Part shown: in pieces, positions 1 through 37,378 of the stretch | How the letters are laid out: every line of letters starts with the position of its first letter | Numbering within the stretch: the first letter of the stretch is position 1 | Assembly: GCA_027028005.1 (NCBI GenBank) | Contig: JALVKE010000133.1 | Location: 1 to 37,378 of the forward strand | Source of the DNA: Persephonella sp. | Lineage (GTDB): Bacteria > Aquificota > Aquificia > Aquificales > Hydrogenothermaceae | Direction: 5' to 3' | Length of the DNA: 37,378 nt | Translations under genes and position numbers: made by a program | Notes under the pieces: generated by a model | What the model was told of the DNA's origin: nothing | Database searches by the model: none | Seen by the model: the letters and a program-made list of their open reading frames with translations, nothing else

Positions 1-1
1 T

Positions 2-472
2 ATATATGGAGAGGTAATCAGATTGAGTCCTATTGGCTTAAAACATGCAATAATAGTTAACAATTTAGTAGATATACTAAGCGATTTATTAAAAGAAACA
101 AATCTTAAATCAAAATATATTTTAAGTGTTCAAAATCCAGTTTTTTTATCACAAGAAAACTTAGTTCAGCCTGATGTAGCAATAGTAAGTAGAGAATTCC
201 CAAAAGAAAAACAACATCCAAAGCCAAAATATATAGAAGTATTAATAGAGGTTTCCGATATAACTTTAGAAAAAGATAGAAAAATAAAACTACCCCTTTA
301 TGCTAAATACGAAATAAAACAGGTATGGATAGTTGATTTAATCCAAAATCAAATAGAGGTTTATACGAAACCTTACAAAAATGAGTATTTAAACGTTCAA
401 ATATTTCCTATGGATAAAGAGATTTCTGTTTTTAACAAAAACATAAAAGTAAAGGATATACTTGATGTTTGA
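2..472 (+). CDS. Uma2-family (DUF820) PD-(D/E)XK nuclease-like protein, 5' end outside window
   Basis: The reading frame is open to the left edge: codons before the TTG at 23 read I-Y-G-E-V-I-R and continue into LSPIGLKHA, which is the usual Uma2 opening (Gly-Glu-x-x-x-x-SP-x-x-x-H). The TTG at 23 is therefore probably not the start and the true one lies upstream. The PD-(D/E)XK-like residues are visible: QPDVAIVS in the middle, then IEVLIEVSD, followed by the family's KLPLYAKYEIKQVWIVD segment. Uma2 proteins are restriction-endonuclease-fold proteins, often in many copies in bacterial genomes and of unclear role; some have been linked to mobile DNA. The stop codon overlaps the start of the next gene (ATGTTTGA). 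Confidence 0.85.
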   Translation: MYGEVIRLSPIGLKHAIIVNNLVDILSDLLKETNLKSKYILSVQNPVFLSQENLVQPDVAIVSREFPKEKQHPKPKYIEVLIEVSDITLEKDRKIKLPLYAKYEIKQVWIVDLIQNQIEVYTKPYKNEYLNVQIFPMDKEISVFNKNIKVKDILDV

Positions 473-935
473 AGCTTTAAAACACTGGGCGGAAGGAGTT
501 GTTGCTGATTACGGATATTTAGGGATTTTTATTATTTCTTTTACAGAGAGTATTATACAACCTGTTCCACCAGACCCTTTTATTACAGGTGGAACGGCGT
601 TTGGTCTTGTTCCTCTATATGCAGCATTAGTTGCCGCATTTGGCAGTGTTTCAGGTGGTTTAGTTGGATACTTTCTTGGAAAGTTTTTAGGAGAGCCTAT
701 TTTAAAAAAGTTTATCTCTGAAAAACATTACGAAAAAGGGGAGATATTATTTAGAAAATACGGTATATGGGCTGTTATTATTGCCGGAATAACACCTATT
801 CCTTTTAAAGTTATATGCTGGATGGCAGGTATTTTTGAAATGCCTATTTTAGGATTTTTAATCGCTGCATTTATAGGCAGATTTCCAAGATTTTTATTCA
901 TGGCATTTTTTGGACAGTGGCTAGGAAGTTTATGA
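465..935 (+). CDS. YqaA/DedA-type (VTT/SNARE-associated domain) membrane protein
   Basis: A 156-residue integral membrane protein. The ATG at 465 is preferred over the TTG at 462; it overlaps the upstream stop by 8 bases, indicating translational coupling. Early residues give a re-entrant-type segment (FTESIIQPVPPDPF) followed by a glycine-rich hydrophobic stretch (GSVSGGLVGYFLGKFLGEPI) and GITPIPFKVICWMAG. This is the arrangement of the YqaA branch of the DedA superfamily, whose members are linked to membrane homeostasis and lipid scrambling. The match to YqaA is by length (about 150 residues, shorter than DedA at about 200) and motif. The substrate cannot be read from sequence. The stop overlaps the ATG of the next gene (ATGA). 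Confidence 0.8.
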   Translation: MFEALKHWAEGVVADYGYLGIFIISFTESIIQPVPPDPFITGGTAFGLVPLYAALVAAFGSVSGGLVGYFLGKFLGEPILKKFISEKHYEKGEILFRKYGIWAVIIAGITPIPFKVICWMAGIFEMPILGFLIAAFIGRFPRFLFMAFFGQWLGSL

Positions 936-1102
936 AAAAAGTAAACTGTTATAAATGCGTATATTTTTATATAACATGGAATAAAAATCTTCCCTATGGA
1001 TGTAAAGCATTTGGTTTTAAAAGTCGTTTTCTGCCTTCTATAGAAGTAAAAAAAGCTTCAGGAAAAGAGTGTCTTTCTTTTAAAGAAAAAAAGAAACGTT
1101 AG
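932..1102 (+). CDS. Small four-cysteine protein (putative zinc-binding), 56 aa
   Basis: Starts at ATG 932, overlapping the stop of the preceding gene as ATGA, which decides the start over an in-frame GTG further upstream. It has 56 residues with cysteines at 6, 9, 24 and 47 (NCYKC, YGC, KEC), suggesting one bound metal, probably zinc. The short segments TWNKNLPYGCKAFGFKS and SGKECL look like a conserved bacterial small-protein family that I recall being annotated variously, including as uracil-DNA glycosylase, a label I do not trust for 56 residues. No function is assigned. It ends converging on flgF with a 4-base overlap. Confidence 0.7.
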   Translation: MKKVNCYKCVYFYITWNKNLPYGCKAFGFKSRFLPSIEVKKASGKECLSFKEKKKR

Positions 1103-1815
1103 GCTCTTCCAATTTCATTAGCTTTCTGTTCCATACTATCTAAACTTCTCATTAAGTTTCCATATATCTCAAATCTTCTCTGTGCCTGTATAAGATCAAT
1201 CATTTCTTTAACAGGATTTACATTAGATTTTTCAAGATAGCCTTGACTTATCACCACTTCCGCAGGTATCTCATTACTGTTTGGTCTGTAATATGTCCCA
1301 CCTATAGGTTTAACATCTACAAAGTTTGATATCTTTATTGTCGCAACAAGTTCTCCATCCTGATAGATCTCTCCAAACTCATTAATTGATAAGTTTTCTG
1401 TAGTTTCTAGCTGTATTCTATTTCCAGCATCATCTAGAAGATAGTTTCCTCTAGCATCTACAATATAACCTTCAGTATCAAGGAAAAAATGACCATCTCT
1501 TGAGTAAACAACACCATTAGGAGTTTGAATATTAAAGAATCCATCTCCTTTAATAGCCAAATCTAAAGGCTCATCTGTTTTTTCTAAAACTCCCTGTGTT
1601 AAAACAACAGGAGAGTCTTCAAATCTTGGAAACACAAATAGGTCTCTTGTATCTCCTTTATTTTTGGGGATATACTGACTCATCTCCTTAAGAAGCACTT
1701 TCTTAAATCCAGGAGTATCAACATTTGCTATATTGTTTGTAGTGATATTAAGTTCTTCTAAAGCTCTTTCCCCACCAGATGCAAGGACATATATAGGTTG
1801 AAAATTAACAGCCAT
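1099..1815 (-). CDS. flgF: Flagellar basal-body rod protein FlgF (FlgF/FlgG family)
   Basis: A 238-residue axial rod protein. The N-terminus carries the flagellar rod signature (ITTNNIANVDTPGFKK) and the C-terminus the coiled-coil partner segment ending MIDLIQAQRRFEIYGNLMRSL. The central part has DEPLDLAIKGDGFFNIQTP and YSRDGHFFLDTEGYIV, typical of FlgF/FlgG/FlgE. The length is that of FlgF (about 240-250) rather than FlgG (about 260), but the two are close paralogues, so FlgG is possible. It forms the proximal rod in the periplasm after export through the flagellar type III apparatus. ATG at 1815 is preceded by a GGGAG ribosome site. It is last in the fliG-fliM-fliN-flgF run, 22 bases after fliN. 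Confidence 0.85.
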   Translation of the reverse strand: MAVNFQPIYVLASGGERALEELNITTNNIANVDTPGFKKVLLKEMSQYIPKNKGDTRDLFVFPRFEDSPVVLTQGVLEKTDEPLDLAIKGDGFFNIQTPNGVVYSRDGHFFLDTEGYIVDARGNYLLDDAGNRIQLETTENLSINEFGEIYQDGELVATIKISNFVDVKPIGGTYYRPNSNEIPAEVVISQGYLEKSNVNPVKEMIDLIQAQRRFEIYGNLMRSLDSMEQKANEIGRA

Positions 1816-1837
1816 ATTTCACTCTCCCTTTTCTTTA

Positions 1838-2335
1838 CTATTCGAAATCTTCTGTAAATAACCTTAACCTTTCCTGTGCAGTTATTATATTTGTTATCCT
1901 TATAGCAAAGTTATTATCAACAGTATAAAGTTCGCCTCTTGCTACAAGCTTTCCATTTATTTTTAAATCCACAGGTTGCTCAATAAACTTGTCAAGTTCC
2001 ACTATCGAGTTAGGGGCTAGCCTTAAAATCTCTTCTAAAGGAAGTTCTGTTTGTCCTATTTCTACAGACACCTCAAGAGGTATATCCATGAATATCTCAA
2101 GTTTTTCACTTCCTTCTATAGGAGTCTCTACTTTTTCTTCTATTTCTGAAACAGACTTTGAAACAACTTCTTCAGTGGAAGTTTCTTCAGCAGCTTTAGC
2201 CCACTCTTCTGCTAACTTTTCCTGATCTAATTTTTGAGATTCTTCTTCAGAACTTTCAGCCATACTAGCCCATTCTTCTGCTAATTTTTCTTGATCTACT
2301 TCTTCCTGTGTTTGATCTTCTTTATTTTCTTCCAT
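1838..2335 (-). CDS. fliN: Flagellar motor switch protein FliN (extended, repeated N-terminus)
   Basis: A 165-residue protein with a C-terminal SpoA/C-ring domain (about residues 80-160): MDIPLEVSVEIGQTELPLEEIL, then NSIVELDKFIEQPVDLKINGKLVARGE, VDNNFAIRIT and the final ERL. It forms the lower C-ring and docks the export ATPase complex through FliH. The first 75 residues are very acidic and contain the block DQEKLAEEWA twice (residues 14-23 and 37-46). Many FliN proteins have a single WA-containing motif near the N-terminus (LADEWAAAL type), so this looks like a duplication. The ATG at 2335 lies 1 base after the fliM stop and has an AGAGGA ribosome site. Confidence 0.9.
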   Translation of the reverse strand: MEENKEDQTQEEVDQEKLAEEWASMAESSEEESQKLDQEKLAEEWAKAAEETSTEEVVSKSVSEIEEKVETPIEGSEKLEIFMDIPLEVSVEIGQTELPLEEILRLAPNSIVELDKFIEQPVDLKINGKLVARGELYTVDNNFAIRITNIITAQERLRLFTEDFE

Positions 2336-2336
2336 C

Positions 2337-3308
2337 TTATTCCTCTTTTAAAGAGTTGTTATTTTCTAAAAATTTTGTAATTAATGCAGCATATTTATTT
2401 TCTACTTTACCTAGTTTAGCTAGGAATTTTTTACTATCTTCAACATAAAGAGGAAGTTCATCATCTTTAGTTACATCAAGTTTTATTTCAGTTCCTATAT
2501 CCCAGGACAGAATGTCCCTAACTTTGAATGTTTTTTTTGCTAGCTCTAGGGTTAAAATAAGTTTTAAGCTTAAAACTTTATTAATTAAATTCTCTTTCCA
2601 GACAGGGTCTTCAGTTAAAGGTGATTGGGAATAGACTATATCTTTTATAGGCATAAACATTCCCTGTGGGAAAACAAAAAAGAAAGGTGCTTCATATCCA
2701 CCAATATCTAAACTGCATTCAACAACAATTATTTTTTCATTTGGAGATACAATCTTAGCAAGACTTGGATTGAGCTCTATAGATATAAGTTCAATATCTA
2801 CAGGATATAAATTCTCCCAAACTTTTTCAAAATTCTTTAAAATGATATCAACAAAATCCTGAACAATTTTTATCTCTAGTTTTGTAAATTCTCTTCCTTC
2901 AACTTTAAATGGTTTTGCAGGACCCCCAAATAAGACGCTTATAACTGTAAAAACAAGTCTTGAATCTATAATAAGAAGTGCATTTTCTTTTAGAGGCTTC
3001 ATTGAAAAAATAGAAAAACTAGCAGGTAGAGGAATTTTCATCATAAAAGAGTTAAATCTTGTTATATACATGTTGTCTTTCGAAACCATTCCAACATCAT
3101 GAATTATCTTTCTAACATCTTCACGAAAAGCTTTTATCCACCTTTCAAAGATCATATCAAGACCAGGAAGACCACCTTTCTTTATATGCTCTACTTCAGA
3201 AAAGTTAAAAGGTTTTGCAGAAAGATTTTCCTCTTTTGTTTCTCTATTTTCACTCTCCCCACCAAGTAAAGCGTCTATCTCTTCCTGAGATAGAAATTCT
3301 TCTGACAA
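2337..3308 (-). CDS. fliM: Flagellar motor switch protein FliM
   Basis: 323 residues. It begins with the CheY-P-binding peptide motif LSQEEIDALL (residues 5-14), then a middle domain (about 40-230; VFTVISVLFGGPAKPF, FTKLEIKIVQDFVDIIL, IELNPSLAKIVSPNE) and a C-terminal SpoA domain (about 245-315) that pairs with FliN. The start is a TTG at 3308 with a strong GGAGG 7 bases upstream; no better ATG exists nearby. FliM links chemotaxis signalling to the C-ring and binds FliG. No che gene is in the window, but the intact N-terminal motif implies a CheY elsewhere in the genome. Second gene of the operon, 52 bases after fliG. Confidence 0.95.
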   Translation of the reverse strand: MSEEFLSQEEIDALLGGESENRETKEENLSAKPFNFSEVEHIKKGGLPGLDMIFERWIKAFREDVRKIIHDVGMVSKDNMYITRFNSFMMKIPLPASFSIFSMKPLKENALLIIDSRLVFTVISVLFGGPAKPFKVEGREFTKLEIKIVQDFVDIILKNFEKVWENLYPVDIELISIELNPSLAKIVSPNEKIIVVECSLDIGGYEAPFFFVFPQGMFMPIKDIVYSQSPLTEDPVWKENLINKVLSLKLILTLELAKKTFKVRDILSWDIGTEIKLDVTKDDELPLYVEDSKKFLAKLGKVENKYAALITKFLENNNSLKEE

Positions 3309-3360
3309 AATATTCCTCCTATGTTTATATAGAAGCTTATCGTTTTATACTAGTTTTAAA

Positions 3361-4398
3361 TTAAACCATTTCTTCACCAGCACCATACTCAATGATACCT
3401 TTTTCTATAAGACTTTTAATTGTAGCTATTATTTTCTTTCTAGCTTTTTCCACATCAGATTTTTTTACAGGTCCTAAAACTTCCATATCTTCTAAGAACA
3501 TCTGAGCAGCTCTTTTAGACATATTAGATAAAAATTTATCTAGTATTTCCTGTGGTGCACCTTTTAATGCAATAAGTAAATCATTTTTGTCCACAACTTT
3601 GAGAATTTCTATAATAGCTCTGTTATCAAGTTTAACAATATCTTCAAACTTAAACATTCTCTCTTCTATTGCATCTGCAAGAGAAGGATTTTCTTTTCTA
3701 ATCTCATCTAATATCTCCTGTGTTAACTCTTTAGGTAAGATATTTACTATTTCTGCTGCTACATCAATACCACTTACACTTTCCTCTTTACCGGCACCTA
3801 TTGTCATAAGTTCTTCTTCTAACGTATCAGCAACAATTTTGACCATGTCATAAGATATCTTCTCTATAGATGCTATCCTTTTTATAACTTCTTCCTGAAG
3901 ATTTGTAACTCCTAAACGCTTTGGTAGATACTGTATAACCTCAGCTGCTTTCATAGGACTTAGCTGAGATAATATTAAAGCTATAACTTGTGGATGTTCA
4001 TTTTTCAGCATATTAGCAATAAATTTTGGATCCATCTTTTCAAGTTCTCTAAATATAGCTTTTCCTTCTTCAGCTGACATGGTTTCTGTAAGGAGTTTCT
4101 CAAGCTTATCAGGAGGAAGAGCTTTTTCTAGAACCTTTTTAATATTCTCAGGAGCTATTTTTAAAGGTGTAAGTTCTTTCAAAGTATCGTAAGCTTCTTC
4201 TAAAACAGATTTTGCAAGTTCTCGAGATGGATTTTCTATAGTTAAGATCTGCTTTACAATTTTTTCAATTTCATGTTCCTTTAAATATTTAAATATTTTA
4301 GCAGCTTTCTCTTCTGGAAGGAGGGATAGTAAAATAGCTGCTTTTTCAGGACCTTTTAAATTTTTAATATCTTTATTATTATTATTATTTTCCGGCAC
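3361..4398 (-). CDS. fliG: Flagellar motor switch protein FliG
   Basis: 345 residues, full length for the family. The N-terminal domain (GPEKAAILLSLLPEEKAAKI) binds FliF. The middle domain carries the conserved EHPQ motif (residues 134-137) followed by VIALILSQLSP. The C-terminal domain has the charged torque helix (FEDIVKLDNRAIIEIL) that contacts the stator. The start is GTG at 4398 with AGGAAAAG upstream. The first ten residues include five asparagines encoded by an AAT run, giving a small triplet repeat that cannot shift frame. First gene of the operon; its promoter is described separately. Confidence 0.95.
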   Translation of the reverse strand: MPENNNNNKDIKNLKGPEKAAILLSLLPEEKAAKIFKYLKEHEIEKIVKQILTIENPSRELAKSVLEEAYDTLKELTPLKIAPENIKKVLEKALPPDKLEKLLTETMSAEEGKAIFRELEKMDPKFIANMLKNEHPQVIALILSQLSPMKAAEVIQYLPKRLGVTNLQEEVIKRIASIEKISYDMVKIVADTLEEELMTIGAGKEESVSGIDVAAEIVNILPKELTQEILDEIRKENPSLADAIEERMFKFEDIVKLDNRAIIEILKVVDKNDLLIALKGAPQEILDKFLSNMSKRAAQMFLEDMEVLGPVKKSDVEKARKKIIATIKSLIEKGIIEYGAGEEMV

Positions 4399-4436
4399 TT
4401 TTCTTTTCCTAAAAGTATAGATAAAACTGATTTTAT

Positions 4437-4465
4437 ATTATATGGGATAGAATTAGATTTGTAAA
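4437..4465 (-). promoter_or_regulatory. sigma70-type promoter of fliG-fliM-fliN-flgF
   Basis: Read on the minus strand, TTTACA (4460-4465) is followed after exactly 17 bases by TATAAT (4437-4442). The predicted start near 4430 leaves a leader of about 30 bases before the fliG GTG. The -35 box lies in one arm of the inverted repeat at 4457-4479. Confidence 0.75.
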
Positions 4466-4479
4466 AAGAATTTACAAAT
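4457..4479. promoter_or_regulatory. 9-5-9 inverted repeat over the fliG -35 box (putative operator)
   Basis: The arms ATTTGTAAA and TTTACAAAT are perfect complements separated by AAGAA. Its position over the -35 hexamer suggests a repressor or competing regulator site rather than a terminator, since the sqr terminator lies separately at 4483-4508. A nearly identical 9-5-9 repeat with the same placement occurs at 29082-29104 before the GGDEF-EAL gene. Confidence 0.6.
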
Positions 4480-4482
4480 AAG

Positions 4483-4508
4483 AAAAAACCCCCCATTAGG
4501 GAGGTTTT
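4483..4508 (-). terminator. Rho-independent terminator of the sqr transcript
   Basis: On the minus strand the RNA reads AAAACCTCCC, loop TAAT, GGGGGGUUUU (one G-U pair), then a run of U. It lies just after the 45-residue gene that follows sqr and closes that transcript before the flagellar promoter. Confidence 0.85.
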
Positions 4509-4512
4509 ATTC

Positions 4513-4650
4513 TTAATGAACCTTTCTAGTTAATTTCCAGAAATGTAATCCTAGTACAATGAATCTATAAAGCTGATAAAATATATTTTTTCTTCTTTTT
4601 CTTTCAGCTTCCGTGAAAACAAATTTTGCAGTCACTTTGTGTCTTGGCAT
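4513..4650 (-). CDS. 45-residue basic protein co-transcribed with sqr
   Basis: An unrecognised short gene between sqr and the terminator: ATG at 4648-4650, TAA at 4513-4515. It has a strong GGAGG 9 bases upstream of the ATG, which together with its position supports it as real. The protein starts MPRHKVTAKFVFTEAERKRR, is very basic in its first half, then has an aromatic, partly hydrophobic segment (residues 24-40, FYQLYRFIVLGLHFWKL) that could form a membrane-surface helix, and ends RKVH. A role in anchoring or modulating the membrane-associated SQR is only a guess from position and charge. Confidence 0.65.
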   Translation of the reverse strand: MPRHKVTAKFVFTEAERKRRKNIFYQLYRFIVLGLHFWKLTRKVH

Positions 4651-4671
4651 TTTCATTACCTCCATTTTTAA

Positions 4672-6096
4672 TTAAGGGATGAGCTTCCAACCTGGTTTAG
4701 CTTGAAGTTTATAAAGGAATGCATAGTGTAATAAAGCTTTAAACCAAGAACCAGCTAAACCTATTTCCGCTACACAAAGATCTAAATCTCTTCCATAATC
4801 AGGATATTCAGCATAATTTCTTGCAACAGGATATATAGCTATAGTAGCAGCTTCTCCAGTTACCCAGTGGTTTTTCATCGAAGCAACACAAAGTCCTGGT
4901 GTTTCAGCCATTGAAGCTGTATGAGATGGTTCTTTTCCTTCAATCATATCTACTATGTTTAAAATAGCAGCTTTACCAGAAAGTTCAGATGTATAACCTG
5001 TTCTTGGAGGAGTTGGTCCAATTGGTGTACCATCAGGAGCTTTTCCTGGTTCAGATAATGGTCCAGGTGGTGCAAAAGCAATACCAGCAGCAAATACATT
5101 TTTATATGTAGGATTTTGATATTTTTTAGGCCAGTCTGGACCATCTAGCTCTTCATAAGGCTTTCCATAGTTAGCATCAACTTTTACAAATCCTGCAGGG
5201 TTACACATTTTTTCTGTGATATCATTTCCATCTTTATCAATCCATTTGATAGGTTGAGCTTTAAAAGGAGGTATAAGCATTGCAAAGTCAAAATCAAATT
5301 CCTTCTCTTCACCTTCTAGGTTTACAGTGTAAATTTTTCCTTCTTCAACTTTTCTAACATGGCTTCTAATTTCCCACTTTATACCATATTCTTCAAATAA
5401 TGCCTCAGCCATCATTTCTGAAGTATATATAAGTCCACCTTGTTTTGCTTCAAGGCCGTCTATTCCAAAATCTCCAAGTCTTGGTTCATTTGAGAGCCAC
5501 ATAATTTCAACCTTATCCCTAAGCCCTCTATCTACAAGATCATTATGAACGTTACATATATATTCAAAAGCGGCTCCTTGACATGTAGCAAGTCCATGTC
5601 CTGTTCCAATAACTATCTTTGCCCTATCTCCTTTTTCTAATCTATTTACAAGCTCTAAGTAAGCTGCAGCCGCTTTTGTTGCATGAGGTGGTGTACAGAT
5701 AGATTGTGTATATCCATTGTCAGGACCTAAACCAGGAGTCGCAGCAAAGTTGAGATAAGGTCCTGTTGCAATTAATACATAATCATAACTTACCTGTTTC
5801 TTTTCTCCATTTGGAAGTTCTGCTACTACATACTGATCATCAGGATGAACTTCTGTAACAGTTCCATGAATATAGTTGATCCCCATTTTGTCGTAGACAG
5901 GTTTTAAGTCAAACTGTGTCTCCTCTGCTGCCATCTGACCAACACCAACCCAAACAAGTGAAGGTATATAAGTAAATTTAGGAACCCTACTTATAACAGT
6001 AATCTCATGGTGCCCTTTTCCTTTAAGGGCATCTGCACCTATTAAAGCTGCATAATGGCCAGCAAAACCTGCCCCTACAATAACAATTTTAGCCAT
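4672..6096 (-). CDS. sqr: Sulfide:quinone oxidoreductase (FAD-dependent)
   Basis: Oxidises sulfide at the membrane and passes electrons to quinone, releasing polysulfide or sulfur. 474 residues from the ATG at 6096; that start is chosen because GGAGG lies 8 bases upstream, inside an in-frame ATG at 6111 that would otherwise add five residues. Residues 1-20 hold the FAD-binding GAGFAG motif. Cys172 in GLATCQGAAFEY and Cys403 in PGLCVAS sit where the two redox-active cysteines of SQR are expected; further cysteines are 134, 181, 298 and 441. A second dinucleotide motif (FAAGIAFAPP) is followed by a Pro/Gly-rich insertion (residues 343-366). Length and insertion point away from the short type I enzymes; I cannot fix the SQR type without a tree. 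Divergent from gpmA. Confidence 0.93.
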   Translation of the reverse strand: MAKIVIVGAGFAGHYAALIGADALKGKGHHEITVISRVPKFTYIPSLVWVGVGQMAAEETQFDLKPVYDKMGINYIHGTVTEVHPDDQYVVAELPNGEKKQVSYDYVLIATGPYLNFAATPGLGPDNGYTQSICTPPHATKAAAAYLELVNRLEKGDRAKIVIGTGHGLATCQGAAFEYICNVHNDLVDRGLRDKVEIMWLSNEPRLGDFGIDGLEAKQGGLIYTSEMMAEALFEEYGIKWEIRSHVRKVEEGKIYTVNLEGEEKEFDFDFAMLIPPFKAQPIKWIDKDGNDITEKMCNPAGFVKVDANYGKPYEELDGPDWPKKYQNPTYKNVFAAGIAFAPPGPLSEPGKAPDGTPIGPTPPRTGYTSELSGKAAILNIVDMIEGKEPSHTASMAETPGLCVASMKNHWVTGEAATIAIYPVARNYAEYPDYGRDLDLCVAEIGLAGSWFKALLHYAFLYKLQAKPGWKLIP

Positions 6097-6132
6097 ATCC
6101 GTTGCCTCCATAAGCTTTTTCTTCTTTCAATA

Positions 6133-6141
6133 ATTATAGCA
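6133..6141 (-). promoter_or_regulatory. Extended -10 promoter of sqr
   Basis: On the minus strand TGC is directly followed by TATAAT, an extended -10 element. A TTGTCT lies 19 bases upstream as a weak -35. A start near 6126 gives a leader of about 30 bases before the chosen sqr ATG. Confidence 0.6.
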
Positions 6142-6153
6142 CTACTAAAAATT

Positions 6154-6169
6154 TATGAGACAAATCACA
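6154..6169. promoter_or_regulatory. CRP/FNR-type box upstream of sqr
   Basis: TATGA-N6-TCACA (minus strand TGTGA-N6-TCATA) differs by one base from the CRP consensus TGTGA-N6-TCACA and has the TGA-N6-TCA core of the CRP/FNR superfamily. It is centred about 35 bases upstream of the predicted sqr start. Functional assignment is inference; such cores arise by chance in AT-rich DNA. Confidence 0.35.
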
Positions 6170-6201
6170 TATCTTAAAGATAATAATACAGCTTTAACGA
6201 A

Positions 6202-6221
6202 AAGTTAACAAATATTAACTT
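6202..6221. repeat. Short inverted repeat in the sqr-gpmA intergenic region
   Basis: AAGTTAA and TTAACTT flank six bases. The left half extended to AAGTTAACAA recurs at 24488-24497 upstream of the sulfur/Mo operon, each copy roughly 80 bases upstream of the predicted transcription start. Nothing else is evident in the rest of this intergenic region apart from the gpmA ribosome site AGGAGAGG. Confidence 0.3.
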
Positions 6222-6302
6222 CAAATAATCAAATCAATTTAATAAAATTTTTAATGACTAGTTAAGGATGTTAAAATAACAAAAAAATAAAAGGAGAGGA
6301 AA

Positions 6303-6914
6303 ATGCCAAAACTTGTCCTTGTAAGACATGGTCAATCTATATGGAATTTACAAAACCGATTTACCGGATGGATTGATGTTCCTTTAACAGAAAAAGGAAA
6401 AGAAGAAGCTTTCAAAGCTGGGGAACTTTTAAAAGATATAAGATTTGATGTAGCTTACACGTCAAATCTTACTAGAGCTCAAGAAACGTTAAGAATCATT
6501 TTGGAAACTATTGGACTACTTATACCTGTTATAAAAGATGCCGCTTTAAATGAAAGACATTATGGTGCTTTACAAGGATTAAACAAAGACAGAGCTAGAG
6601 AAAAATGGGGTAAAGAGATAGTTCATCTATGGAGAAGAAGTTATGACATTCCACCTCCAGAGGGAGAATCTTTAAAAGATACAGCAGCTAGAACAATACC
6701 TTTTTTAGAAAGAGCAATAATGGGTGATATATATGATGGTAGAGATGTTTTAGTAGTTGCCCATGGAAACTCTTTGAGAAGTATTGTTATGTACTTAGAA
6801 AAGCTGGGACCAGATGAGATTATAAAAGTAGAAATACCTACAGGAACTCCGATTGTCTATGATTTGGATAAAGAAGGAAATATAGTAGGTAAAGAAATAA
6901 GACATTTAGATTAA
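6303..6914 (+). CDS. gpmA: 2,3-bisphosphoglycerate-dependent phosphoglycerate mutase-type protein
   Basis: Interconverts 3- and 2-phosphoglycerate in glycolysis/gluconeogenesis through a phosphohistidine. The family motifs appear in order: LVRHGQSIWN (catalytic His9), FTGWIDVPLTEKG, YTSNLTRAQET, LNERHYGALQG, PPPEGESL, VVAHGNSLR (second His) and the IPTGTP segment. At 203 residues it is shorter than E. coli GpmA (about 250), but motifs absent from generic histidine phosphatases (NERHYG, PTGTP) support GpmA. ATG at 6303 has AGGAGAGG upstream. Single-gene unit ended by a strong terminator. Confidence 0.9.
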   Translation: MPKLVLVRHGQSIWNLQNRFTGWIDVPLTEKGKEEAFKAGELLKDIRFDVAYTSNLTRAQETLRIILETIGLLIPVIKDAALNERHYGALQGLNKDRAREKWGKEIVHLWRRSYDIPPPEGESLKDTAARTIPFLERAIMGDIYDGRDVLVVAHGNSLRSIVMYLEKLGPDEIIKVEIPTGTPIVYDLDKEGNIVGKEIRHLD

Positions 6915-6935
6915 AAGCCCCTTAAAGGGGCTTTT
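6913..6935. terminator. Bidirectional terminator between gpmA and the SCP2-like gene
   Basis: AAAAGCCCC and GGGGCTTTT form a 9-base stem around TTAAA, starting in the gpmA stop codon. The flanking A and T runs let it work on both strands, ending gpmA and the convergent SCP2-like gene. Confidence 0.85.
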
Positions 6936-6937
6936 AA

Positions 6938-7429
6938 TTATGGACATTCCATTGTATGTGGAACTTTATTTAGATTTTTTAGGAATGTTTTAAAAGGTCC
7001 CATATTTCTCATAGCTTCAATTTTAGAACCTTTAAAAGTCATTTTTGTCATTATTCCCATTCCCATAAATCCAAATTCTCCTTTTGCTAGAGACTTCCAG
7101 TTTTTATCTGTAGCATACATAAGAAAATCTGGTTTTTCTTTTGTAGCTTTTCCACCATAAATGCATATTGCTTTTCCATCTTTTGGAGCAATATGGAGCT
7201 CAACAGCCTTCTCAGGCCCACCACAGTCCTGTCTATAAAATCTTATAATTCTATATCCTTTTTTTCCAGCTTTTTTAGCCCATTTAGCAAGGCCTTCTGT
7301 AAGCTCTGGAGTTTTATTCCAAAGTTCACAAAACTCTTTTGCATACTCTTCATCCATAAATTTTGGAGTTGCAAAGGAAAAACTAATTACTAAAAGTAGT
7401 ACTGAAAAGACTACTAAAACTTTTTTCAT
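6938..7429 (-). CDS. Exported SCP2-like (sterol-carrier-fold) protein
   Basis: 163 residues with a clear signal peptide (MKKVLVVFSVLLLVISFSFA, cleavage near residue 20). The mature part resembles SCP2-type lipid-binding domains: ICIYGGKA, then LMYATDKNWKSLAKGEFGFMGMG, KMTFKGSK and a final helix MGPFKTFLKNL. Cysteines at CELW, DCGG, ICIY and the ultimate ECP are present. SCP2-fold proteins bind hydrophobic ligands; a periplasmic version is less usual. It lies 21 bases after a FadL-type channel in the same direction, suggesting the pair moves a hydrophobic compound across the envelope. The ligand is unknown. ATG at 7429 has AGGAGG upstream. Confidence 0.65.
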   Translation of the reverse strand: MKKVLVVFSVLLLVISFSFATPKFMDEEYAKEFCELWNKTPELTEGLAKWAKKAGKKGYRIIRFYRQDCGGPEKAVELHIAPKDGKAICIYGGKATKEKPDFLMYATDKNWKSLAKGEFGFMGMGIMTKMTFKGSKIEAMRNMGPFKTFLKNLNKVPHTMECP

Positions 7430-7450
7430 CTTTAAACCTCCTAAAATATA

Positions 7451-8770
7451 TTAAAAGTTCCAATCTAAAGATACAGCAATAGAATCTTGAGAGTTTTTAG
7501 CTCCAGCTACTAAAGCACCACCCATTGCAGTTGATTCAACTTTTTTCTCGAAAGCATGAACATAGGATGCATTAACAGCAAAGTGATTTGTAAAGTGATA
7601 ACCAAAACCAAACGTTATATGATGTTCTGTAATAGCTGGAAAACCTATAAGATTAAACCAAGCTATATTGTAATCAGGGAAAGGAGCTGCGAAGTCAGGA
7701 ATAGAGTTTGCATTTGCAACATTTAAGTTATCCTCTTCATCTATAGGAGATTTTCCATAATTGTAACCTGCTCTAATAGCAAGTCTAGGAGTTACCATAT
7801 ATTCTCCACCTACAGCTATTACAATCTGATCATCCCATTTAAACTGTTTATATCCGTCTGCATCTGACCAGTTTATCCATCTAACATCTAATCCAACTTT
7901 TAAAGCAGGAATAGGTCTCCATCCAATACCTATAGAAGCTTCCTGTGGTTGTTCAAGTTTTAAGTCCTCAAACTTTCCATCATTATTTGAATCAAAAACA
8001 TTCTTATATTTCATTTTTACACTAGATTGGTAGTATGCACCTAAACATATGTTTGGAAGGGGTTTATAATTCATACCAATAGAAGCACCTATACCATAAG
8101 CCTGAGATTGTCCTCCTCCTGCATTCCAGAATGTTCCAGGAACACCATCTCCATCTCTATCATATGCCATTTCAGCACCTAAATCTAAAGATCCCCATGC
8201 CAGATGAAGTGCACCACCTATAGCTAATTTATCATTAACTTTATATCCAACTGCTGGAACAATTCTCATAAACTGTAGTGAAGTATGCATCTTACCTAAG
8301 CCATTATGATACTTTCCATCAGGACCTAGCATTAATTGTTTAGATCTATAATCTACACCCATACCTGATACACCATAAGCTCCAAGACCAATAACAACTT
8401 TATCATTTATCTGATTTGTAATAGCTATCTCAGGAATAGTAAAAGTATCAGCATCAGATGTTATATAACCTGTATCCGTTGGAACAACTCCACCAGCTGT
8501 TGTATCATCAGTATCAAAAAAACCCTTAGATCTAGCTTTTACATGAGGAAGGAATAAAATGCCACCAAAACTTATGTTAAAACCTTCTTGTCTAGCAAGC
8601 CATCCAGGATTTCTAAAAATAGAGTCTGTAGGTTCTAGACATATACCTGTTCCAAGTCCACCCATAGCTCTTGATGCAGGGGATACCCCTATCATATTAT
8701 CTCCATTTGTAGCAAAAGCTGATGCTACCACAGCCCCAGAAGTAATTATCGCGCCTATTAGTTTCTTCAT
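7451..8770 (-). CDS. OmpP1/FadL/TodX-family outer-membrane channel
   Basis: 439 residues from the ATG at 8770, chosen because AGGAGG lies 6 bases upstream, within an in-frame TTG-started extension. The signal peptide is MKKLIGAIITSGAVVASAFA. The mature N-terminus NGDNMIGVSPASRAMGGLGTGI is the FadL-type plug (NGD/NPA region), followed by DSIFRNPGWLAR. The rest alternates as beta strands and ends in an aromatic strand, SLDWNF. FadL proteins admit long-chain fatty acids, aromatic hydrocarbons or other hydrophobic solutes. In a sulfur-metabolising organism elemental sulfur is one conceivable cargo, but this is speculation. Followed by the SCP2-like gene. Confidence 0.88.
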   Translation of the reverse strand: MKKLIGAIITSGAVVASAFATNGDNMIGVSPASRAMGGLGTGICLEPTDSIFRNPGWLARQEGFNISFGGILFLPHVKARSKGFFDTDDTTAGGVVPTDTGYITSDADTFTIPEIAITNQINDKVVIGLGAYGVSGMGVDYRSKQLMLGPDGKYHNGLGKMHTSLQFMRIVPAVGYKVNDKLAIGGALHLAWGSLDLGAEMAYDRDGDGVPGTFWNAGGGQSQAYGIGASIGMNYKPLPNICLGAYYQSSVKMKYKNVFDSNNDGKFEDLKLEQPQEASIGIGWRPIPALKVGLDVRWINWSDADGYKQFKWDDQIVIAVGGEYMVTPRLAIRAGYNYGKSPIDEEDNLNVANANSIPDFAAPFPDYNIAWFNLIGFPAITEHHITFGFGYHFTNHFAVNASYVHAFEKKVESTAMGGALVAGAKNSQDSIAVSLDWNF

Positions 8771-8822
8771 AATAAACCTCCTATACAAAAAACATATTTT
8801 ATATTATTCTATAAAAAATCAT

Positions 8823-8842
8823 ACTAATATATTAGTTGTCAA
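8823..8842 (-). promoter_or_regulatory. Putative -35 box with adjacent 14-base palindrome upstream of the FadL gene
   Basis: A consensus TTGACA (8837-8842, minus strand) directly abuts the perfect palindrome ACTAATATATTAGT (8823-8836). No good -10 lies at 16-18 bases, though TAGAAT/TAATAT sequences follow further down, so the promoter is uncertain. The palindrome could be an operator. Confidence 0.35.
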
Positions 8843-8879
8843 ATGCTAACCATTGAAAAACAATAATTGTAAAAAATTT

Positions 8880-9968
8880 TTACTCTCCAAGCTGTAATAG
8901 ATCCCTTATTTCATCTTCAAGTTGCCTACATCTTGGGCATACAGTTGAGTCACCCTTATAAGAAAATGGAACAAGACACTCTTCGCAGGCTATCATTACA
9001 TGTTCAGCTAAAACTTTAACTTCATATAAAAATGTTTTTATATTAAGTTTTTCAGAAAGATGAAGACAGTCCTCAGGACATACCTCATGACAGATTCTGC
9101 ATTTAATACACAAAGATGGTTCAAAAAGGATTTTAAGTCTTTCTTCTCCAGGTTTAAGGGCAGATGTTGGACATATGTTATAACAGATAGAGCAGTTTGT
9201 ACATTTGTAATTATCAATCCATTTATCAGAGGTAAAAGAGATTTTATCCACGAGAACTTCTTTATCTGAGTAATCAATATCTTTTTCTTTAAGAGCTTCT
9301 AAAAGGGCTATTCTTTTTTTAGGTAAAACCTTTTCTTGAACAATATTTTTAGGTTCTGTTCTTTCCTCTGTTTCTAATATATCTACTTTTGGCATTAAAG
9401 TCCAAAAAGCTAAACCTGCAGTAGTTTTACCAAGATTTTTTAAGAAGCTTCTCCTTTCTTCAACCTTTTTTTCTTCCTCTTTTACTTCAAACTTTATTTC
9501 TTTTTCTTTTATTCCATATGGCCATTGTATCTGCTCTAAAAAATAGTTTGCTTCATCTATATTTTCTTTTATTTTTTCATGTAAAGTTCCGACCTCACAC
9601 TCACTACAGTATCCTGTATCTATAACAATATCCTCTTCATTTTTTAATGCTAAAGAAATTAAGTATTGAGGATCAAAAACTGTTGCACAGGGAACATTTT
9701 TTCTACATGAGATAAGAGAATCCTTATCATTAATCATCTTTCTATAAATATCTTCTACGGAGAAACCCCTTAAAGAGAAAGCTTCTGTTGGACAAACTCC
9801 TACACAGGCTCCACAAGACACACAAGTTTCAGGGTTAACCTTTATTTTATCGTCTTCATAAATAACAGTACCTTCTACAGGACATATATCTACACATTTT
9901 TGACAGGAGCTATCTTTAAAATATACATGGGTACAGTCGTAAAAATTAAGATGTATTCTTTTTGACAT
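8880..9968 (-). CDS. Multi-cluster 4Fe-4S ferredoxin-type protein with internal twin-arginine-like segment
   Basis: 362 residues. N-terminal half: cysteines 12, 22, 25, 29 and C49-x2-C52-x2-C55-x3-C59-P (two 4Fe-4S clusters), then four more cysteines (88, 94, 121, 124). The middle has EERRSFLKNLG (172-180) followed by the hydrophobic TTAGLAFWTLMP, resembling a Tat signal but internal. C-terminal half: C256-x2-C259-x2-C262-x3-C266-P and C287-x2-C290-x2-C293-x3-C297-P, then paired CxxC motifs (328/331, 344/347) like a zinc or rubredoxin-type site. It follows torD by 11 bases and probably serves electron transfer or cofactor assembly for the Mo enzymes. No specific named family is recognised. 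Confidence 0.75.
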   Translation of the reverse strand: MSKRIHLNFYDCTHVYFKDSSCQKCVDICPVEGTVIYEDDKIKVNPETCVSCGACVGVCPTEAFSLRGFSVEDIYRKMINDKDSLISCRKNVPCATVFDPQYLISLALKNEEDIVIDTGYCSECEVGTLHEKIKENIDEANYFLEQIQWPYGIKEKEIKFEVKEEEKKVEERRSFLKNLGKTTAGLAFWTLMPKVDILETEERTEPKNIVQEKVLPKKRIALLEALKEKDIDYSDKEVLVDKISFTSDKWIDNYKCTNCSICYNICPTSALKPGEERLKILFEPSLCIKCRICHEVCPEDCLHLSEKLNIKTFLYEVKVLAEHVMIACEECLVPFSYKGDSTVCPRCRQLEDEIRDLLQLGE

Positions 9969-9979
9969 TTTAATTCACC

Positions 9980-10615
9980 TTAAACAGTTTGCTCTTCTAA
10001 TATTTCTGAAAGATAATCATAATCAGACATTATAAATTCAGCTCCTAACTCACAAACATCATAGTAAAAGGGTGTTTCTGCTATATCCCTTGCCGCTAAA
10101 AGATATATAGGTCCCCAGTTTGCAAGATGTTCCTCTAAAAATTTCTTCTGAAGTTGTCTAAGTCTTCTAACCTCTAGCTCATTTTCTTTTGCCATTGCAT
10201 TTAGTTCTTCCTGAGCAATATTCATCATAAACTCCATCTCTATTGCGATATGGTCTGGGGATAAAGCTCTTGTTTTTTCCATATCTATCTCATATCCATG
10301 CTGATGGTAAAACATGATAGTTGGGTTTGTTATTGATGCATTTATATATCCTTCATCATTCATGAAAACTGATTCGTAAGGATAAACATTTATAAGAAAA
10401 ACAGTTGTAAAGTCAGGGTTCAAATCTTCTTCTATAAGTTTAACAGTATCTTTTTTATGAAGAAGATCCCATTCTTTTGTGTTAGGGAATAAATCCAGAA
10501 GGTCTGGCGTATTCTTTATTTTTTCTAGTGTTGCAAAATCAACTTCTTCTATAAGAAGTCTTGATAATAGTCCATACATATTTATTCTTGCCTGTGTTTC
10601 TTCAATAGTTCCCAT
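9980..10615 (-). CDS. TorD/DmsD-family molybdoenzyme maturation chaperone
   Basis: 211 residues, all-helical, with the family signature SPDHIAIEMEFM (near residue 119) and the C-terminal pattern FLEEHLANWGP...FYYDVCELGAEFI. Such chaperones bind the twin-arginine signal and apoprotein of a DMSO-reductase-family enzyme until bis-MGD is inserted. It lies downstream of the 1094-residue catalytic subunit, separated by 177 bases with hairpins. As the only TorD-like gene in the window, it may serve either or both Mo enzymes. ATG at 10615 with AAGAGGT upstream. Confidence 0.88.
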   Translation of the reverse strand: MGTIEETQARINMYGLLSRLLIEEVDFATLEKIKNTPDLLDLFPNTKEWDLLHKKDTVKLIEEDLNPDFTTVFLINVYPYESVFMNDEGYINASITNPTIMFYHQHGYEIDMEKTRALSPDHIAIEMEFMMNIAQEELNAMAKENELEVRRLRQLQKKFLEEHLANWGPIYLLAARDIAETPFYYDVCELGAEFIMSDYDYLSEILEEQTV

Positions 10616-10727
10616 TTCTTACCTCTTTTAGATTATTAAAATTAGAAAAAATATATAGAAAGGTTTTATTTTTAATTAGGAGAAAAAAACTTATGCAAAG
10701 ATTATTAGATAAACAACACTTTTTCAT

Positions 10728-10786
10728 CTCACTAATAAAAGGCAATTTTTATCACCCTTTATTAGTGAGGGGGCCTTAAGCCCCCC
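10728..10786 (-). other. Tandem intercistronic hairpins between the Mo catalytic gene and torD
   Basis: Directly after the catalytic-subunit stop a GC-rich hairpin (GGGGGC/GCCCCC around 10769-10785) is followed by a 12-base perfect stem, CTCACTAATAAA (10728-10739) with TTTATTAGTGAG (10758-10769), enclosing 18 bases. No U-run follows either on the minus strand, so a partial terminator or mRNA-stabilising element that lowers torD relative to the enzyme is more likely than full termination. The remaining bases to torD hold only a weak possible promoter. Confidence 0.6.
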
Positions 10787-10792
10787 TTTAAG

Positions 10793-13700
10793 TTATTCTT
10801 CTGAATGTCCTTCTTCAGCACAAGGCATTCTATAAGATTTGTCTGTATGTGGATACCAAGGTCTTGGGAACCATTTAGGTCTTCTTAAACAGTTAGGTCC
10901 TGGAGCTGGTCTTGTAAGTCTATCTCTCCATCCTTGGTATACCTTAAATGTTGCTTCTGTATCAACAAATACATCTCCTATCCTATCCTCAGGACCACCT
11001 TTCTCTACGAGAACTTTTTTGTGCCAGCAATGCATTCCTGAAAGAGGATCTGGATTAGCAGGGAATACTGAGTTTTGCCATACTCCAGTAGCTCCATTCC
11101 ACCATACTTCCTTAATGTCTTTATTTATCTCAGGATAAGGCCATTTTAACCATTTTTCAGAATGTTCTCTTTCCACTTCGTGAGGCCAAACACCTCTCTT
11201 CCATCTAATAGCCCACTTATGACCTTTATTTTTCATATCAGCTAAAGCTGATGCATACGTTAAAATAGTTAAAGGTTGATCAAATCCTTCCACTTCAACA
11301 CTGTTTACAAGTCTCCATCTTCCAGAGTGGTGGGAGCAAGCAAGAACTCCTGGTCTTGTAGCCTGAGTAGGCATAGCCATTCCAACAAAGTACCCTGTTT
11401 TAATTCCTGTTAATGAGTCTACAACCCAAACTTTTATAGGGTCTCCTCTCTTAATACCTAGTTTCTTAGCATCCCCTTCATAAATCCATACAGGATTATG
11501 GTTCTGAGAGATTTCCATAAGCCATTTTGAGTTTGCAGAACGAGTGTGAATATTGTAAGGAAGTCTAAAGATTGGATTAAGAGCAAACGCATTCTCTTCT
11601 TCCATATAGCTATGGTGTACGTGAGAGAGAATATGTATAAGCTTCTTTCTATCGGCTTCATCTTTTGGATATATAGGTATTGCATATTCAGGCCAGTTCC
11701 ACTCAACAAATGTTTTAGAGTAAAACTCTAAATGTCCTGTTGGTGTATGCCATCCTACTAAGAACTTACCATCTTTCTTAACAGCTATAGTATGTCTTTC
11801 TGAATGATATTTATCTGCAACATGATGTTTTAGATAAACTGCACCTGTATCTGGATCAATTTCACACTCATCAAGGGAAATCCATTTTCCTTTTACCTTT
11901 ATAGCATTCTTATCTGGATCATAAGGTACTTCTCTTTCATGGACATTGTAAACATTAGTTTCCTCAGTCCATGCTCCTCTATCTCTCATATACTCATAAG
12001 GTGTTGTTCCAAGTTCCTCACAGATTTTCTTAAGGTTTGGAAGTGTAGAGAAAGCAGCGTTATACCATTCTTCTATAGTTACTGGTCTTCCTGGATGTTT
12101 TTTAGATTCCCAGTACTTTCTTATACCAAGTTTTCCATCAGGATCTATAGCCCATGCAAGATTAATCCAGAACTCATTTTCTTCCCAGACCTCACCAAGA
12201 CCAGCTTTTATATGAGCTTCTAACGTAGCTCTCCATGGAACTTTTGGTCTCCATCCCATTTTCATTAATGTTACTCTTAAAACAGGCTGTCTAAATGCAG
12301 TCCATCTTTCTGGTTTTGTTTCTGCTGACTGGTTATCGTGTCTCTCTCCAGCTAATCCAACAGGTAGGATATAATCAACATGCCAGTTTGTCTCAGACCA
12401 CATAGGAGAGAGGTTTACAGTAAGCTCCATTTTACTTTCATCTCTTAATACTTCTATCCATCTAAAACCATCAGGATTTATCCAAACAGGGTTATATATC
12501 TTAGATATCCATACTCTTAATTTTCCTGGTATTTTAAGGCCTCTTCTAGCCCATTTTTCTCTCCACTGATCATCAGAGAGAAGGTGAGGAAGTAAGAATG
12601 AAAGTTCATATGTAGATAAAGGCCACTCTGGAGGCCATAAAAGTTCATTCCAGTCATCTACAGGTTTTGGTTTTTTACCTATAGTAGCATCGTACCCTTT
12701 TCCACCTACTCCTAAAACATGCCAGTGGTGCCAGCCTACTCCACCAATTCCACCTATTGAACCTGTAAGAGCTAAGAAGAATAGACCTGCTCTACCTGCA
12801 TTCATCCATCCACCACGGTTCCCTGCAGCTTGAGCTCTCCAGAAGTAAGAAGTAATTCTATCCCCAGCCCAGAGAACAAGCTCATACAGTTTTTCTATCC
12901 TATCTAAAGGAACTTTTGTTTCTTCAGCAGCCCATTCAAATGTATAAGGAGCGTATATCTGTTTTAAAACAGATATAAAGTCTTCAAATGTTTCTCCTTC
13001 AGGAATTTCCTGTATTCTTCCTTCTAGCTTTAAATATTTTAGATACTCTTTGTCTTTTATAAATGTTTTCCAGTTAAACCATCTTTCCACAAATTTTCTG
13101 TTGTACTTATCTTCTTGCAAAAGTCTATTTGCTAAAGCTAAGTATATGGCTCCTTCTGTTCCAGGCCATATAGGAAGCCATAAATCAGCCATACCTGCTG
13201 AGTTTGAAAGTCTTGGATCCATAACAACAAGCTTAGCTCCTTTAGCTCTAGCATCAGCAATATAACCTGCATGCTGTTGAAAGTAGTGACCTGCGTCTGC
13301 AGCATGAGAAGACGCTAAGAAAATTAATCTTGAATTTGCAAAGTCTGGAGATGTTCTATCATCTCCTGTCCATGAGATGGAACCTAATCTACCACCTGCA
13401 GAACATATATTCGTATGAGAGTTATGATGATCACCACCCCACGTCCAGACAACCCTTGCAGTGAAACCACCAGATTCATTAGGTCTTCCTACATGGTACA
13501 TTATCATCTTTCTTTCAAATTCAGAACCTTTCTCTAGTGTTTCTCTTATCTTTTTACCAATAGTTTCTAAAGCCTCATCCCACGTTGTTCTAACCCATTT
13601 TCCTTCTCCTCTTTTTGAGCCAGGAGCTCTTTTTAGAGGGAATGGGATTCTATCTGGATCATACATCTGAGATAATGATGCGTATCCTTTTGCACAGTTC

Positions 13701-14077
13701 CTACCTCTAGATCCTGAGTGGAAAGGGTTACCCATAAATTTTTTAACAGTTAAACTGTCTTTATCTACCCAAGCTGTTAAACCACAAGCAGCTTCACAGT
13801 TGTTACAGACTGTTGGAACAATCATATAGTTTATTAGCTTGACACCATCTCTTAGAGCACCACCATGTTTCTTCCAGTAGTCCCCATCTGGTTCCTGCCA
13901 GTTTTCCCATTTTTCAAAAGGAGGATAATAATCTAAATGGCTTGGAGTAAATGTTAACTCTGTTTTTGTTTCTTCATTTGAAGATGCTATAGACTTTTCT
14001 ACAACACCTTTTGCTAAAGCAGCTCCACCTATTGTTGCTGCTATTCCTTTTAAGAAGTTTCTTCTTGATGTTCTCAT
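10793..14077 (-). CDS. Tat-exported molybdopterin oxidoreductase catalytic subunit (sulfur/polysulfide/tetrathionate reductase-like)
   Basis: 1094 residues, DMSO-reductase family. The Tat signal RRNFLKG starts at residue 5. The FS0 4Fe-4S motif is C91-x2-C94-x3-C98-x29-C128. Cys225 in NICSAGGRLGS is the likely Mo ligand; then LIFLASSHAAD, VVMDPRLSNSAG and LWLPIWPGTEGA are bis-MGD-binding segments. The C-terminal MopB domain includes LACSHHSGRW and NPVWI. With the FeS and NrfD genes immediately upstream in B-C-A order it forms a membrane-bound, periplasm-facing complex exchanging electrons with quinone. Family relatives include PsrA, TtrA, ArrA, the Aquifex sulfur reductase SreA and SoeA; the Tat signal argues against cytoplasmic SoeA. 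A sulfur-compound substrate is inferred from context. Confidence 0.85.
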   Translation of the reverse strand: MRTSRRNFLKGIAATIGGAALAKGVVEKSIASSNEETKTELTFTPSHLDYYPPFEKWENWQEPDGDYWKKHGGALRDGVKLINYMIVPTVCNNCEAACGLTAWVDKDSLTVKKFMGNPFHSGSRGRNCAKGYASLSQMYDPDRIPFPLKRAPGSKRGEGKWVRTTWDEALETIGKKIRETLEKGSEFERKMIMYHVGRPNESGGFTARVVWTWGGDHHNSHTNICSAGGRLGSISWTGDDRTSPDFANSRLIFLASSHAADAGHYFQQHAGYIADARAKGAKLVVMDPRLSNSAGMADLWLPIWPGTEGAIYLALANRLLQEDKYNRKFVERWFNWKTFIKDKEYLKYLKLEGRIQEIPEGETFEDFISVLKQIYAPYTFEWAAEETKVPLDRIEKLYELVLWAGDRITSYFWRAQAAGNRGGWMNAGRAGLFFLALTGSIGGIGGVGWHHWHVLGVGGKGYDATIGKKPKPVDDWNELLWPPEWPLSTYELSFLLPHLLSDDQWREKWARRGLKIPGKLRVWISKIYNPVWINPDGFRWIEVLRDESKMELTVNLSPMWSETNWHVDYILPVGLAGERHDNQSAETKPERWTAFRQPVLRVTLMKMGWRPKVPWRATLEAHIKAGLGEVWEENEFWINLAWAIDPDGKLGIRKYWESKKHPGRPVTIEEWYNAAFSTLPNLKKICEELGTTPYEYMRDRGAWTEETNVYNVHEREVPYDPDKNAIKVKGKWISLDECEIDPDTGAVYLKHHVADKYHSERHTIAVKKDGKFLVGWHTPTGHLEFYSKTFVEWNWPEYAIPIYPKDEADRKKLIHILSHVHHSYMEEENAFALNPIFRLPYNIHTRSANSKWLMEISQNHNPVWIYEGDAKKLGIKRGDPIKVWVVDSLTGIKTGYFVGMAMPTQATRPGVLACSHHSGRWRLVNSVEVEGFDQPLTILTYASALADMKNKGHKWAIRWKRGVWPHEVEREHSEKWLKWPYPEINKDIKEVWWNGATGVWQNSVFPANPDPLSGMHCWHKKVLVEKGGPEDRIGDVFVDTEATFKVYQGWRDRLTRPAPGPNCLRRPKWFPRPWYPHTDKSYRMPCAEEGHSEE

Positions 14078-14096
14078 TTATGCTACCCTCCTATTA

Positions 14097-14981
14097 TTAA
14101 CTTAATGGTAAGCATTGAGGAGCTATTAGCCACGCATGTTTAATAAGCCATAAGCCTATCAATGCAAATACAGAACCGTATAAAGCGTATCTATATCTTC
14201 TTTTTTGAATAGCAATTCCAACAAAAGCCATTGGAAGAATAAATGCAAAAACCATTCCTAGCCAGAAGAATGGAGCAACTTCTCCAAATGCTAAAATCTC
14301 TATCACCCTATGAGCAAATTCACTGTGCATTTTTGCAAAGAATAACTCCCCTATGAACATAGCAGCTAGAAGACCTGCACTACCAAAAAGTATGTAACCT
14401 AACTCTCTTCTTACTTTTTCGCTAAGAGGATTCTTAAAAATAGCATCTACAATTAAATATGCTGCTGAACCTGCTAGTAATGCGCTAAGAAGCATTGAAA
14501 TCATTTCAGCTGGGAATACCCAAACTTCTCTACCTGTTGATTCACCCATAATTCCAGCTGTATATATTGTGGAGAAAAATGCCAGAATAAAACCTGGAAT
14601 CATAATCTTATCAAGTAGTTGTCTTTTTCCTGTAACCCATGACCAAAAAGCTATAAGTAAAACAATTACAAATGCTGAAACAACCCAAGCACCTAAAGTA
14701 ACTGCTGAAGTAAAGTGTGGGTGCGCAAATATATGCCAAAATCTAAACATATGATGTAGATCTAAAACTGTTACTAAAAGTGTTATACCAATAAAGATAA
14801 TACCTAAAATAGGTAACCATTTTCTAAAAAATCTATCTTGATCAGGATATTTTTTAATGAAATAAATTCCTAAGAAAAAAGAACCTGTTGCTATACTTTT
14901 TGCCCACATATTTGTAGAAACTAGCCACCCCCAAACTACTTTTGGGAGAGCTACATCAAAAGTTACTTCTGCTCCCAACAT
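14097..14981 (-). CDS. NrfD/PsrC-type membrane subunit
   Basis: 294 residues with about eight transmembrane segments, the NrfD/PsrC arrangement of two four-helix bundles. It begins VVWGWLVSTNMWAKSIATGSFFLG, typical of the quinone-site helices, and includes DLHHMFRFWHIFAHPHFTSAVTLGAW with several histidines and HRVIEILAFGE later. It anchors the Mo complex and exchanges electrons and protons with quinone; NrfD proteins usually carry no haem. It starts 2 bases from the FeS-subunit stop, with its AGGAGGG site inside that gene, and is 19 bases from the catalytic gene. Confidence 0.9.
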   Translation of the reverse strand: MLGAEVTFDVALPKVVWGWLVSTNMWAKSIATGSFFLGIYFIKKYPDQDRFFRKWLPILGIIFIGITLLVTVLDLHHMFRFWHIFAHPHFTSAVTLGAWVVSAFVIVLLIAFWSWVTGKRQLLDKIMIPGFILAFFSTIYTAGIMGESTGREVWVFPAEMISMLLSALLAGSAAYLIVDAIFKNPLSEKVRRELGYILFGSAGLLAAMFIGELFFAKMHSEFAHRVIEILAFGEVAPFFWLGMVFAFILPMAFVGIAIQKRRYRYALYGSVFALIGLWLIKHAWLIAPQCLPLS

Positions 14982-14983
14982 GA

Positions 14984-15619
14984 TTAATGCCCTCCTATGT
15001 GGTCTAAGAACTTAACTTCTGTAAATAATGTAAATCCTTCAGGTCTCTCAGAAGCTAATGGATCTAATGCTACTGTAGAACCTCTTACATAGAAATGTTT
15101 TGGATGAGTATTTAATTCAGGTTTTCTAACCATAACATCTCTATGAGATTTTAAGTATTTAGAAATCTCTGATTCTGGGTCGTCGAGATCTCCGAATATA
15201 TTTGCATGAGTTGGACATGCAACAACACAAGCAGGCATTAAACCAACTTCAATTCTGTGTGCACAGTAAGTACATTTATCTGCTGAATTTGTTAATGGAT
15301 CAAGATATATAGCATTGTATGGACAAGCCATCATACATGAAGCACAACCAATACATCTGTCATGATCCACATTAACAATACCATTAGGTAGATAGTGAAG
15401 TGCAGAAACAGGACAGATCCTTTCACATGGTGCATTTTCACAGTGATTGCATCTTAAAGGAACAAAATGTCTCTTTACATCTGGGAACTCTCCTTGGTCT
15501 ATATATTTGACCCTAAGTCTCCAGCTGTGAAGAGGAACGTTGTTTTCTGCCTTACAAGCAACAGCACAGGCCATACAACCCATACATCTACTCAGGTCTA
15601 CCAAGAAACCTAATCTCAT
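14984..15619 (-). CDS. DmsB/PsrB-type 4x[4Fe-4S] electron-transfer subunit
   Basis: 211 residues with the four-cluster pattern of DmsB/PsrB/TtrB subunits: SRCMGCMACAVACKAEN, CNHCENAPCERICPVSAL, DRCIGCASCMMACPYNAI and CTYCAHRIEVGLMPACVVACP. It transfers electrons between the Mo catalytic subunit and the NrfD membrane subunit. It has no signal peptide of its own, so it presumably crosses the membrane with the Tat-bearing catalytic subunit. Its ATG at 15619 has a GGAGGG site. It opens the second Mo module and is preceded by a hairpin that separates it from the first. Confidence 0.92.
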   Translation of the reverse strand: MRLGFLVDLSRCMGCMACAVACKAENNVPLHSWRLRVKYIDQGEFPDVKRHFVPLRCNHCENAPCERICPVSALHYLPNGIVNVDHDRCIGCASCMMACPYNAIYLDPLTNSADKCTYCAHRIEVGLMPACVVACPTHANIFGDLDDPESEISKYLKSHRDVMVRKPELNTHPKHFYVRGSTVALDPLASERPEGFTLFTEVKFLDHIGGH

Positions 15620-15654
15620 GGAAATCCCTCCTAAAAGTATTTACCAAGCAAAAT

Positions 15655-15674
15655 AAGGGAGCATAAGCTCCCTT
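15655..15674 (-). other. Hairpin at the boundary of the two Mo-enzyme modules
   Basis: AAGGGAGC and GCTCCCTT form a perfect 8-base stem with an ATAA/TTAT loop. On the minus strand ATTTTG follows, a poor U-tract, so it may be a leaky terminator or a processing/stability element. Confidence 0.55.
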
Positions 15675-15681
15675 TATAATA

Positions 15682-16161
15682 TTATAAACAACCTTTGAAG
15701 AAACCTGGCTTTGGTTTTGGCGTAATTTCAAATTCTGTAAATTTAATAACAACTATATCTCCTTTCTTTCCAACGGGAACAGCTGTTCCATCTATACTTC
15801 CACCAAATCCTTCTAAAAGGTCAGACCAGTAAACACCATCCTTTGTAGGCTTTACATAAAAGTACTCACCTTCGGTAACATCAAATATAACAATTTTTGG
15901 ATTTTCATCATATATATCTTTCACTCCTTCCCAAGCTGCGTGGGGAGGACATGAGGATAAAACATCAAATGTTCCTTTTTCCTCCGCCTCTTTAGCACAG
16001 GATACAGCTGTTATAACAGCTGAAGTAAACTCTAATTCCTCTTCTTCCTCCTCTTCTTCTACTGTCGCTTGTTCTTCAGCATAAACATAAGAAGTATAGC
16101 CTACAGTAGATAGAAGAAAAGCAAGACTCAGTATAGACGCAAATATTTTCTTTATTCTCAT
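15682..16161 (-). CDS. Exported acidic protein ending Gly-Cys-Leu, unknown family
   Basis: 159 residues, not recognised. A signal peptide (MRIKKIFASILSLAFLLSTV..., cleavage after YVYA near residue 28) is followed by an acidic run (residues 35-44). The folded part has Cys55 and Cys71 (SSCPPHAAWEGV), beta-rich segments (KIVIFDVTEGEYFYVKP, GDIVVIKFTEFEI) and a proline-rich tail TPKPKPGFFKGCL with penultimate Cys158. The tail resembles in layout the DsrC/TusE carrier arm (Pro-rich, then Gly-Cys-aliphatic), and the rhodanese-like protein at 21576-22076 also ends Gly-Cys-Leu. It follows the gamma subunit by 13 bases. A sulfur-carrier or assembly role for the type II enzyme is inference. Confidence 0.75.
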   Translation of the reverse strand: MRIKKIFASILSLAFLLSTVGYTSYVYAEEQATVEEEEEEEELEFTSAVITAVSCAKEAEEKGTFDVLSSCPPHAAWEGVKDIYDENPKIVIFDVTEGEYFYVKPTKDGVYWSDLLEGFGGSIDGTAVPVGKKGDIVVIKFTEFEITPKPKPGFFKGCL

Positions 16162-16174
16162 CTTTTAACCTCCA

Positions 16175-17371
16175 TTATTTAAAATTCTTCCAGTTTAGCA
16201 GAGTTTTTAAATAAGCAACAATATCATTAATTTCTTGAGGTTTTAGATGAACAAATGCAGGCATTTTAGACTGTTTTTTGCCATTTGTTTCTATATACCA
16301 CTGATACATCGTGTTGTTTGGATACGCATTAAACTTATCAGGATTAGATTTCATATAGTGCCTGTTAATATTTAGATTTCTAATAATAACATCATTAGGA
16401 TCAACAATTGATTCTTTTAAATATACTGCATTAGCTATTCCACCAATATCAGATAAATTCGGTGCTAATCCTGCAGGTGCCGTTTGAAACTCTCCTGCTC
16501 TGTGACACCCAATACATCCATTCTGTTGGAATAATTTTTTCCCTCTTTCTGGATTTCCTATATCTTTTCCTTTTTCTTTCCAGTCTGCATATGGACCACC
16601 CCAGGAAACATAAGCAAGATACTTCTTGTCTAGTTTATACTTTCCTAGTCTGATAAATTTCCATCTTGAAAGGGATTTGTTTCCATCTCTTTCATATTTG
16701 TTCCCGTCCCACACAGCAAAAGCTATGGGAACAAGACCTGCTTTAAGATTTGAATTTTCTGTTTTTAAAGGTCTTTTAAATACTGCATACCACTCTTTAT
16801 TCTTTGTGTCATATTTCATTACAATGTTAACGCTTTTTTCCTTTGTCTCAGTTAGAGAACCAAATCCTTTTGATATAAATGTTTTCTGATAATCTCTTCC
16901 TGCTACATTTTTTTGAAGATAAACGGTAACAGGATGATTTTCATCTCCCATTCCAACGTATGGAAGGGATATGCCTTTACCGAACTTATTAGGAAACTCA
17001 ATACTTACTCCATCAGCAAATTGATTTGTTGTTAAAGGAGGTTGTAAAGAAGGAGTAATATCTTTCCATCTTATATAAACAGCTATATTTTTTCCGTTAT
17101 ATGCTGCCTTCACTGTTGCTTTAACAGCTTCTTTTTCAGGTATAAGTTCATTTGCTTTTTTATCGTTTAATCTAACAGATACTTGCGGATATAGAGTTAT
17201 CTCAGTTCCCTTTGCTTTTTCCCATATTTTAGCATTTGGATCTGAAGGTATATCTTTTGATGTATATAAAGCATTAATAACTTCATACTTAAAAAAACCT
17301 TTATCAGCAGCTACAGCAGATATAGACAGAGTAGATAGAGCTAATATAGCTGCTTTTAGAGTTCTTTTCAT
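16175..17371 (-). CDS. Gamma subunit of type II molybdoenzyme: haem-b domain fused to cytochrome c
   Basis: 398 residues with an N-terminal signal peptide (MKRTLKAAILALSTLSISAVAA). Residues about 30-255 resemble the EbdC/DdhC/SerC haem-b subunit: DGVSIEFP, then LPYVGMGDENHPV with Met141 as likely axial haem ligand, and WYAVFKRPLKT with a candidate Lys ligand (Lys199). Residues about 270-395 form a class I cytochrome c: NPERGKKLFQQNGCIGCH (CxxCH 286-290), GLAPNLSDIG and the Met-ligand segment SKMPAF (Met370). Classical ethylbenzene dehydrogenase, DMS dehydrogenase and selenate reductase gamma subunits are about 210-240 residues without the fused cytochrome. The fusion would pass electrons directly from haem b to a c-type chain in the periplasm. 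Confidence 0.85.
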   Translation of the reverse strand: MKRTLKAAILALSTLSISAVAADKGFFKYEVINALYTSKDIPSDPNAKIWEKAKGTEITLYPQVSVRLNDKKANELIPEKEAVKATVKAAYNGKNIAVYIRWKDITPSLQPPLTTNQFADGVSIEFPNKFGKGISLPYVGMGDENHPVTVYLQKNVAGRDYQKTFISKGFGSLTETKEKSVNIVMKYDTKNKEWYAVFKRPLKTENSNLKAGLVPIAFAVWDGNKYERDGNKSLSRWKFIRLGKYKLDKKYLAYVSWGGPYADWKEKGKDIGNPERGKKLFQQNGCIGCHRAGEFQTAPAGLAPNLSDIGGIANAVYLKESIVDPNDVIIRNLNINRHYMKSNPDKFNAYPNNTMYQWYIETNGKKQSKMPAFVHLKPQEINDIVAYLKTLLNWKNFK

Positions 17372-17408
17372 TTATCTTTCCTCCTTAGTTGTTCTTTTGT
17401 TAAAAAGA

Positions 17409-17421
17409 GGGAGGGACTCCC
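17409..17421 (-). other. Small hairpin between beta and gamma genes
   Basis: GGGAG and CTCCC pair around GGA in the 54-base gap between the beta stop and the gamma ATG. It has no U-tract in the direction of transcription; it is weak alone but fits the pattern of hairpins at junctions in this cluster. Confidence 0.35.
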
Positions 17422-17425
17422 GATT

Positions 17426-18595
17426 TTAATGATGTCCCTCTTTTTCTTTCTCTTCTTTCATAGCTGGTTGTGTTTCAAAGTAAACTTTTCCATAGATACC
17501 TTCAACTTTAGGTGTGTTTGCACCTTGAACATATCTCTCATCTATTATTCTAAAGTATTCAGAACCTTTTAATCCTTGTTCTGCTGCAATTTTTTCATAG
17601 TACTTATGGTCTAATCTGAACATATCAGCATGGTTGTAAGCTATAAGAATATCCATTAACTCAGATTCTTCTCCCCTTTCTCTCTTTGCCATCTCTTCCT
17701 TAAGGGTTTTTATAGCCTGATGGACTTCAGGTCCAAAGAGCTTTTCAAGATACTCCATAGGAATTCTTTCTTCACTTTCTATAGGCTTTCCTTCATCATC
17801 AAATTTAGGTGGAGCAATAACTGGTGGAACGTAGTAAACGTTAGGCTGTGTTCCAAAATCAGGTCTAAGAGGAAGAGCTACTTTGTATTTGTGAACAAGT
17901 TTATAAACCTGTGATTCTTCATCATCAAGGAAACCTACAAATCTAATTCTTCCTACACACTGATGAGCACATGCCGGAGGAAGACCTTTTTCAATTCTAG
18001 GGAAGCAGAATATACATTTTTCTGATTTAGAAAGTTTAGGGTTAAAGTAGATCTTCTTATAAGGACAACCTGCAATACAGTATCTGTATCCCTGACATCT
18101 ATCAAGATCAACAAGAACAATTCCATCCTGTTCTCTTTTGAATATAGCTTCCCTTGGACATGCAGCTAAACAGCCAGGGTTTGAACAGTGATTACATATT
18201 CTTGGTATATAGAAGTAGTAAGAGTTTGGCCAATCTCCTATACCAACATCCTCATCCCAGTTTGGACCCCAAACAGGATCAGAATCTGGAGATAGGACAA
18301 ACTCATCTGCAGGAGAATTAAATATCTCATCGTGATTATAATCCCAAGGCACTCCATAGTCTAAAACCATATCAGGTATTATTCCATCTTTTAAGTTTCC
18401 TTGCTCGTCAAAACCTCCACCTGCTTCCATCCAGTTTCTTGGATAACCTACGCCAGGATGAGTTTCAACGTTGTTCCAGTACATATACTCTCTTCCATTT
18501 CTGTTTGTCCACTGGGTTTTACATGCTACCGTACACGTTTGGCAGCCAATACATTTATTTAAATCCATTACCATTGCTAATTGTCTTTTAGCCAT
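17426..18595 (-). CDS. Beta (iron-sulfur) subunit of type II molybdoenzyme, NarH/EbdB-like
   Basis: 389 residues. Cluster motifs: C15-x2-C18-x2-C21-x3-C25; C134-x2-C137-x4-C142-x3-C146-P; C167-x2-Tyr170-x2-C173-x3-C177-P; and C194-x2-C197-x11-C209-x3-C213. Tyr170 replaces a cysteine, as Trp does in NarH, so that site should hold a [3Fe-4S] cluster, characteristic of type II enzymes (NarH, EbdB, DdhB, SerB, PcrB). The stretch ETHPGVGYPRNWMEAGGG is also typical of this branch. No signal peptide: it would be exported by Tat together with alpha. It sits 17 bases after alpha, with GGAGG before its ATG. It passes electrons from alpha to the gamma haem. Confidence 0.92.
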   Translation of the reverse strand: MAKRQLAMVMDLNKCIGCQTCTVACKTQWTNRNGREYMYWNNVETHPGVGYPRNWMEAGGGFDEQGNLKDGIIPDMVLDYGVPWDYNHDEIFNSPADEFVLSPDSDPVWGPNWDEDVGIGDWPNSYYFYIPRICNHCSNPGCLAACPREAIFKREQDGIVLVDLDRCQGYRYCIAGCPYKKIYFNPKLSKSEKCIFCFPRIEKGLPPACAHQCVGRIRFVGFLDDEESQVYKLVHKYKVALPLRPDFGTQPNVYYVPPVIAPPKFDDEGKPIESEERIPMEYLEKLFGPEVHQAIKTLKEEMAKRERGEESELMDILIAYNHADMFRLDHKYYEKIAAEQGLKGSEYFRIIDERYVQGANTPKVEGIYGKVYFETQPAMKEEKEKEGHH

Positions 18596-18612
18596 CTATA
18601 TAACCTCCTTAA

Positions 18613-21522
18613 TTAAGCTTTCTCTATATCTACAGTTGTTTCATAAGCATGCTGGTTACCATCCCAGTTACCTCCAAATTTAAGGTGACCCCAGCTGTCA
18701 GAAAGCTCCAGTAGATTTAGAGGTGAAGCGTTTACTGCATTGTGAGATATATTTCCTTTAAAGTAAAATGGCTCCCAACCGTGCTCTATGATAATTGCAT
18801 CTTTTGGACAAGATGGATATATCTTAGCCATGGCATAGAACTCACCAAGGTCATTAAAGATTTTTATCTCATCTCCATCTTTTATTCCTTTTTTCTTAGC
18901 AATTTCAGGGTTAATCATTACGTAAGGCTTACCTCTTTGAAGTCTCTGTAGGAGAGAAGACTCTTTGTATGTGGAGTGGATAGACCATCTTGCGTGAGGT
19001 GACATAAGAACAAACGGAAATCTCTTAGGTCTAATTGGTTCTTTTGCTGTTGGAACATTTGCTCCAAACTCTATCCATCTATCGTGGTCAACGTAGTATG
19101 TAAGTCTTCCTGATAGAGTTTCAAATCTTTCAAAGAGATATAGGTTGTTTTCAAATGAGTTGTAAGGTTTATCTGGATAAAGAGGAGATGTTTTTCCTGC
19201 CTTTTCATTTAACTGTAAGTAACCACCTCTTTTTCTCACTGTCTCTATTGTGTTTGGTTTAAACTGATCAACACTTTCAAGAGCAAGTTCTACAGCATCT
19301 CTATCTGTTCTTAAGTGTCCACCTTTTGTATACTCTTCAACAACTTTATCAAGGTCTCTGTATCCTGTTTTTGAGTGAGTTGGATCAGGTATTTTAATAT
19401 ACTTCTTATCTCCAGTTTCTTTATACTTCTTCATTGCAAGTTCTTGAAGTTTCTCAACAATCATTGTACAGATTTCCCACTCAGATTTTGACTCACCAAC
19501 AGGTTTTAGGTTTTGAGGTGGTTGTGCCATATTTGCATATCTGTGATATCCAGGGTTAGTTCTTATATCCCATACTTCATACATTGATTTCGCTGGTAAG
19601 ACAATATCTGCATACTGAGCTGTTGAGTTCATTCTCCAGTCTACATAAGCAAAGAATTTAGCTTTTTTAAGGAATGCCTCTCTATAAGTTTCACCTTTGT
19701 TTCTTCTAAATCTAGAGTCGGCAAAAATTAAGAATGTTTCAACTGTATCCCAGTAAGGTTTACCGTCTTTATTGTGGAAACTTTCTTTCCATTTTTCATC
19801 ATTTCCGTAGTTTTCAAGATCTTTTTTTACTCTCTTGAGATACTCTTCTTTAGAAAGATCTGTAGCTCTTCTTATATCTTCATCAGAGTAGAGTTTTTCA
19901 ACATCTTTTATCATATTACCTAATACATATTCTTGAACAAATCCTGAAGCAAATCTCTGCTTATACTTTCCTGCAAATCCAGAGAGTTTACCCATTCCAG
20001 ATATAGCCCATTCATTTTCCGTGTTAAATCCACCGTAAGGTCCAAGTCTTCCAACAAGACCTGGTATAGAAGCTATGGCTCTTTGAGCAAGCATACCATT
20101 GAAATATTTACCAATGGTAAATCCCATAGAGATCATAACAACTTTTGGAAGGGCTATATCTTTAGCAAGTTGTTCAACAATTGTTGGGTGAACCCCTGTT
20201 AATTTCCATGTCTTTTTAGCGTCAAACTTAGCAGCTTCTTTCTTAACAAGCTCAAAGACTGTTGTAACTTTTACCTTTTTACCATCTTTAAGAGTAACTT
20301 CCCACGTTCCCTCTAGTGCAGGATCAATATCCCAACCTACATCTTTTAGTCTGAGAGTTTTAACAGGAGCACCTTCCGTTCCAGGCATTACTGTAAGTTT
20401 ATTTGTTTTTGTATTCCATGAGAAGAAAGTAGCTTCAGGTTCAAACTCTTTTCCTTCACCTTTCATTTCGAAAATTTTAAATACATCGTGGTCAAATTCA
20501 GGTGATTTTTCAGGATCTATATCTGAAAGTCTAAGAAGTTTTTTATTGTCAAGCCTTACAAGGAATGGTAAATCTGTAAAATGTTTAACAAATTTTGGTT
20601 TATAAAGTTTCTTTTGGATAATCTCATTTATGATAGCCATAGCTAAAAAGCCATCGTATCCTGCTCTAACAGGGACCCAAAGGTCTGCATGAACACAGGA
20701 AGCATTAAAGTCTGGAGTTATTACAATGTTTTTAGCACCGTTATATTTACCTTCCCAGAGGAAGTGTGCATCAGGAATTCTTGTTTTATTAGGGTCCTGT
20801 CCCCACCATATATTTACATTTGTTGTATAGAAATAGTCGTAAGAACATCCTATATTACCTTCTCCGTATACAACTGTAACGCCAGGGAACATATCCCCAA
20901 CATAAGAAGCAATATAGTTTCTTACAGCTCCAAGAAGGGTTCCAAGCCTTTTTCCTGCTGCACCTCTTCCTTCTGTAAGCATTCCTGCTCCAACGTGAAT
21001 GAAGAGGCCTTCAGGACCTTTTGTAAGCATCGTTTCATATATGTTTTGTGCTATTTCAGTAATTGCCTCATCCCAAGTTATTCTCTTCCATTTACCTTCT
21101 CCTCTTTTACCAACCCTTTTAAGAGGATAAAGAACTCTATCTTTCTCATAAGTTACGTGGGAATGCTGAACCCCTTTATTACATCCTCTTGGATTAAAAT
21201 CTGGAATTTTTGGATTTATAGGAGTATAGTTAGCAACCTGGTTTTCTCTAGTTATTACTCCATTGTTAACCCATACGTCCCAAGCACAGTTACCCTGACA
21301 GTTTACACAGTGATAAGCTGTTCCATGATCTTCTTTTTCTCCATAGGTATAGATAAACTCATTTCTATACATATTCTCTGTATAAGAAGTATTAGGATAG
21401 CTATGTCTAGGATCTTCTACTATAACAGCATCCTGTTTAGCAAAGGCTGCATTTCCTCCAAGAGTTATACCAGCTCCACTGGCTCCAAGGGCTTTTAAGA
21501 AATCCCTTCTTGATAGTGCCAT
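18613..21522 (-). CDS. Alpha (catalytic) subunit of a type II DMSO-reductase-family molybdoenzyme
   Basis: 969 residues. Tat signal SRRDFLKALG (residues 4-13). FS0 ligands follow the type II pattern His71-x3-C75-x3-C79-x34-C114 (HCVNCQGNC ... RGCNKG). Asp210 in SYVGDMFPG aligns with the Mo-coordinating aspartate of NarG/EbdA. IPDAHFLWEGKYNGAKNIVITPD is the family's conserved pterin-binding region, and the C-terminal MopB domain contains MINPEIAKKKGIKDGDEI. With beta and gamma this is an alpha-beta-gamma periplasmic enzyme related to ethylbenzene and dimethylsulfide dehydrogenases, selenate and (per)chlorate reductases. Substrate not predictable; adjacent rhodaneses and YeeE suggest a reduced sulfur compound. 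Confidence 0.92.
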   Translation of the reverse strand: MALSRRDFLKALGASGAGITLGGNAAFAKQDAVIVEDPRHSYPNTSYTENMYRNEFIYTYGEKEDHGTAYHCVNCQGNCAWDVWVNNGVITRENQVANYTPINPKIPDFNPRGCNKGVQHSHVTYEKDRVLYPLKRVGKRGEGKWKRITWDEAITEIAQNIYETMLTKGPEGLFIHVGAGMLTEGRGAAGKRLGTLLGAVRNYIASYVGDMFPGVTVVYGEGNIGCSYDYFYTTNVNIWWGQDPNKTRIPDAHFLWEGKYNGAKNIVITPDFNASCVHADLWVPVRAGYDGFLAMAIINEIIQKKLYKPKFVKHFTDLPFLVRLDNKKLLRLSDIDPEKSPEFDHDVFKIFEMKGEGKEFEPEATFFSWNTKTNKLTVMPGTEGAPVKTLRLKDVGWDIDPALEGTWEVTLKDGKKVKVTTVFELVKKEAAKFDAKKTWKLTGVHPTIVEQLAKDIALPKVVMISMGFTIGKYFNGMLAQRAIASIPGLVGRLGPYGGFNTENEWAISGMGKLSGFAGKYKQRFASGFVQEYVLGNMIKDVEKLYSDEDIRRATDLSKEEYLKRVKKDLENYGNDEKWKESFHNKDGKPYWDTVETFLIFADSRFRRNKGETYREAFLKKAKFFAYVDWRMNSTAQYADIVLPAKSMYEVWDIRTNPGYHRYANMAQPPQNLKPVGESKSEWEICTMIVEKLQELAMKKYKETGDKKYIKIPDPTHSKTGYRDLDKVVEEYTKGGHLRTDRDAVELALESVDQFKPNTIETVRKRGGYLQLNEKAGKTSPLYPDKPYNSFENNLYLFERFETLSGRLTYYVDHDRWIEFGANVPTAKEPIRPKRFPFVLMSPHARWSIHSTYKESSLLQRLQRGKPYVMINPEIAKKKGIKDGDEIKIFNDLGEFYAMAKIYPSCPKDAIIIEHGWEPFYFKGNISHNAVNASPLNLLELSDSWGHLKFGGNWDGNQHAYETTVDIEKA

Positions 21523-21556
21523 ATATCTTACCTCCTGAAATATGTTTCAAATTTTA

Positions 21557-21580
21557 TATAAAAGGTAGCTGCTTTTTATA
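21557..21580 (-). other. AT-rich hairpin between rhodanese-like and alpha genes
   Basis: TATAAAAG and CTTTTATA (with one unpaired base) pair around CAGCTAC, overlapping the stop codon of the upstream gene. It has no terminator-type U-run after it on the minus strand. Possible mRNA processing or stability element. Confidence 0.3.
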
Positions 21581-22076
21581 GACAACCGCCACCACCACCA
21601 GCTGCAGGTGGTTCATATTCTCCTTCATCTTCTGGATAACCTGCATCATCCCATGCTTCCATACCACCTTTTAAATTCTGAACAATAGTAAATTTCTTAG
21701 CACATTTTTCAAATATCTTAGGATCCCCATCTTTAGATACGATAACTGTTGGAAGATATGGATTTATATGTTTTAAAGCTTCTTTAGGTGCTTTAGATTC
21801 ATCACAGTCAGGAAGAGGAATAGCACCAGGAATATGTGCACCAGTATAGTAATCTATTTCTTCAGCTTCATCTTCCTCTTCTTCAGGAATTTCATAAGGT
21901 CTAACATCTATTATTTGAATAGTGATTTTAGGATTTCCAAGTTTTTTGTATAGTTCTTCAGCTGTTATAGGTATCTTTTTCTGAAGCTCAATTTCTGTTT
22001 TTCCAAGACCAAGGAGAACAAGAGAAAGAATACCTATAACAACTATATATAAAACTCTTTCTAATTTAGCACTCAT
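21576..22076 (-). CDS. Membrane-anchored rhodanese-like protein lacking the catalytic Cys, with Gly-run-Cys-Leu tail
   Basis: 166 residues. One N-terminal transmembrane segment (about 8-24) would place the rest in the periplasm. The rhodanese fold is marked by IQIIDVRPYE (55-62), an acidic insertion (64-73), YTGAHIPGAIPLPDC and VQNLKGGMEAWDDAGYP. The active-site loop, normally Cys-x4-Arg/Thr after a beta strand, reads VIVSKDGDP, so Ser114 replaces the sulfur-binding cysteine. Other cysteines are 91, 125 and 165; Cys165 is penultimate, after a run of five glycines (PPAAGGGGGCL). This looks like a flexible arm carrying a terminal thiol, as on SoxY (GGCGG end) or DsrC. Its ATG overlaps the preceding stop (TAATG). 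Likely a sulfur carrier or docking protein for the enzyme encoded next. Confidence 0.8.
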   Translation of the reverse strand: MSAKLERVLYIVVIGILSLVLLGLGKTEIELQKKIPITAEELYKKLGNPKITIQIIDVRPYEIPEEEEDEAEEIDYYTGAHIPGAIPLPDCDESKAPKEALKHINPYLPTVIVSKDGDPKIFEKCAKKFTIVQNLKGGMEAWDDAGYPEDEGEYEPPAAGGGGGCL

Positions 22077-22219
22077 TATTCTTCTCCTCCTTCTGTGGCT
22101 GCTTGGGAAACTTGCTGAGCTTTTTGTTCAAGCTTTGAGATATCCATTTTTACACCTATAATAGCCACAACAAGGGCAAGAATTCCTATCCACCAAAGAA
22201 TTCTTTCTATCATACTCAT
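22076..22219 (-). CDS. 47-residue single-pass membrane protein in the sulfur/Mo operon
   Basis: Short gene between the YeeE gene and the rhodanese-like gene: ATG at 22217-22219 with AGAGGTG upstream, TAA at 22076-22078 overlapping the next ATG by one base (TAATG). The protein starts MSMIERILWWIGILALVVAI, a transmembrane helix of about residues 7-23, followed by a Lys/Glu/Gln/Ala-rich amphipathic helix (DISKLEQKAQQVSQAATEGG). Coupled spacing on both sides supports expression. Not recognised; may be a small partner of the YeeE transporter or of the membrane-anchored rhodanese-like protein. Confidence 0.75.
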   Translation of the reverse strand: MSMIERILWWIGILALVVAIIGVKMDISKLEQKAQQVSQAATEGGEE

Positions 22220-22233
22220 TTTCTTCACCTCTC

Positions 22234-23361
22234 TTAATCGTAGACTTCATCAGATTCTTTCTTAGCTTCTATAAACTTAGACCATCTTCCAAAGTAAATA
22301 AGGTTTGCTGTTAAAACTCCAACAACAAAGTATGTTGCTGATTGAGCCATAGAACCAATAGAAAGGGTAGGATATGCTGATAAGAATGCACCTGTTGTAC
22401 ATCCACCGCCAATCATGGCTCCTAAAGCTAAGAATATACCTGCAAAGAATACTAGTACTAGTCTAACCCATGGGAATGGAGCTACAGCTTTTGCAAAAGC
22501 TGGAGGAACAGCATCAAATTTAAATGTACCCGAGATAATAGCTGAAATAAAAGCTCCTGGTAGGACTCCCATAATTAAACCTGCGTGCCAAATAATACCA
22601 TCTGTTACTCTTGGAACAGATGCAAGAGGATGCCCTATAAGATGACCTATCCATCCAACAAATGCTAAAGCTCCACCTGAAAAACCTAAGTATTCTCCTT
22701 GAGCTGTAGCCCATGTTATTATAAGACCTGCCAAGATACCAGAAATAGCCCAGTGCCATTCACCTTTAAGCCAACCTTGATTTTCAGAACCTTGTTCGAT
22801 CTTTTTAGCAGGATCAAGCCAGTCTGCTACTAATGCAAAGATTATAAATAAAACACCCCATACTACAGCTAAAACACCGTATGGAAGACCTAAAACTCCA
22901 TAGAGGGTTAATTTTTCTTTCATACCTAAAATTCCTGCTTCTACTAAAGCAGGTTTAATTGCATCGTATATTATTATTCCAAGTATTAATCCTATAACAC
23001 CTGCAGCGGAGATAAACTTTCCTGCTCCAACCCTAGCTACACATGTACCAGGGCAGAAACCTGCAGATGCCATGGCAATACCAAATAAGAAACCACCTAC
23101 AAGATGAGCAATTCCCATATAGGGCATTATTCTAGGAATTATATTTGTCTCTTCAGCTAGCCCAAAGATATCAACAAGACCATAAATAATAGATGCTGTA
23201 GCAATTCCAATAAATGCAAATTTCATAATTTTTAAATCTCTAAGGAGAAGCATTCCTTCTACTCTTGAATATCTAATAGCTCCAACTTTATGAAGAACAA
23301 TTCCAAAAAGAGCACCAGTTAAGAGACCCATCAGGAGATGATATGTATGTGTATGTTCCAT
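22234..23361 (-). CDS. YeeE/YedE-family (DUF395) sulfur-compound transporter
   Basis: 375 residues, about nine or ten transmembrane segments in two pseudo-repeats. Conserved cysteine motifs: ASAGFCPGTCVARVGAG (Cys103, Cys107) and MIGGGCTTGAF (Cys321), matching the thiosulfate-relaying cysteines of YeeE/YedE proteins. The family moves thiosulfate or sulfane sulfur across the inner membrane. Here it lies between a periplasmic rhodanese and a membrane-anchored rhodanese-like protein, so it could import the sulfur product or substrate of the Mo enzyme. ATG at 23361 with GGAGG upstream; 14 bases to the next small gene. Confidence 0.9.
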   Translation of the reverse strand: MEHTHTYHLLMGLLTGALFGIVLHKVGAIRYSRVEGMLLLRDLKIMKFAFIGIATASIIYGLVDIFGLAEETNIIPRIMPYMGIAHLVGGFLFGIAMASAGFCPGTCVARVGAGKFISAAGVIGLILGIIIYDAIKPALVEAGILGMKEKLTLYGVLGLPYGVLAVVWGVLFIIFALVADWLDPAKKIEQGSENQGWLKGEWHWAISGILAGLIITWATAQGEYLGFSGGALAFVGWIGHLIGHPLASVPRVTDGIIWHAGLIMGVLPGAFISAIISGTFKFDAVPPAFAKAVAPFPWVRLVLVFFAGIFLALGAMIGGGCTTGAFLSAYPTLSIGSMAQSATYFVVGVLTANLIYFGRWSKFIEAKKESDEVYD

Positions 23362-23382
23362 GACGTTACCTCCTTTTTATTG

Positions 23383-23403
23383 AAAGGGGCACTAAGCCCC
23401 TTT
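23383..23403 (-). other. Hairpin between the periplasmic rhodanese and YeeE genes
   Basis: AAAGGGGC and GCCCCTTT form a perfect 8-base stem around ACTAA. The T-run follows it only on the plus strand, where no gene needs it; in the direction of transcription it is followed by CAATAAAAA. It is probably a stability or processing element, or a partial terminator. Confidence 0.5.
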
Positions 23404-23408
23404 TTATG

Positions 23409-24383
23409 TTACTTTTCAATTGGAAGTTCAGGAGTGTTACCCCATTCATCCCAAGAACCGATGTAAACTTTAGCTCTTGGAACGCCAGCAAGTTTTGCTG
23501 CAGCATAGATGAAAGAACCTCTACCAAGACCTACGTGACAGTATGTAATAAGTGTATCTGTTTCTGGATCAAATCCTTTCTTTCTAAGTTTTTTGAAGAA
23601 TATCTTTTTGAGTTTTTTCACAGGTTTGAAGAGGTGTTTACCTGGTTTTCCATGAGGGTTTCCTGCAACCTTTTTCCATTCAAAGAATACAGCTCCAGGA
23701 ATATGTCCGCCTCTTTTAACAGTTTCGTGTTTTCCAGGGGCTTCTAAAGCTTGTAAGAGTGTTTTTCCTGTATACTCAGCAAATCTTCTTGCGTCTAGTA
23801 TAAAGTATTTAGATTTTTTACCATTTTTCTTGATATCTTCAATAGCTTTTAAAACTTCATCTTTTGTAGCAATCATATCTCTTTGAACATTTGCTTTAAA
23901 TGTTTTTGGTGTAGGAGGTTTTCCTTCACCTTCTTCAACAGGATATCCTTTATATGCCCATGTAACAAATCCACCATCTAACATCTTAACATCTTTAAGA
24001 CCATAAAGTTTTAAAAAGAACCATACACCTGAAGCGTTTGGACCTCTTCCATCGTCGTAAGCAATTACAGAAGTGTTGTTATCTATTCCAAGATTTCCAA
24101 TGAATTTTTCTGCTCTTTCTGGACACATAGGTAGTCCATTACACTTTCTAATGTCTGAAAGTAGGTGAAGGTCGTGTGCAAAAGCATGAGCTGAACCTGG
24201 AATGTGGCCTGCTTTGAATTTTTTATCACTATCTCCATCTACAAAAACAGCTGCCTTTTGATCAAATACTTTTTTGGCATCGTCTACCCAAATAAGCATA
24301 TCTTCTGGCTTTTCTGCTTTTGCTACCCCAGAGATTGCTACTGCTCCAGCTAAAGCTAGGAGAGAAAGTTTGAATTTTTTCAT
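23409..24383 (-). CDS. Periplasmic two-domain thiosulfate sulfurtransferase (rhodanese)
   Basis: 324 residues with signal peptide MKKFKLSLLALAGAVAISGVAKA. Two rhodanese domains: an inactive N-terminal one (FVDGDSDKKFKAGHIPGSAHAF, VIAYDDGRGPNASGVWFF with Asp instead of Cys) and an active C-terminal one with Cys282 in TYCHVGLGRGS. The second domain also has ILDARRFAEYTG and GGHIPGAVFFEW. It transfers sulfane sulfur between thiosulfate or polysulfide and an acceptor in the periplasm. First gene after the operon promoter, with AGGAGG before ATG 24383. The usual six-residue loop ends in Gly-Arg-Gly rather than Val-Thr, so donor preference may differ from classical SseA. Confidence 0.9.
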   Translation of the reverse strand: MKKFKLSLLALAGAVAISGVAKAEKPEDMLIWVDDAKKVFDQKAAVFVDGDSDKKFKAGHIPGSAHAFAHDLHLLSDIRKCNGLPMCPERAEKFIGNLGIDNNTSVIAYDDGRGPNASGVWFFLKLYGLKDVKMLDGGFVTWAYKGYPVEEGEGKPPTPKTFKANVQRDMIATKDEVLKAIEDIKKNGKKSKYFILDARRFAEYTGKTLLQALEAPGKHETVKRGGHIPGAVFFEWKKVAGNPHGKPGKHLFKPVKKLKKIFFKKLRKKGFDPETDTLITYCHVGLGRGSFIYAAAKLAGVPRAKVYIGSWDEWGNTPELPIEK

Positions 24384-24424
24384 GGAAGTACCTCCTTAGA
24401 TAATTTTTAGCATATTTAAATTTA

Positions 24425-24453
24425 ATTAAAGTCTATTTTTTGATACTTGTCAA
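24425..24453 (-). promoter_or_regulatory. sigma70-type promoter of the sulfur/Mo operon
   Basis: On the minus strand TTGACA (24448-24453) is followed after 17 bases by TTTAAT (24425-24430). The predicted start is near 24418, about 35 bases before the rhodanese ATG. This is the best promoter match in the window and the only clear one for the genes down to about 15.7 kb. Confidence 0.75.
24440..24453. promoter_or_regulatory. FNR-type box overlapping the sulfur/Mo operon -35
   Basis: TTGAT-N4-GTCAA differs in one base from the FNR/NNR consensus TTGAT-N4-ATCAA. It covers the -35 box and part of the spacer, a position that suggests repression rather than class II activation. A related TGA-N6-TCA core lies before sqr. 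Confidence 0.45.
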
Positions 24454-24647
24454 AAAATAATCAAGTCCAATATATAACATAAAATTTAAGTTAACAATAT
24501 CTAACCCTTGTCATTCCTTATTCAAATGGCAATTTAATAATTGCTTAGCAAAATTTGTGCCAGAAGTTTGATGCCTCTCAGAGCTTTTAAATTCATGTAT
24601 TATAAGATTAATATATTTTATGTTTTTTATATTTGGAGAATTTCAGA

Positions 24648-25109
24648 ATGAAAAGTAAATTTCAAAATGAAAAAATATATTATCTATCTTTTGTGCCTCC
24701 TTCGAAAGCGAATAGAGTAAAAATAAATTCTAGAGTATTTTCTAAGACTGGCAAAAGATATATAGTACCTAAAGATGTATCTTTGAAAATCAACAAAGCA
24801 ATATGGGAACTTCAAAATCAAAATGAAGATAAAACAATCTCAAAACCTGTAGAGGTTGAAATTATATTTATACTTCCAAATAAAAGAAGAAGAGATTTAG
24901 ATAATATAATGAAAACATTAGGGGATTGCCTTGTATATGCTGGAATATTAGAAGATGATAATCTTATTTTTAAGCAAATACTGGAAAAAATTATAATAAA
25001 AGGAATGGAAGGAGTTATTATAAAAATTAGAGAGTATAACAGTAAAAATATAAATAGAACTATCATAAAAAAGTTAAAGAAATATAAGGAACATATAAAT
25101 GGAGATTAG
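24648..25109 (+). CDS. RusA-family Holliday-junction resolvase
   Basis: 153 residues from ATG 24648, chosen because GGAG lies 9 bases upstream; an in-frame TTG at 24633 would add five residues and overlaps that site. The RusA acidic signature is present: RRDLDNIMKTLGDCLVYAGILEDDNLI, with the aspartates that bind the metal ion. The N-terminus (LSFVPPSKANRVKIN) fits the family's basic first strand. RusA is a phage-derived resolvase found in some chromosomes as an alternative to RuvC. No other phage genes are visible nearby. It overlaps the next gene by 11 bases. Confidence 0.85.
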   Translation: MKSKFQNEKIYYLSFVPPSKANRVKINSRVFSKTGKRYIVPKDVSLKINKAIWELQNQNEDKTISKPVEVEIIFILPNKRRRDLDNIMKTLGDCLVYAGILEDDNLIFKQILEKIIIKGMEGVIIKIREYNSKNINRTIIKKLKKYKEHINGD

Positions 25110-26364
25110 CTTTAATATTGATCAAAATACACATACGTTGATTTTTAAATTTATATTTTCTTTAACTGTGGGTCTTTTAATAGGTCTTGAAAGAGAACAT
25201 AGAACAAAACAGGAAACATTTGCTGGAATAAGAACATTTCCATTAATTTCTGTTTTAGGAACATTATCAGCTTTAATTTATGAGGAATACTGGCAGGGAG
25301 TTTTTTGGGTTATCTCTATAGGAATAGTCGCTTTAGTATTAATAAATTTTTCCCTTGAATACCCAAAGGACATTGGAGCAACTACAGAAATAGCAATACT
25401 TATTAGTTATCTCTTAGGTATTCTTATATATTATGAGCATTACTATCTAGCTGCAGTTATTGCTGTATTAACTACTTTTTTACTTGCCTTAAAAAGAACT
25501 CTTGAAGGTTTTGCAAAAAAACTCTCCCAAGACGATATATTAGCTATACTAAAATTTGCCATTGTTACCGTTGTTATATATCCTCTTCTTCCTGATGAGT
25601 ATATAGGACCATTTAAAGCTTTTAATCCAAAAAATATATGGGAAGTTGTTGTTATTGTTTCTTCATTAGATTTAGTTTCCTATCTTATTTTAAGATGGAA
25701 AGGAACCAAAACATTATGGCTTACTGGAGTTATAGGGGGATTAATTTCTTCAACAGCAGTCAGTTATGAGCTTGCTAAACTTTCAAAGAAATATCCTTCC
25801 GTTATCTACTCCGCCTTGTTTGGTATTATTTTAGCATGGCTTATAATGAATTTTAGGGTTATCTTTTTAGCTTCCATTGTTAATCCATCTATTATAATAG
25901 ATGTTTCTATTCCAATGGTTGCTATATCTGTAGGTTATGTATTTTATATAGGATATATTTTTATTAAGTATAAAGAAAAAATATCTGAATTGTCTTCTCA
26001 AGAAATTAACTTTACAAATCCTTACGAAATCTCTTCTGCTATTCAGTTTGCAGTTATATATGCCATTATCATTTTTATGGTTAAAGTCTTAAATGTATAC
26101 TATGGAAGCTCAGGAGTTTATATTGCTAGTTTAATATCAGGAGTTATAGATGTTGATGCTATAACATTGTCCCTCTCATCTATGGCAAAAAATGGAGGAT
26201 TAGAGACATCTGTTGCTGTTAAAGGTATTGTTATTGCCGCTTTATCTAATGCTTTCTTTAAAAGTTTATATGTGCAGATGTTTGGAGAAAGATTTTTATC
26301 AAAATATATATGGTTTTTATTTTTTATAACATTGGTTATAGGAGGATTCTTCCTATTTAGTTAA
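25099..26364 (+). CDS. MgtC/SapB-DUF4010 family membrane protein
   Basis: 421 residues, about 12 transmembrane helices. The first 130 residues are an MgtC/SapB-type domain (FIFSLTVGLLIGLEREHR, FAGIRTFPLISVLGTL), and the rest is the DUF4010 region (TLWLTGVIGGLISSTAVSYELAKLSKK, LISGVIDVDAITLSLSSMAK). The transport substrate is unknown; MgtC is linked to magnesium limitation, but DUF4010 fusions are uncharacterised. It starts at ATG 25099 inside the resolvase gene, so the two are probably translated together, and converges with the DUF72 gene by a 12-base overlap. Confidence 0.88.
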   Translation: MEISFNIDQNTHTLIFKFIFSLTVGLLIGLEREHRTKQETFAGIRTFPLISVLGTLSALIYEEYWQGVFWVISIGIVALVLINFSLEYPKDIGATTEIAILISYLLGILIYYEHYYLAAVIAVLTTFLLALKRTLEGFAKKLSQDDILAILKFAIVTVVIYPLLPDEYIGPFKAFNPKNIWEVVVIVSSLDLVSYLILRWKGTKTLWLTGVIGGLISSTAVSYELAKLSKKYPSVIYSALFGIILAWLIMNFRVIFLASIVNPSIIIDVSIPMVAISVGYVFYIGYIFIKYKEKISELSSQEINFTNPYEISSAIQFAVIYAIIIFMVKVLNVYYGSSGVYIASLISGVIDVDAITLSLSSMAKNGGLETSVAVKGIVIAALSNAFFKSLYVQMFGERFLSKYIWFLFFITLVIGGFFLFS

Positions 26365-27072
26365 TAACTGTTTAAACAATAATGCATTTAAAGGTGCGTA
26401 TCCATATGCAGTGTTATTAAAATAAGAGTAGAGAGTATGAGGCTTAATCTGTTTTATTTTATTTACTACCTCTTTTAGCTCATCTTCTGAATAGTTATAT
26501 CTATACCACTGTTTTTTTCCATGAAATCTTAGGTAAATAATATCCGAAGTTTTTATAATATCATCAGGGAGATTTGGAGCATTAACACTACAAAAAACTA
26601 TTTTATATTCTTTTAGGAAATCAAACACACGTTTATTCCACCAACTTTGATGACGGAACTCTAAAACATTACAGTAGGAAGAATCAAGGTTTTTCAAAAT
26701 TTTTACTAGGTTTTCTTCTGTATATCTAAAAGATGGTGGAAGTTGAAAAAGAATACACCCTAACTTCTCTTTAAGAGATTTTTCTACCACTAGGTAAAAA
26801 TCCCTTAGTACATCTTTTACACTATTAAATCTATATATATGGGTTATCTGTCTATTTGCCTTAACTGAAAATGTAAAATCTTGTGGAGATTTTTTATAAA
26901 GTTTTTTTAGATTTTCCTCTTTTGGAAATCGATAAAATGTTGAATTTATCTCAACTGTATTAAACCTTTCAACGTAATATTCAAACCATTTACTTGTTTT
27001 AAGATCTTTAGGATAAAATATACCTTTCCACTCTAAATAAAAATATCCTGAACAACCTATGTATGCGTTCAT
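26353..27072 (-). CDS. DUF72 (YecE-like) TIM-barrel protein
   Basis: 239 residues with the DUF72 pattern: IGCSGYFYLEWKGIFYP, KWFEYYVERFNTVEINSTFYRFP, FTFSVKANRQITH, LGCILFQLPPSF, LEFRHQSWW and YLRFHGKK. The function is not established; the fold is a TIM barrel. It begins 3 bases after the GGDEF-EAL stop without a strong ribosome site, consistent with coupling. Confidence 0.88.
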   Translation of the reverse strand: MNAYIGCSGYFYLEWKGIFYPKDLKTSKWFEYYVERFNTVEINSTFYRFPKEENLKKLYKKSPQDFTFSVKANRQITHIYRFNSVKDVLRDFYLVVEKSLKEKLGCILFQLPPSFRYTEENLVKILKNLDSSYCNVLEFRHQSWWNKRVFDFLKEYKIVFCSVNAPNLPDDIIKTSDIIYLRFHGKKQWYRYNYSEDELKEVVNKIKQIKPHTLYSYFNNTAYGYAPLNALLFKQLLTK

Positions 27073-27075
27073 ATC

Positions 27076-29034
27076 TTATAAACTCTGCCCTTGCATTAAA
27101 GCTTTTTCATACTCTTGAAGATACTCATCTTCTTTCCTTAGATTAAACTCCACAGGCTTTTTAAGATAAAAGCCCTGCCCGTATCTAATTCCTATTGATT
27201 TTATTTTTTTCAATACCTGCTCATTATGAATAAACTCTGCAATAATATCTATCTTTAGATCATCTGCAAACAGCTTTATAGCTTTAACAATAGAAAAAGA
27301 TCGCGGATCTAAATCTATATTCTTTATAAGAGAGCCATCTACTTTTATGTAATCAGGATTTAACTGAACAATATGTGAAAAATTAGAGTAACCTGTTCCA
27401 AAGTCATCTATAGCAATTTTGCATCCTAGTTCTTTTATCTTCTGAACTTGTTCTTTAAAATACTCATAATCTTCTATTTCCTCAGACTCTAATATTTCAA
27501 TAGTTACTCTCTCTGCTTTTTCTCTATCAAAGAGAGCTGATAAAAGATATATAATGTCTTCATTATATATGTCCATTGCAGATAGATTAATACTTATTTC
27601 AATATCTTTGTATATATCTAAAACTTTTGCATTGTATTCTATTACTTTCTTTGTTAAGTCTACATTAACATACGTTCTTTTGATGGCTTCTAAAAACTGT
27701 CCTGGGTAAAGTAGCTTCTTATCAGGTGTTAAGATCCTAACTAATGACTCGTATTTTGTTATACGTTTTGTAACTAAATCTACAATAGGTTGATAATGGC
27801 AGATAACTCTATCCTCTTCTATAGCCTCTTTTACGATGTTTATATTTTTTGATTCGAACTTTAGATTTGTATTGTATATCTCAATTCTATTTCTTCCTCT
27901 CTGCTTAGCTTTATATAAAGCCATGTCTGCATGTTTAATAGCTTCCTCTACAGATTTTTCATAATCAAAAAGATTTATTCCTATTGATAAAGTAACTTTT
28001 AATTTGATGTTTTTTACTGTTATGTAACGTTTTCCTACACTGTCTTTGATATTTCTTGCAACCTGAACCATATCATACTTGTATGTGGAAGTATCAGGAT
28101 TAGATTTTTTAAACAGGATAAACTCTTCTCCACCATACCTTATTAAAATATCATCTTCAGAGAGATTTTCTTTTATTCTACTTGCTATCTCTTTTAGAAC
28201 TAAATCCCCAATCTCATGACCGTATGTATCATTTATTCTTTTGAAGAAATCAACATCTATTATAAAAACTGTATAAGTATCCATCTTAAATAAGTCTATA
28301 TGATCATACATAAAGTGTCTGTTATATGTGCCAGTTAAAGGATCTAGATACATCTTTTCTAATTCTTTTCTGTATCTTATAGACTGATATATAAAGTAGA
28401 TGATAAATATTGAAACTAATGCTAATATTGTTCCTAAGATAAATTTGATTTTTCTCATTAGAGAGATAATACCGTAGAATTTACGAACAGATAGATCTAA
28501 AAGGATATAACCTTTTATCTGCTTATTTTCTTTTATTGGATCTATAAGTCTAATAAAAACTTTTCCATCCTTCTCTGTTTTATAGATAGTTCTTTTTGTT
28601 ATGTTAACTAGCTTTTCTATAAACGCTGGATCCTCATTATAGACTTCCCAGAATTTTTTCCTCTCTAATGTTTTTGAAACATCTAGAAGATACCTTAGCT
28701 TCCCATCTTTATCTTTATAGAGGATATAAGCCCTCTTTACATCTTGATTTAATATAAATTCTAACTCTTTCTCAAACGTTTTCTTCAGTTTTGAAATAAG
28801 AAATATACTTGCTATATCCTTGCGTTCTAACTTTGATGTTTCCACAATCTCTTTTTTAAACTTCTCTAATTTTTCTGATATATCAGGTAAAATAGCTTCA
28901 TTTATTATTGTTTCCTCTATAGTTTGTTCCATTTTAGGTAGAGATAAGAAACCAACAGTAACAGCTGTAAGAATTATAAAGAGTATAAGAACATATTTTA
29001 TAAAAACATTCTTTCTTTTTTTCCTAAGAATCAT
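27076..29034 (-). CDS. Membrane GGDEF-EAL protein (cyclic-di-GMP turnover)
   Basis: 652 residues. An N-terminal TM (about 11-31), a periplasmic sensor region of about 160 residues and a second TM (about 195-218) precede a GGDEF domain with an intact GGEEF (RYGGEEFILF), DPLTGTYNRHF and IDVDFFKRINDTYGH. The RxxD inhibitory site is lost (Ser at the Arg position, SEDD). The EAL domain has ESL in place of EAL (YESLVRIL), with INLSAMDI, AIDDFGTGYSNFSH, DYIKVDGS and IAEFIHNEQVL; the metal-binding glutamate and the two adjacent aspartates remain. It could synthesise and/or degrade c-di-GMP, tuning motility. ATG 29034 has GGAGGG upstream; its own promoter is described separately. Confidence 0.92.
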   Translation of the reverse strand: MILRKKRKNVFIKYVLILFIILTAVTVGFLSLPKMEQTIEETIINEAILPDISEKLEKFKKEIVETSKLERKDIASIFLISKLKKTFEKELEFILNQDVKRAYILYKDKDGKLRYLLDVSKTLERKKFWEVYNEDPAFIEKLVNITKRTIYKTEKDGKVFIRLIDPIKENKQIKGYILLDLSVRKFYGIISLMRKIKFILGTILALVSIFIIYFIYQSIRYRKELEKMYLDPLTGTYNRHFMYDHIDLFKMDTYTVFIIDVDFFKRINDTYGHEIGDLVLKEIASRIKENLSEDDILIRYGGEEFILFKKSNPDTSTYKYDMVQVARNIKDSVGKRYITVKNIKLKVTLSIGINLFDYEKSVEEAIKHADMALYKAKQRGRNRIEIYNTNLKFESKNINIVKEAIEEDRVICHYQPIVDLVTKRITKYESLVRILTPDKKLLYPGQFLEAIKRTYVNVDLTKKVIEYNAKVLDIYKDIEISINLSAMDIYNEDIIYLLSALFDREKAERVTIEILESEEIEDYEYFKEQVQKIKELGCKIAIDDFGTGYSNFSHIVQLNPDYIKVDGSLIKNIDLDPRSFSIVKAIKLFADDLKIDIIAEFIHNEQVLKKIKSIGIRYGQGFYLKKPVEFNLRKEDEYLQEYEKALMQGQSL

Positions 29035-29060
29035 AAAATCCCTCCATATGTAGAGAGTCT

Positions 29061-29090
29061 ATTTTAAGATAGAAAAGATATAATTGTAAA
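29061..29090 (-). promoter_or_regulatory. Promoter of the GGDEF-EAL gene
   Basis: On the minus strand TTTACA (29085-29090) is followed after 18 bases by TAAAAT (29061-29066). The start near 29054 gives a leader of about 20 bases. The -35 hexamer is the same as at fliG and likewise lies in the right arm of the 9-5-9 repeat. Confidence 0.55.
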
Positions 29091-29104
29091 TGTTTTTTAC
29101 AATT
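29082..29104. promoter_or_regulatory. 9-5-9 inverted repeat over the GGDEF-EAL -35 box (putative operator)
   Basis: Perfect arms AATTGTAAA and TTTACAATT are separated by TGTTT, overlapping the mobA stop codon. It shares TTGTAAA-N5-TTTACAA and identical spacing with the repeat at 4457-4479. Confidence 0.6.
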
Positions 29105-29708
29105 GCTTTTGAGATAGGAAATTTCTATATTCTTCAGGAGTATTAATGCTTCTAAATGTTGAGAGATAAGGGTCATATTTTTTAAGATCTTTATCTGAAA
29201 TATACTTAACATTTAGATTTTCAACCCATTTAAATAAAGATTTATTACCCTTTTCGTAAAGATTTTTTCCTACAGAAATAGCTTCTTTTTTATAAAATGT
29301 ATTTAATGGCTGAAACTTATTATTAATAACAGGTATAACAGCATCAAATCCCTTGAGGTTTTTAAATAAGTATTTAATAACTTCTAGGTTTATATCAGGC
29401 GTATCACATGTTGCTATAAATACGTTGTTATTTGATATATAATCAAAGCAGCTTACAATACCATTTAAAGGACCGGAGTAAGGATTTTTATCCTTAATTA
29501 TTTTTACAGGTTTTTTAATATCTTTTATTTGTTCTTTATATATATGTTCACTTTTGTTCGCAGAAATAATTATTTCATCTGAGAATTGGGAAACTTTTTC
29601 TAAAATATGTCTTAAAAATGTCTTTCCATTCCATAAAAGGAAGGCTTTATCCTTTCCCATTCTTTTACTTTCTCCCCCAGCTAATATAACAGTAGTTACA
29701 TTCTTCAT
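29097..29708 (-). CDS. mobA: Molybdenum cofactor guanylyltransferase MobA
   Basis: 203 residues. It adds GMP to molybdopterin to make the MGD cofactor required by DMSO-reductase-family enzymes, two of which are encoded in this window. The nucleotidyltransferase signature LAGGESKRMGKDKAFL is at residues 10-25, with NPYSGPLNGI and ATCDTPDI (metal and GTP site) in the middle and FQPLNTFY later. Its ATG overlaps the TolC-like stop (ATGA), so it is the last gene of the operon that starts with the glycosyltransferase. AGGAG precedes the ATG. Confidence 0.93.
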   Translation of the reverse strand: MKNVTTVILAGGESKRMGKDKAFLLWNGKTFLRHILEKVSQFSDEIIISANKSEHIYKEQIKDIKKPVKIIKDKNPYSGPLNGIVSCFDYISNNNVFIATCDTPDINLEVIKYLFKNLKGFDAVIPVINNKFQPLNTFYKKEAISVGKNLYEKGNKSLFKWVENLNVKYISDKDLKKYDPYLSTFRSINTPEEYRNFLSQKQL

Positions 29709-30871
29709 AATTCTCCTAAAATAGCTTTTATTCTTATATATTCAACATTTGCTTCATATATATTTTTATTTAAAAACATATATGTATTTAGTAAATCTTC
29801 AAAGGGCTTCAGATATATAACTGAATTTTTATATTTATTTGTTCTTAAAAAAAACTCTGATTTTAGGCTTTTAGAGCTTTCTTTTAATATAGGTATGATC
29901 TCTTTAGCTAAACTAATGTAAGATAAACTTTTTTCTATATTATACTTTAGTTGATTATATATAAATCTCAATTTTTCTCTTTCTGTTATTACTTCTATAC
30001 TTTTTGATAAAACTTCCTGTTCCTGTTTTAGTGTTCTCCACACAGGAATTTTAACACCTATTCCAACAGATAATGCATCTGTAAGACGTCCACCTGTATC
30101 TATTCTCGCTGATATAGTAAAATCTGGATAGTAAACAAGTTTTGTTAATCTATATATCTCTTTGGCTTTTTCTATATCTTCCTCTACACTTTTGTAAAAA
30201 GGACTGTCTTTAATTTTACCTATACATTCTTTTTTTGAAATGTTTATCTTTTTTATAGAAAGAGGTTTAACAGTAACTGTTGTTACTTCTTTATTTACTA
30301 GCTGAGTTAGTTTTGCAAATAATACTTTCTTTTCATAAATCTCTTTTTTTATCTTTATAATTAGATAACTTTTTATTGTCTTTACTCTTAGTTTATCCTC
30401 TTTTTTATAAACATTTTTTATACTTTCTAAAAGATTTAAAAGTTTTTTATATGTTCTTATGTTCTCATTTAATAACCAAATTTTGTAAGCTGACTGATAA
30501 ATCTGAGAAAAGATCTTTTCTTTTTTGGATATTAAAAGATAGTAATCTGACATATATCTTTTCTTTTCTATCTCTTTTTGAATATCAAACTTTTTTGGAT
30601 AAGGGATATACTGTTTTATATAAATTCTTCCAGACTCTAATGGTTTTTTTAAAAGTTTATCTCCTCTTAAAGATACAGATATTGAAGGGTTAAAAAGCTT
30701 TTTTGCAACTTTTATCTTTTTCTTTAAAATGTTTAATTCTTTCTGGATTTTTAAAAGCTCAGGATTATTTTTTTCAGCTAAAGAGATTAACTCTTCTACT
30801 GTATAAGCATCTGCTTTACAAAGGAAAAATATAAGAGCTAAAAAACTAAGAGCTTTTTTTCTGTTTGTCAT
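29705..30871 (-). CDS. TolC-family outer-membrane efflux protein
   Basis: 388 residues from ATG 30871; a longer frame runs upstream into the Fur gene, but this start gives a proper signal peptide (MTNRKKALSFLALIFFLCKADA) and so is chosen. YTVEELISLAEKNNPELLKIQKEL is the classic first TolC repeat; long amphipathic helices and a second repeat (YYPDFTISARIDTGG, GVGVKIPVW-like segment) follow. It is short for TolC (about 450). No RND or membrane-fusion partner is nearby. The start overlaps the end of the Fur-family gene by 26 bases. Confidence 0.8.
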   Translation of the reverse strand: MTNRKKALSFLALIFFLCKADAYTVEELISLAEKNNPELLKIQKELNILKKKIKVAKKLFNPSISVSLRGDKLLKKPLESGRIYIKQYIPYPKKFDIQKEIEKKRYMSDYYLLISKKEKIFSQIYQSAYKIWLLNENIRTYKKLLNLLESIKNVYKKEDKLRVKTIKSYLIIKIKKEIYEKKVLFAKLTQLVNKEVTTVTVKPLSIKKINISKKECIGKIKDSPFYKSVEEDIEKAKEIYRLTKLVYYPDFTISARIDTGGRLTDALSVGIGVKIPVWRTLKQEQEVLSKSIEVITEREKLRFIYNQLKYNIEKSLSYISLAKEIIPILKESSKSLKSEFFLRTNKYKNSVIYLKPFEDLLNTYMFLNKNIYEANVEYIRIKAILGEL

Positions 30872-31301
30872 AACAATCTTTACACAGTCCATATATTTCA
30901 AGTCTATGGGACATTGGAAAAAAGCTGTAATCCTTACATACTTGATCCTGAAGTTTTTCAAGCTTAGAGTTGAAAAACTCAATAATCTTTCCACAATCTA
31001 CACATATAAGATGATCATGGTGTTTAGTTAAGCCTAGCTCATATATGGTTTTATTTTTATATTTTATAACTTCACTAACAAGACCCATATCTTTTAAAAT
31101 AGACAAGGTTCTATAAACAGTAGCTCTTGAAACATTTTTCTTTTTATTTTTTAAAGAGTAAACAATATCTTCTACTTCAAAATGACCTTTTGTCTTTAAA
31201 ATTTCATTTAATATTTCTTCTCTTTGAGGAGTGAATTTTAAATTTTCTCTCTTTAGATAATCCTTAAAATCATTGAGAATTTTTTTCTTACTAATCCTCA
31301 T
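30846..31301 (-). CDS. Fur/PerR-family metal-dependent transcriptional regulator
   Basis: 151 residues. N-terminal winged helix (FTPQREEILNEIL, VSRATVYRTLSILKDMGLV) and C-terminal metal-binding dimer domain with HHDHLICVDCGKIIEF and the second CxxC pair in GLCKDCY, the structural zinc site. Whether it senses iron, peroxide, zinc or manganese cannot be decided by eye. It overlaps both neighbours (4 and 26 bases). Confidence 0.92.
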   Translation of the reverse strand: MRISKKKILNDFKDYLKRENLKFTPQREEILNEILKTKGHFEVEDIVYSLKNKKKNVSRATVYRTLSILKDMGLVSEVIKYKNKTIYELGLTKHHDHLICVDCGKIIEFFNSKLEKLQDQVCKDYSFFPMSHRLEIYGLCKDCYDKQKKSS

Positions 31302-31915
31302 GTTTTCTTACCTATGTCAGGCCTTTTTATCTCTAATGTGTTATTTTTGGATATTATACAGTATTCAGCTCCTCCTAGCCTTCCAACAATCTCTATCTTT
31401 TTTGTATCAACATATCCTTTTTCATTTAAAAGATCATCTTTTATGTGAAAGTTAAGTATTTCTCCAAAAATTATTCCCATCTTTTCAATATTTATTATTT
31501 CAAACTTCCTACACTCTATATTAATAGGACTTTCTTTTATTCTAGGAGCCTTAACTGTAAGGGATTGTTCAGGAGTTAAATTTGCCTCATTAAACTCATC
31601 TACATTTTCATCAAATCCTACAGATGTTATATTCATCTTTTCAAGAAGGTCTTTTGTAACTATATTCACAACAAACTCTCCTGTCTCCTCTATATTCTTC
31701 CATGTATCTTTTTTCTCACCTGTTTCTTTACTTCCAATAGAAACCATTAAAAGAGGTGGAGAGCTTGAAACTCCTGCAAAGTAACTAAAAGGAGCTACGT
31801 TAAAAATACCATCCTTACTAACAGTTGATATCCAAGCTATAGGTCTTGGAACAATAGTGCTTGTCATAAGTTTATAAATACGTTTTTTATCTATATCTGA
31901 TGTTTTTATATCCAT
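31298..31915 (-). CDS. Flavin reductase-like (FMN-binding split-barrel) protein
   Basis: 205 residues of the flavoredoxin/flavin-reductase family: STIVPRPIAWISTVSKDGIFNVAPFSYF, SSSPPLLMVSIG, DTWKNIEETGEFVVNIV and the C-terminal VGRLGGAEYC. Members bind FMN and either reduce flavins or shuttle electrons. The partner is unknown; it lies between tatC (11 bases) and the Fur-family gene. Confidence 0.88.
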   Translation of the reverse strand: MDIKTSDIDKKRIYKLMTSTIVPRPIAWISTVSKDGIFNVAPFSYFAGVSSSPPLLMVSIGSKETGEKKDTWKNIEETGEFVVNIVTKDLLEKMNITSVGFDENVDEFNEANLTPEQSLTVKAPRIKESPINIECRKFEIINIEKMGIIFGEILNFHIKDDLLNEKGYVDTKKIEIVGRLGGAEYCIISKNNTLEIKRPDIGKKT

Positions 31916-31926
31916 TTTTGTACCCC

Positions 31927-32697
31927 TTACATTTGTTCTTCTGCTTTGCTCCTTTCACTTCTTGGATATAGAATTTTAGCCATAATAATAGAGATCTCGT
32001 AGAAAATAATTAAGGGCATTGCAAGAAATATCTGACTTACAATATCAGGAGGTGTTAAAATTGCAGCCATTACAAATGCAGCAACTACAAAATAAGGTCT
32101 AAATTTTATAAGAGTGTCAGGAGTTACAAGACCAAGCCTTGCAAGAAGAGAAAGAATAACAGGTAGCTCAAAGGTTATTCCAAAGGCAAGTATAAGTCTT
32201 ACAACAAAAGATATATAAGAGCTTACAGAAATCATTGCTTCAACATCAAGCTGTGTATAACCAAATGTCAAAAGAAACTTAATAGCTAAAGGTAAAACTC
32301 CAAAGTAGGCAAATAGAGCCCCTGATATGAAAAATACTGTTGTAAATGTTACAAAAGGAACAACTAATTTTTTTTCTTCTTCGTATAAGGCAGGTTCTAT
32401 AAATTTCCATATTTGATAAAAAACATATGGAGAAGCTATAACAAAACCTACAAGCATAGCTATTTTAAAAGCTGTGAAAAAAGACTCTGTTGGTGTTAGA
32501 GCCACTAGTTTTAAATCTGGGAAAACTCTATTTAATGGTTCTTTGAATATCTTAAAGAAGAAATCTACTTTAGTAAAAACAACAACTGTTGCTATAGCTA
32601 TAGCAACTAAACTTCTAAAAAGCCTTGTTCTAAGTTCAGCTAAATGTTCTGTTATAGGAGCTTCGTATTCTTCAGGAGATTTATGTTCTTGGCTCAT
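31927..32697 (-). CDS. tatC: Twin-arginine translocase subunit TatC
   Basis: 256 residues, six transmembrane helices. Early signature ITEHLAELRTRLFRSLVAI, containing the conserved Glu and LR of the signal-binding site, then LTPTESFFTAFKIAMLVGFVIASPYVFYQIW and the central FGITFELPVI. TatC recognises RR signals such as those on both Mo catalytic subunits in this window. It overlaps tatB by 17 bases. Confidence 0.96.
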   Translation of the reverse strand: MSQEHKSPEEYEAPITEHLAELRTRLFRSLVAIAIATVVVFTKVDFFFKIFKEPLNRVFPDLKLVALTPTESFFTAFKIAMLVGFVIASPYVFYQIWKFIEPALYEEEKKLVVPFVTFTTVFFISGALFAYFGVLPLAIKFLLTFGYTQLDVEAMISVSSYISFVVRLILAFGITFELPVILSLLARLGLVTPDTLIKFRPYFVVAAFVMAAILTPPDIVSQIFLAMPLIIFYEISIIMAKILYPRSERSKAEEQM

Positions 32698-33040
32698 CTT
32701 TTTCCTCAGAACCTTCCTCTATTTTATTTTTCTTAAAAGATATTTTTTCTCTTTTTGGCTGATACTCTTCTTTTTTTGTTGATGTTTCTTTTATCTCTTT
32801 GTCAAACTCATCTTCCCAAGTTTCTTTCTTTTTAGAAGTTGTTTGAGAAGGAATATGATGAGGATGCTGATAAGGTGGTTCTTCCTCTGTTACAACAGAC
32901 TTGACTTCATCCACTGTTGAACGTATCTCTCTATAAAATCTACCTAATGTCTTTGCTACTTCAGGAAGTCTTTTTGGTCCTAATACAAGTAATGCTACAA
33001 TAAAAATTAATATAAGCTCTGAAAATCCTATTCCAAACAT
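32681..33040 (-). CDS. tatB: Sec-independent translocase protein TatB (TatA/B family)
   Basis: 119 residues: FGIGFSELILIFIVALLVLGPKRLPEVAKTLG is the single transmembrane helix and hinge of the TatA/B family, followed by an amphipathic helix and a long charged, Lys/Glu-rich tail. The Glu in the helix start (FSE) and the length favour TatB over TatA. Partner of TatC; AGGAG precedes ATG 33040. Confidence 0.88.
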   Translation of the reverse strand: MFGIGFSELILIFIVALLVLGPKRLPEVAKTLGRFYREIRSTVDEVKSVVTEEEPPYQHPHHIPSQTTSKKKETWEDEFDKEIKETSTKKEEYQPKREKISFKKNKIEEGSEEKDEPRT

Positions 33041-33076
33041 AATAAACTCCTTCTTAAAAAGTTTAAAAATTATATA

Positions 33077-35653
33077 TCAAAATTCAGCTGCTATACTAAA
33101 CTCTATTCTGTATCTATCCTCTCCATCTTTCTTATTTAGATTATATGCAAAGTATAAAGTAAAAGAACCTGCAGGAGTTGGTATATATATCCCTGAGCCT
33201 ATAGAATTTCTCATATATAATTCTTTTAATTGTCTAAAATTTTCATACACATTTCCCATGTCATAGAATACAAAACCGTACAGATTAACAGGTTTATATA
33301 GGGGAAATCTTATATCTCCATTAAAGAGAAGAAAAGATTTTCCTCCTTTCTTATTCTTCCCAGCTACTTCTTCGTAAGAAAAACCTCTCAGGTTAGATAT
33401 CCCACCTAGATAAAATCTTTCAGGTGGAGGTATTTTTTTTAACTTCTGCAATATATATCCAAAGGATAAATTTGGTGCAAATGTTAAAAATTTCCAAGTA
33501 TGAAAAAGTCTGTAAGAAGTTAGGAATTTCTGAATAGAAAAATCTCCAAAATCTAGATAAACACCATATTTAAAATTGTAACCTTTTAAAGGATTTATTT
33601 TTGGAGATCCGTGCATATCTTTGTAAAAATAAGAAAATTTATAGGATAAATAATTTTTATATTCAAAAAACTTTTGCTTTTCCAATGAGTTATCTTTGTA
33701 TTCAAACCCTAAGCTAAAAGATCTGTACTTATCTTTCTTCTTTTTAAGAGATAGTTTATAACCTCTCTCCACAAGATCAAAAATTCTATGTATCTGCATA
33801 TTTCTAAAAAGACTTAAAGAAACAGTATTTCTAAATGGAACAAACTTGTTTAAAATAGAAAGTTGGTATGTTTGTCCTAATGTAGATGTTTCTAAATATC
33901 CAAAGAATTCAAATCCATAGTTAAAGAGATTTTTTAGTGAACCTTGCAAAGCTAACTTAAATTTTTGCTCAGAGTTGTATCCTATTGAACCTTGAAAGAT
34001 CCCTCTTTTGTCTTCTCTAAAAATATACTCTTTATCAACCTTTTTATTTTTTTTATCTTCTATAATATATGGATTTACTGTATCAAAGAGATAAAGAGAG
34101 TAAAAGTAGTCCAGTTCTGAATCAAATTCATCCTTAGAGAAATATTTTTCCTTTGATAAATTCCATTCAATAACTTTAGGGGAAAGATGCCATGTTCCGT
34201 ATATAAATGTTAACCCCTGTCTGTATCTTTTAGATTTGTCAATTTTTATATGTAGGAAAACATATACATTTTTGTTTTGAACAAATCTAGCATCAAGAAA
34301 AACTTTTGCATCAAGATATCCCTTATCTTTGAAATACTGTTTTATCTTTTCTAAAAGATTTAAAACCTGTCTTGGATTATAAACTGTAGGTACTTTAATA
34401 TATAAAGGATATTTACCTCCTACTATTTTTATCTCTTTTAGGATAAATTTTTTTCCTCTATCAACTTTTATAAAAAGAGAAACTGTGTGGTCTTCTTTAT
34501 TTATTTCTTCTTTTATTTTATAGTAAAAAGATAAATACCCTTCTTCATAAAAGGAAAAAAAATATTTCTTTAACAAATTTTCTATTTTTCTTCTACTATA
34601 AGGCTTTCCTAAAAAAGAATATAATTCCTCTTTTAATGTTTCAATATCTGTATTAATATCCATATTAGAAATTTTATAGACATCACCTTCCTTTATATGA
34701 AAAGTGATAAATACTCTATTTTTTTCAAAGTCTTCTCTATACTCAGGAACAATCTTTACATCTAAAAAACCTTGGTTTTTATAGAAATTTTTTATATTTT
34801 CTACAGATTTATTTATCTGGTAAAAGTTTACTCCCTCTTTAAATGTTAAGAACTTTCTAAGTTCTTTATCTGAAAAAGTTTTATTACCTTTAAAGGTTAT
34901 TACGTATTTAAAACCTAAGCTTACAAATATATTAACTGTAATATAATTCCTTTTATCTTTTTCAAGTGAATAAAACGATAGAAAGTTGTCATAGTAGCCT
35001 TTTTCTTTTAAATAATCTGAAGTTTTCTCTAATCTATCCTGAAATTTTATAAAATCAAAATATTCACTAAATTGGAACAATTTAAAAATATAAAAATTTC
35101 TTTTCTTTTTTAGTATAAATGTAATAATATCTTTTTTTAGTTTTTCAGGAATAAAAATATCTGAATAGATATTTATCTTTTTAATCTTTACTCTTTTTCC
35201 CTCTTTTATATGAATATGTATTACTGCTTCTCCATTTCTATTGATAAATGCATCAATGCTAACATCAGCAAAGGGGTATCCTTTATCCATATAAAACTGT
35301 TTTAATCTTCTTGTTAGATTAAAAATAGTACGTTTTTCAAAAAATTGTCCTTCTAAAAGACCTGTTACAGCTAAGATTTCTCTTCTCCAGAAAGACTTAT
35401 TTCCTGAGATATATATCTTTTTTATAACAGGTTTTCTTTTTAGATATAAAACTCTATTTTTGTAGGATATTCTTTCAAAATCTTCTGTTTTTTCCAAAAG
35501 AGAGATTATATAACCTATATCTTTTGTTTTTTCATATATCTCCTGAAGATTATTTTTAGGGAGGGGATAGTTAAATACAATCTTTAAGGCTTCACCGTAA
35601 GAAAATAAAGGAATAAAAAGAAAAAGAAAAAAAATTCTAATACCTTTGAACAT
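33077..35653 (-). CDS. bamA: Omp85-family outer-membrane assembly protein, BamA-like
   Basis: 858 residues with signal peptide (MFKGIRIFFLFLFIPLFSYG), about five POTRA-type repeats (roughly residues 70-475: repeated patterns such as IKKIYISGNKSF, YVITFKGNKTFSDKELRKF, LKEIKIVGG) and a C-terminal 16-strand barrel. The lid/strand motif NLRGFSYEEVAG is the RGF signature, and the end is an aromatic strand finishing AAEF. Inserts outer-membrane proteins. Assignment to BamA over TamA rests on the repeat number and length; the lpx/skp/ompH neighbours of typical bamA loci are absent. Overlaps the upstream gene by 17 bases. Confidence 0.88.
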   Translation of the reverse strand: MFKGIRIFFLFLFIPLFSYGEALKIVFNYPLPKNNLQEIYEKTKDIGYIISLLEKTEDFERISYKNRVLYLKRKPVIKKIYISGNKSFWRREILAVTGLLEGQFFEKRTIFNLTRRLKQFYMDKGYPFADVSIDAFINRNGEAVIHIHIKEGKRVKIKKINIYSDIFIPEKLKKDIITFILKKKRNFYIFKLFQFSEYFDFIKFQDRLEKTSDYLKEKGYYDNFLSFYSLEKDKRNYITVNIFVSLGFKYVITFKGNKTFSDKELRKFLTFKEGVNFYQINKSVENIKNFYKNQGFLDVKIVPEYREDFEKNRVFITFHIKEGDVYKISNMDINTDIETLKEELYSFLGKPYSRRKIENLLKKYFFSFYEEGYLSFYYKIKEEINKEDHTVSLFIKVDRGKKFILKEIKIVGGKYPLYIKVPTVYNPRQVLNLLEKIKQYFKDKGYLDAKVFLDARFVQNKNVYVFLHIKIDKSKRYRQGLTFIYGTWHLSPKVIEWNLSKEKYFSKDEFDSELDYFYSLYLFDTVNPYIIEDKKNKKVDKEYIFREDKRGIFQGSIGYNSEQKFKLALQGSLKNLFNYGFEFFGYLETSTLGQTYQLSILNKFVPFRNTVSLSLFRNMQIHRIFDLVERGYKLSLKKKKDKYRSFSLGFEYKDNSLEKQKFFEYKNYLSYKFSYFYKDMHGSPKINPLKGYNFKYGVYLDFGDFSIQKFLTSYRLFHTWKFLTFAPNLSFGYILQKLKKIPPPERFYLGGISNLRGFSYEEVAGKNKKGGKSFLLFNGDIRFPLYKPVNLYGFVFYDMGNVYENFRQLKELYMRNSIGSGIYIPTPAGSFTLYFAYNLNKKDGEDRYRIEFSIAAEF

Positions 35654-37142
35654 GTTTATCCTTTATTCCTTTGAAATCTTTTAGAAGATATATATAGATT
35701 TTATACACAACTTTTCCTCTATAAACCACAGGATACATCTGCTTTTTTATAAAAAACTTAAATGCTCCTCTTACTTCTTTAGGAAGAGTTGACCTATAGG
35801 TTACAAAAACTCCATACACATCTTTGCCTTTATGAACATTTATACTTTCCCAAAGGTCAAATTGATTTTTTCTCCTTCCTAAATTTATACAGTAAGTCCT
35901 AGGATGTCCTTTCACATAAAAGGCAAGTTCAGATGCTATATGATACGTATCGCTAAAAATAATGTAAGGTTTATCAAGTTTTTCTACTATCTGTGTAACT
36001 GTTTCCCCTAATCCTTTCCATCCAACAAGTCTTTTTGTTGGATCTTTCTCTGGAGGTAAAATCCATCCTAAACCTATTTTGTCTAAAATTGGGGTGTAGA
36101 AAAGGATAACAATAGAGATAGCAGACAAAAATATGGCTGTTATAAAAGACTTATACCATTTTTTTAGAAAGATATAAAAAACTGTTAAAGTATATAAACT
36201 AAAATATGCAAAGGCAGGCCAGTTAGCCTCAACTCTCTTTTTAAAAGCTACATAGAGGAAAAACAGAAAAACAAAGACAGGAAATATCCACTGAAAAAAT
36301 ATCTCTTCTTTTTTTCTTTCTTTAAAACCTCTATAAAGGGCATAGGCAAAAAAAGGAAAGAAAAAAACAGAGTTTATACCAATCTGCCCAAGTATGTAGT
36401 CTCCTAAATACTGCAGAGATTTTGAAAAAGAAATCTCTTTTACATTAGCTCCTTCTAAAGAAGAAACATGTTTAAAAGAAACAAAATCATGTTGAATATT
36501 CCATAGAATAACAGGAAGAGTAAAGATTGAGGCTACTAAAATAGAAATGTAGAACCATCTACTTTTAAAAACTTCTTTTTTATGAAAATATAGAAATATA
36601 AGAAAAGGTGGTAAAACAAAAACCATGGAGTACTTGGATAAAAATCCTAATCCAGCAAAAATACCAGATAAAATCCAGTAAACAGGTTTATTTTCTTTAA
36701 CAGATTTCCATAAAAATAAAAGAGTTAAAACCCAAAATAATGCAAGAGGTGTATCAGTTAAAAAAAGGATAGAAGCTATTTCATAGGCAGGAACAGCAGA
36801 TATAAAAACAGAAGTAAAAAATGCAAAAATCTCTAAATCTTTTCTTTTATCAAAAAAATCTTTAAAAATCTCTAATACAAAAAAATACGTTAAAACGCCA
36901 ATTAAAAATCCTATAACAATAGCATTTATTCTTACTCCTAACTCTGTATCTCCTAGTATAGATGTAGAAAGAGCATTCATATAGGCTATTAAAGGTGGTT
37001 TAGAGTAGTAAGAAAGGTCTAAATATTTAGACCAGAGCCAGTACTGAGCTTCTTCTGTAGACAGGTCTATATGCCCAGATAAAACGTATAAAATCCTTAT
37101 ATCAAGCAGAAGAAAATGGAAAATCAGGACCCTTTTTAACAT
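35637..37142 (-). CDS. GT39/ArnT-type membrane glycosyltransferase
   Basis: 501 residues, about 11 transmembrane segments with a small periplasmic C-terminal domain. The first loop HIDLSTEEAQYWLWSKYLDLSYYSKPPLIAY is the catalytic loop of the PMT/ArnT superfamily (acidic residue and PP motif). These enzymes transfer a sugar from a polyprenyl-phosphate donor to lipid A or protein. The acceptor is unknown. ATG 37142 is not preceded by a recognisable ribosome site and lies 8 bases from a TATAAT, see the promoter entry. Confidence 0.85.
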   Translation of the reverse strand: MLKRVLIFHFLLLDIRILYVLSGHIDLSTEEAQYWLWSKYLDLSYYSKPPLIAYMNALSTSILGDTELGVRINAIVIGFLIGVLTYFFVLEIFKDFFDKRKDLEIFAFFTSVFISAVPAYEIASILFLTDTPLALFWVLTLLFLWKSVKENKPVYWILSGIFAGLGFLSKYSMVFVLPPFLIFLYFHKKEVFKSRWFYISILVASIFTLPVILWNIQHDFVSFKHVSSLEGANVKEISFSKSLQYLGDYILGQIGINSVFFFPFFAYALYRGFKERKKEEIFFQWIFPVFVFLFFLYVAFKKRVEANWPAFAYFSLYTLTVFYIFLKKWYKSFITAIFLSAISIVILFYTPILDKIGLGWILPPEKDPTKRLVGWKGLGETVTQIVEKLDKPYIIFSDTYHIASELAFYVKGHPRTYCINLGRRKNQFDLWESINVHKGKDVYGVFVTYRSTLPKEVRGAFKFFIKKQMYPVVYRGKVVYKIYIYLLKDFKGIKDKHVQRY

Positions 37143-37150
37143 AAGAAATG

Positions 37151-37159
37151 ATTATAGCA
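37151..37159 (-). promoter_or_regulatory. Extended -10 promoter of the glycosyltransferase operon, probably leaderless
   Basis: Minus strand TGC-TATAAT ends 8 bases before the ATG, so transcription would begin at or next to the start codon. No -35 match and no Shine-Dalgarno sequence are present. Confidence 0.5.
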
Positions 37160-37178
37160 AATTTGGTATGAACTGTGT

Positions 37179-37313
37179 TTGAATACTCTCTCTGAAATAA
37201 TTACCAAAAGATTTGTTGCTAATTTTATAAAAAATCAAATAGAAAAACATAAGAAATATATAGTAAAAGCTGAAATCTATATAGATGGAAGGGAAATTGA
37301 ATTGGATATATAA
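37179..37313 (+). CDS. Possible 44-residue protein or gene remnant
   Basis: TTG at 37179 opens a 44-residue frame ending at TAA 37311-37313, with a plausible composition (NFIKNQIEKHKKYIVKAEIY, then DGREIELDI). No ribosome site is visible, so it may be the tail of a decayed gene; upstream of 37158 the frame is closed by TAG. The rest of the right end (37314-37378) shows nothing I can assign. Confidence 0.3.
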   Translation: MNTLSEIITKRFVANFIKNQIEKHKKYIVKAEIYIDGREIELDI

Positions 37314-37378
37314 AAGTGTAAGAAAAAGTATAAAATTTTCTTAAAACACATAACTAATTTAGATACCAATTTTTATGT

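Follow-up and report, generated by a model that had tools for sequence, protein, structure and literature searches.

Gene D and its molybdoenzyme operon

The window (the whole stretch of 37,378 nucleotides of Persephonella sp. DNA that was analysed) carries a molybdoenzyme operon on the minus strand. Its genes run in the order B (Fe-S subunit), C (NrfD type), A (molybdopterin subunit with a Tat signal), E (TorD chaperone) and D, and this order, with D last, was kept in the family loci examined. The features of the window that are relevant here are as follows.

8880-9968, minus strand: gene D, two-half polyferredoxin, 362 aa, ATG start
9771-9968, minus strand: first ferredoxin module of D, residues 1-66, eight cysteines (Pfam Fer4 families and cysteine positions)
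9531-9716, minus strand: FlpD/MvhD-like module of D, residues 85-146, extra cysteines C88, C94, C121 and C124 (PF02662 in homologues at the aligned place)
9333-9473, minus strand: linker of D, residues 166-212, predicted to be unstructured (pLDDT < 50), yet with many invariant residues
9390-9455, minus strand: RRSFLK (172-177) and a short hydrophobic tail with invariant FW, to residue 193
9057-9221, minus strand: second ferredoxin module of D, residues 250-304, eight cysteines and C301
8919-8996, minus strand: paired CxxC (zinc-ribbon-like) of D, residues 325-350 (conserved cysteine positions)
9980-10615, minus strand: gene E, chaperone of the TorD/NarJ family, upstream of D by 11 bases (PF02613, E = 1.5e-16; also matched by TorD and type II chaperone models)
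10793-14077, minus strand: gene A, molybdopterin catalytic subunit with an N-terminal Tat signal, 1094 aa (PF00384, PF04879, PF01568 and Tat models)
14097-14981, minus strand: gene C, NrfD-like membrane anchor (PF03916)
14984-15619, minus strand: gene B, Fe-S subunit of the TtrB/NrfC type with four clusters and without its own signal
18613-21522, minus strand: subunit A of a type II DMSO-reductase-like set
17426-18595, minus strand: subunit B of the same set
16175-17371, minus strand: gamma subunit of the same set, fused to cytochrome c
31927-32697: tatC
32681-33040: tatA/B-type gene

The type II DMSO-reductase-like set lies directly upstream of the B-C-A-E-D operon (region 8880-21522, minus strand; loci L039-L044), and this double molybdoenzyme arrangement, with a 159-aa gene between the sets, was kept across Hydrogenothermaceae genera. 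The conserved 159-aa protein (15682-16161, minus strand) gave no match in Pfam or NCBIfam. Upstream of the molybdoenzyme genes, the region 21576-24383 (minus strand) encodes rhodanese-domain proteins and a YeeE/YedE-type sulfur transporter, which suggest sulfur metabolism. After D, the region 6938-8788 (minus strand) encodes an outer membrane protein of the FadL/OmpP1 type and a 163-aa protein, and both genes were kept beside D in several related genomes.

The initial annotation had described RRSFLKNLG and a hydrophobic stretch at residues 172-192 between two cluster-bearing halves of D, and this description was borne out: the segment (RRSFLKNLGKTTAGLAFWTLMP) occupies residues 172-193 of the 362-aa open reading frame, the motif being internal (172-177) and not N-terminal. 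Its cysteine counts were also correct. The first half contains eight ferredoxin-type cysteines (12, 22, 25, 29, 49, 52, 55 and 59) and four extra ones (88, 94, 121 and 124), and the second half contains eight (256, 259, 262, 266, 287, 290, 293 and 297) and the pairs 328/331 and 344/347, besides which C301 was found. PF02662 (FlpD/MvhD) scored over its cut-off in the homologues L109, L115 and L119 at the place of the four extra cysteines, and the Pfam scan of D itself gave no match to this model. The four extra cysteines are probably an FlpD-like electron-transfer site, as judged from the homologous sequences. D homologues hold, like the hydrogenase/heterodisulfide reductase electron-transfer subunit FlpD/MvhD, a module with these cysteines; unlike FlpD/MvhD, the module of D sits within a polyferredoxin beside a molybdoenzyme, and the window protein itself scores too low for the model.

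Against NCBIfam, the second half of D matched generic ferredoxin families only. An AlphaFold model of D, built without cofactors, had a mean pLDDT of 73 and a pTM of 0.74, and residues 1-20 and 166-212 were below pLDDT 50 in it. Foldseek comparison of the model with the PDB gave partial ferredoxin-module matches and no full-length match. A linker that lacks structure and yet holds many invariant positions is characteristic of a binding peptide, and the modelled linker of D may be one.

Conservation of the motif, the tail and the gene context

Searching of 136 Aquificota genomes gave matches in 40, 34 of which (the window's own included) belong to the window's own family; the records of related loci were named Hydrogenothermaceae, Persephonella, Sulfurihydrogenibium and Hydrogenothermus. 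A contig scan for D loci returned Hydrogenothermaceae-type loci and one unrelated Bacteroidales match. RR was present in every aligned homologue of the window's own family. R172, R173, F175, L176, A184, F188 and W189 were invariant in a 21-sequence alignment of family homologues, and R172, R173, L176, K181, F188 and W189 in a second set of 20 sequences; F175 was invariant or nearly so across both. The initial annotation had named beforehand the conservation of RR in homologues of the same architecture as the point on which its reading could fail, and RR was conserved in them.

A profile search extended the homologues of D to other bacterial lineages of many phyla, in which the parts are in the same order and the linkers carry motifs such as LSRRSFFNFL, FSRRDFFKRL, LSRREFFGFI, SSRRGFLFGM and SSRRTFLKSA. 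Plasmid records added further members from Sulfurovum, Rhodobacter, Sulfuricella and Azoarcus. When sequences above 70% identity were removed, 61 homologues remained, and 53 of these had RRx[FLIVMY][FLIVMY] mid-protein (for L113, one of the 53, the first match of the script was elsewhere, but its linker has LSRREFFGFI). The chance rate of the motif was ca. 5.4% per sequence, as computed by shuffling the middle part of the 53 motif-bearing sequences. The eight sequences without the motif comprised four from the Aquificota family f3, two from another such family, f2, and a pair of long formate-dehydrogenase-type proteins, of which one carries the variant RRQIT. Outside the window's family the common form was [LVI]-[SG]-RR-[ED]-[FL]-[FL], and charged residues directly follow the motif in most homologues. 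At 20-29% identity, RR varied no more than the cluster cysteines did.

The hydrophobic part was distributed differently from RR. The AxLxFW segment was found only in 15 Hydrogenothermaceae-type sequences, the FW tail being absent from 38 of the 53 motif-bearing homologues, and the mean best 12-residue hydropathy was 1.33 in the 15 tail-bearing sequences versus 0.21 in the other 38, with overlapping extremes. In a maximum-likelihood tree, rooted for drawing only and with several deep branches that are long and of weak placement, the sequences with RR and tail formed one clade (100/99). The neighbour of this clade was an RR-only Campylobacterota protein (100/99), L070 being the sister without the hydrophobic part. 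The tail is most simply explained as a single, late gain on a pre-existing RR motif. On these alignments and this tree, the family-wide RR is older than the hydrophobic tail, which was added later and locally.

In the window, D adjoins the TorD-family gene, and so it does in many distant loci, together with genes for a molybdoenzyme and an Fe-S subunit. Among the RR-less Aquificota members, L117 and L118 have a molybdoenzyme and no TorD gene was found adjacent to them, and L034, L037 and L120 lie away from TorD and molybdoenzyme genes. L035 lies away from such genes too and retains RR, and no TorD gene was found near the RR-bearing L107, L108, L114 and L116. A strict link between RR and TorD is suggested by the counts without reaching significance (p = 0.10; 27 wide-context loci classified by hand). 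L108 (6400-7455) adjoins a gene whose product looks by eye like a molybdopterin-binding protein of the MoeA kind.

Alternative readings of the twin-arginine linker

The linker of D resembles a Tat signal in part. NapG/MauM-type periplasmic ferredoxins likewise have an RR motif and then a hydrophobic stretch ahead of a ferredoxin domain, but the signal of NapG is N-terminal and stronger (best 12-residue hydropathy 1.97), whereas that of D is internal and under the TAT cut-off. It was considered whether the linker in Hydrogenothermaceae is a working internal Tat signal-anchor, with the first half of D staying in the cytoplasm and the second half being carried across folded to join or feed the exported complex. 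RRSFLK fits the canonical RRxFLK consensus with invariant RR, and the segment nearly reached the cut-off of the NCBIfam TAT model TIGR01409 (16.0 of 16.7 bits), which the two true Tat signals of the window (gene A and the second molybdoenzyme) passed at 26.2 and 27.7 bits. Its best 12-residue Kyte-Doolittle mean (1.05) overlaps those of the operon's own Tat signals (1.20 and 1.66), and the Tat genes are present in the same window, so that export is conceivable for the window's own family. On the other hand, PF10518 did not match the D segment, and the TAT models did not match the linkers of three relatives outside the window's family. The hydrophobic core consists of about 11 uncharged residues ended by proline and an acidic stretch, and this run is too short to cross the membrane as a helix; the close relative L070 has the same architecture without this part; and a 171-residue cofactor domain would have to stay behind. 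Internal export is, on balance, quite improbable. The initial annotation had suggested an internal membrane-docking signal with one half on each side; the docking part of this suggestion stands, most likely with a protein and not the membrane as the partner, but the membrane topology cannot hold family-wide because distant homologues lack the hydrophobic segment.

NapG-type ferredoxins begin with RR and a hydrophobic region, and the motif of D falls precisely at the junction of its halves; the second half might accordingly descend from an independent Tat-exported ferredoxin of the NapG kind, with the motif as its fossil signal. A fossil would be expected to decay, yet RR is invariant. The late, single gain of the tail argues against such a fossil, as it does against a family-wide split topology. 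RR is accordingly not the trace of a recent fusion with a formerly Tat-exported protein, the first of the mechanisms initially proposed; distant homologues have RR and the same two halves without a comparable hydrophobic segment. Split forms, in particular a C-terminal half starting at RR, were looked for, and no genuine one was found among the 61 non-redundant sequences. The half-length match L126 runs off the end of its contig, and L147 (1002-1971) has a frameshift in the linker just before RR, which is either an assembly error or a true split, the gene of the sister genome G317 being intact. A recent fusion of two adjacent genes, the other proposal of the initial annotation, was rejected as well, the two-half architecture being common to many phyla. 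A fossil export signal is thus very improbable, while an ancient fusion with a NapF-like gene, having RR and no hydrophobic part, is possible. In one metagenome-assembled genome of 55% completeness (G093), two copies of D, L046 and L047, are broken by several stops, which may be assembly errors. Alternatively, the RR linker may be a structural or redox element within D that folds over a cluster or joins the halves and has no outside partner; RR is conserved nearly like the cysteines, also in orphan members with neither TorD nor molybdoenzyme genes nearby. This is distinctly unlikely, as residues 166-212 are below pLDDT 50, albeit in a model without cofactors, and the f3 and f2 relatives fold the same domains without RR. 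Somewhat less unlikely, but still an outside chance, is that RR contacts the Tat receptor, the membrane surface or an NrfD-type membrane subunit instead of the chaperone, D being parked at the export site without crossing. TatC recognises the RR of Tat signals, the FW tail could sit in an interface, and the membrane attachment of Wolinella NapF requires NapH according to the title of Kern and Simon 2009, a reference cited in PMC10609526; the charged residues right behind the motif in most homologues speak against such a contact.

Comparison with SreD and NapF and a candidate docking role

The reading of the linker as a docking peptide draws on two known systems. The sreABCDE operons of Acidianus ambivalens and Thermoproteus tenax encode a molybdenum subunit, an Fe-S subunit, a membrane anchor and the system-specific chaperone SreE, and SreD is a polyferredoxin without known function (PMC3189178). 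D is likewise a polyferredoxin in an operon of the same content, a likeness drawn from the published operon description, but its gene order is B-C-A-E-D. According to one survey, SreC genes occur in archaea only (PMC8076601).

NapF of E. coli, Vibrio, Azospirillum, Sinorhizobium, Agrobacterium and Cereibacter has an N-terminal RR motif and no hydrophobic region, and a NapF-like protein of Sulfuricurvum carries SRRGFF. NapF and D share the (S/G)RRx(F/L/I)L-type motif and several [4Fe-4S] motifs, and the genes of both stand together with those of an exported molybdoenzyme and of the chaperone that binds its signal. As in NapF, RR stands without a hydrophobic region in the 38 D relatives of other lineages; the window's own family has the short hydrophobic tail in addition. 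In contrast, NapF has ca. 165 residues, an N-terminal motif and four cluster motifs, whereas D has its motif mid-protein and in addition the FlpD-like part and the CxxC pair. TIGR00402 (NapF) did not appear in the 25 top-ranking matches listed for the window protein, and D relatives scored at most 44 bits on it (cut-off 102.2). NapF is reported to be cytoplasmic, to bind NapA and to be needed for the Fe-S assembly of R. sphaeroides NapA (PMC10609526). NapF offers the best analogy for the mechanism of D.

Based on these comparisons, there is about an even chance that D is a cytoplasmic polyferredoxin of the SreD kind with a NapF-like function in maturation or electron supply, whose linker is a docking peptide imitating the Tat signal of the partner enzyme. 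Before subunit A is exported by Tat, D would help to insert or reduce the Fe-S or molybdenum centres in that subunit, and the RRxF(L/F) of the linker, imitating the twin-arginine signal of A, would recruit D to the pre-export complex or to chaperone E. The AxLxFW tail gained in Hydrogenothermaceae would serve this peptide as a hydrophobic part and strengthen binding. The maturation role is moderately supported; we infer it, the cytoplasmic location and the binding partner of RR from the comparisons above.

TorD and DmsD read Tat peptides mainly via the hydrophobic and C-terminal parts, the hydrophobic part setting chaperone specificity; a change of RR to KK in the TorA signal weakens TorD binding ca. 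tenfold and alters DmsD binding little (PMC3316669). The small effect of this change on DmsD, the RR-bearing members near which no TorD gene was found and the p value of 0.10 count against the docking reading. It also has to be set against E. coli NapF, the double arginine of which is reportedly non-essential for NapF-dependent growth. It is possible, though rather doubtful, that D represents a broad and apparently undescribed family of molybdoenzyme-associated polyferredoxins, in which an internal imitation of a Tat signal (RRxFF) takes up or passes on the site where TorD-family chaperones or the Tat receptor bind signals and so links Fe-S/Mo loading to the release of the enzyme for export.

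The linker motif of D is real and unexpectedly deeply conserved, and it is better read as a putative family-wide docking motif of SreD/NapF-like accessory ferredoxins than as an export signal or fusion scar. RR is conserved in lineages whose protein has no usable export signal, and an RR motif in such ferredoxins alone does not imply export. SreD-type polyferredoxins and NapF are accessory proteins whose function is unclear, and the Tat-like RR shared by NapF and the SreD-like D may provide a handle on how Fe-S/Mo loading is coupled to Tat proofreading.

Follow-up and report, generated by a model that had tools for sequence, protein, structure and literature searches.

A candidate periplasmic sulfur-carrier arm with a penultimate cysteine, encoded beside a type II molybdoenzyme in Persephonella and its relatives

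The window analyzed here is a 37,378-nucleotide stretch of a contig from Persephonella sp. (Hydrogenothermaceae, Aquificota), and the operon under study lies on its minus strand. Read along that strand, the genes encode an SseA-like rhodanese, a YeeE/TsuA-like transporter, a 47-aa microprotein, a 166-aa rhodanese-like protein, the alpha, beta, and gamma-cytochrome c subunits of a molybdoenzyme, and a 159-aa acidic protein. Located 3' of the 159-aa gene are the genes for a second Psr/Ttr-like Mo enzyme with its Fe-S and NrfD subunits, TorD, and a polyferredoxin (Table 1). An earlier note on this DNA had singled out two ORFs whose products end in Gly-Cys-Leu. Both ORFs proved to be real, lie where Table 1 places them on the minus strand, and end in TPKPKPGFFKGCL (159 aa) and PPAAGGGGGCL (166 aa). 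They do flank the alpha-beta-gamma genes of a type II molybdoenzyme, as had been proposed, with matches to TIGR03479, TIGR03478, and TIGR03477 in between. The synteny of the unit SseA-YeeE-RHO-alpha-beta-gamma-FKGCL-PsrB-NrfD-PsrA, in which RHO is the 166-aa protein and FKGCL the 159-aa protein, is kept in the genomes of 18 relatives. No third tail-bearing protein was found near alpha in 80 loci.

Table 1. Features of the operon and of the genes 3' of it in the window
Feature	Coordinates	Strand	Remarks
SseA-like two-domain rhodanese, exported	23409..24383	-	catalytic Cys282 intact; genetic partner of the enzyme
YeeE/TsuA-like sulfur-compound transporter	22234..23361	-	PF04143
47-aa single-TM microprotein	22076..22219	-	upstream of the rhodanese-like gene, overlapping its start
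Rhodanese-like protein, 166 aa, membrane-anchored	21576..22076	-	N-terminal TM helix, rhodanese fold, tail PPAAGGGGGCL
Alpha subunit, type II DMSO-reductase-family molybdoenzyme	18613..21522	-	Tat signal, D210, FS0 ligands; TIGR03479 match
Beta subunit (Fe-S)	17426..18595	-	TIGR03478 above the curated cut-off
Gamma subunit (heme b, EB_dh/TIGR03477-like) fused to a cytochrome c domain	16175..17371	-	profile matches
FKGCL-tail protein, 159 aa	15682..16161	-	signal peptide, acidic linker, small OB-like beta domain, Pro/Lys-rich arm ending PKPKPGFFKGCL
Second Psr/Ttr-like Mo enzyme with Fe-S and NrfD subunits	10793-15619	-	3' of the FKGCL gene
TorD-type chaperone	9980..10615	-	3' of the Mo enzyme genes, in Campylobacterota too
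Polyferredoxin-like protein, 362 aa	8880-9968	-	3' of TorD

The beta subunit scored 546 against TIGR03478 (cut-off 480.7). Alpha and gamma had TIGR03479 and TIGR03477 as their best matches at scores below the cut-offs (832.5 vs. 984.75 and 130.3 vs. 169.85, respectively). Alignment to PcrA, ClrA, and NarZ placed D210 of alpha at the Mo-ligand position and H71, C75, C79, and C114 at the ligand positions of FS0, and these residues are invariant or nearly so in 69 sequences. Among the sequences compared, the closest characterized alpha was that of chlorate reductase, ClrA (36.9% identity), and the closest solved structures were perchlorate reductase, PcrA, followed by ethylbenzene dehydrogenase; the structure and sequence entries are taken to be PcrA and ClrA on the basis of their record names. 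The studied enzymes share with ClrABDC, PcrAB, and EbdABC the alpha-beta-gamma plan, a Tat signal, the Mo-ligand Asp, the FS0 His, and a heme b gamma. They differ in having a gamma fused to cytochrome c and in forming, in a tree of alpha sequences, a clade of their own with full support. In addition, the clr locus lacks the FKGCL protein and the rhodanese, both of which are companions of the studied enzyme.

In gamma-cytochrome c, residues M141, K232, H290, and M370 are invariant; by analogy to known gamma subunits, M141 and K232 are candidate ligands of heme b, and H290 and M370 of heme c. We considered the tail cysteine as a ligand for a vacant heme position and rejected it because the ligand positions of both hemes are filled. 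Alpha also has a cysteine, Cys72, adjoining the FS0 His. This residue is present in 69/69 clade members examined (ClrA has Ser and NarZ has Gly at this position), although one of the search patterns used to collect the sequences contained it, so that its invariance arises partly by selection and was not counted as evidence. Cys72 is a possible thiol partner of the tail. In three Campylobacterota genomes (G174, G179, and G288), frameshifts or internal stops interrupt the alpha reading frame, reflecting either sequencing error or real inactivation, and the FKGCL gene is intact.

The 159-aa protein ends in FKGCL, with C158 as the penultimate residue, and its domain cysteines C55 and C71 are invariant. 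Structure prediction gave a small beta domain with short helices at high confidence and a signal peptide and acidic linker at low confidence; the last nine residues had a mean pLDDT of 61. Searches of Pfam, NCBIfam, PDB sequences, and PDB folds returned no significant relative. The Foldseek matches were weak ones to OB folds (E above 0.4), and homology to a known family was rejected. Since the other tail protein has a rhodanese fold, the two are mutually unrelated, in line with the unlikeness that the earlier note had pointed out.

The FKGCL end is present in 92/92 readable homologues, which come from Hydrogenothermaceae, Campylobacterota, Myxococcota, and one Bdellovibrionales locus. Within Hydrogenothermaceae, all 30 complete homologues have it, at full-length identities down to about 50%. 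When 397 Campylobacterota genomes were searched with a tail-less profile (34 rows, one of which kept part of the Pro/Lys stretch and none of which kept the FKGCL end), 53 homologues were recovered; all 52 that were readable end in FKGCL, and all are beside gamma. Outside Aquificota, the small protein lies directly 3' of gamma in every locus with enough downstream sequence, and the FKGCL end is kept in every readable locus, even where the rest of the protein is hardly recognizable. An alignment of 33 proteins from three lineages contained eight invariant positions, C32, C41, G103, and the terminal FKGCL, meaning that five of the eight are in the tail. At the DNA level, the FKGCL-stop codons occur in 71 spellings among 122 contexts, with synonymous sites varying freely, which indicates selection on the peptide. 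The arm has the same design in Aquificota (PKPKPGFFKGCL) and Campylobacterota (APPPPKKSFFKGCL). Campylobacterota versions often have two further domain cysteines, and some resemble N-terminal lipoproteins.

The 166-aa protein scored 41.8 bits against PF00581 (cut-off 22.2), and its top Foldseek matches were rhodaneses. Its AF2 model has an N-terminal helix at residues 3-34, and the last eight residues are disordered. Compared with PF00581 rhodaneses, the fold and profile are the same, but the conserved cysteine is on the Gly tail rather than in the active site: the active-site Cys is missing both in the alignment to the SseA-like protein and in the aligned homologues, and the only conserved cysteines are C91, C125, and the penultimate C165. 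The GGGCL end was found in 40/40 readable homologues. In Hydrogenothermaceae it takes the form GGGGGCL in 28/28 complete homologues, with full-length identity down to about 60%. A tail-less rhodanese profile recovered 11 proteins in 195 Myxococcota genomes; all 11 end in GGGCL and all are beside alpha. Nine of these 11 genomes also have the FKGCL protein, and in the other two its absence cannot be claimed because the locus is on a contig under 10 kb.

The earlier note had called for a search for enzyme-adjacent homologues without the terminal cysteine, and none was found in either family. Thus, the terminal GCL is invariant in both, including in the homologues obtained with tail-less profiles. 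Each of the two tail proteins has three invariant cysteines, a single one of which is in the arm or tail. A disulfide between the two domain cysteines is likely outside the cytoplasm and, if formed, would leave the tail cysteine as the potentially free thiol of each protein. Signal sequences and anchors predict that both proteins face the periplasm; the claim that both are exported therefore stands in that respect, but the rhodanese-like protein is anchored by its N-terminal helix and not released.

The microprotein encoded upstream begins MSMIERILWWIG, and small TM versions of it are found in every intact Hydrogenothermaceae locus examined. In one complete genome of a relative (G025; L078, 15500-16000), a deletion has taken out the rhodanese-like gene along with the N-terminal portion of alpha, joining the microprotein to alpha out of frame and leaving the FKGCL gene intact. 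This locus looks like a natural case of decay.

Comparison of the alpha alignment with GTDB species genomes revealed relatives in Myxococcota/Bdellovibrionota (57-61% identity) and in many Campylobacterota (53-58%). Searching the 397 Campylobacterota genomes for alpha yielded exactly the same 53 genomes as the FKGCL protein and no others. The corresponding Fisher p of 3e-67 ignores kinship, and it is the equality of the two sets that matters. No GGGCL rhodanese was found near the enzyme in Campylobacterota, although this phylum does have the enzyme together with the two-domain rhodanese and the FKGCL protein. Consequently, the suggestion that the two tails are always paired does not hold. In the alpha tree, Aquificota group with Myxococcota/Bdellovibrionota (support 0.98), apart from Campylobacterota, and thus the second tail belongs to one branch.

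Across the three lineages, almost all loci that are complete enough have an SseA-like rhodanese beside the enzyme, and its catalytic Cys is kept in 65/65 sequences. This rhodanese, the FKGCL protein, and alpha-beta-gamma form the core of the system. Outside its catalytic loop, the SseA-like protein has two further invariant cysteines, C81 and C87 (65/65), and its first rhodanese domain lacks an active-site Cys. The YeeE/TsuA-like transporter is present in the Aquificota and Myxococcota/Bdellovibrionota loci.

Proteins that hold sulfur on a C-terminal cysteine arm are already known. DsrC/TusE carries it on a penultimate cysteine at the end of a Pro-rich arm, and SoxY on a cysteine in a terminal GGCGG arm. 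The solved DsrC chains end in PKPTGCV, and the FKGCL arm resembles their arm AGLPKPTGCV. With DsrC of Allochromatium vinosum in vitro, persulfuration and the uptake of sulfite were confined to the penultimate Cys111 (PMC3397948). Like DsrC, the FKGCL protein is small, is dedicated to one redox enzyme, and has a penultimate cysteine ending a Pro/Lys arm in 92/92 homologues. However, the two are not homologous, given that there was no TIGR03342 match in the genome to which the contig belongs and no PDB-sequence or significant fold match. The FKGCL protein is an exported beta-domain protein that partners a molybdoenzyme, whereas the partner of DsrC is the siroheme enzyme DsrAB. Furthermore, DsrC proper has a second arm cysteine ~11 residues upstream (usually absent in TusE), which the FKGCL protein lacks. 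Among 41 genomes of the order, none had a DsrC over the cut-off, and there was one sub-threshold fragment.

The likeness to SoxY is that both proteins are periplasmic (a prediction in our case) and have a C-terminal Gly-Cys arm. In the Sox scheme, the Mo enzyme SoxCD acts on arm-bound sulfur. Nevertheless, the FKGCL protein is not homologous to SoxY: a TIGR04488 search of the genome matched only a separate SoxY outside the window (G000:C47), which ends in IGGCG. No SoxZ-like gene was recognized among the genes between SseA and PsrA. The molybdoenzyme also differs from SoxC, belonging to the type II DMSO reductase family. SoxY is common in the 41 genomes of the order, and SoxC (TIGR04555) exceeded its 420-bit cut-off in none of them, the best matches reaching 185 bits. 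Replacement of SoxCD by the studied system would be compatible with this pattern; it is not demonstrated, because relatives from another family that lack the tail proteins lack SoxC as well. In 25 genomes of the family, SoxY and the FKGCL protein were associated with a Fisher p of 0.012, a value confounded by kinship, and some genomes have only one of the two.

In disproportionators, the YTD and MOLY clusters include YedE or a molybdopterin enzyme, though not the combination studied here (PMC12998232). A search of the open literature, with subscription papers outside its scope, found no description of the gene cluster, the carrier family, the enzyme clade, or a Cys-less rhodanese with a Gly-Cys tail. 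The C-terminal cysteine arm as such is familiar from DsrC and SoxY; what we have not found described, and take to be new, are the putative carrier family, the clade of enzymes with which it partners, and the rhodanese that lacks its active-site Cys and ends in a Gly-Cys tail.

We propose, with a probability of about 0.6, that the FKGCL protein acts in the periplasm as an arm carrying sulfur for this molybdoenzyme, in the manner of DsrC or SoxY and with homology to neither. The substrate, the direction, and the persulfide chemistry are what we infer. The secreted SseA-like rhodanese would take sulfane sulfur from an outside donor and would pass it to the penultimate Cys of the FKGCL protein. 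The Pro/Lys-rich arm, which the low model confidence in the tail suggests is free to swing, would present the bound sulfur to alpha, a step suggested by the strict one-to-one genetic coupling. Electrons would pass from the Fe-S clusters of beta to heme b of gamma and on to the fused cytochrome c, most likely outward. In Aquificota and Myxococcota/Bdellovibrionota, the membrane-anchored GGGCL rhodanese may be a second carrier that feeds or drains the same relay. We favor the direction of oxidation because electrons most likely flow outward and because of the fused cytochrome c, the occurrence of the system in sulfur oxidizers (Thiovulum, Sulfuricurvum, and Sulfurovum), and the absence of SoxC and DsrC where SoxY is present. 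None of these arguments is strong: type II enzymes are found that run in either direction, and SoxC is likewise missing from further families in the order.

In favor of a carrier, we counted the invariance of the tails when tail-less profiles were used (52/52 for FKGCL and 11/11 for GGGCL), the DsrC-like arm, the neighboring SseA-like rhodanese with its catalytic Cys, and the identical sets of 53 genomes. We also counted the concentration of invariant positions in the tail, the one potentially free thiol of each tail protein, the heme ligand positions that are filled without the tail Cys, the rhodanese-like partner that has kept its fold and lost its catalytic Cys, and the lack of SoxC and DsrC over their cut-offs where SoxY is common. 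Given the adjacent rhodanese gene and a redox enzyme as obligate companion, carriage of sulfur is the interpretation that needs the fewest assumptions. On the other side, the sulfur metabolism is deduced from the neighbors, and chlorate reductase, whose alpha is the closest characterized one found, is not a sulfur enzyme. A requirement for two arms is countered by the Campylobacterota, which manage without the GGGCL rhodanese.

The hydrophobic FF and basic K that precede GCL also count against a carrier, as they could equally be a docking peptide. The FKGCL protein would then be a fourth structural or assembly subunit, attached through its C-terminal motif, with the cysteine permanently disulfide-bonded to the enzyme or packed against it, for example at alpha Cys72. 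Strict one-to-one coupling with alpha is expected of a subunit, conservation extends beyond the cysteine to the whole motif, and alpha does have this extra cysteine near the FS0 His, where ClrA has Ser, with the reservation about the search pattern given above. However, an unrelated second protein also ends in G-C-L, on a Gly linker, which would be superfluous for a specific docking site. Moreover, the arms are predicted to be disordered and rhodanese genes accompany the enzyme, and we consider a subunit unlikely. Alternatively, the tail cysteine might be a redox-relay thiol that alternately forms and breaks a disulfide with SseA or the rhodanese-like protein and either carries electrons or regulates the enzyme, with no sulfane sulfur involved. 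The presence of only one tail Cys per tail protein would suit such a role, and C81 and C87 of SseA would be potential exchange partners. Yet none of the genes identified in the syntenic unit encodes a partner with a thioredoxin fold, and the electron path through the Fe-S clusters and two hemes is already complete; we judge a relay to be distinctly improbable.

We give very little credence to a role of the C-terminal GCL as a signal for sorting or processing (lipidation, cleavage, or sortase-like anchoring), even though two unrelated exported proteins have this short, invariant motif at their very C terminus. A hydrophobic helix and a basic end are typical of known C-terminal sorting signals, and these tails have neither. 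N-terminal signals or anchors are already present, some Campylobacterota versions being lipoprotein-like. In addition, no processing enzyme was recognized among the neighboring genes identified, and alpha has no third tail protein nearby.

Beyond a sulfur-carrier role for the FKGCL protein, we put at even odds a broader proposal: that Aquificota, Campylobacterota, Myxococcota, and Bdellovibrionota share a periplasmic sulfur-energy module whose enzyme would use as substrate the sulfur on the penultimate Cys of a new carrier family. Such a module would have evolved independently to work like DsrC-DsrAB or SoxYZ-SoxCD, and some lineages would have gained a second carrier from a rhodanese whose active Cys moved to a glycine tail. 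Periplasmic sulfane-sulfur handling in Campylobacterota and Hydrogenothermaceae is only partly understood. If the proposal is true, a molybdoenzyme clade that resembles chlorate, perchlorate, and nitrate reductases by sequence would be reassigned to protein-bound sulfur, and a carrier family without a Pfam model would be added. The C-terminal cysteine swinging arm would have a further independent origin, pointing to a general solution for holding reactive sulfur on a protein. The FKGCL end beside alpha-beta-gamma is a clean marker of the system, and cultured organisms with it include Sulfurospirillum arcachonense DSM 9755.

The genes 3' of the FKGCL gene vary among lineages. The second Psr/Ttr-like Mo enzyme is present in Aquificota and in some Myxococcota loci and is absent in Campylobacterota. 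A polyferredoxin-like gene is found 3' of the FKGCL and TorD genes in Campylobacterota as well, and its product is possibly a maturation or electron-transfer factor.
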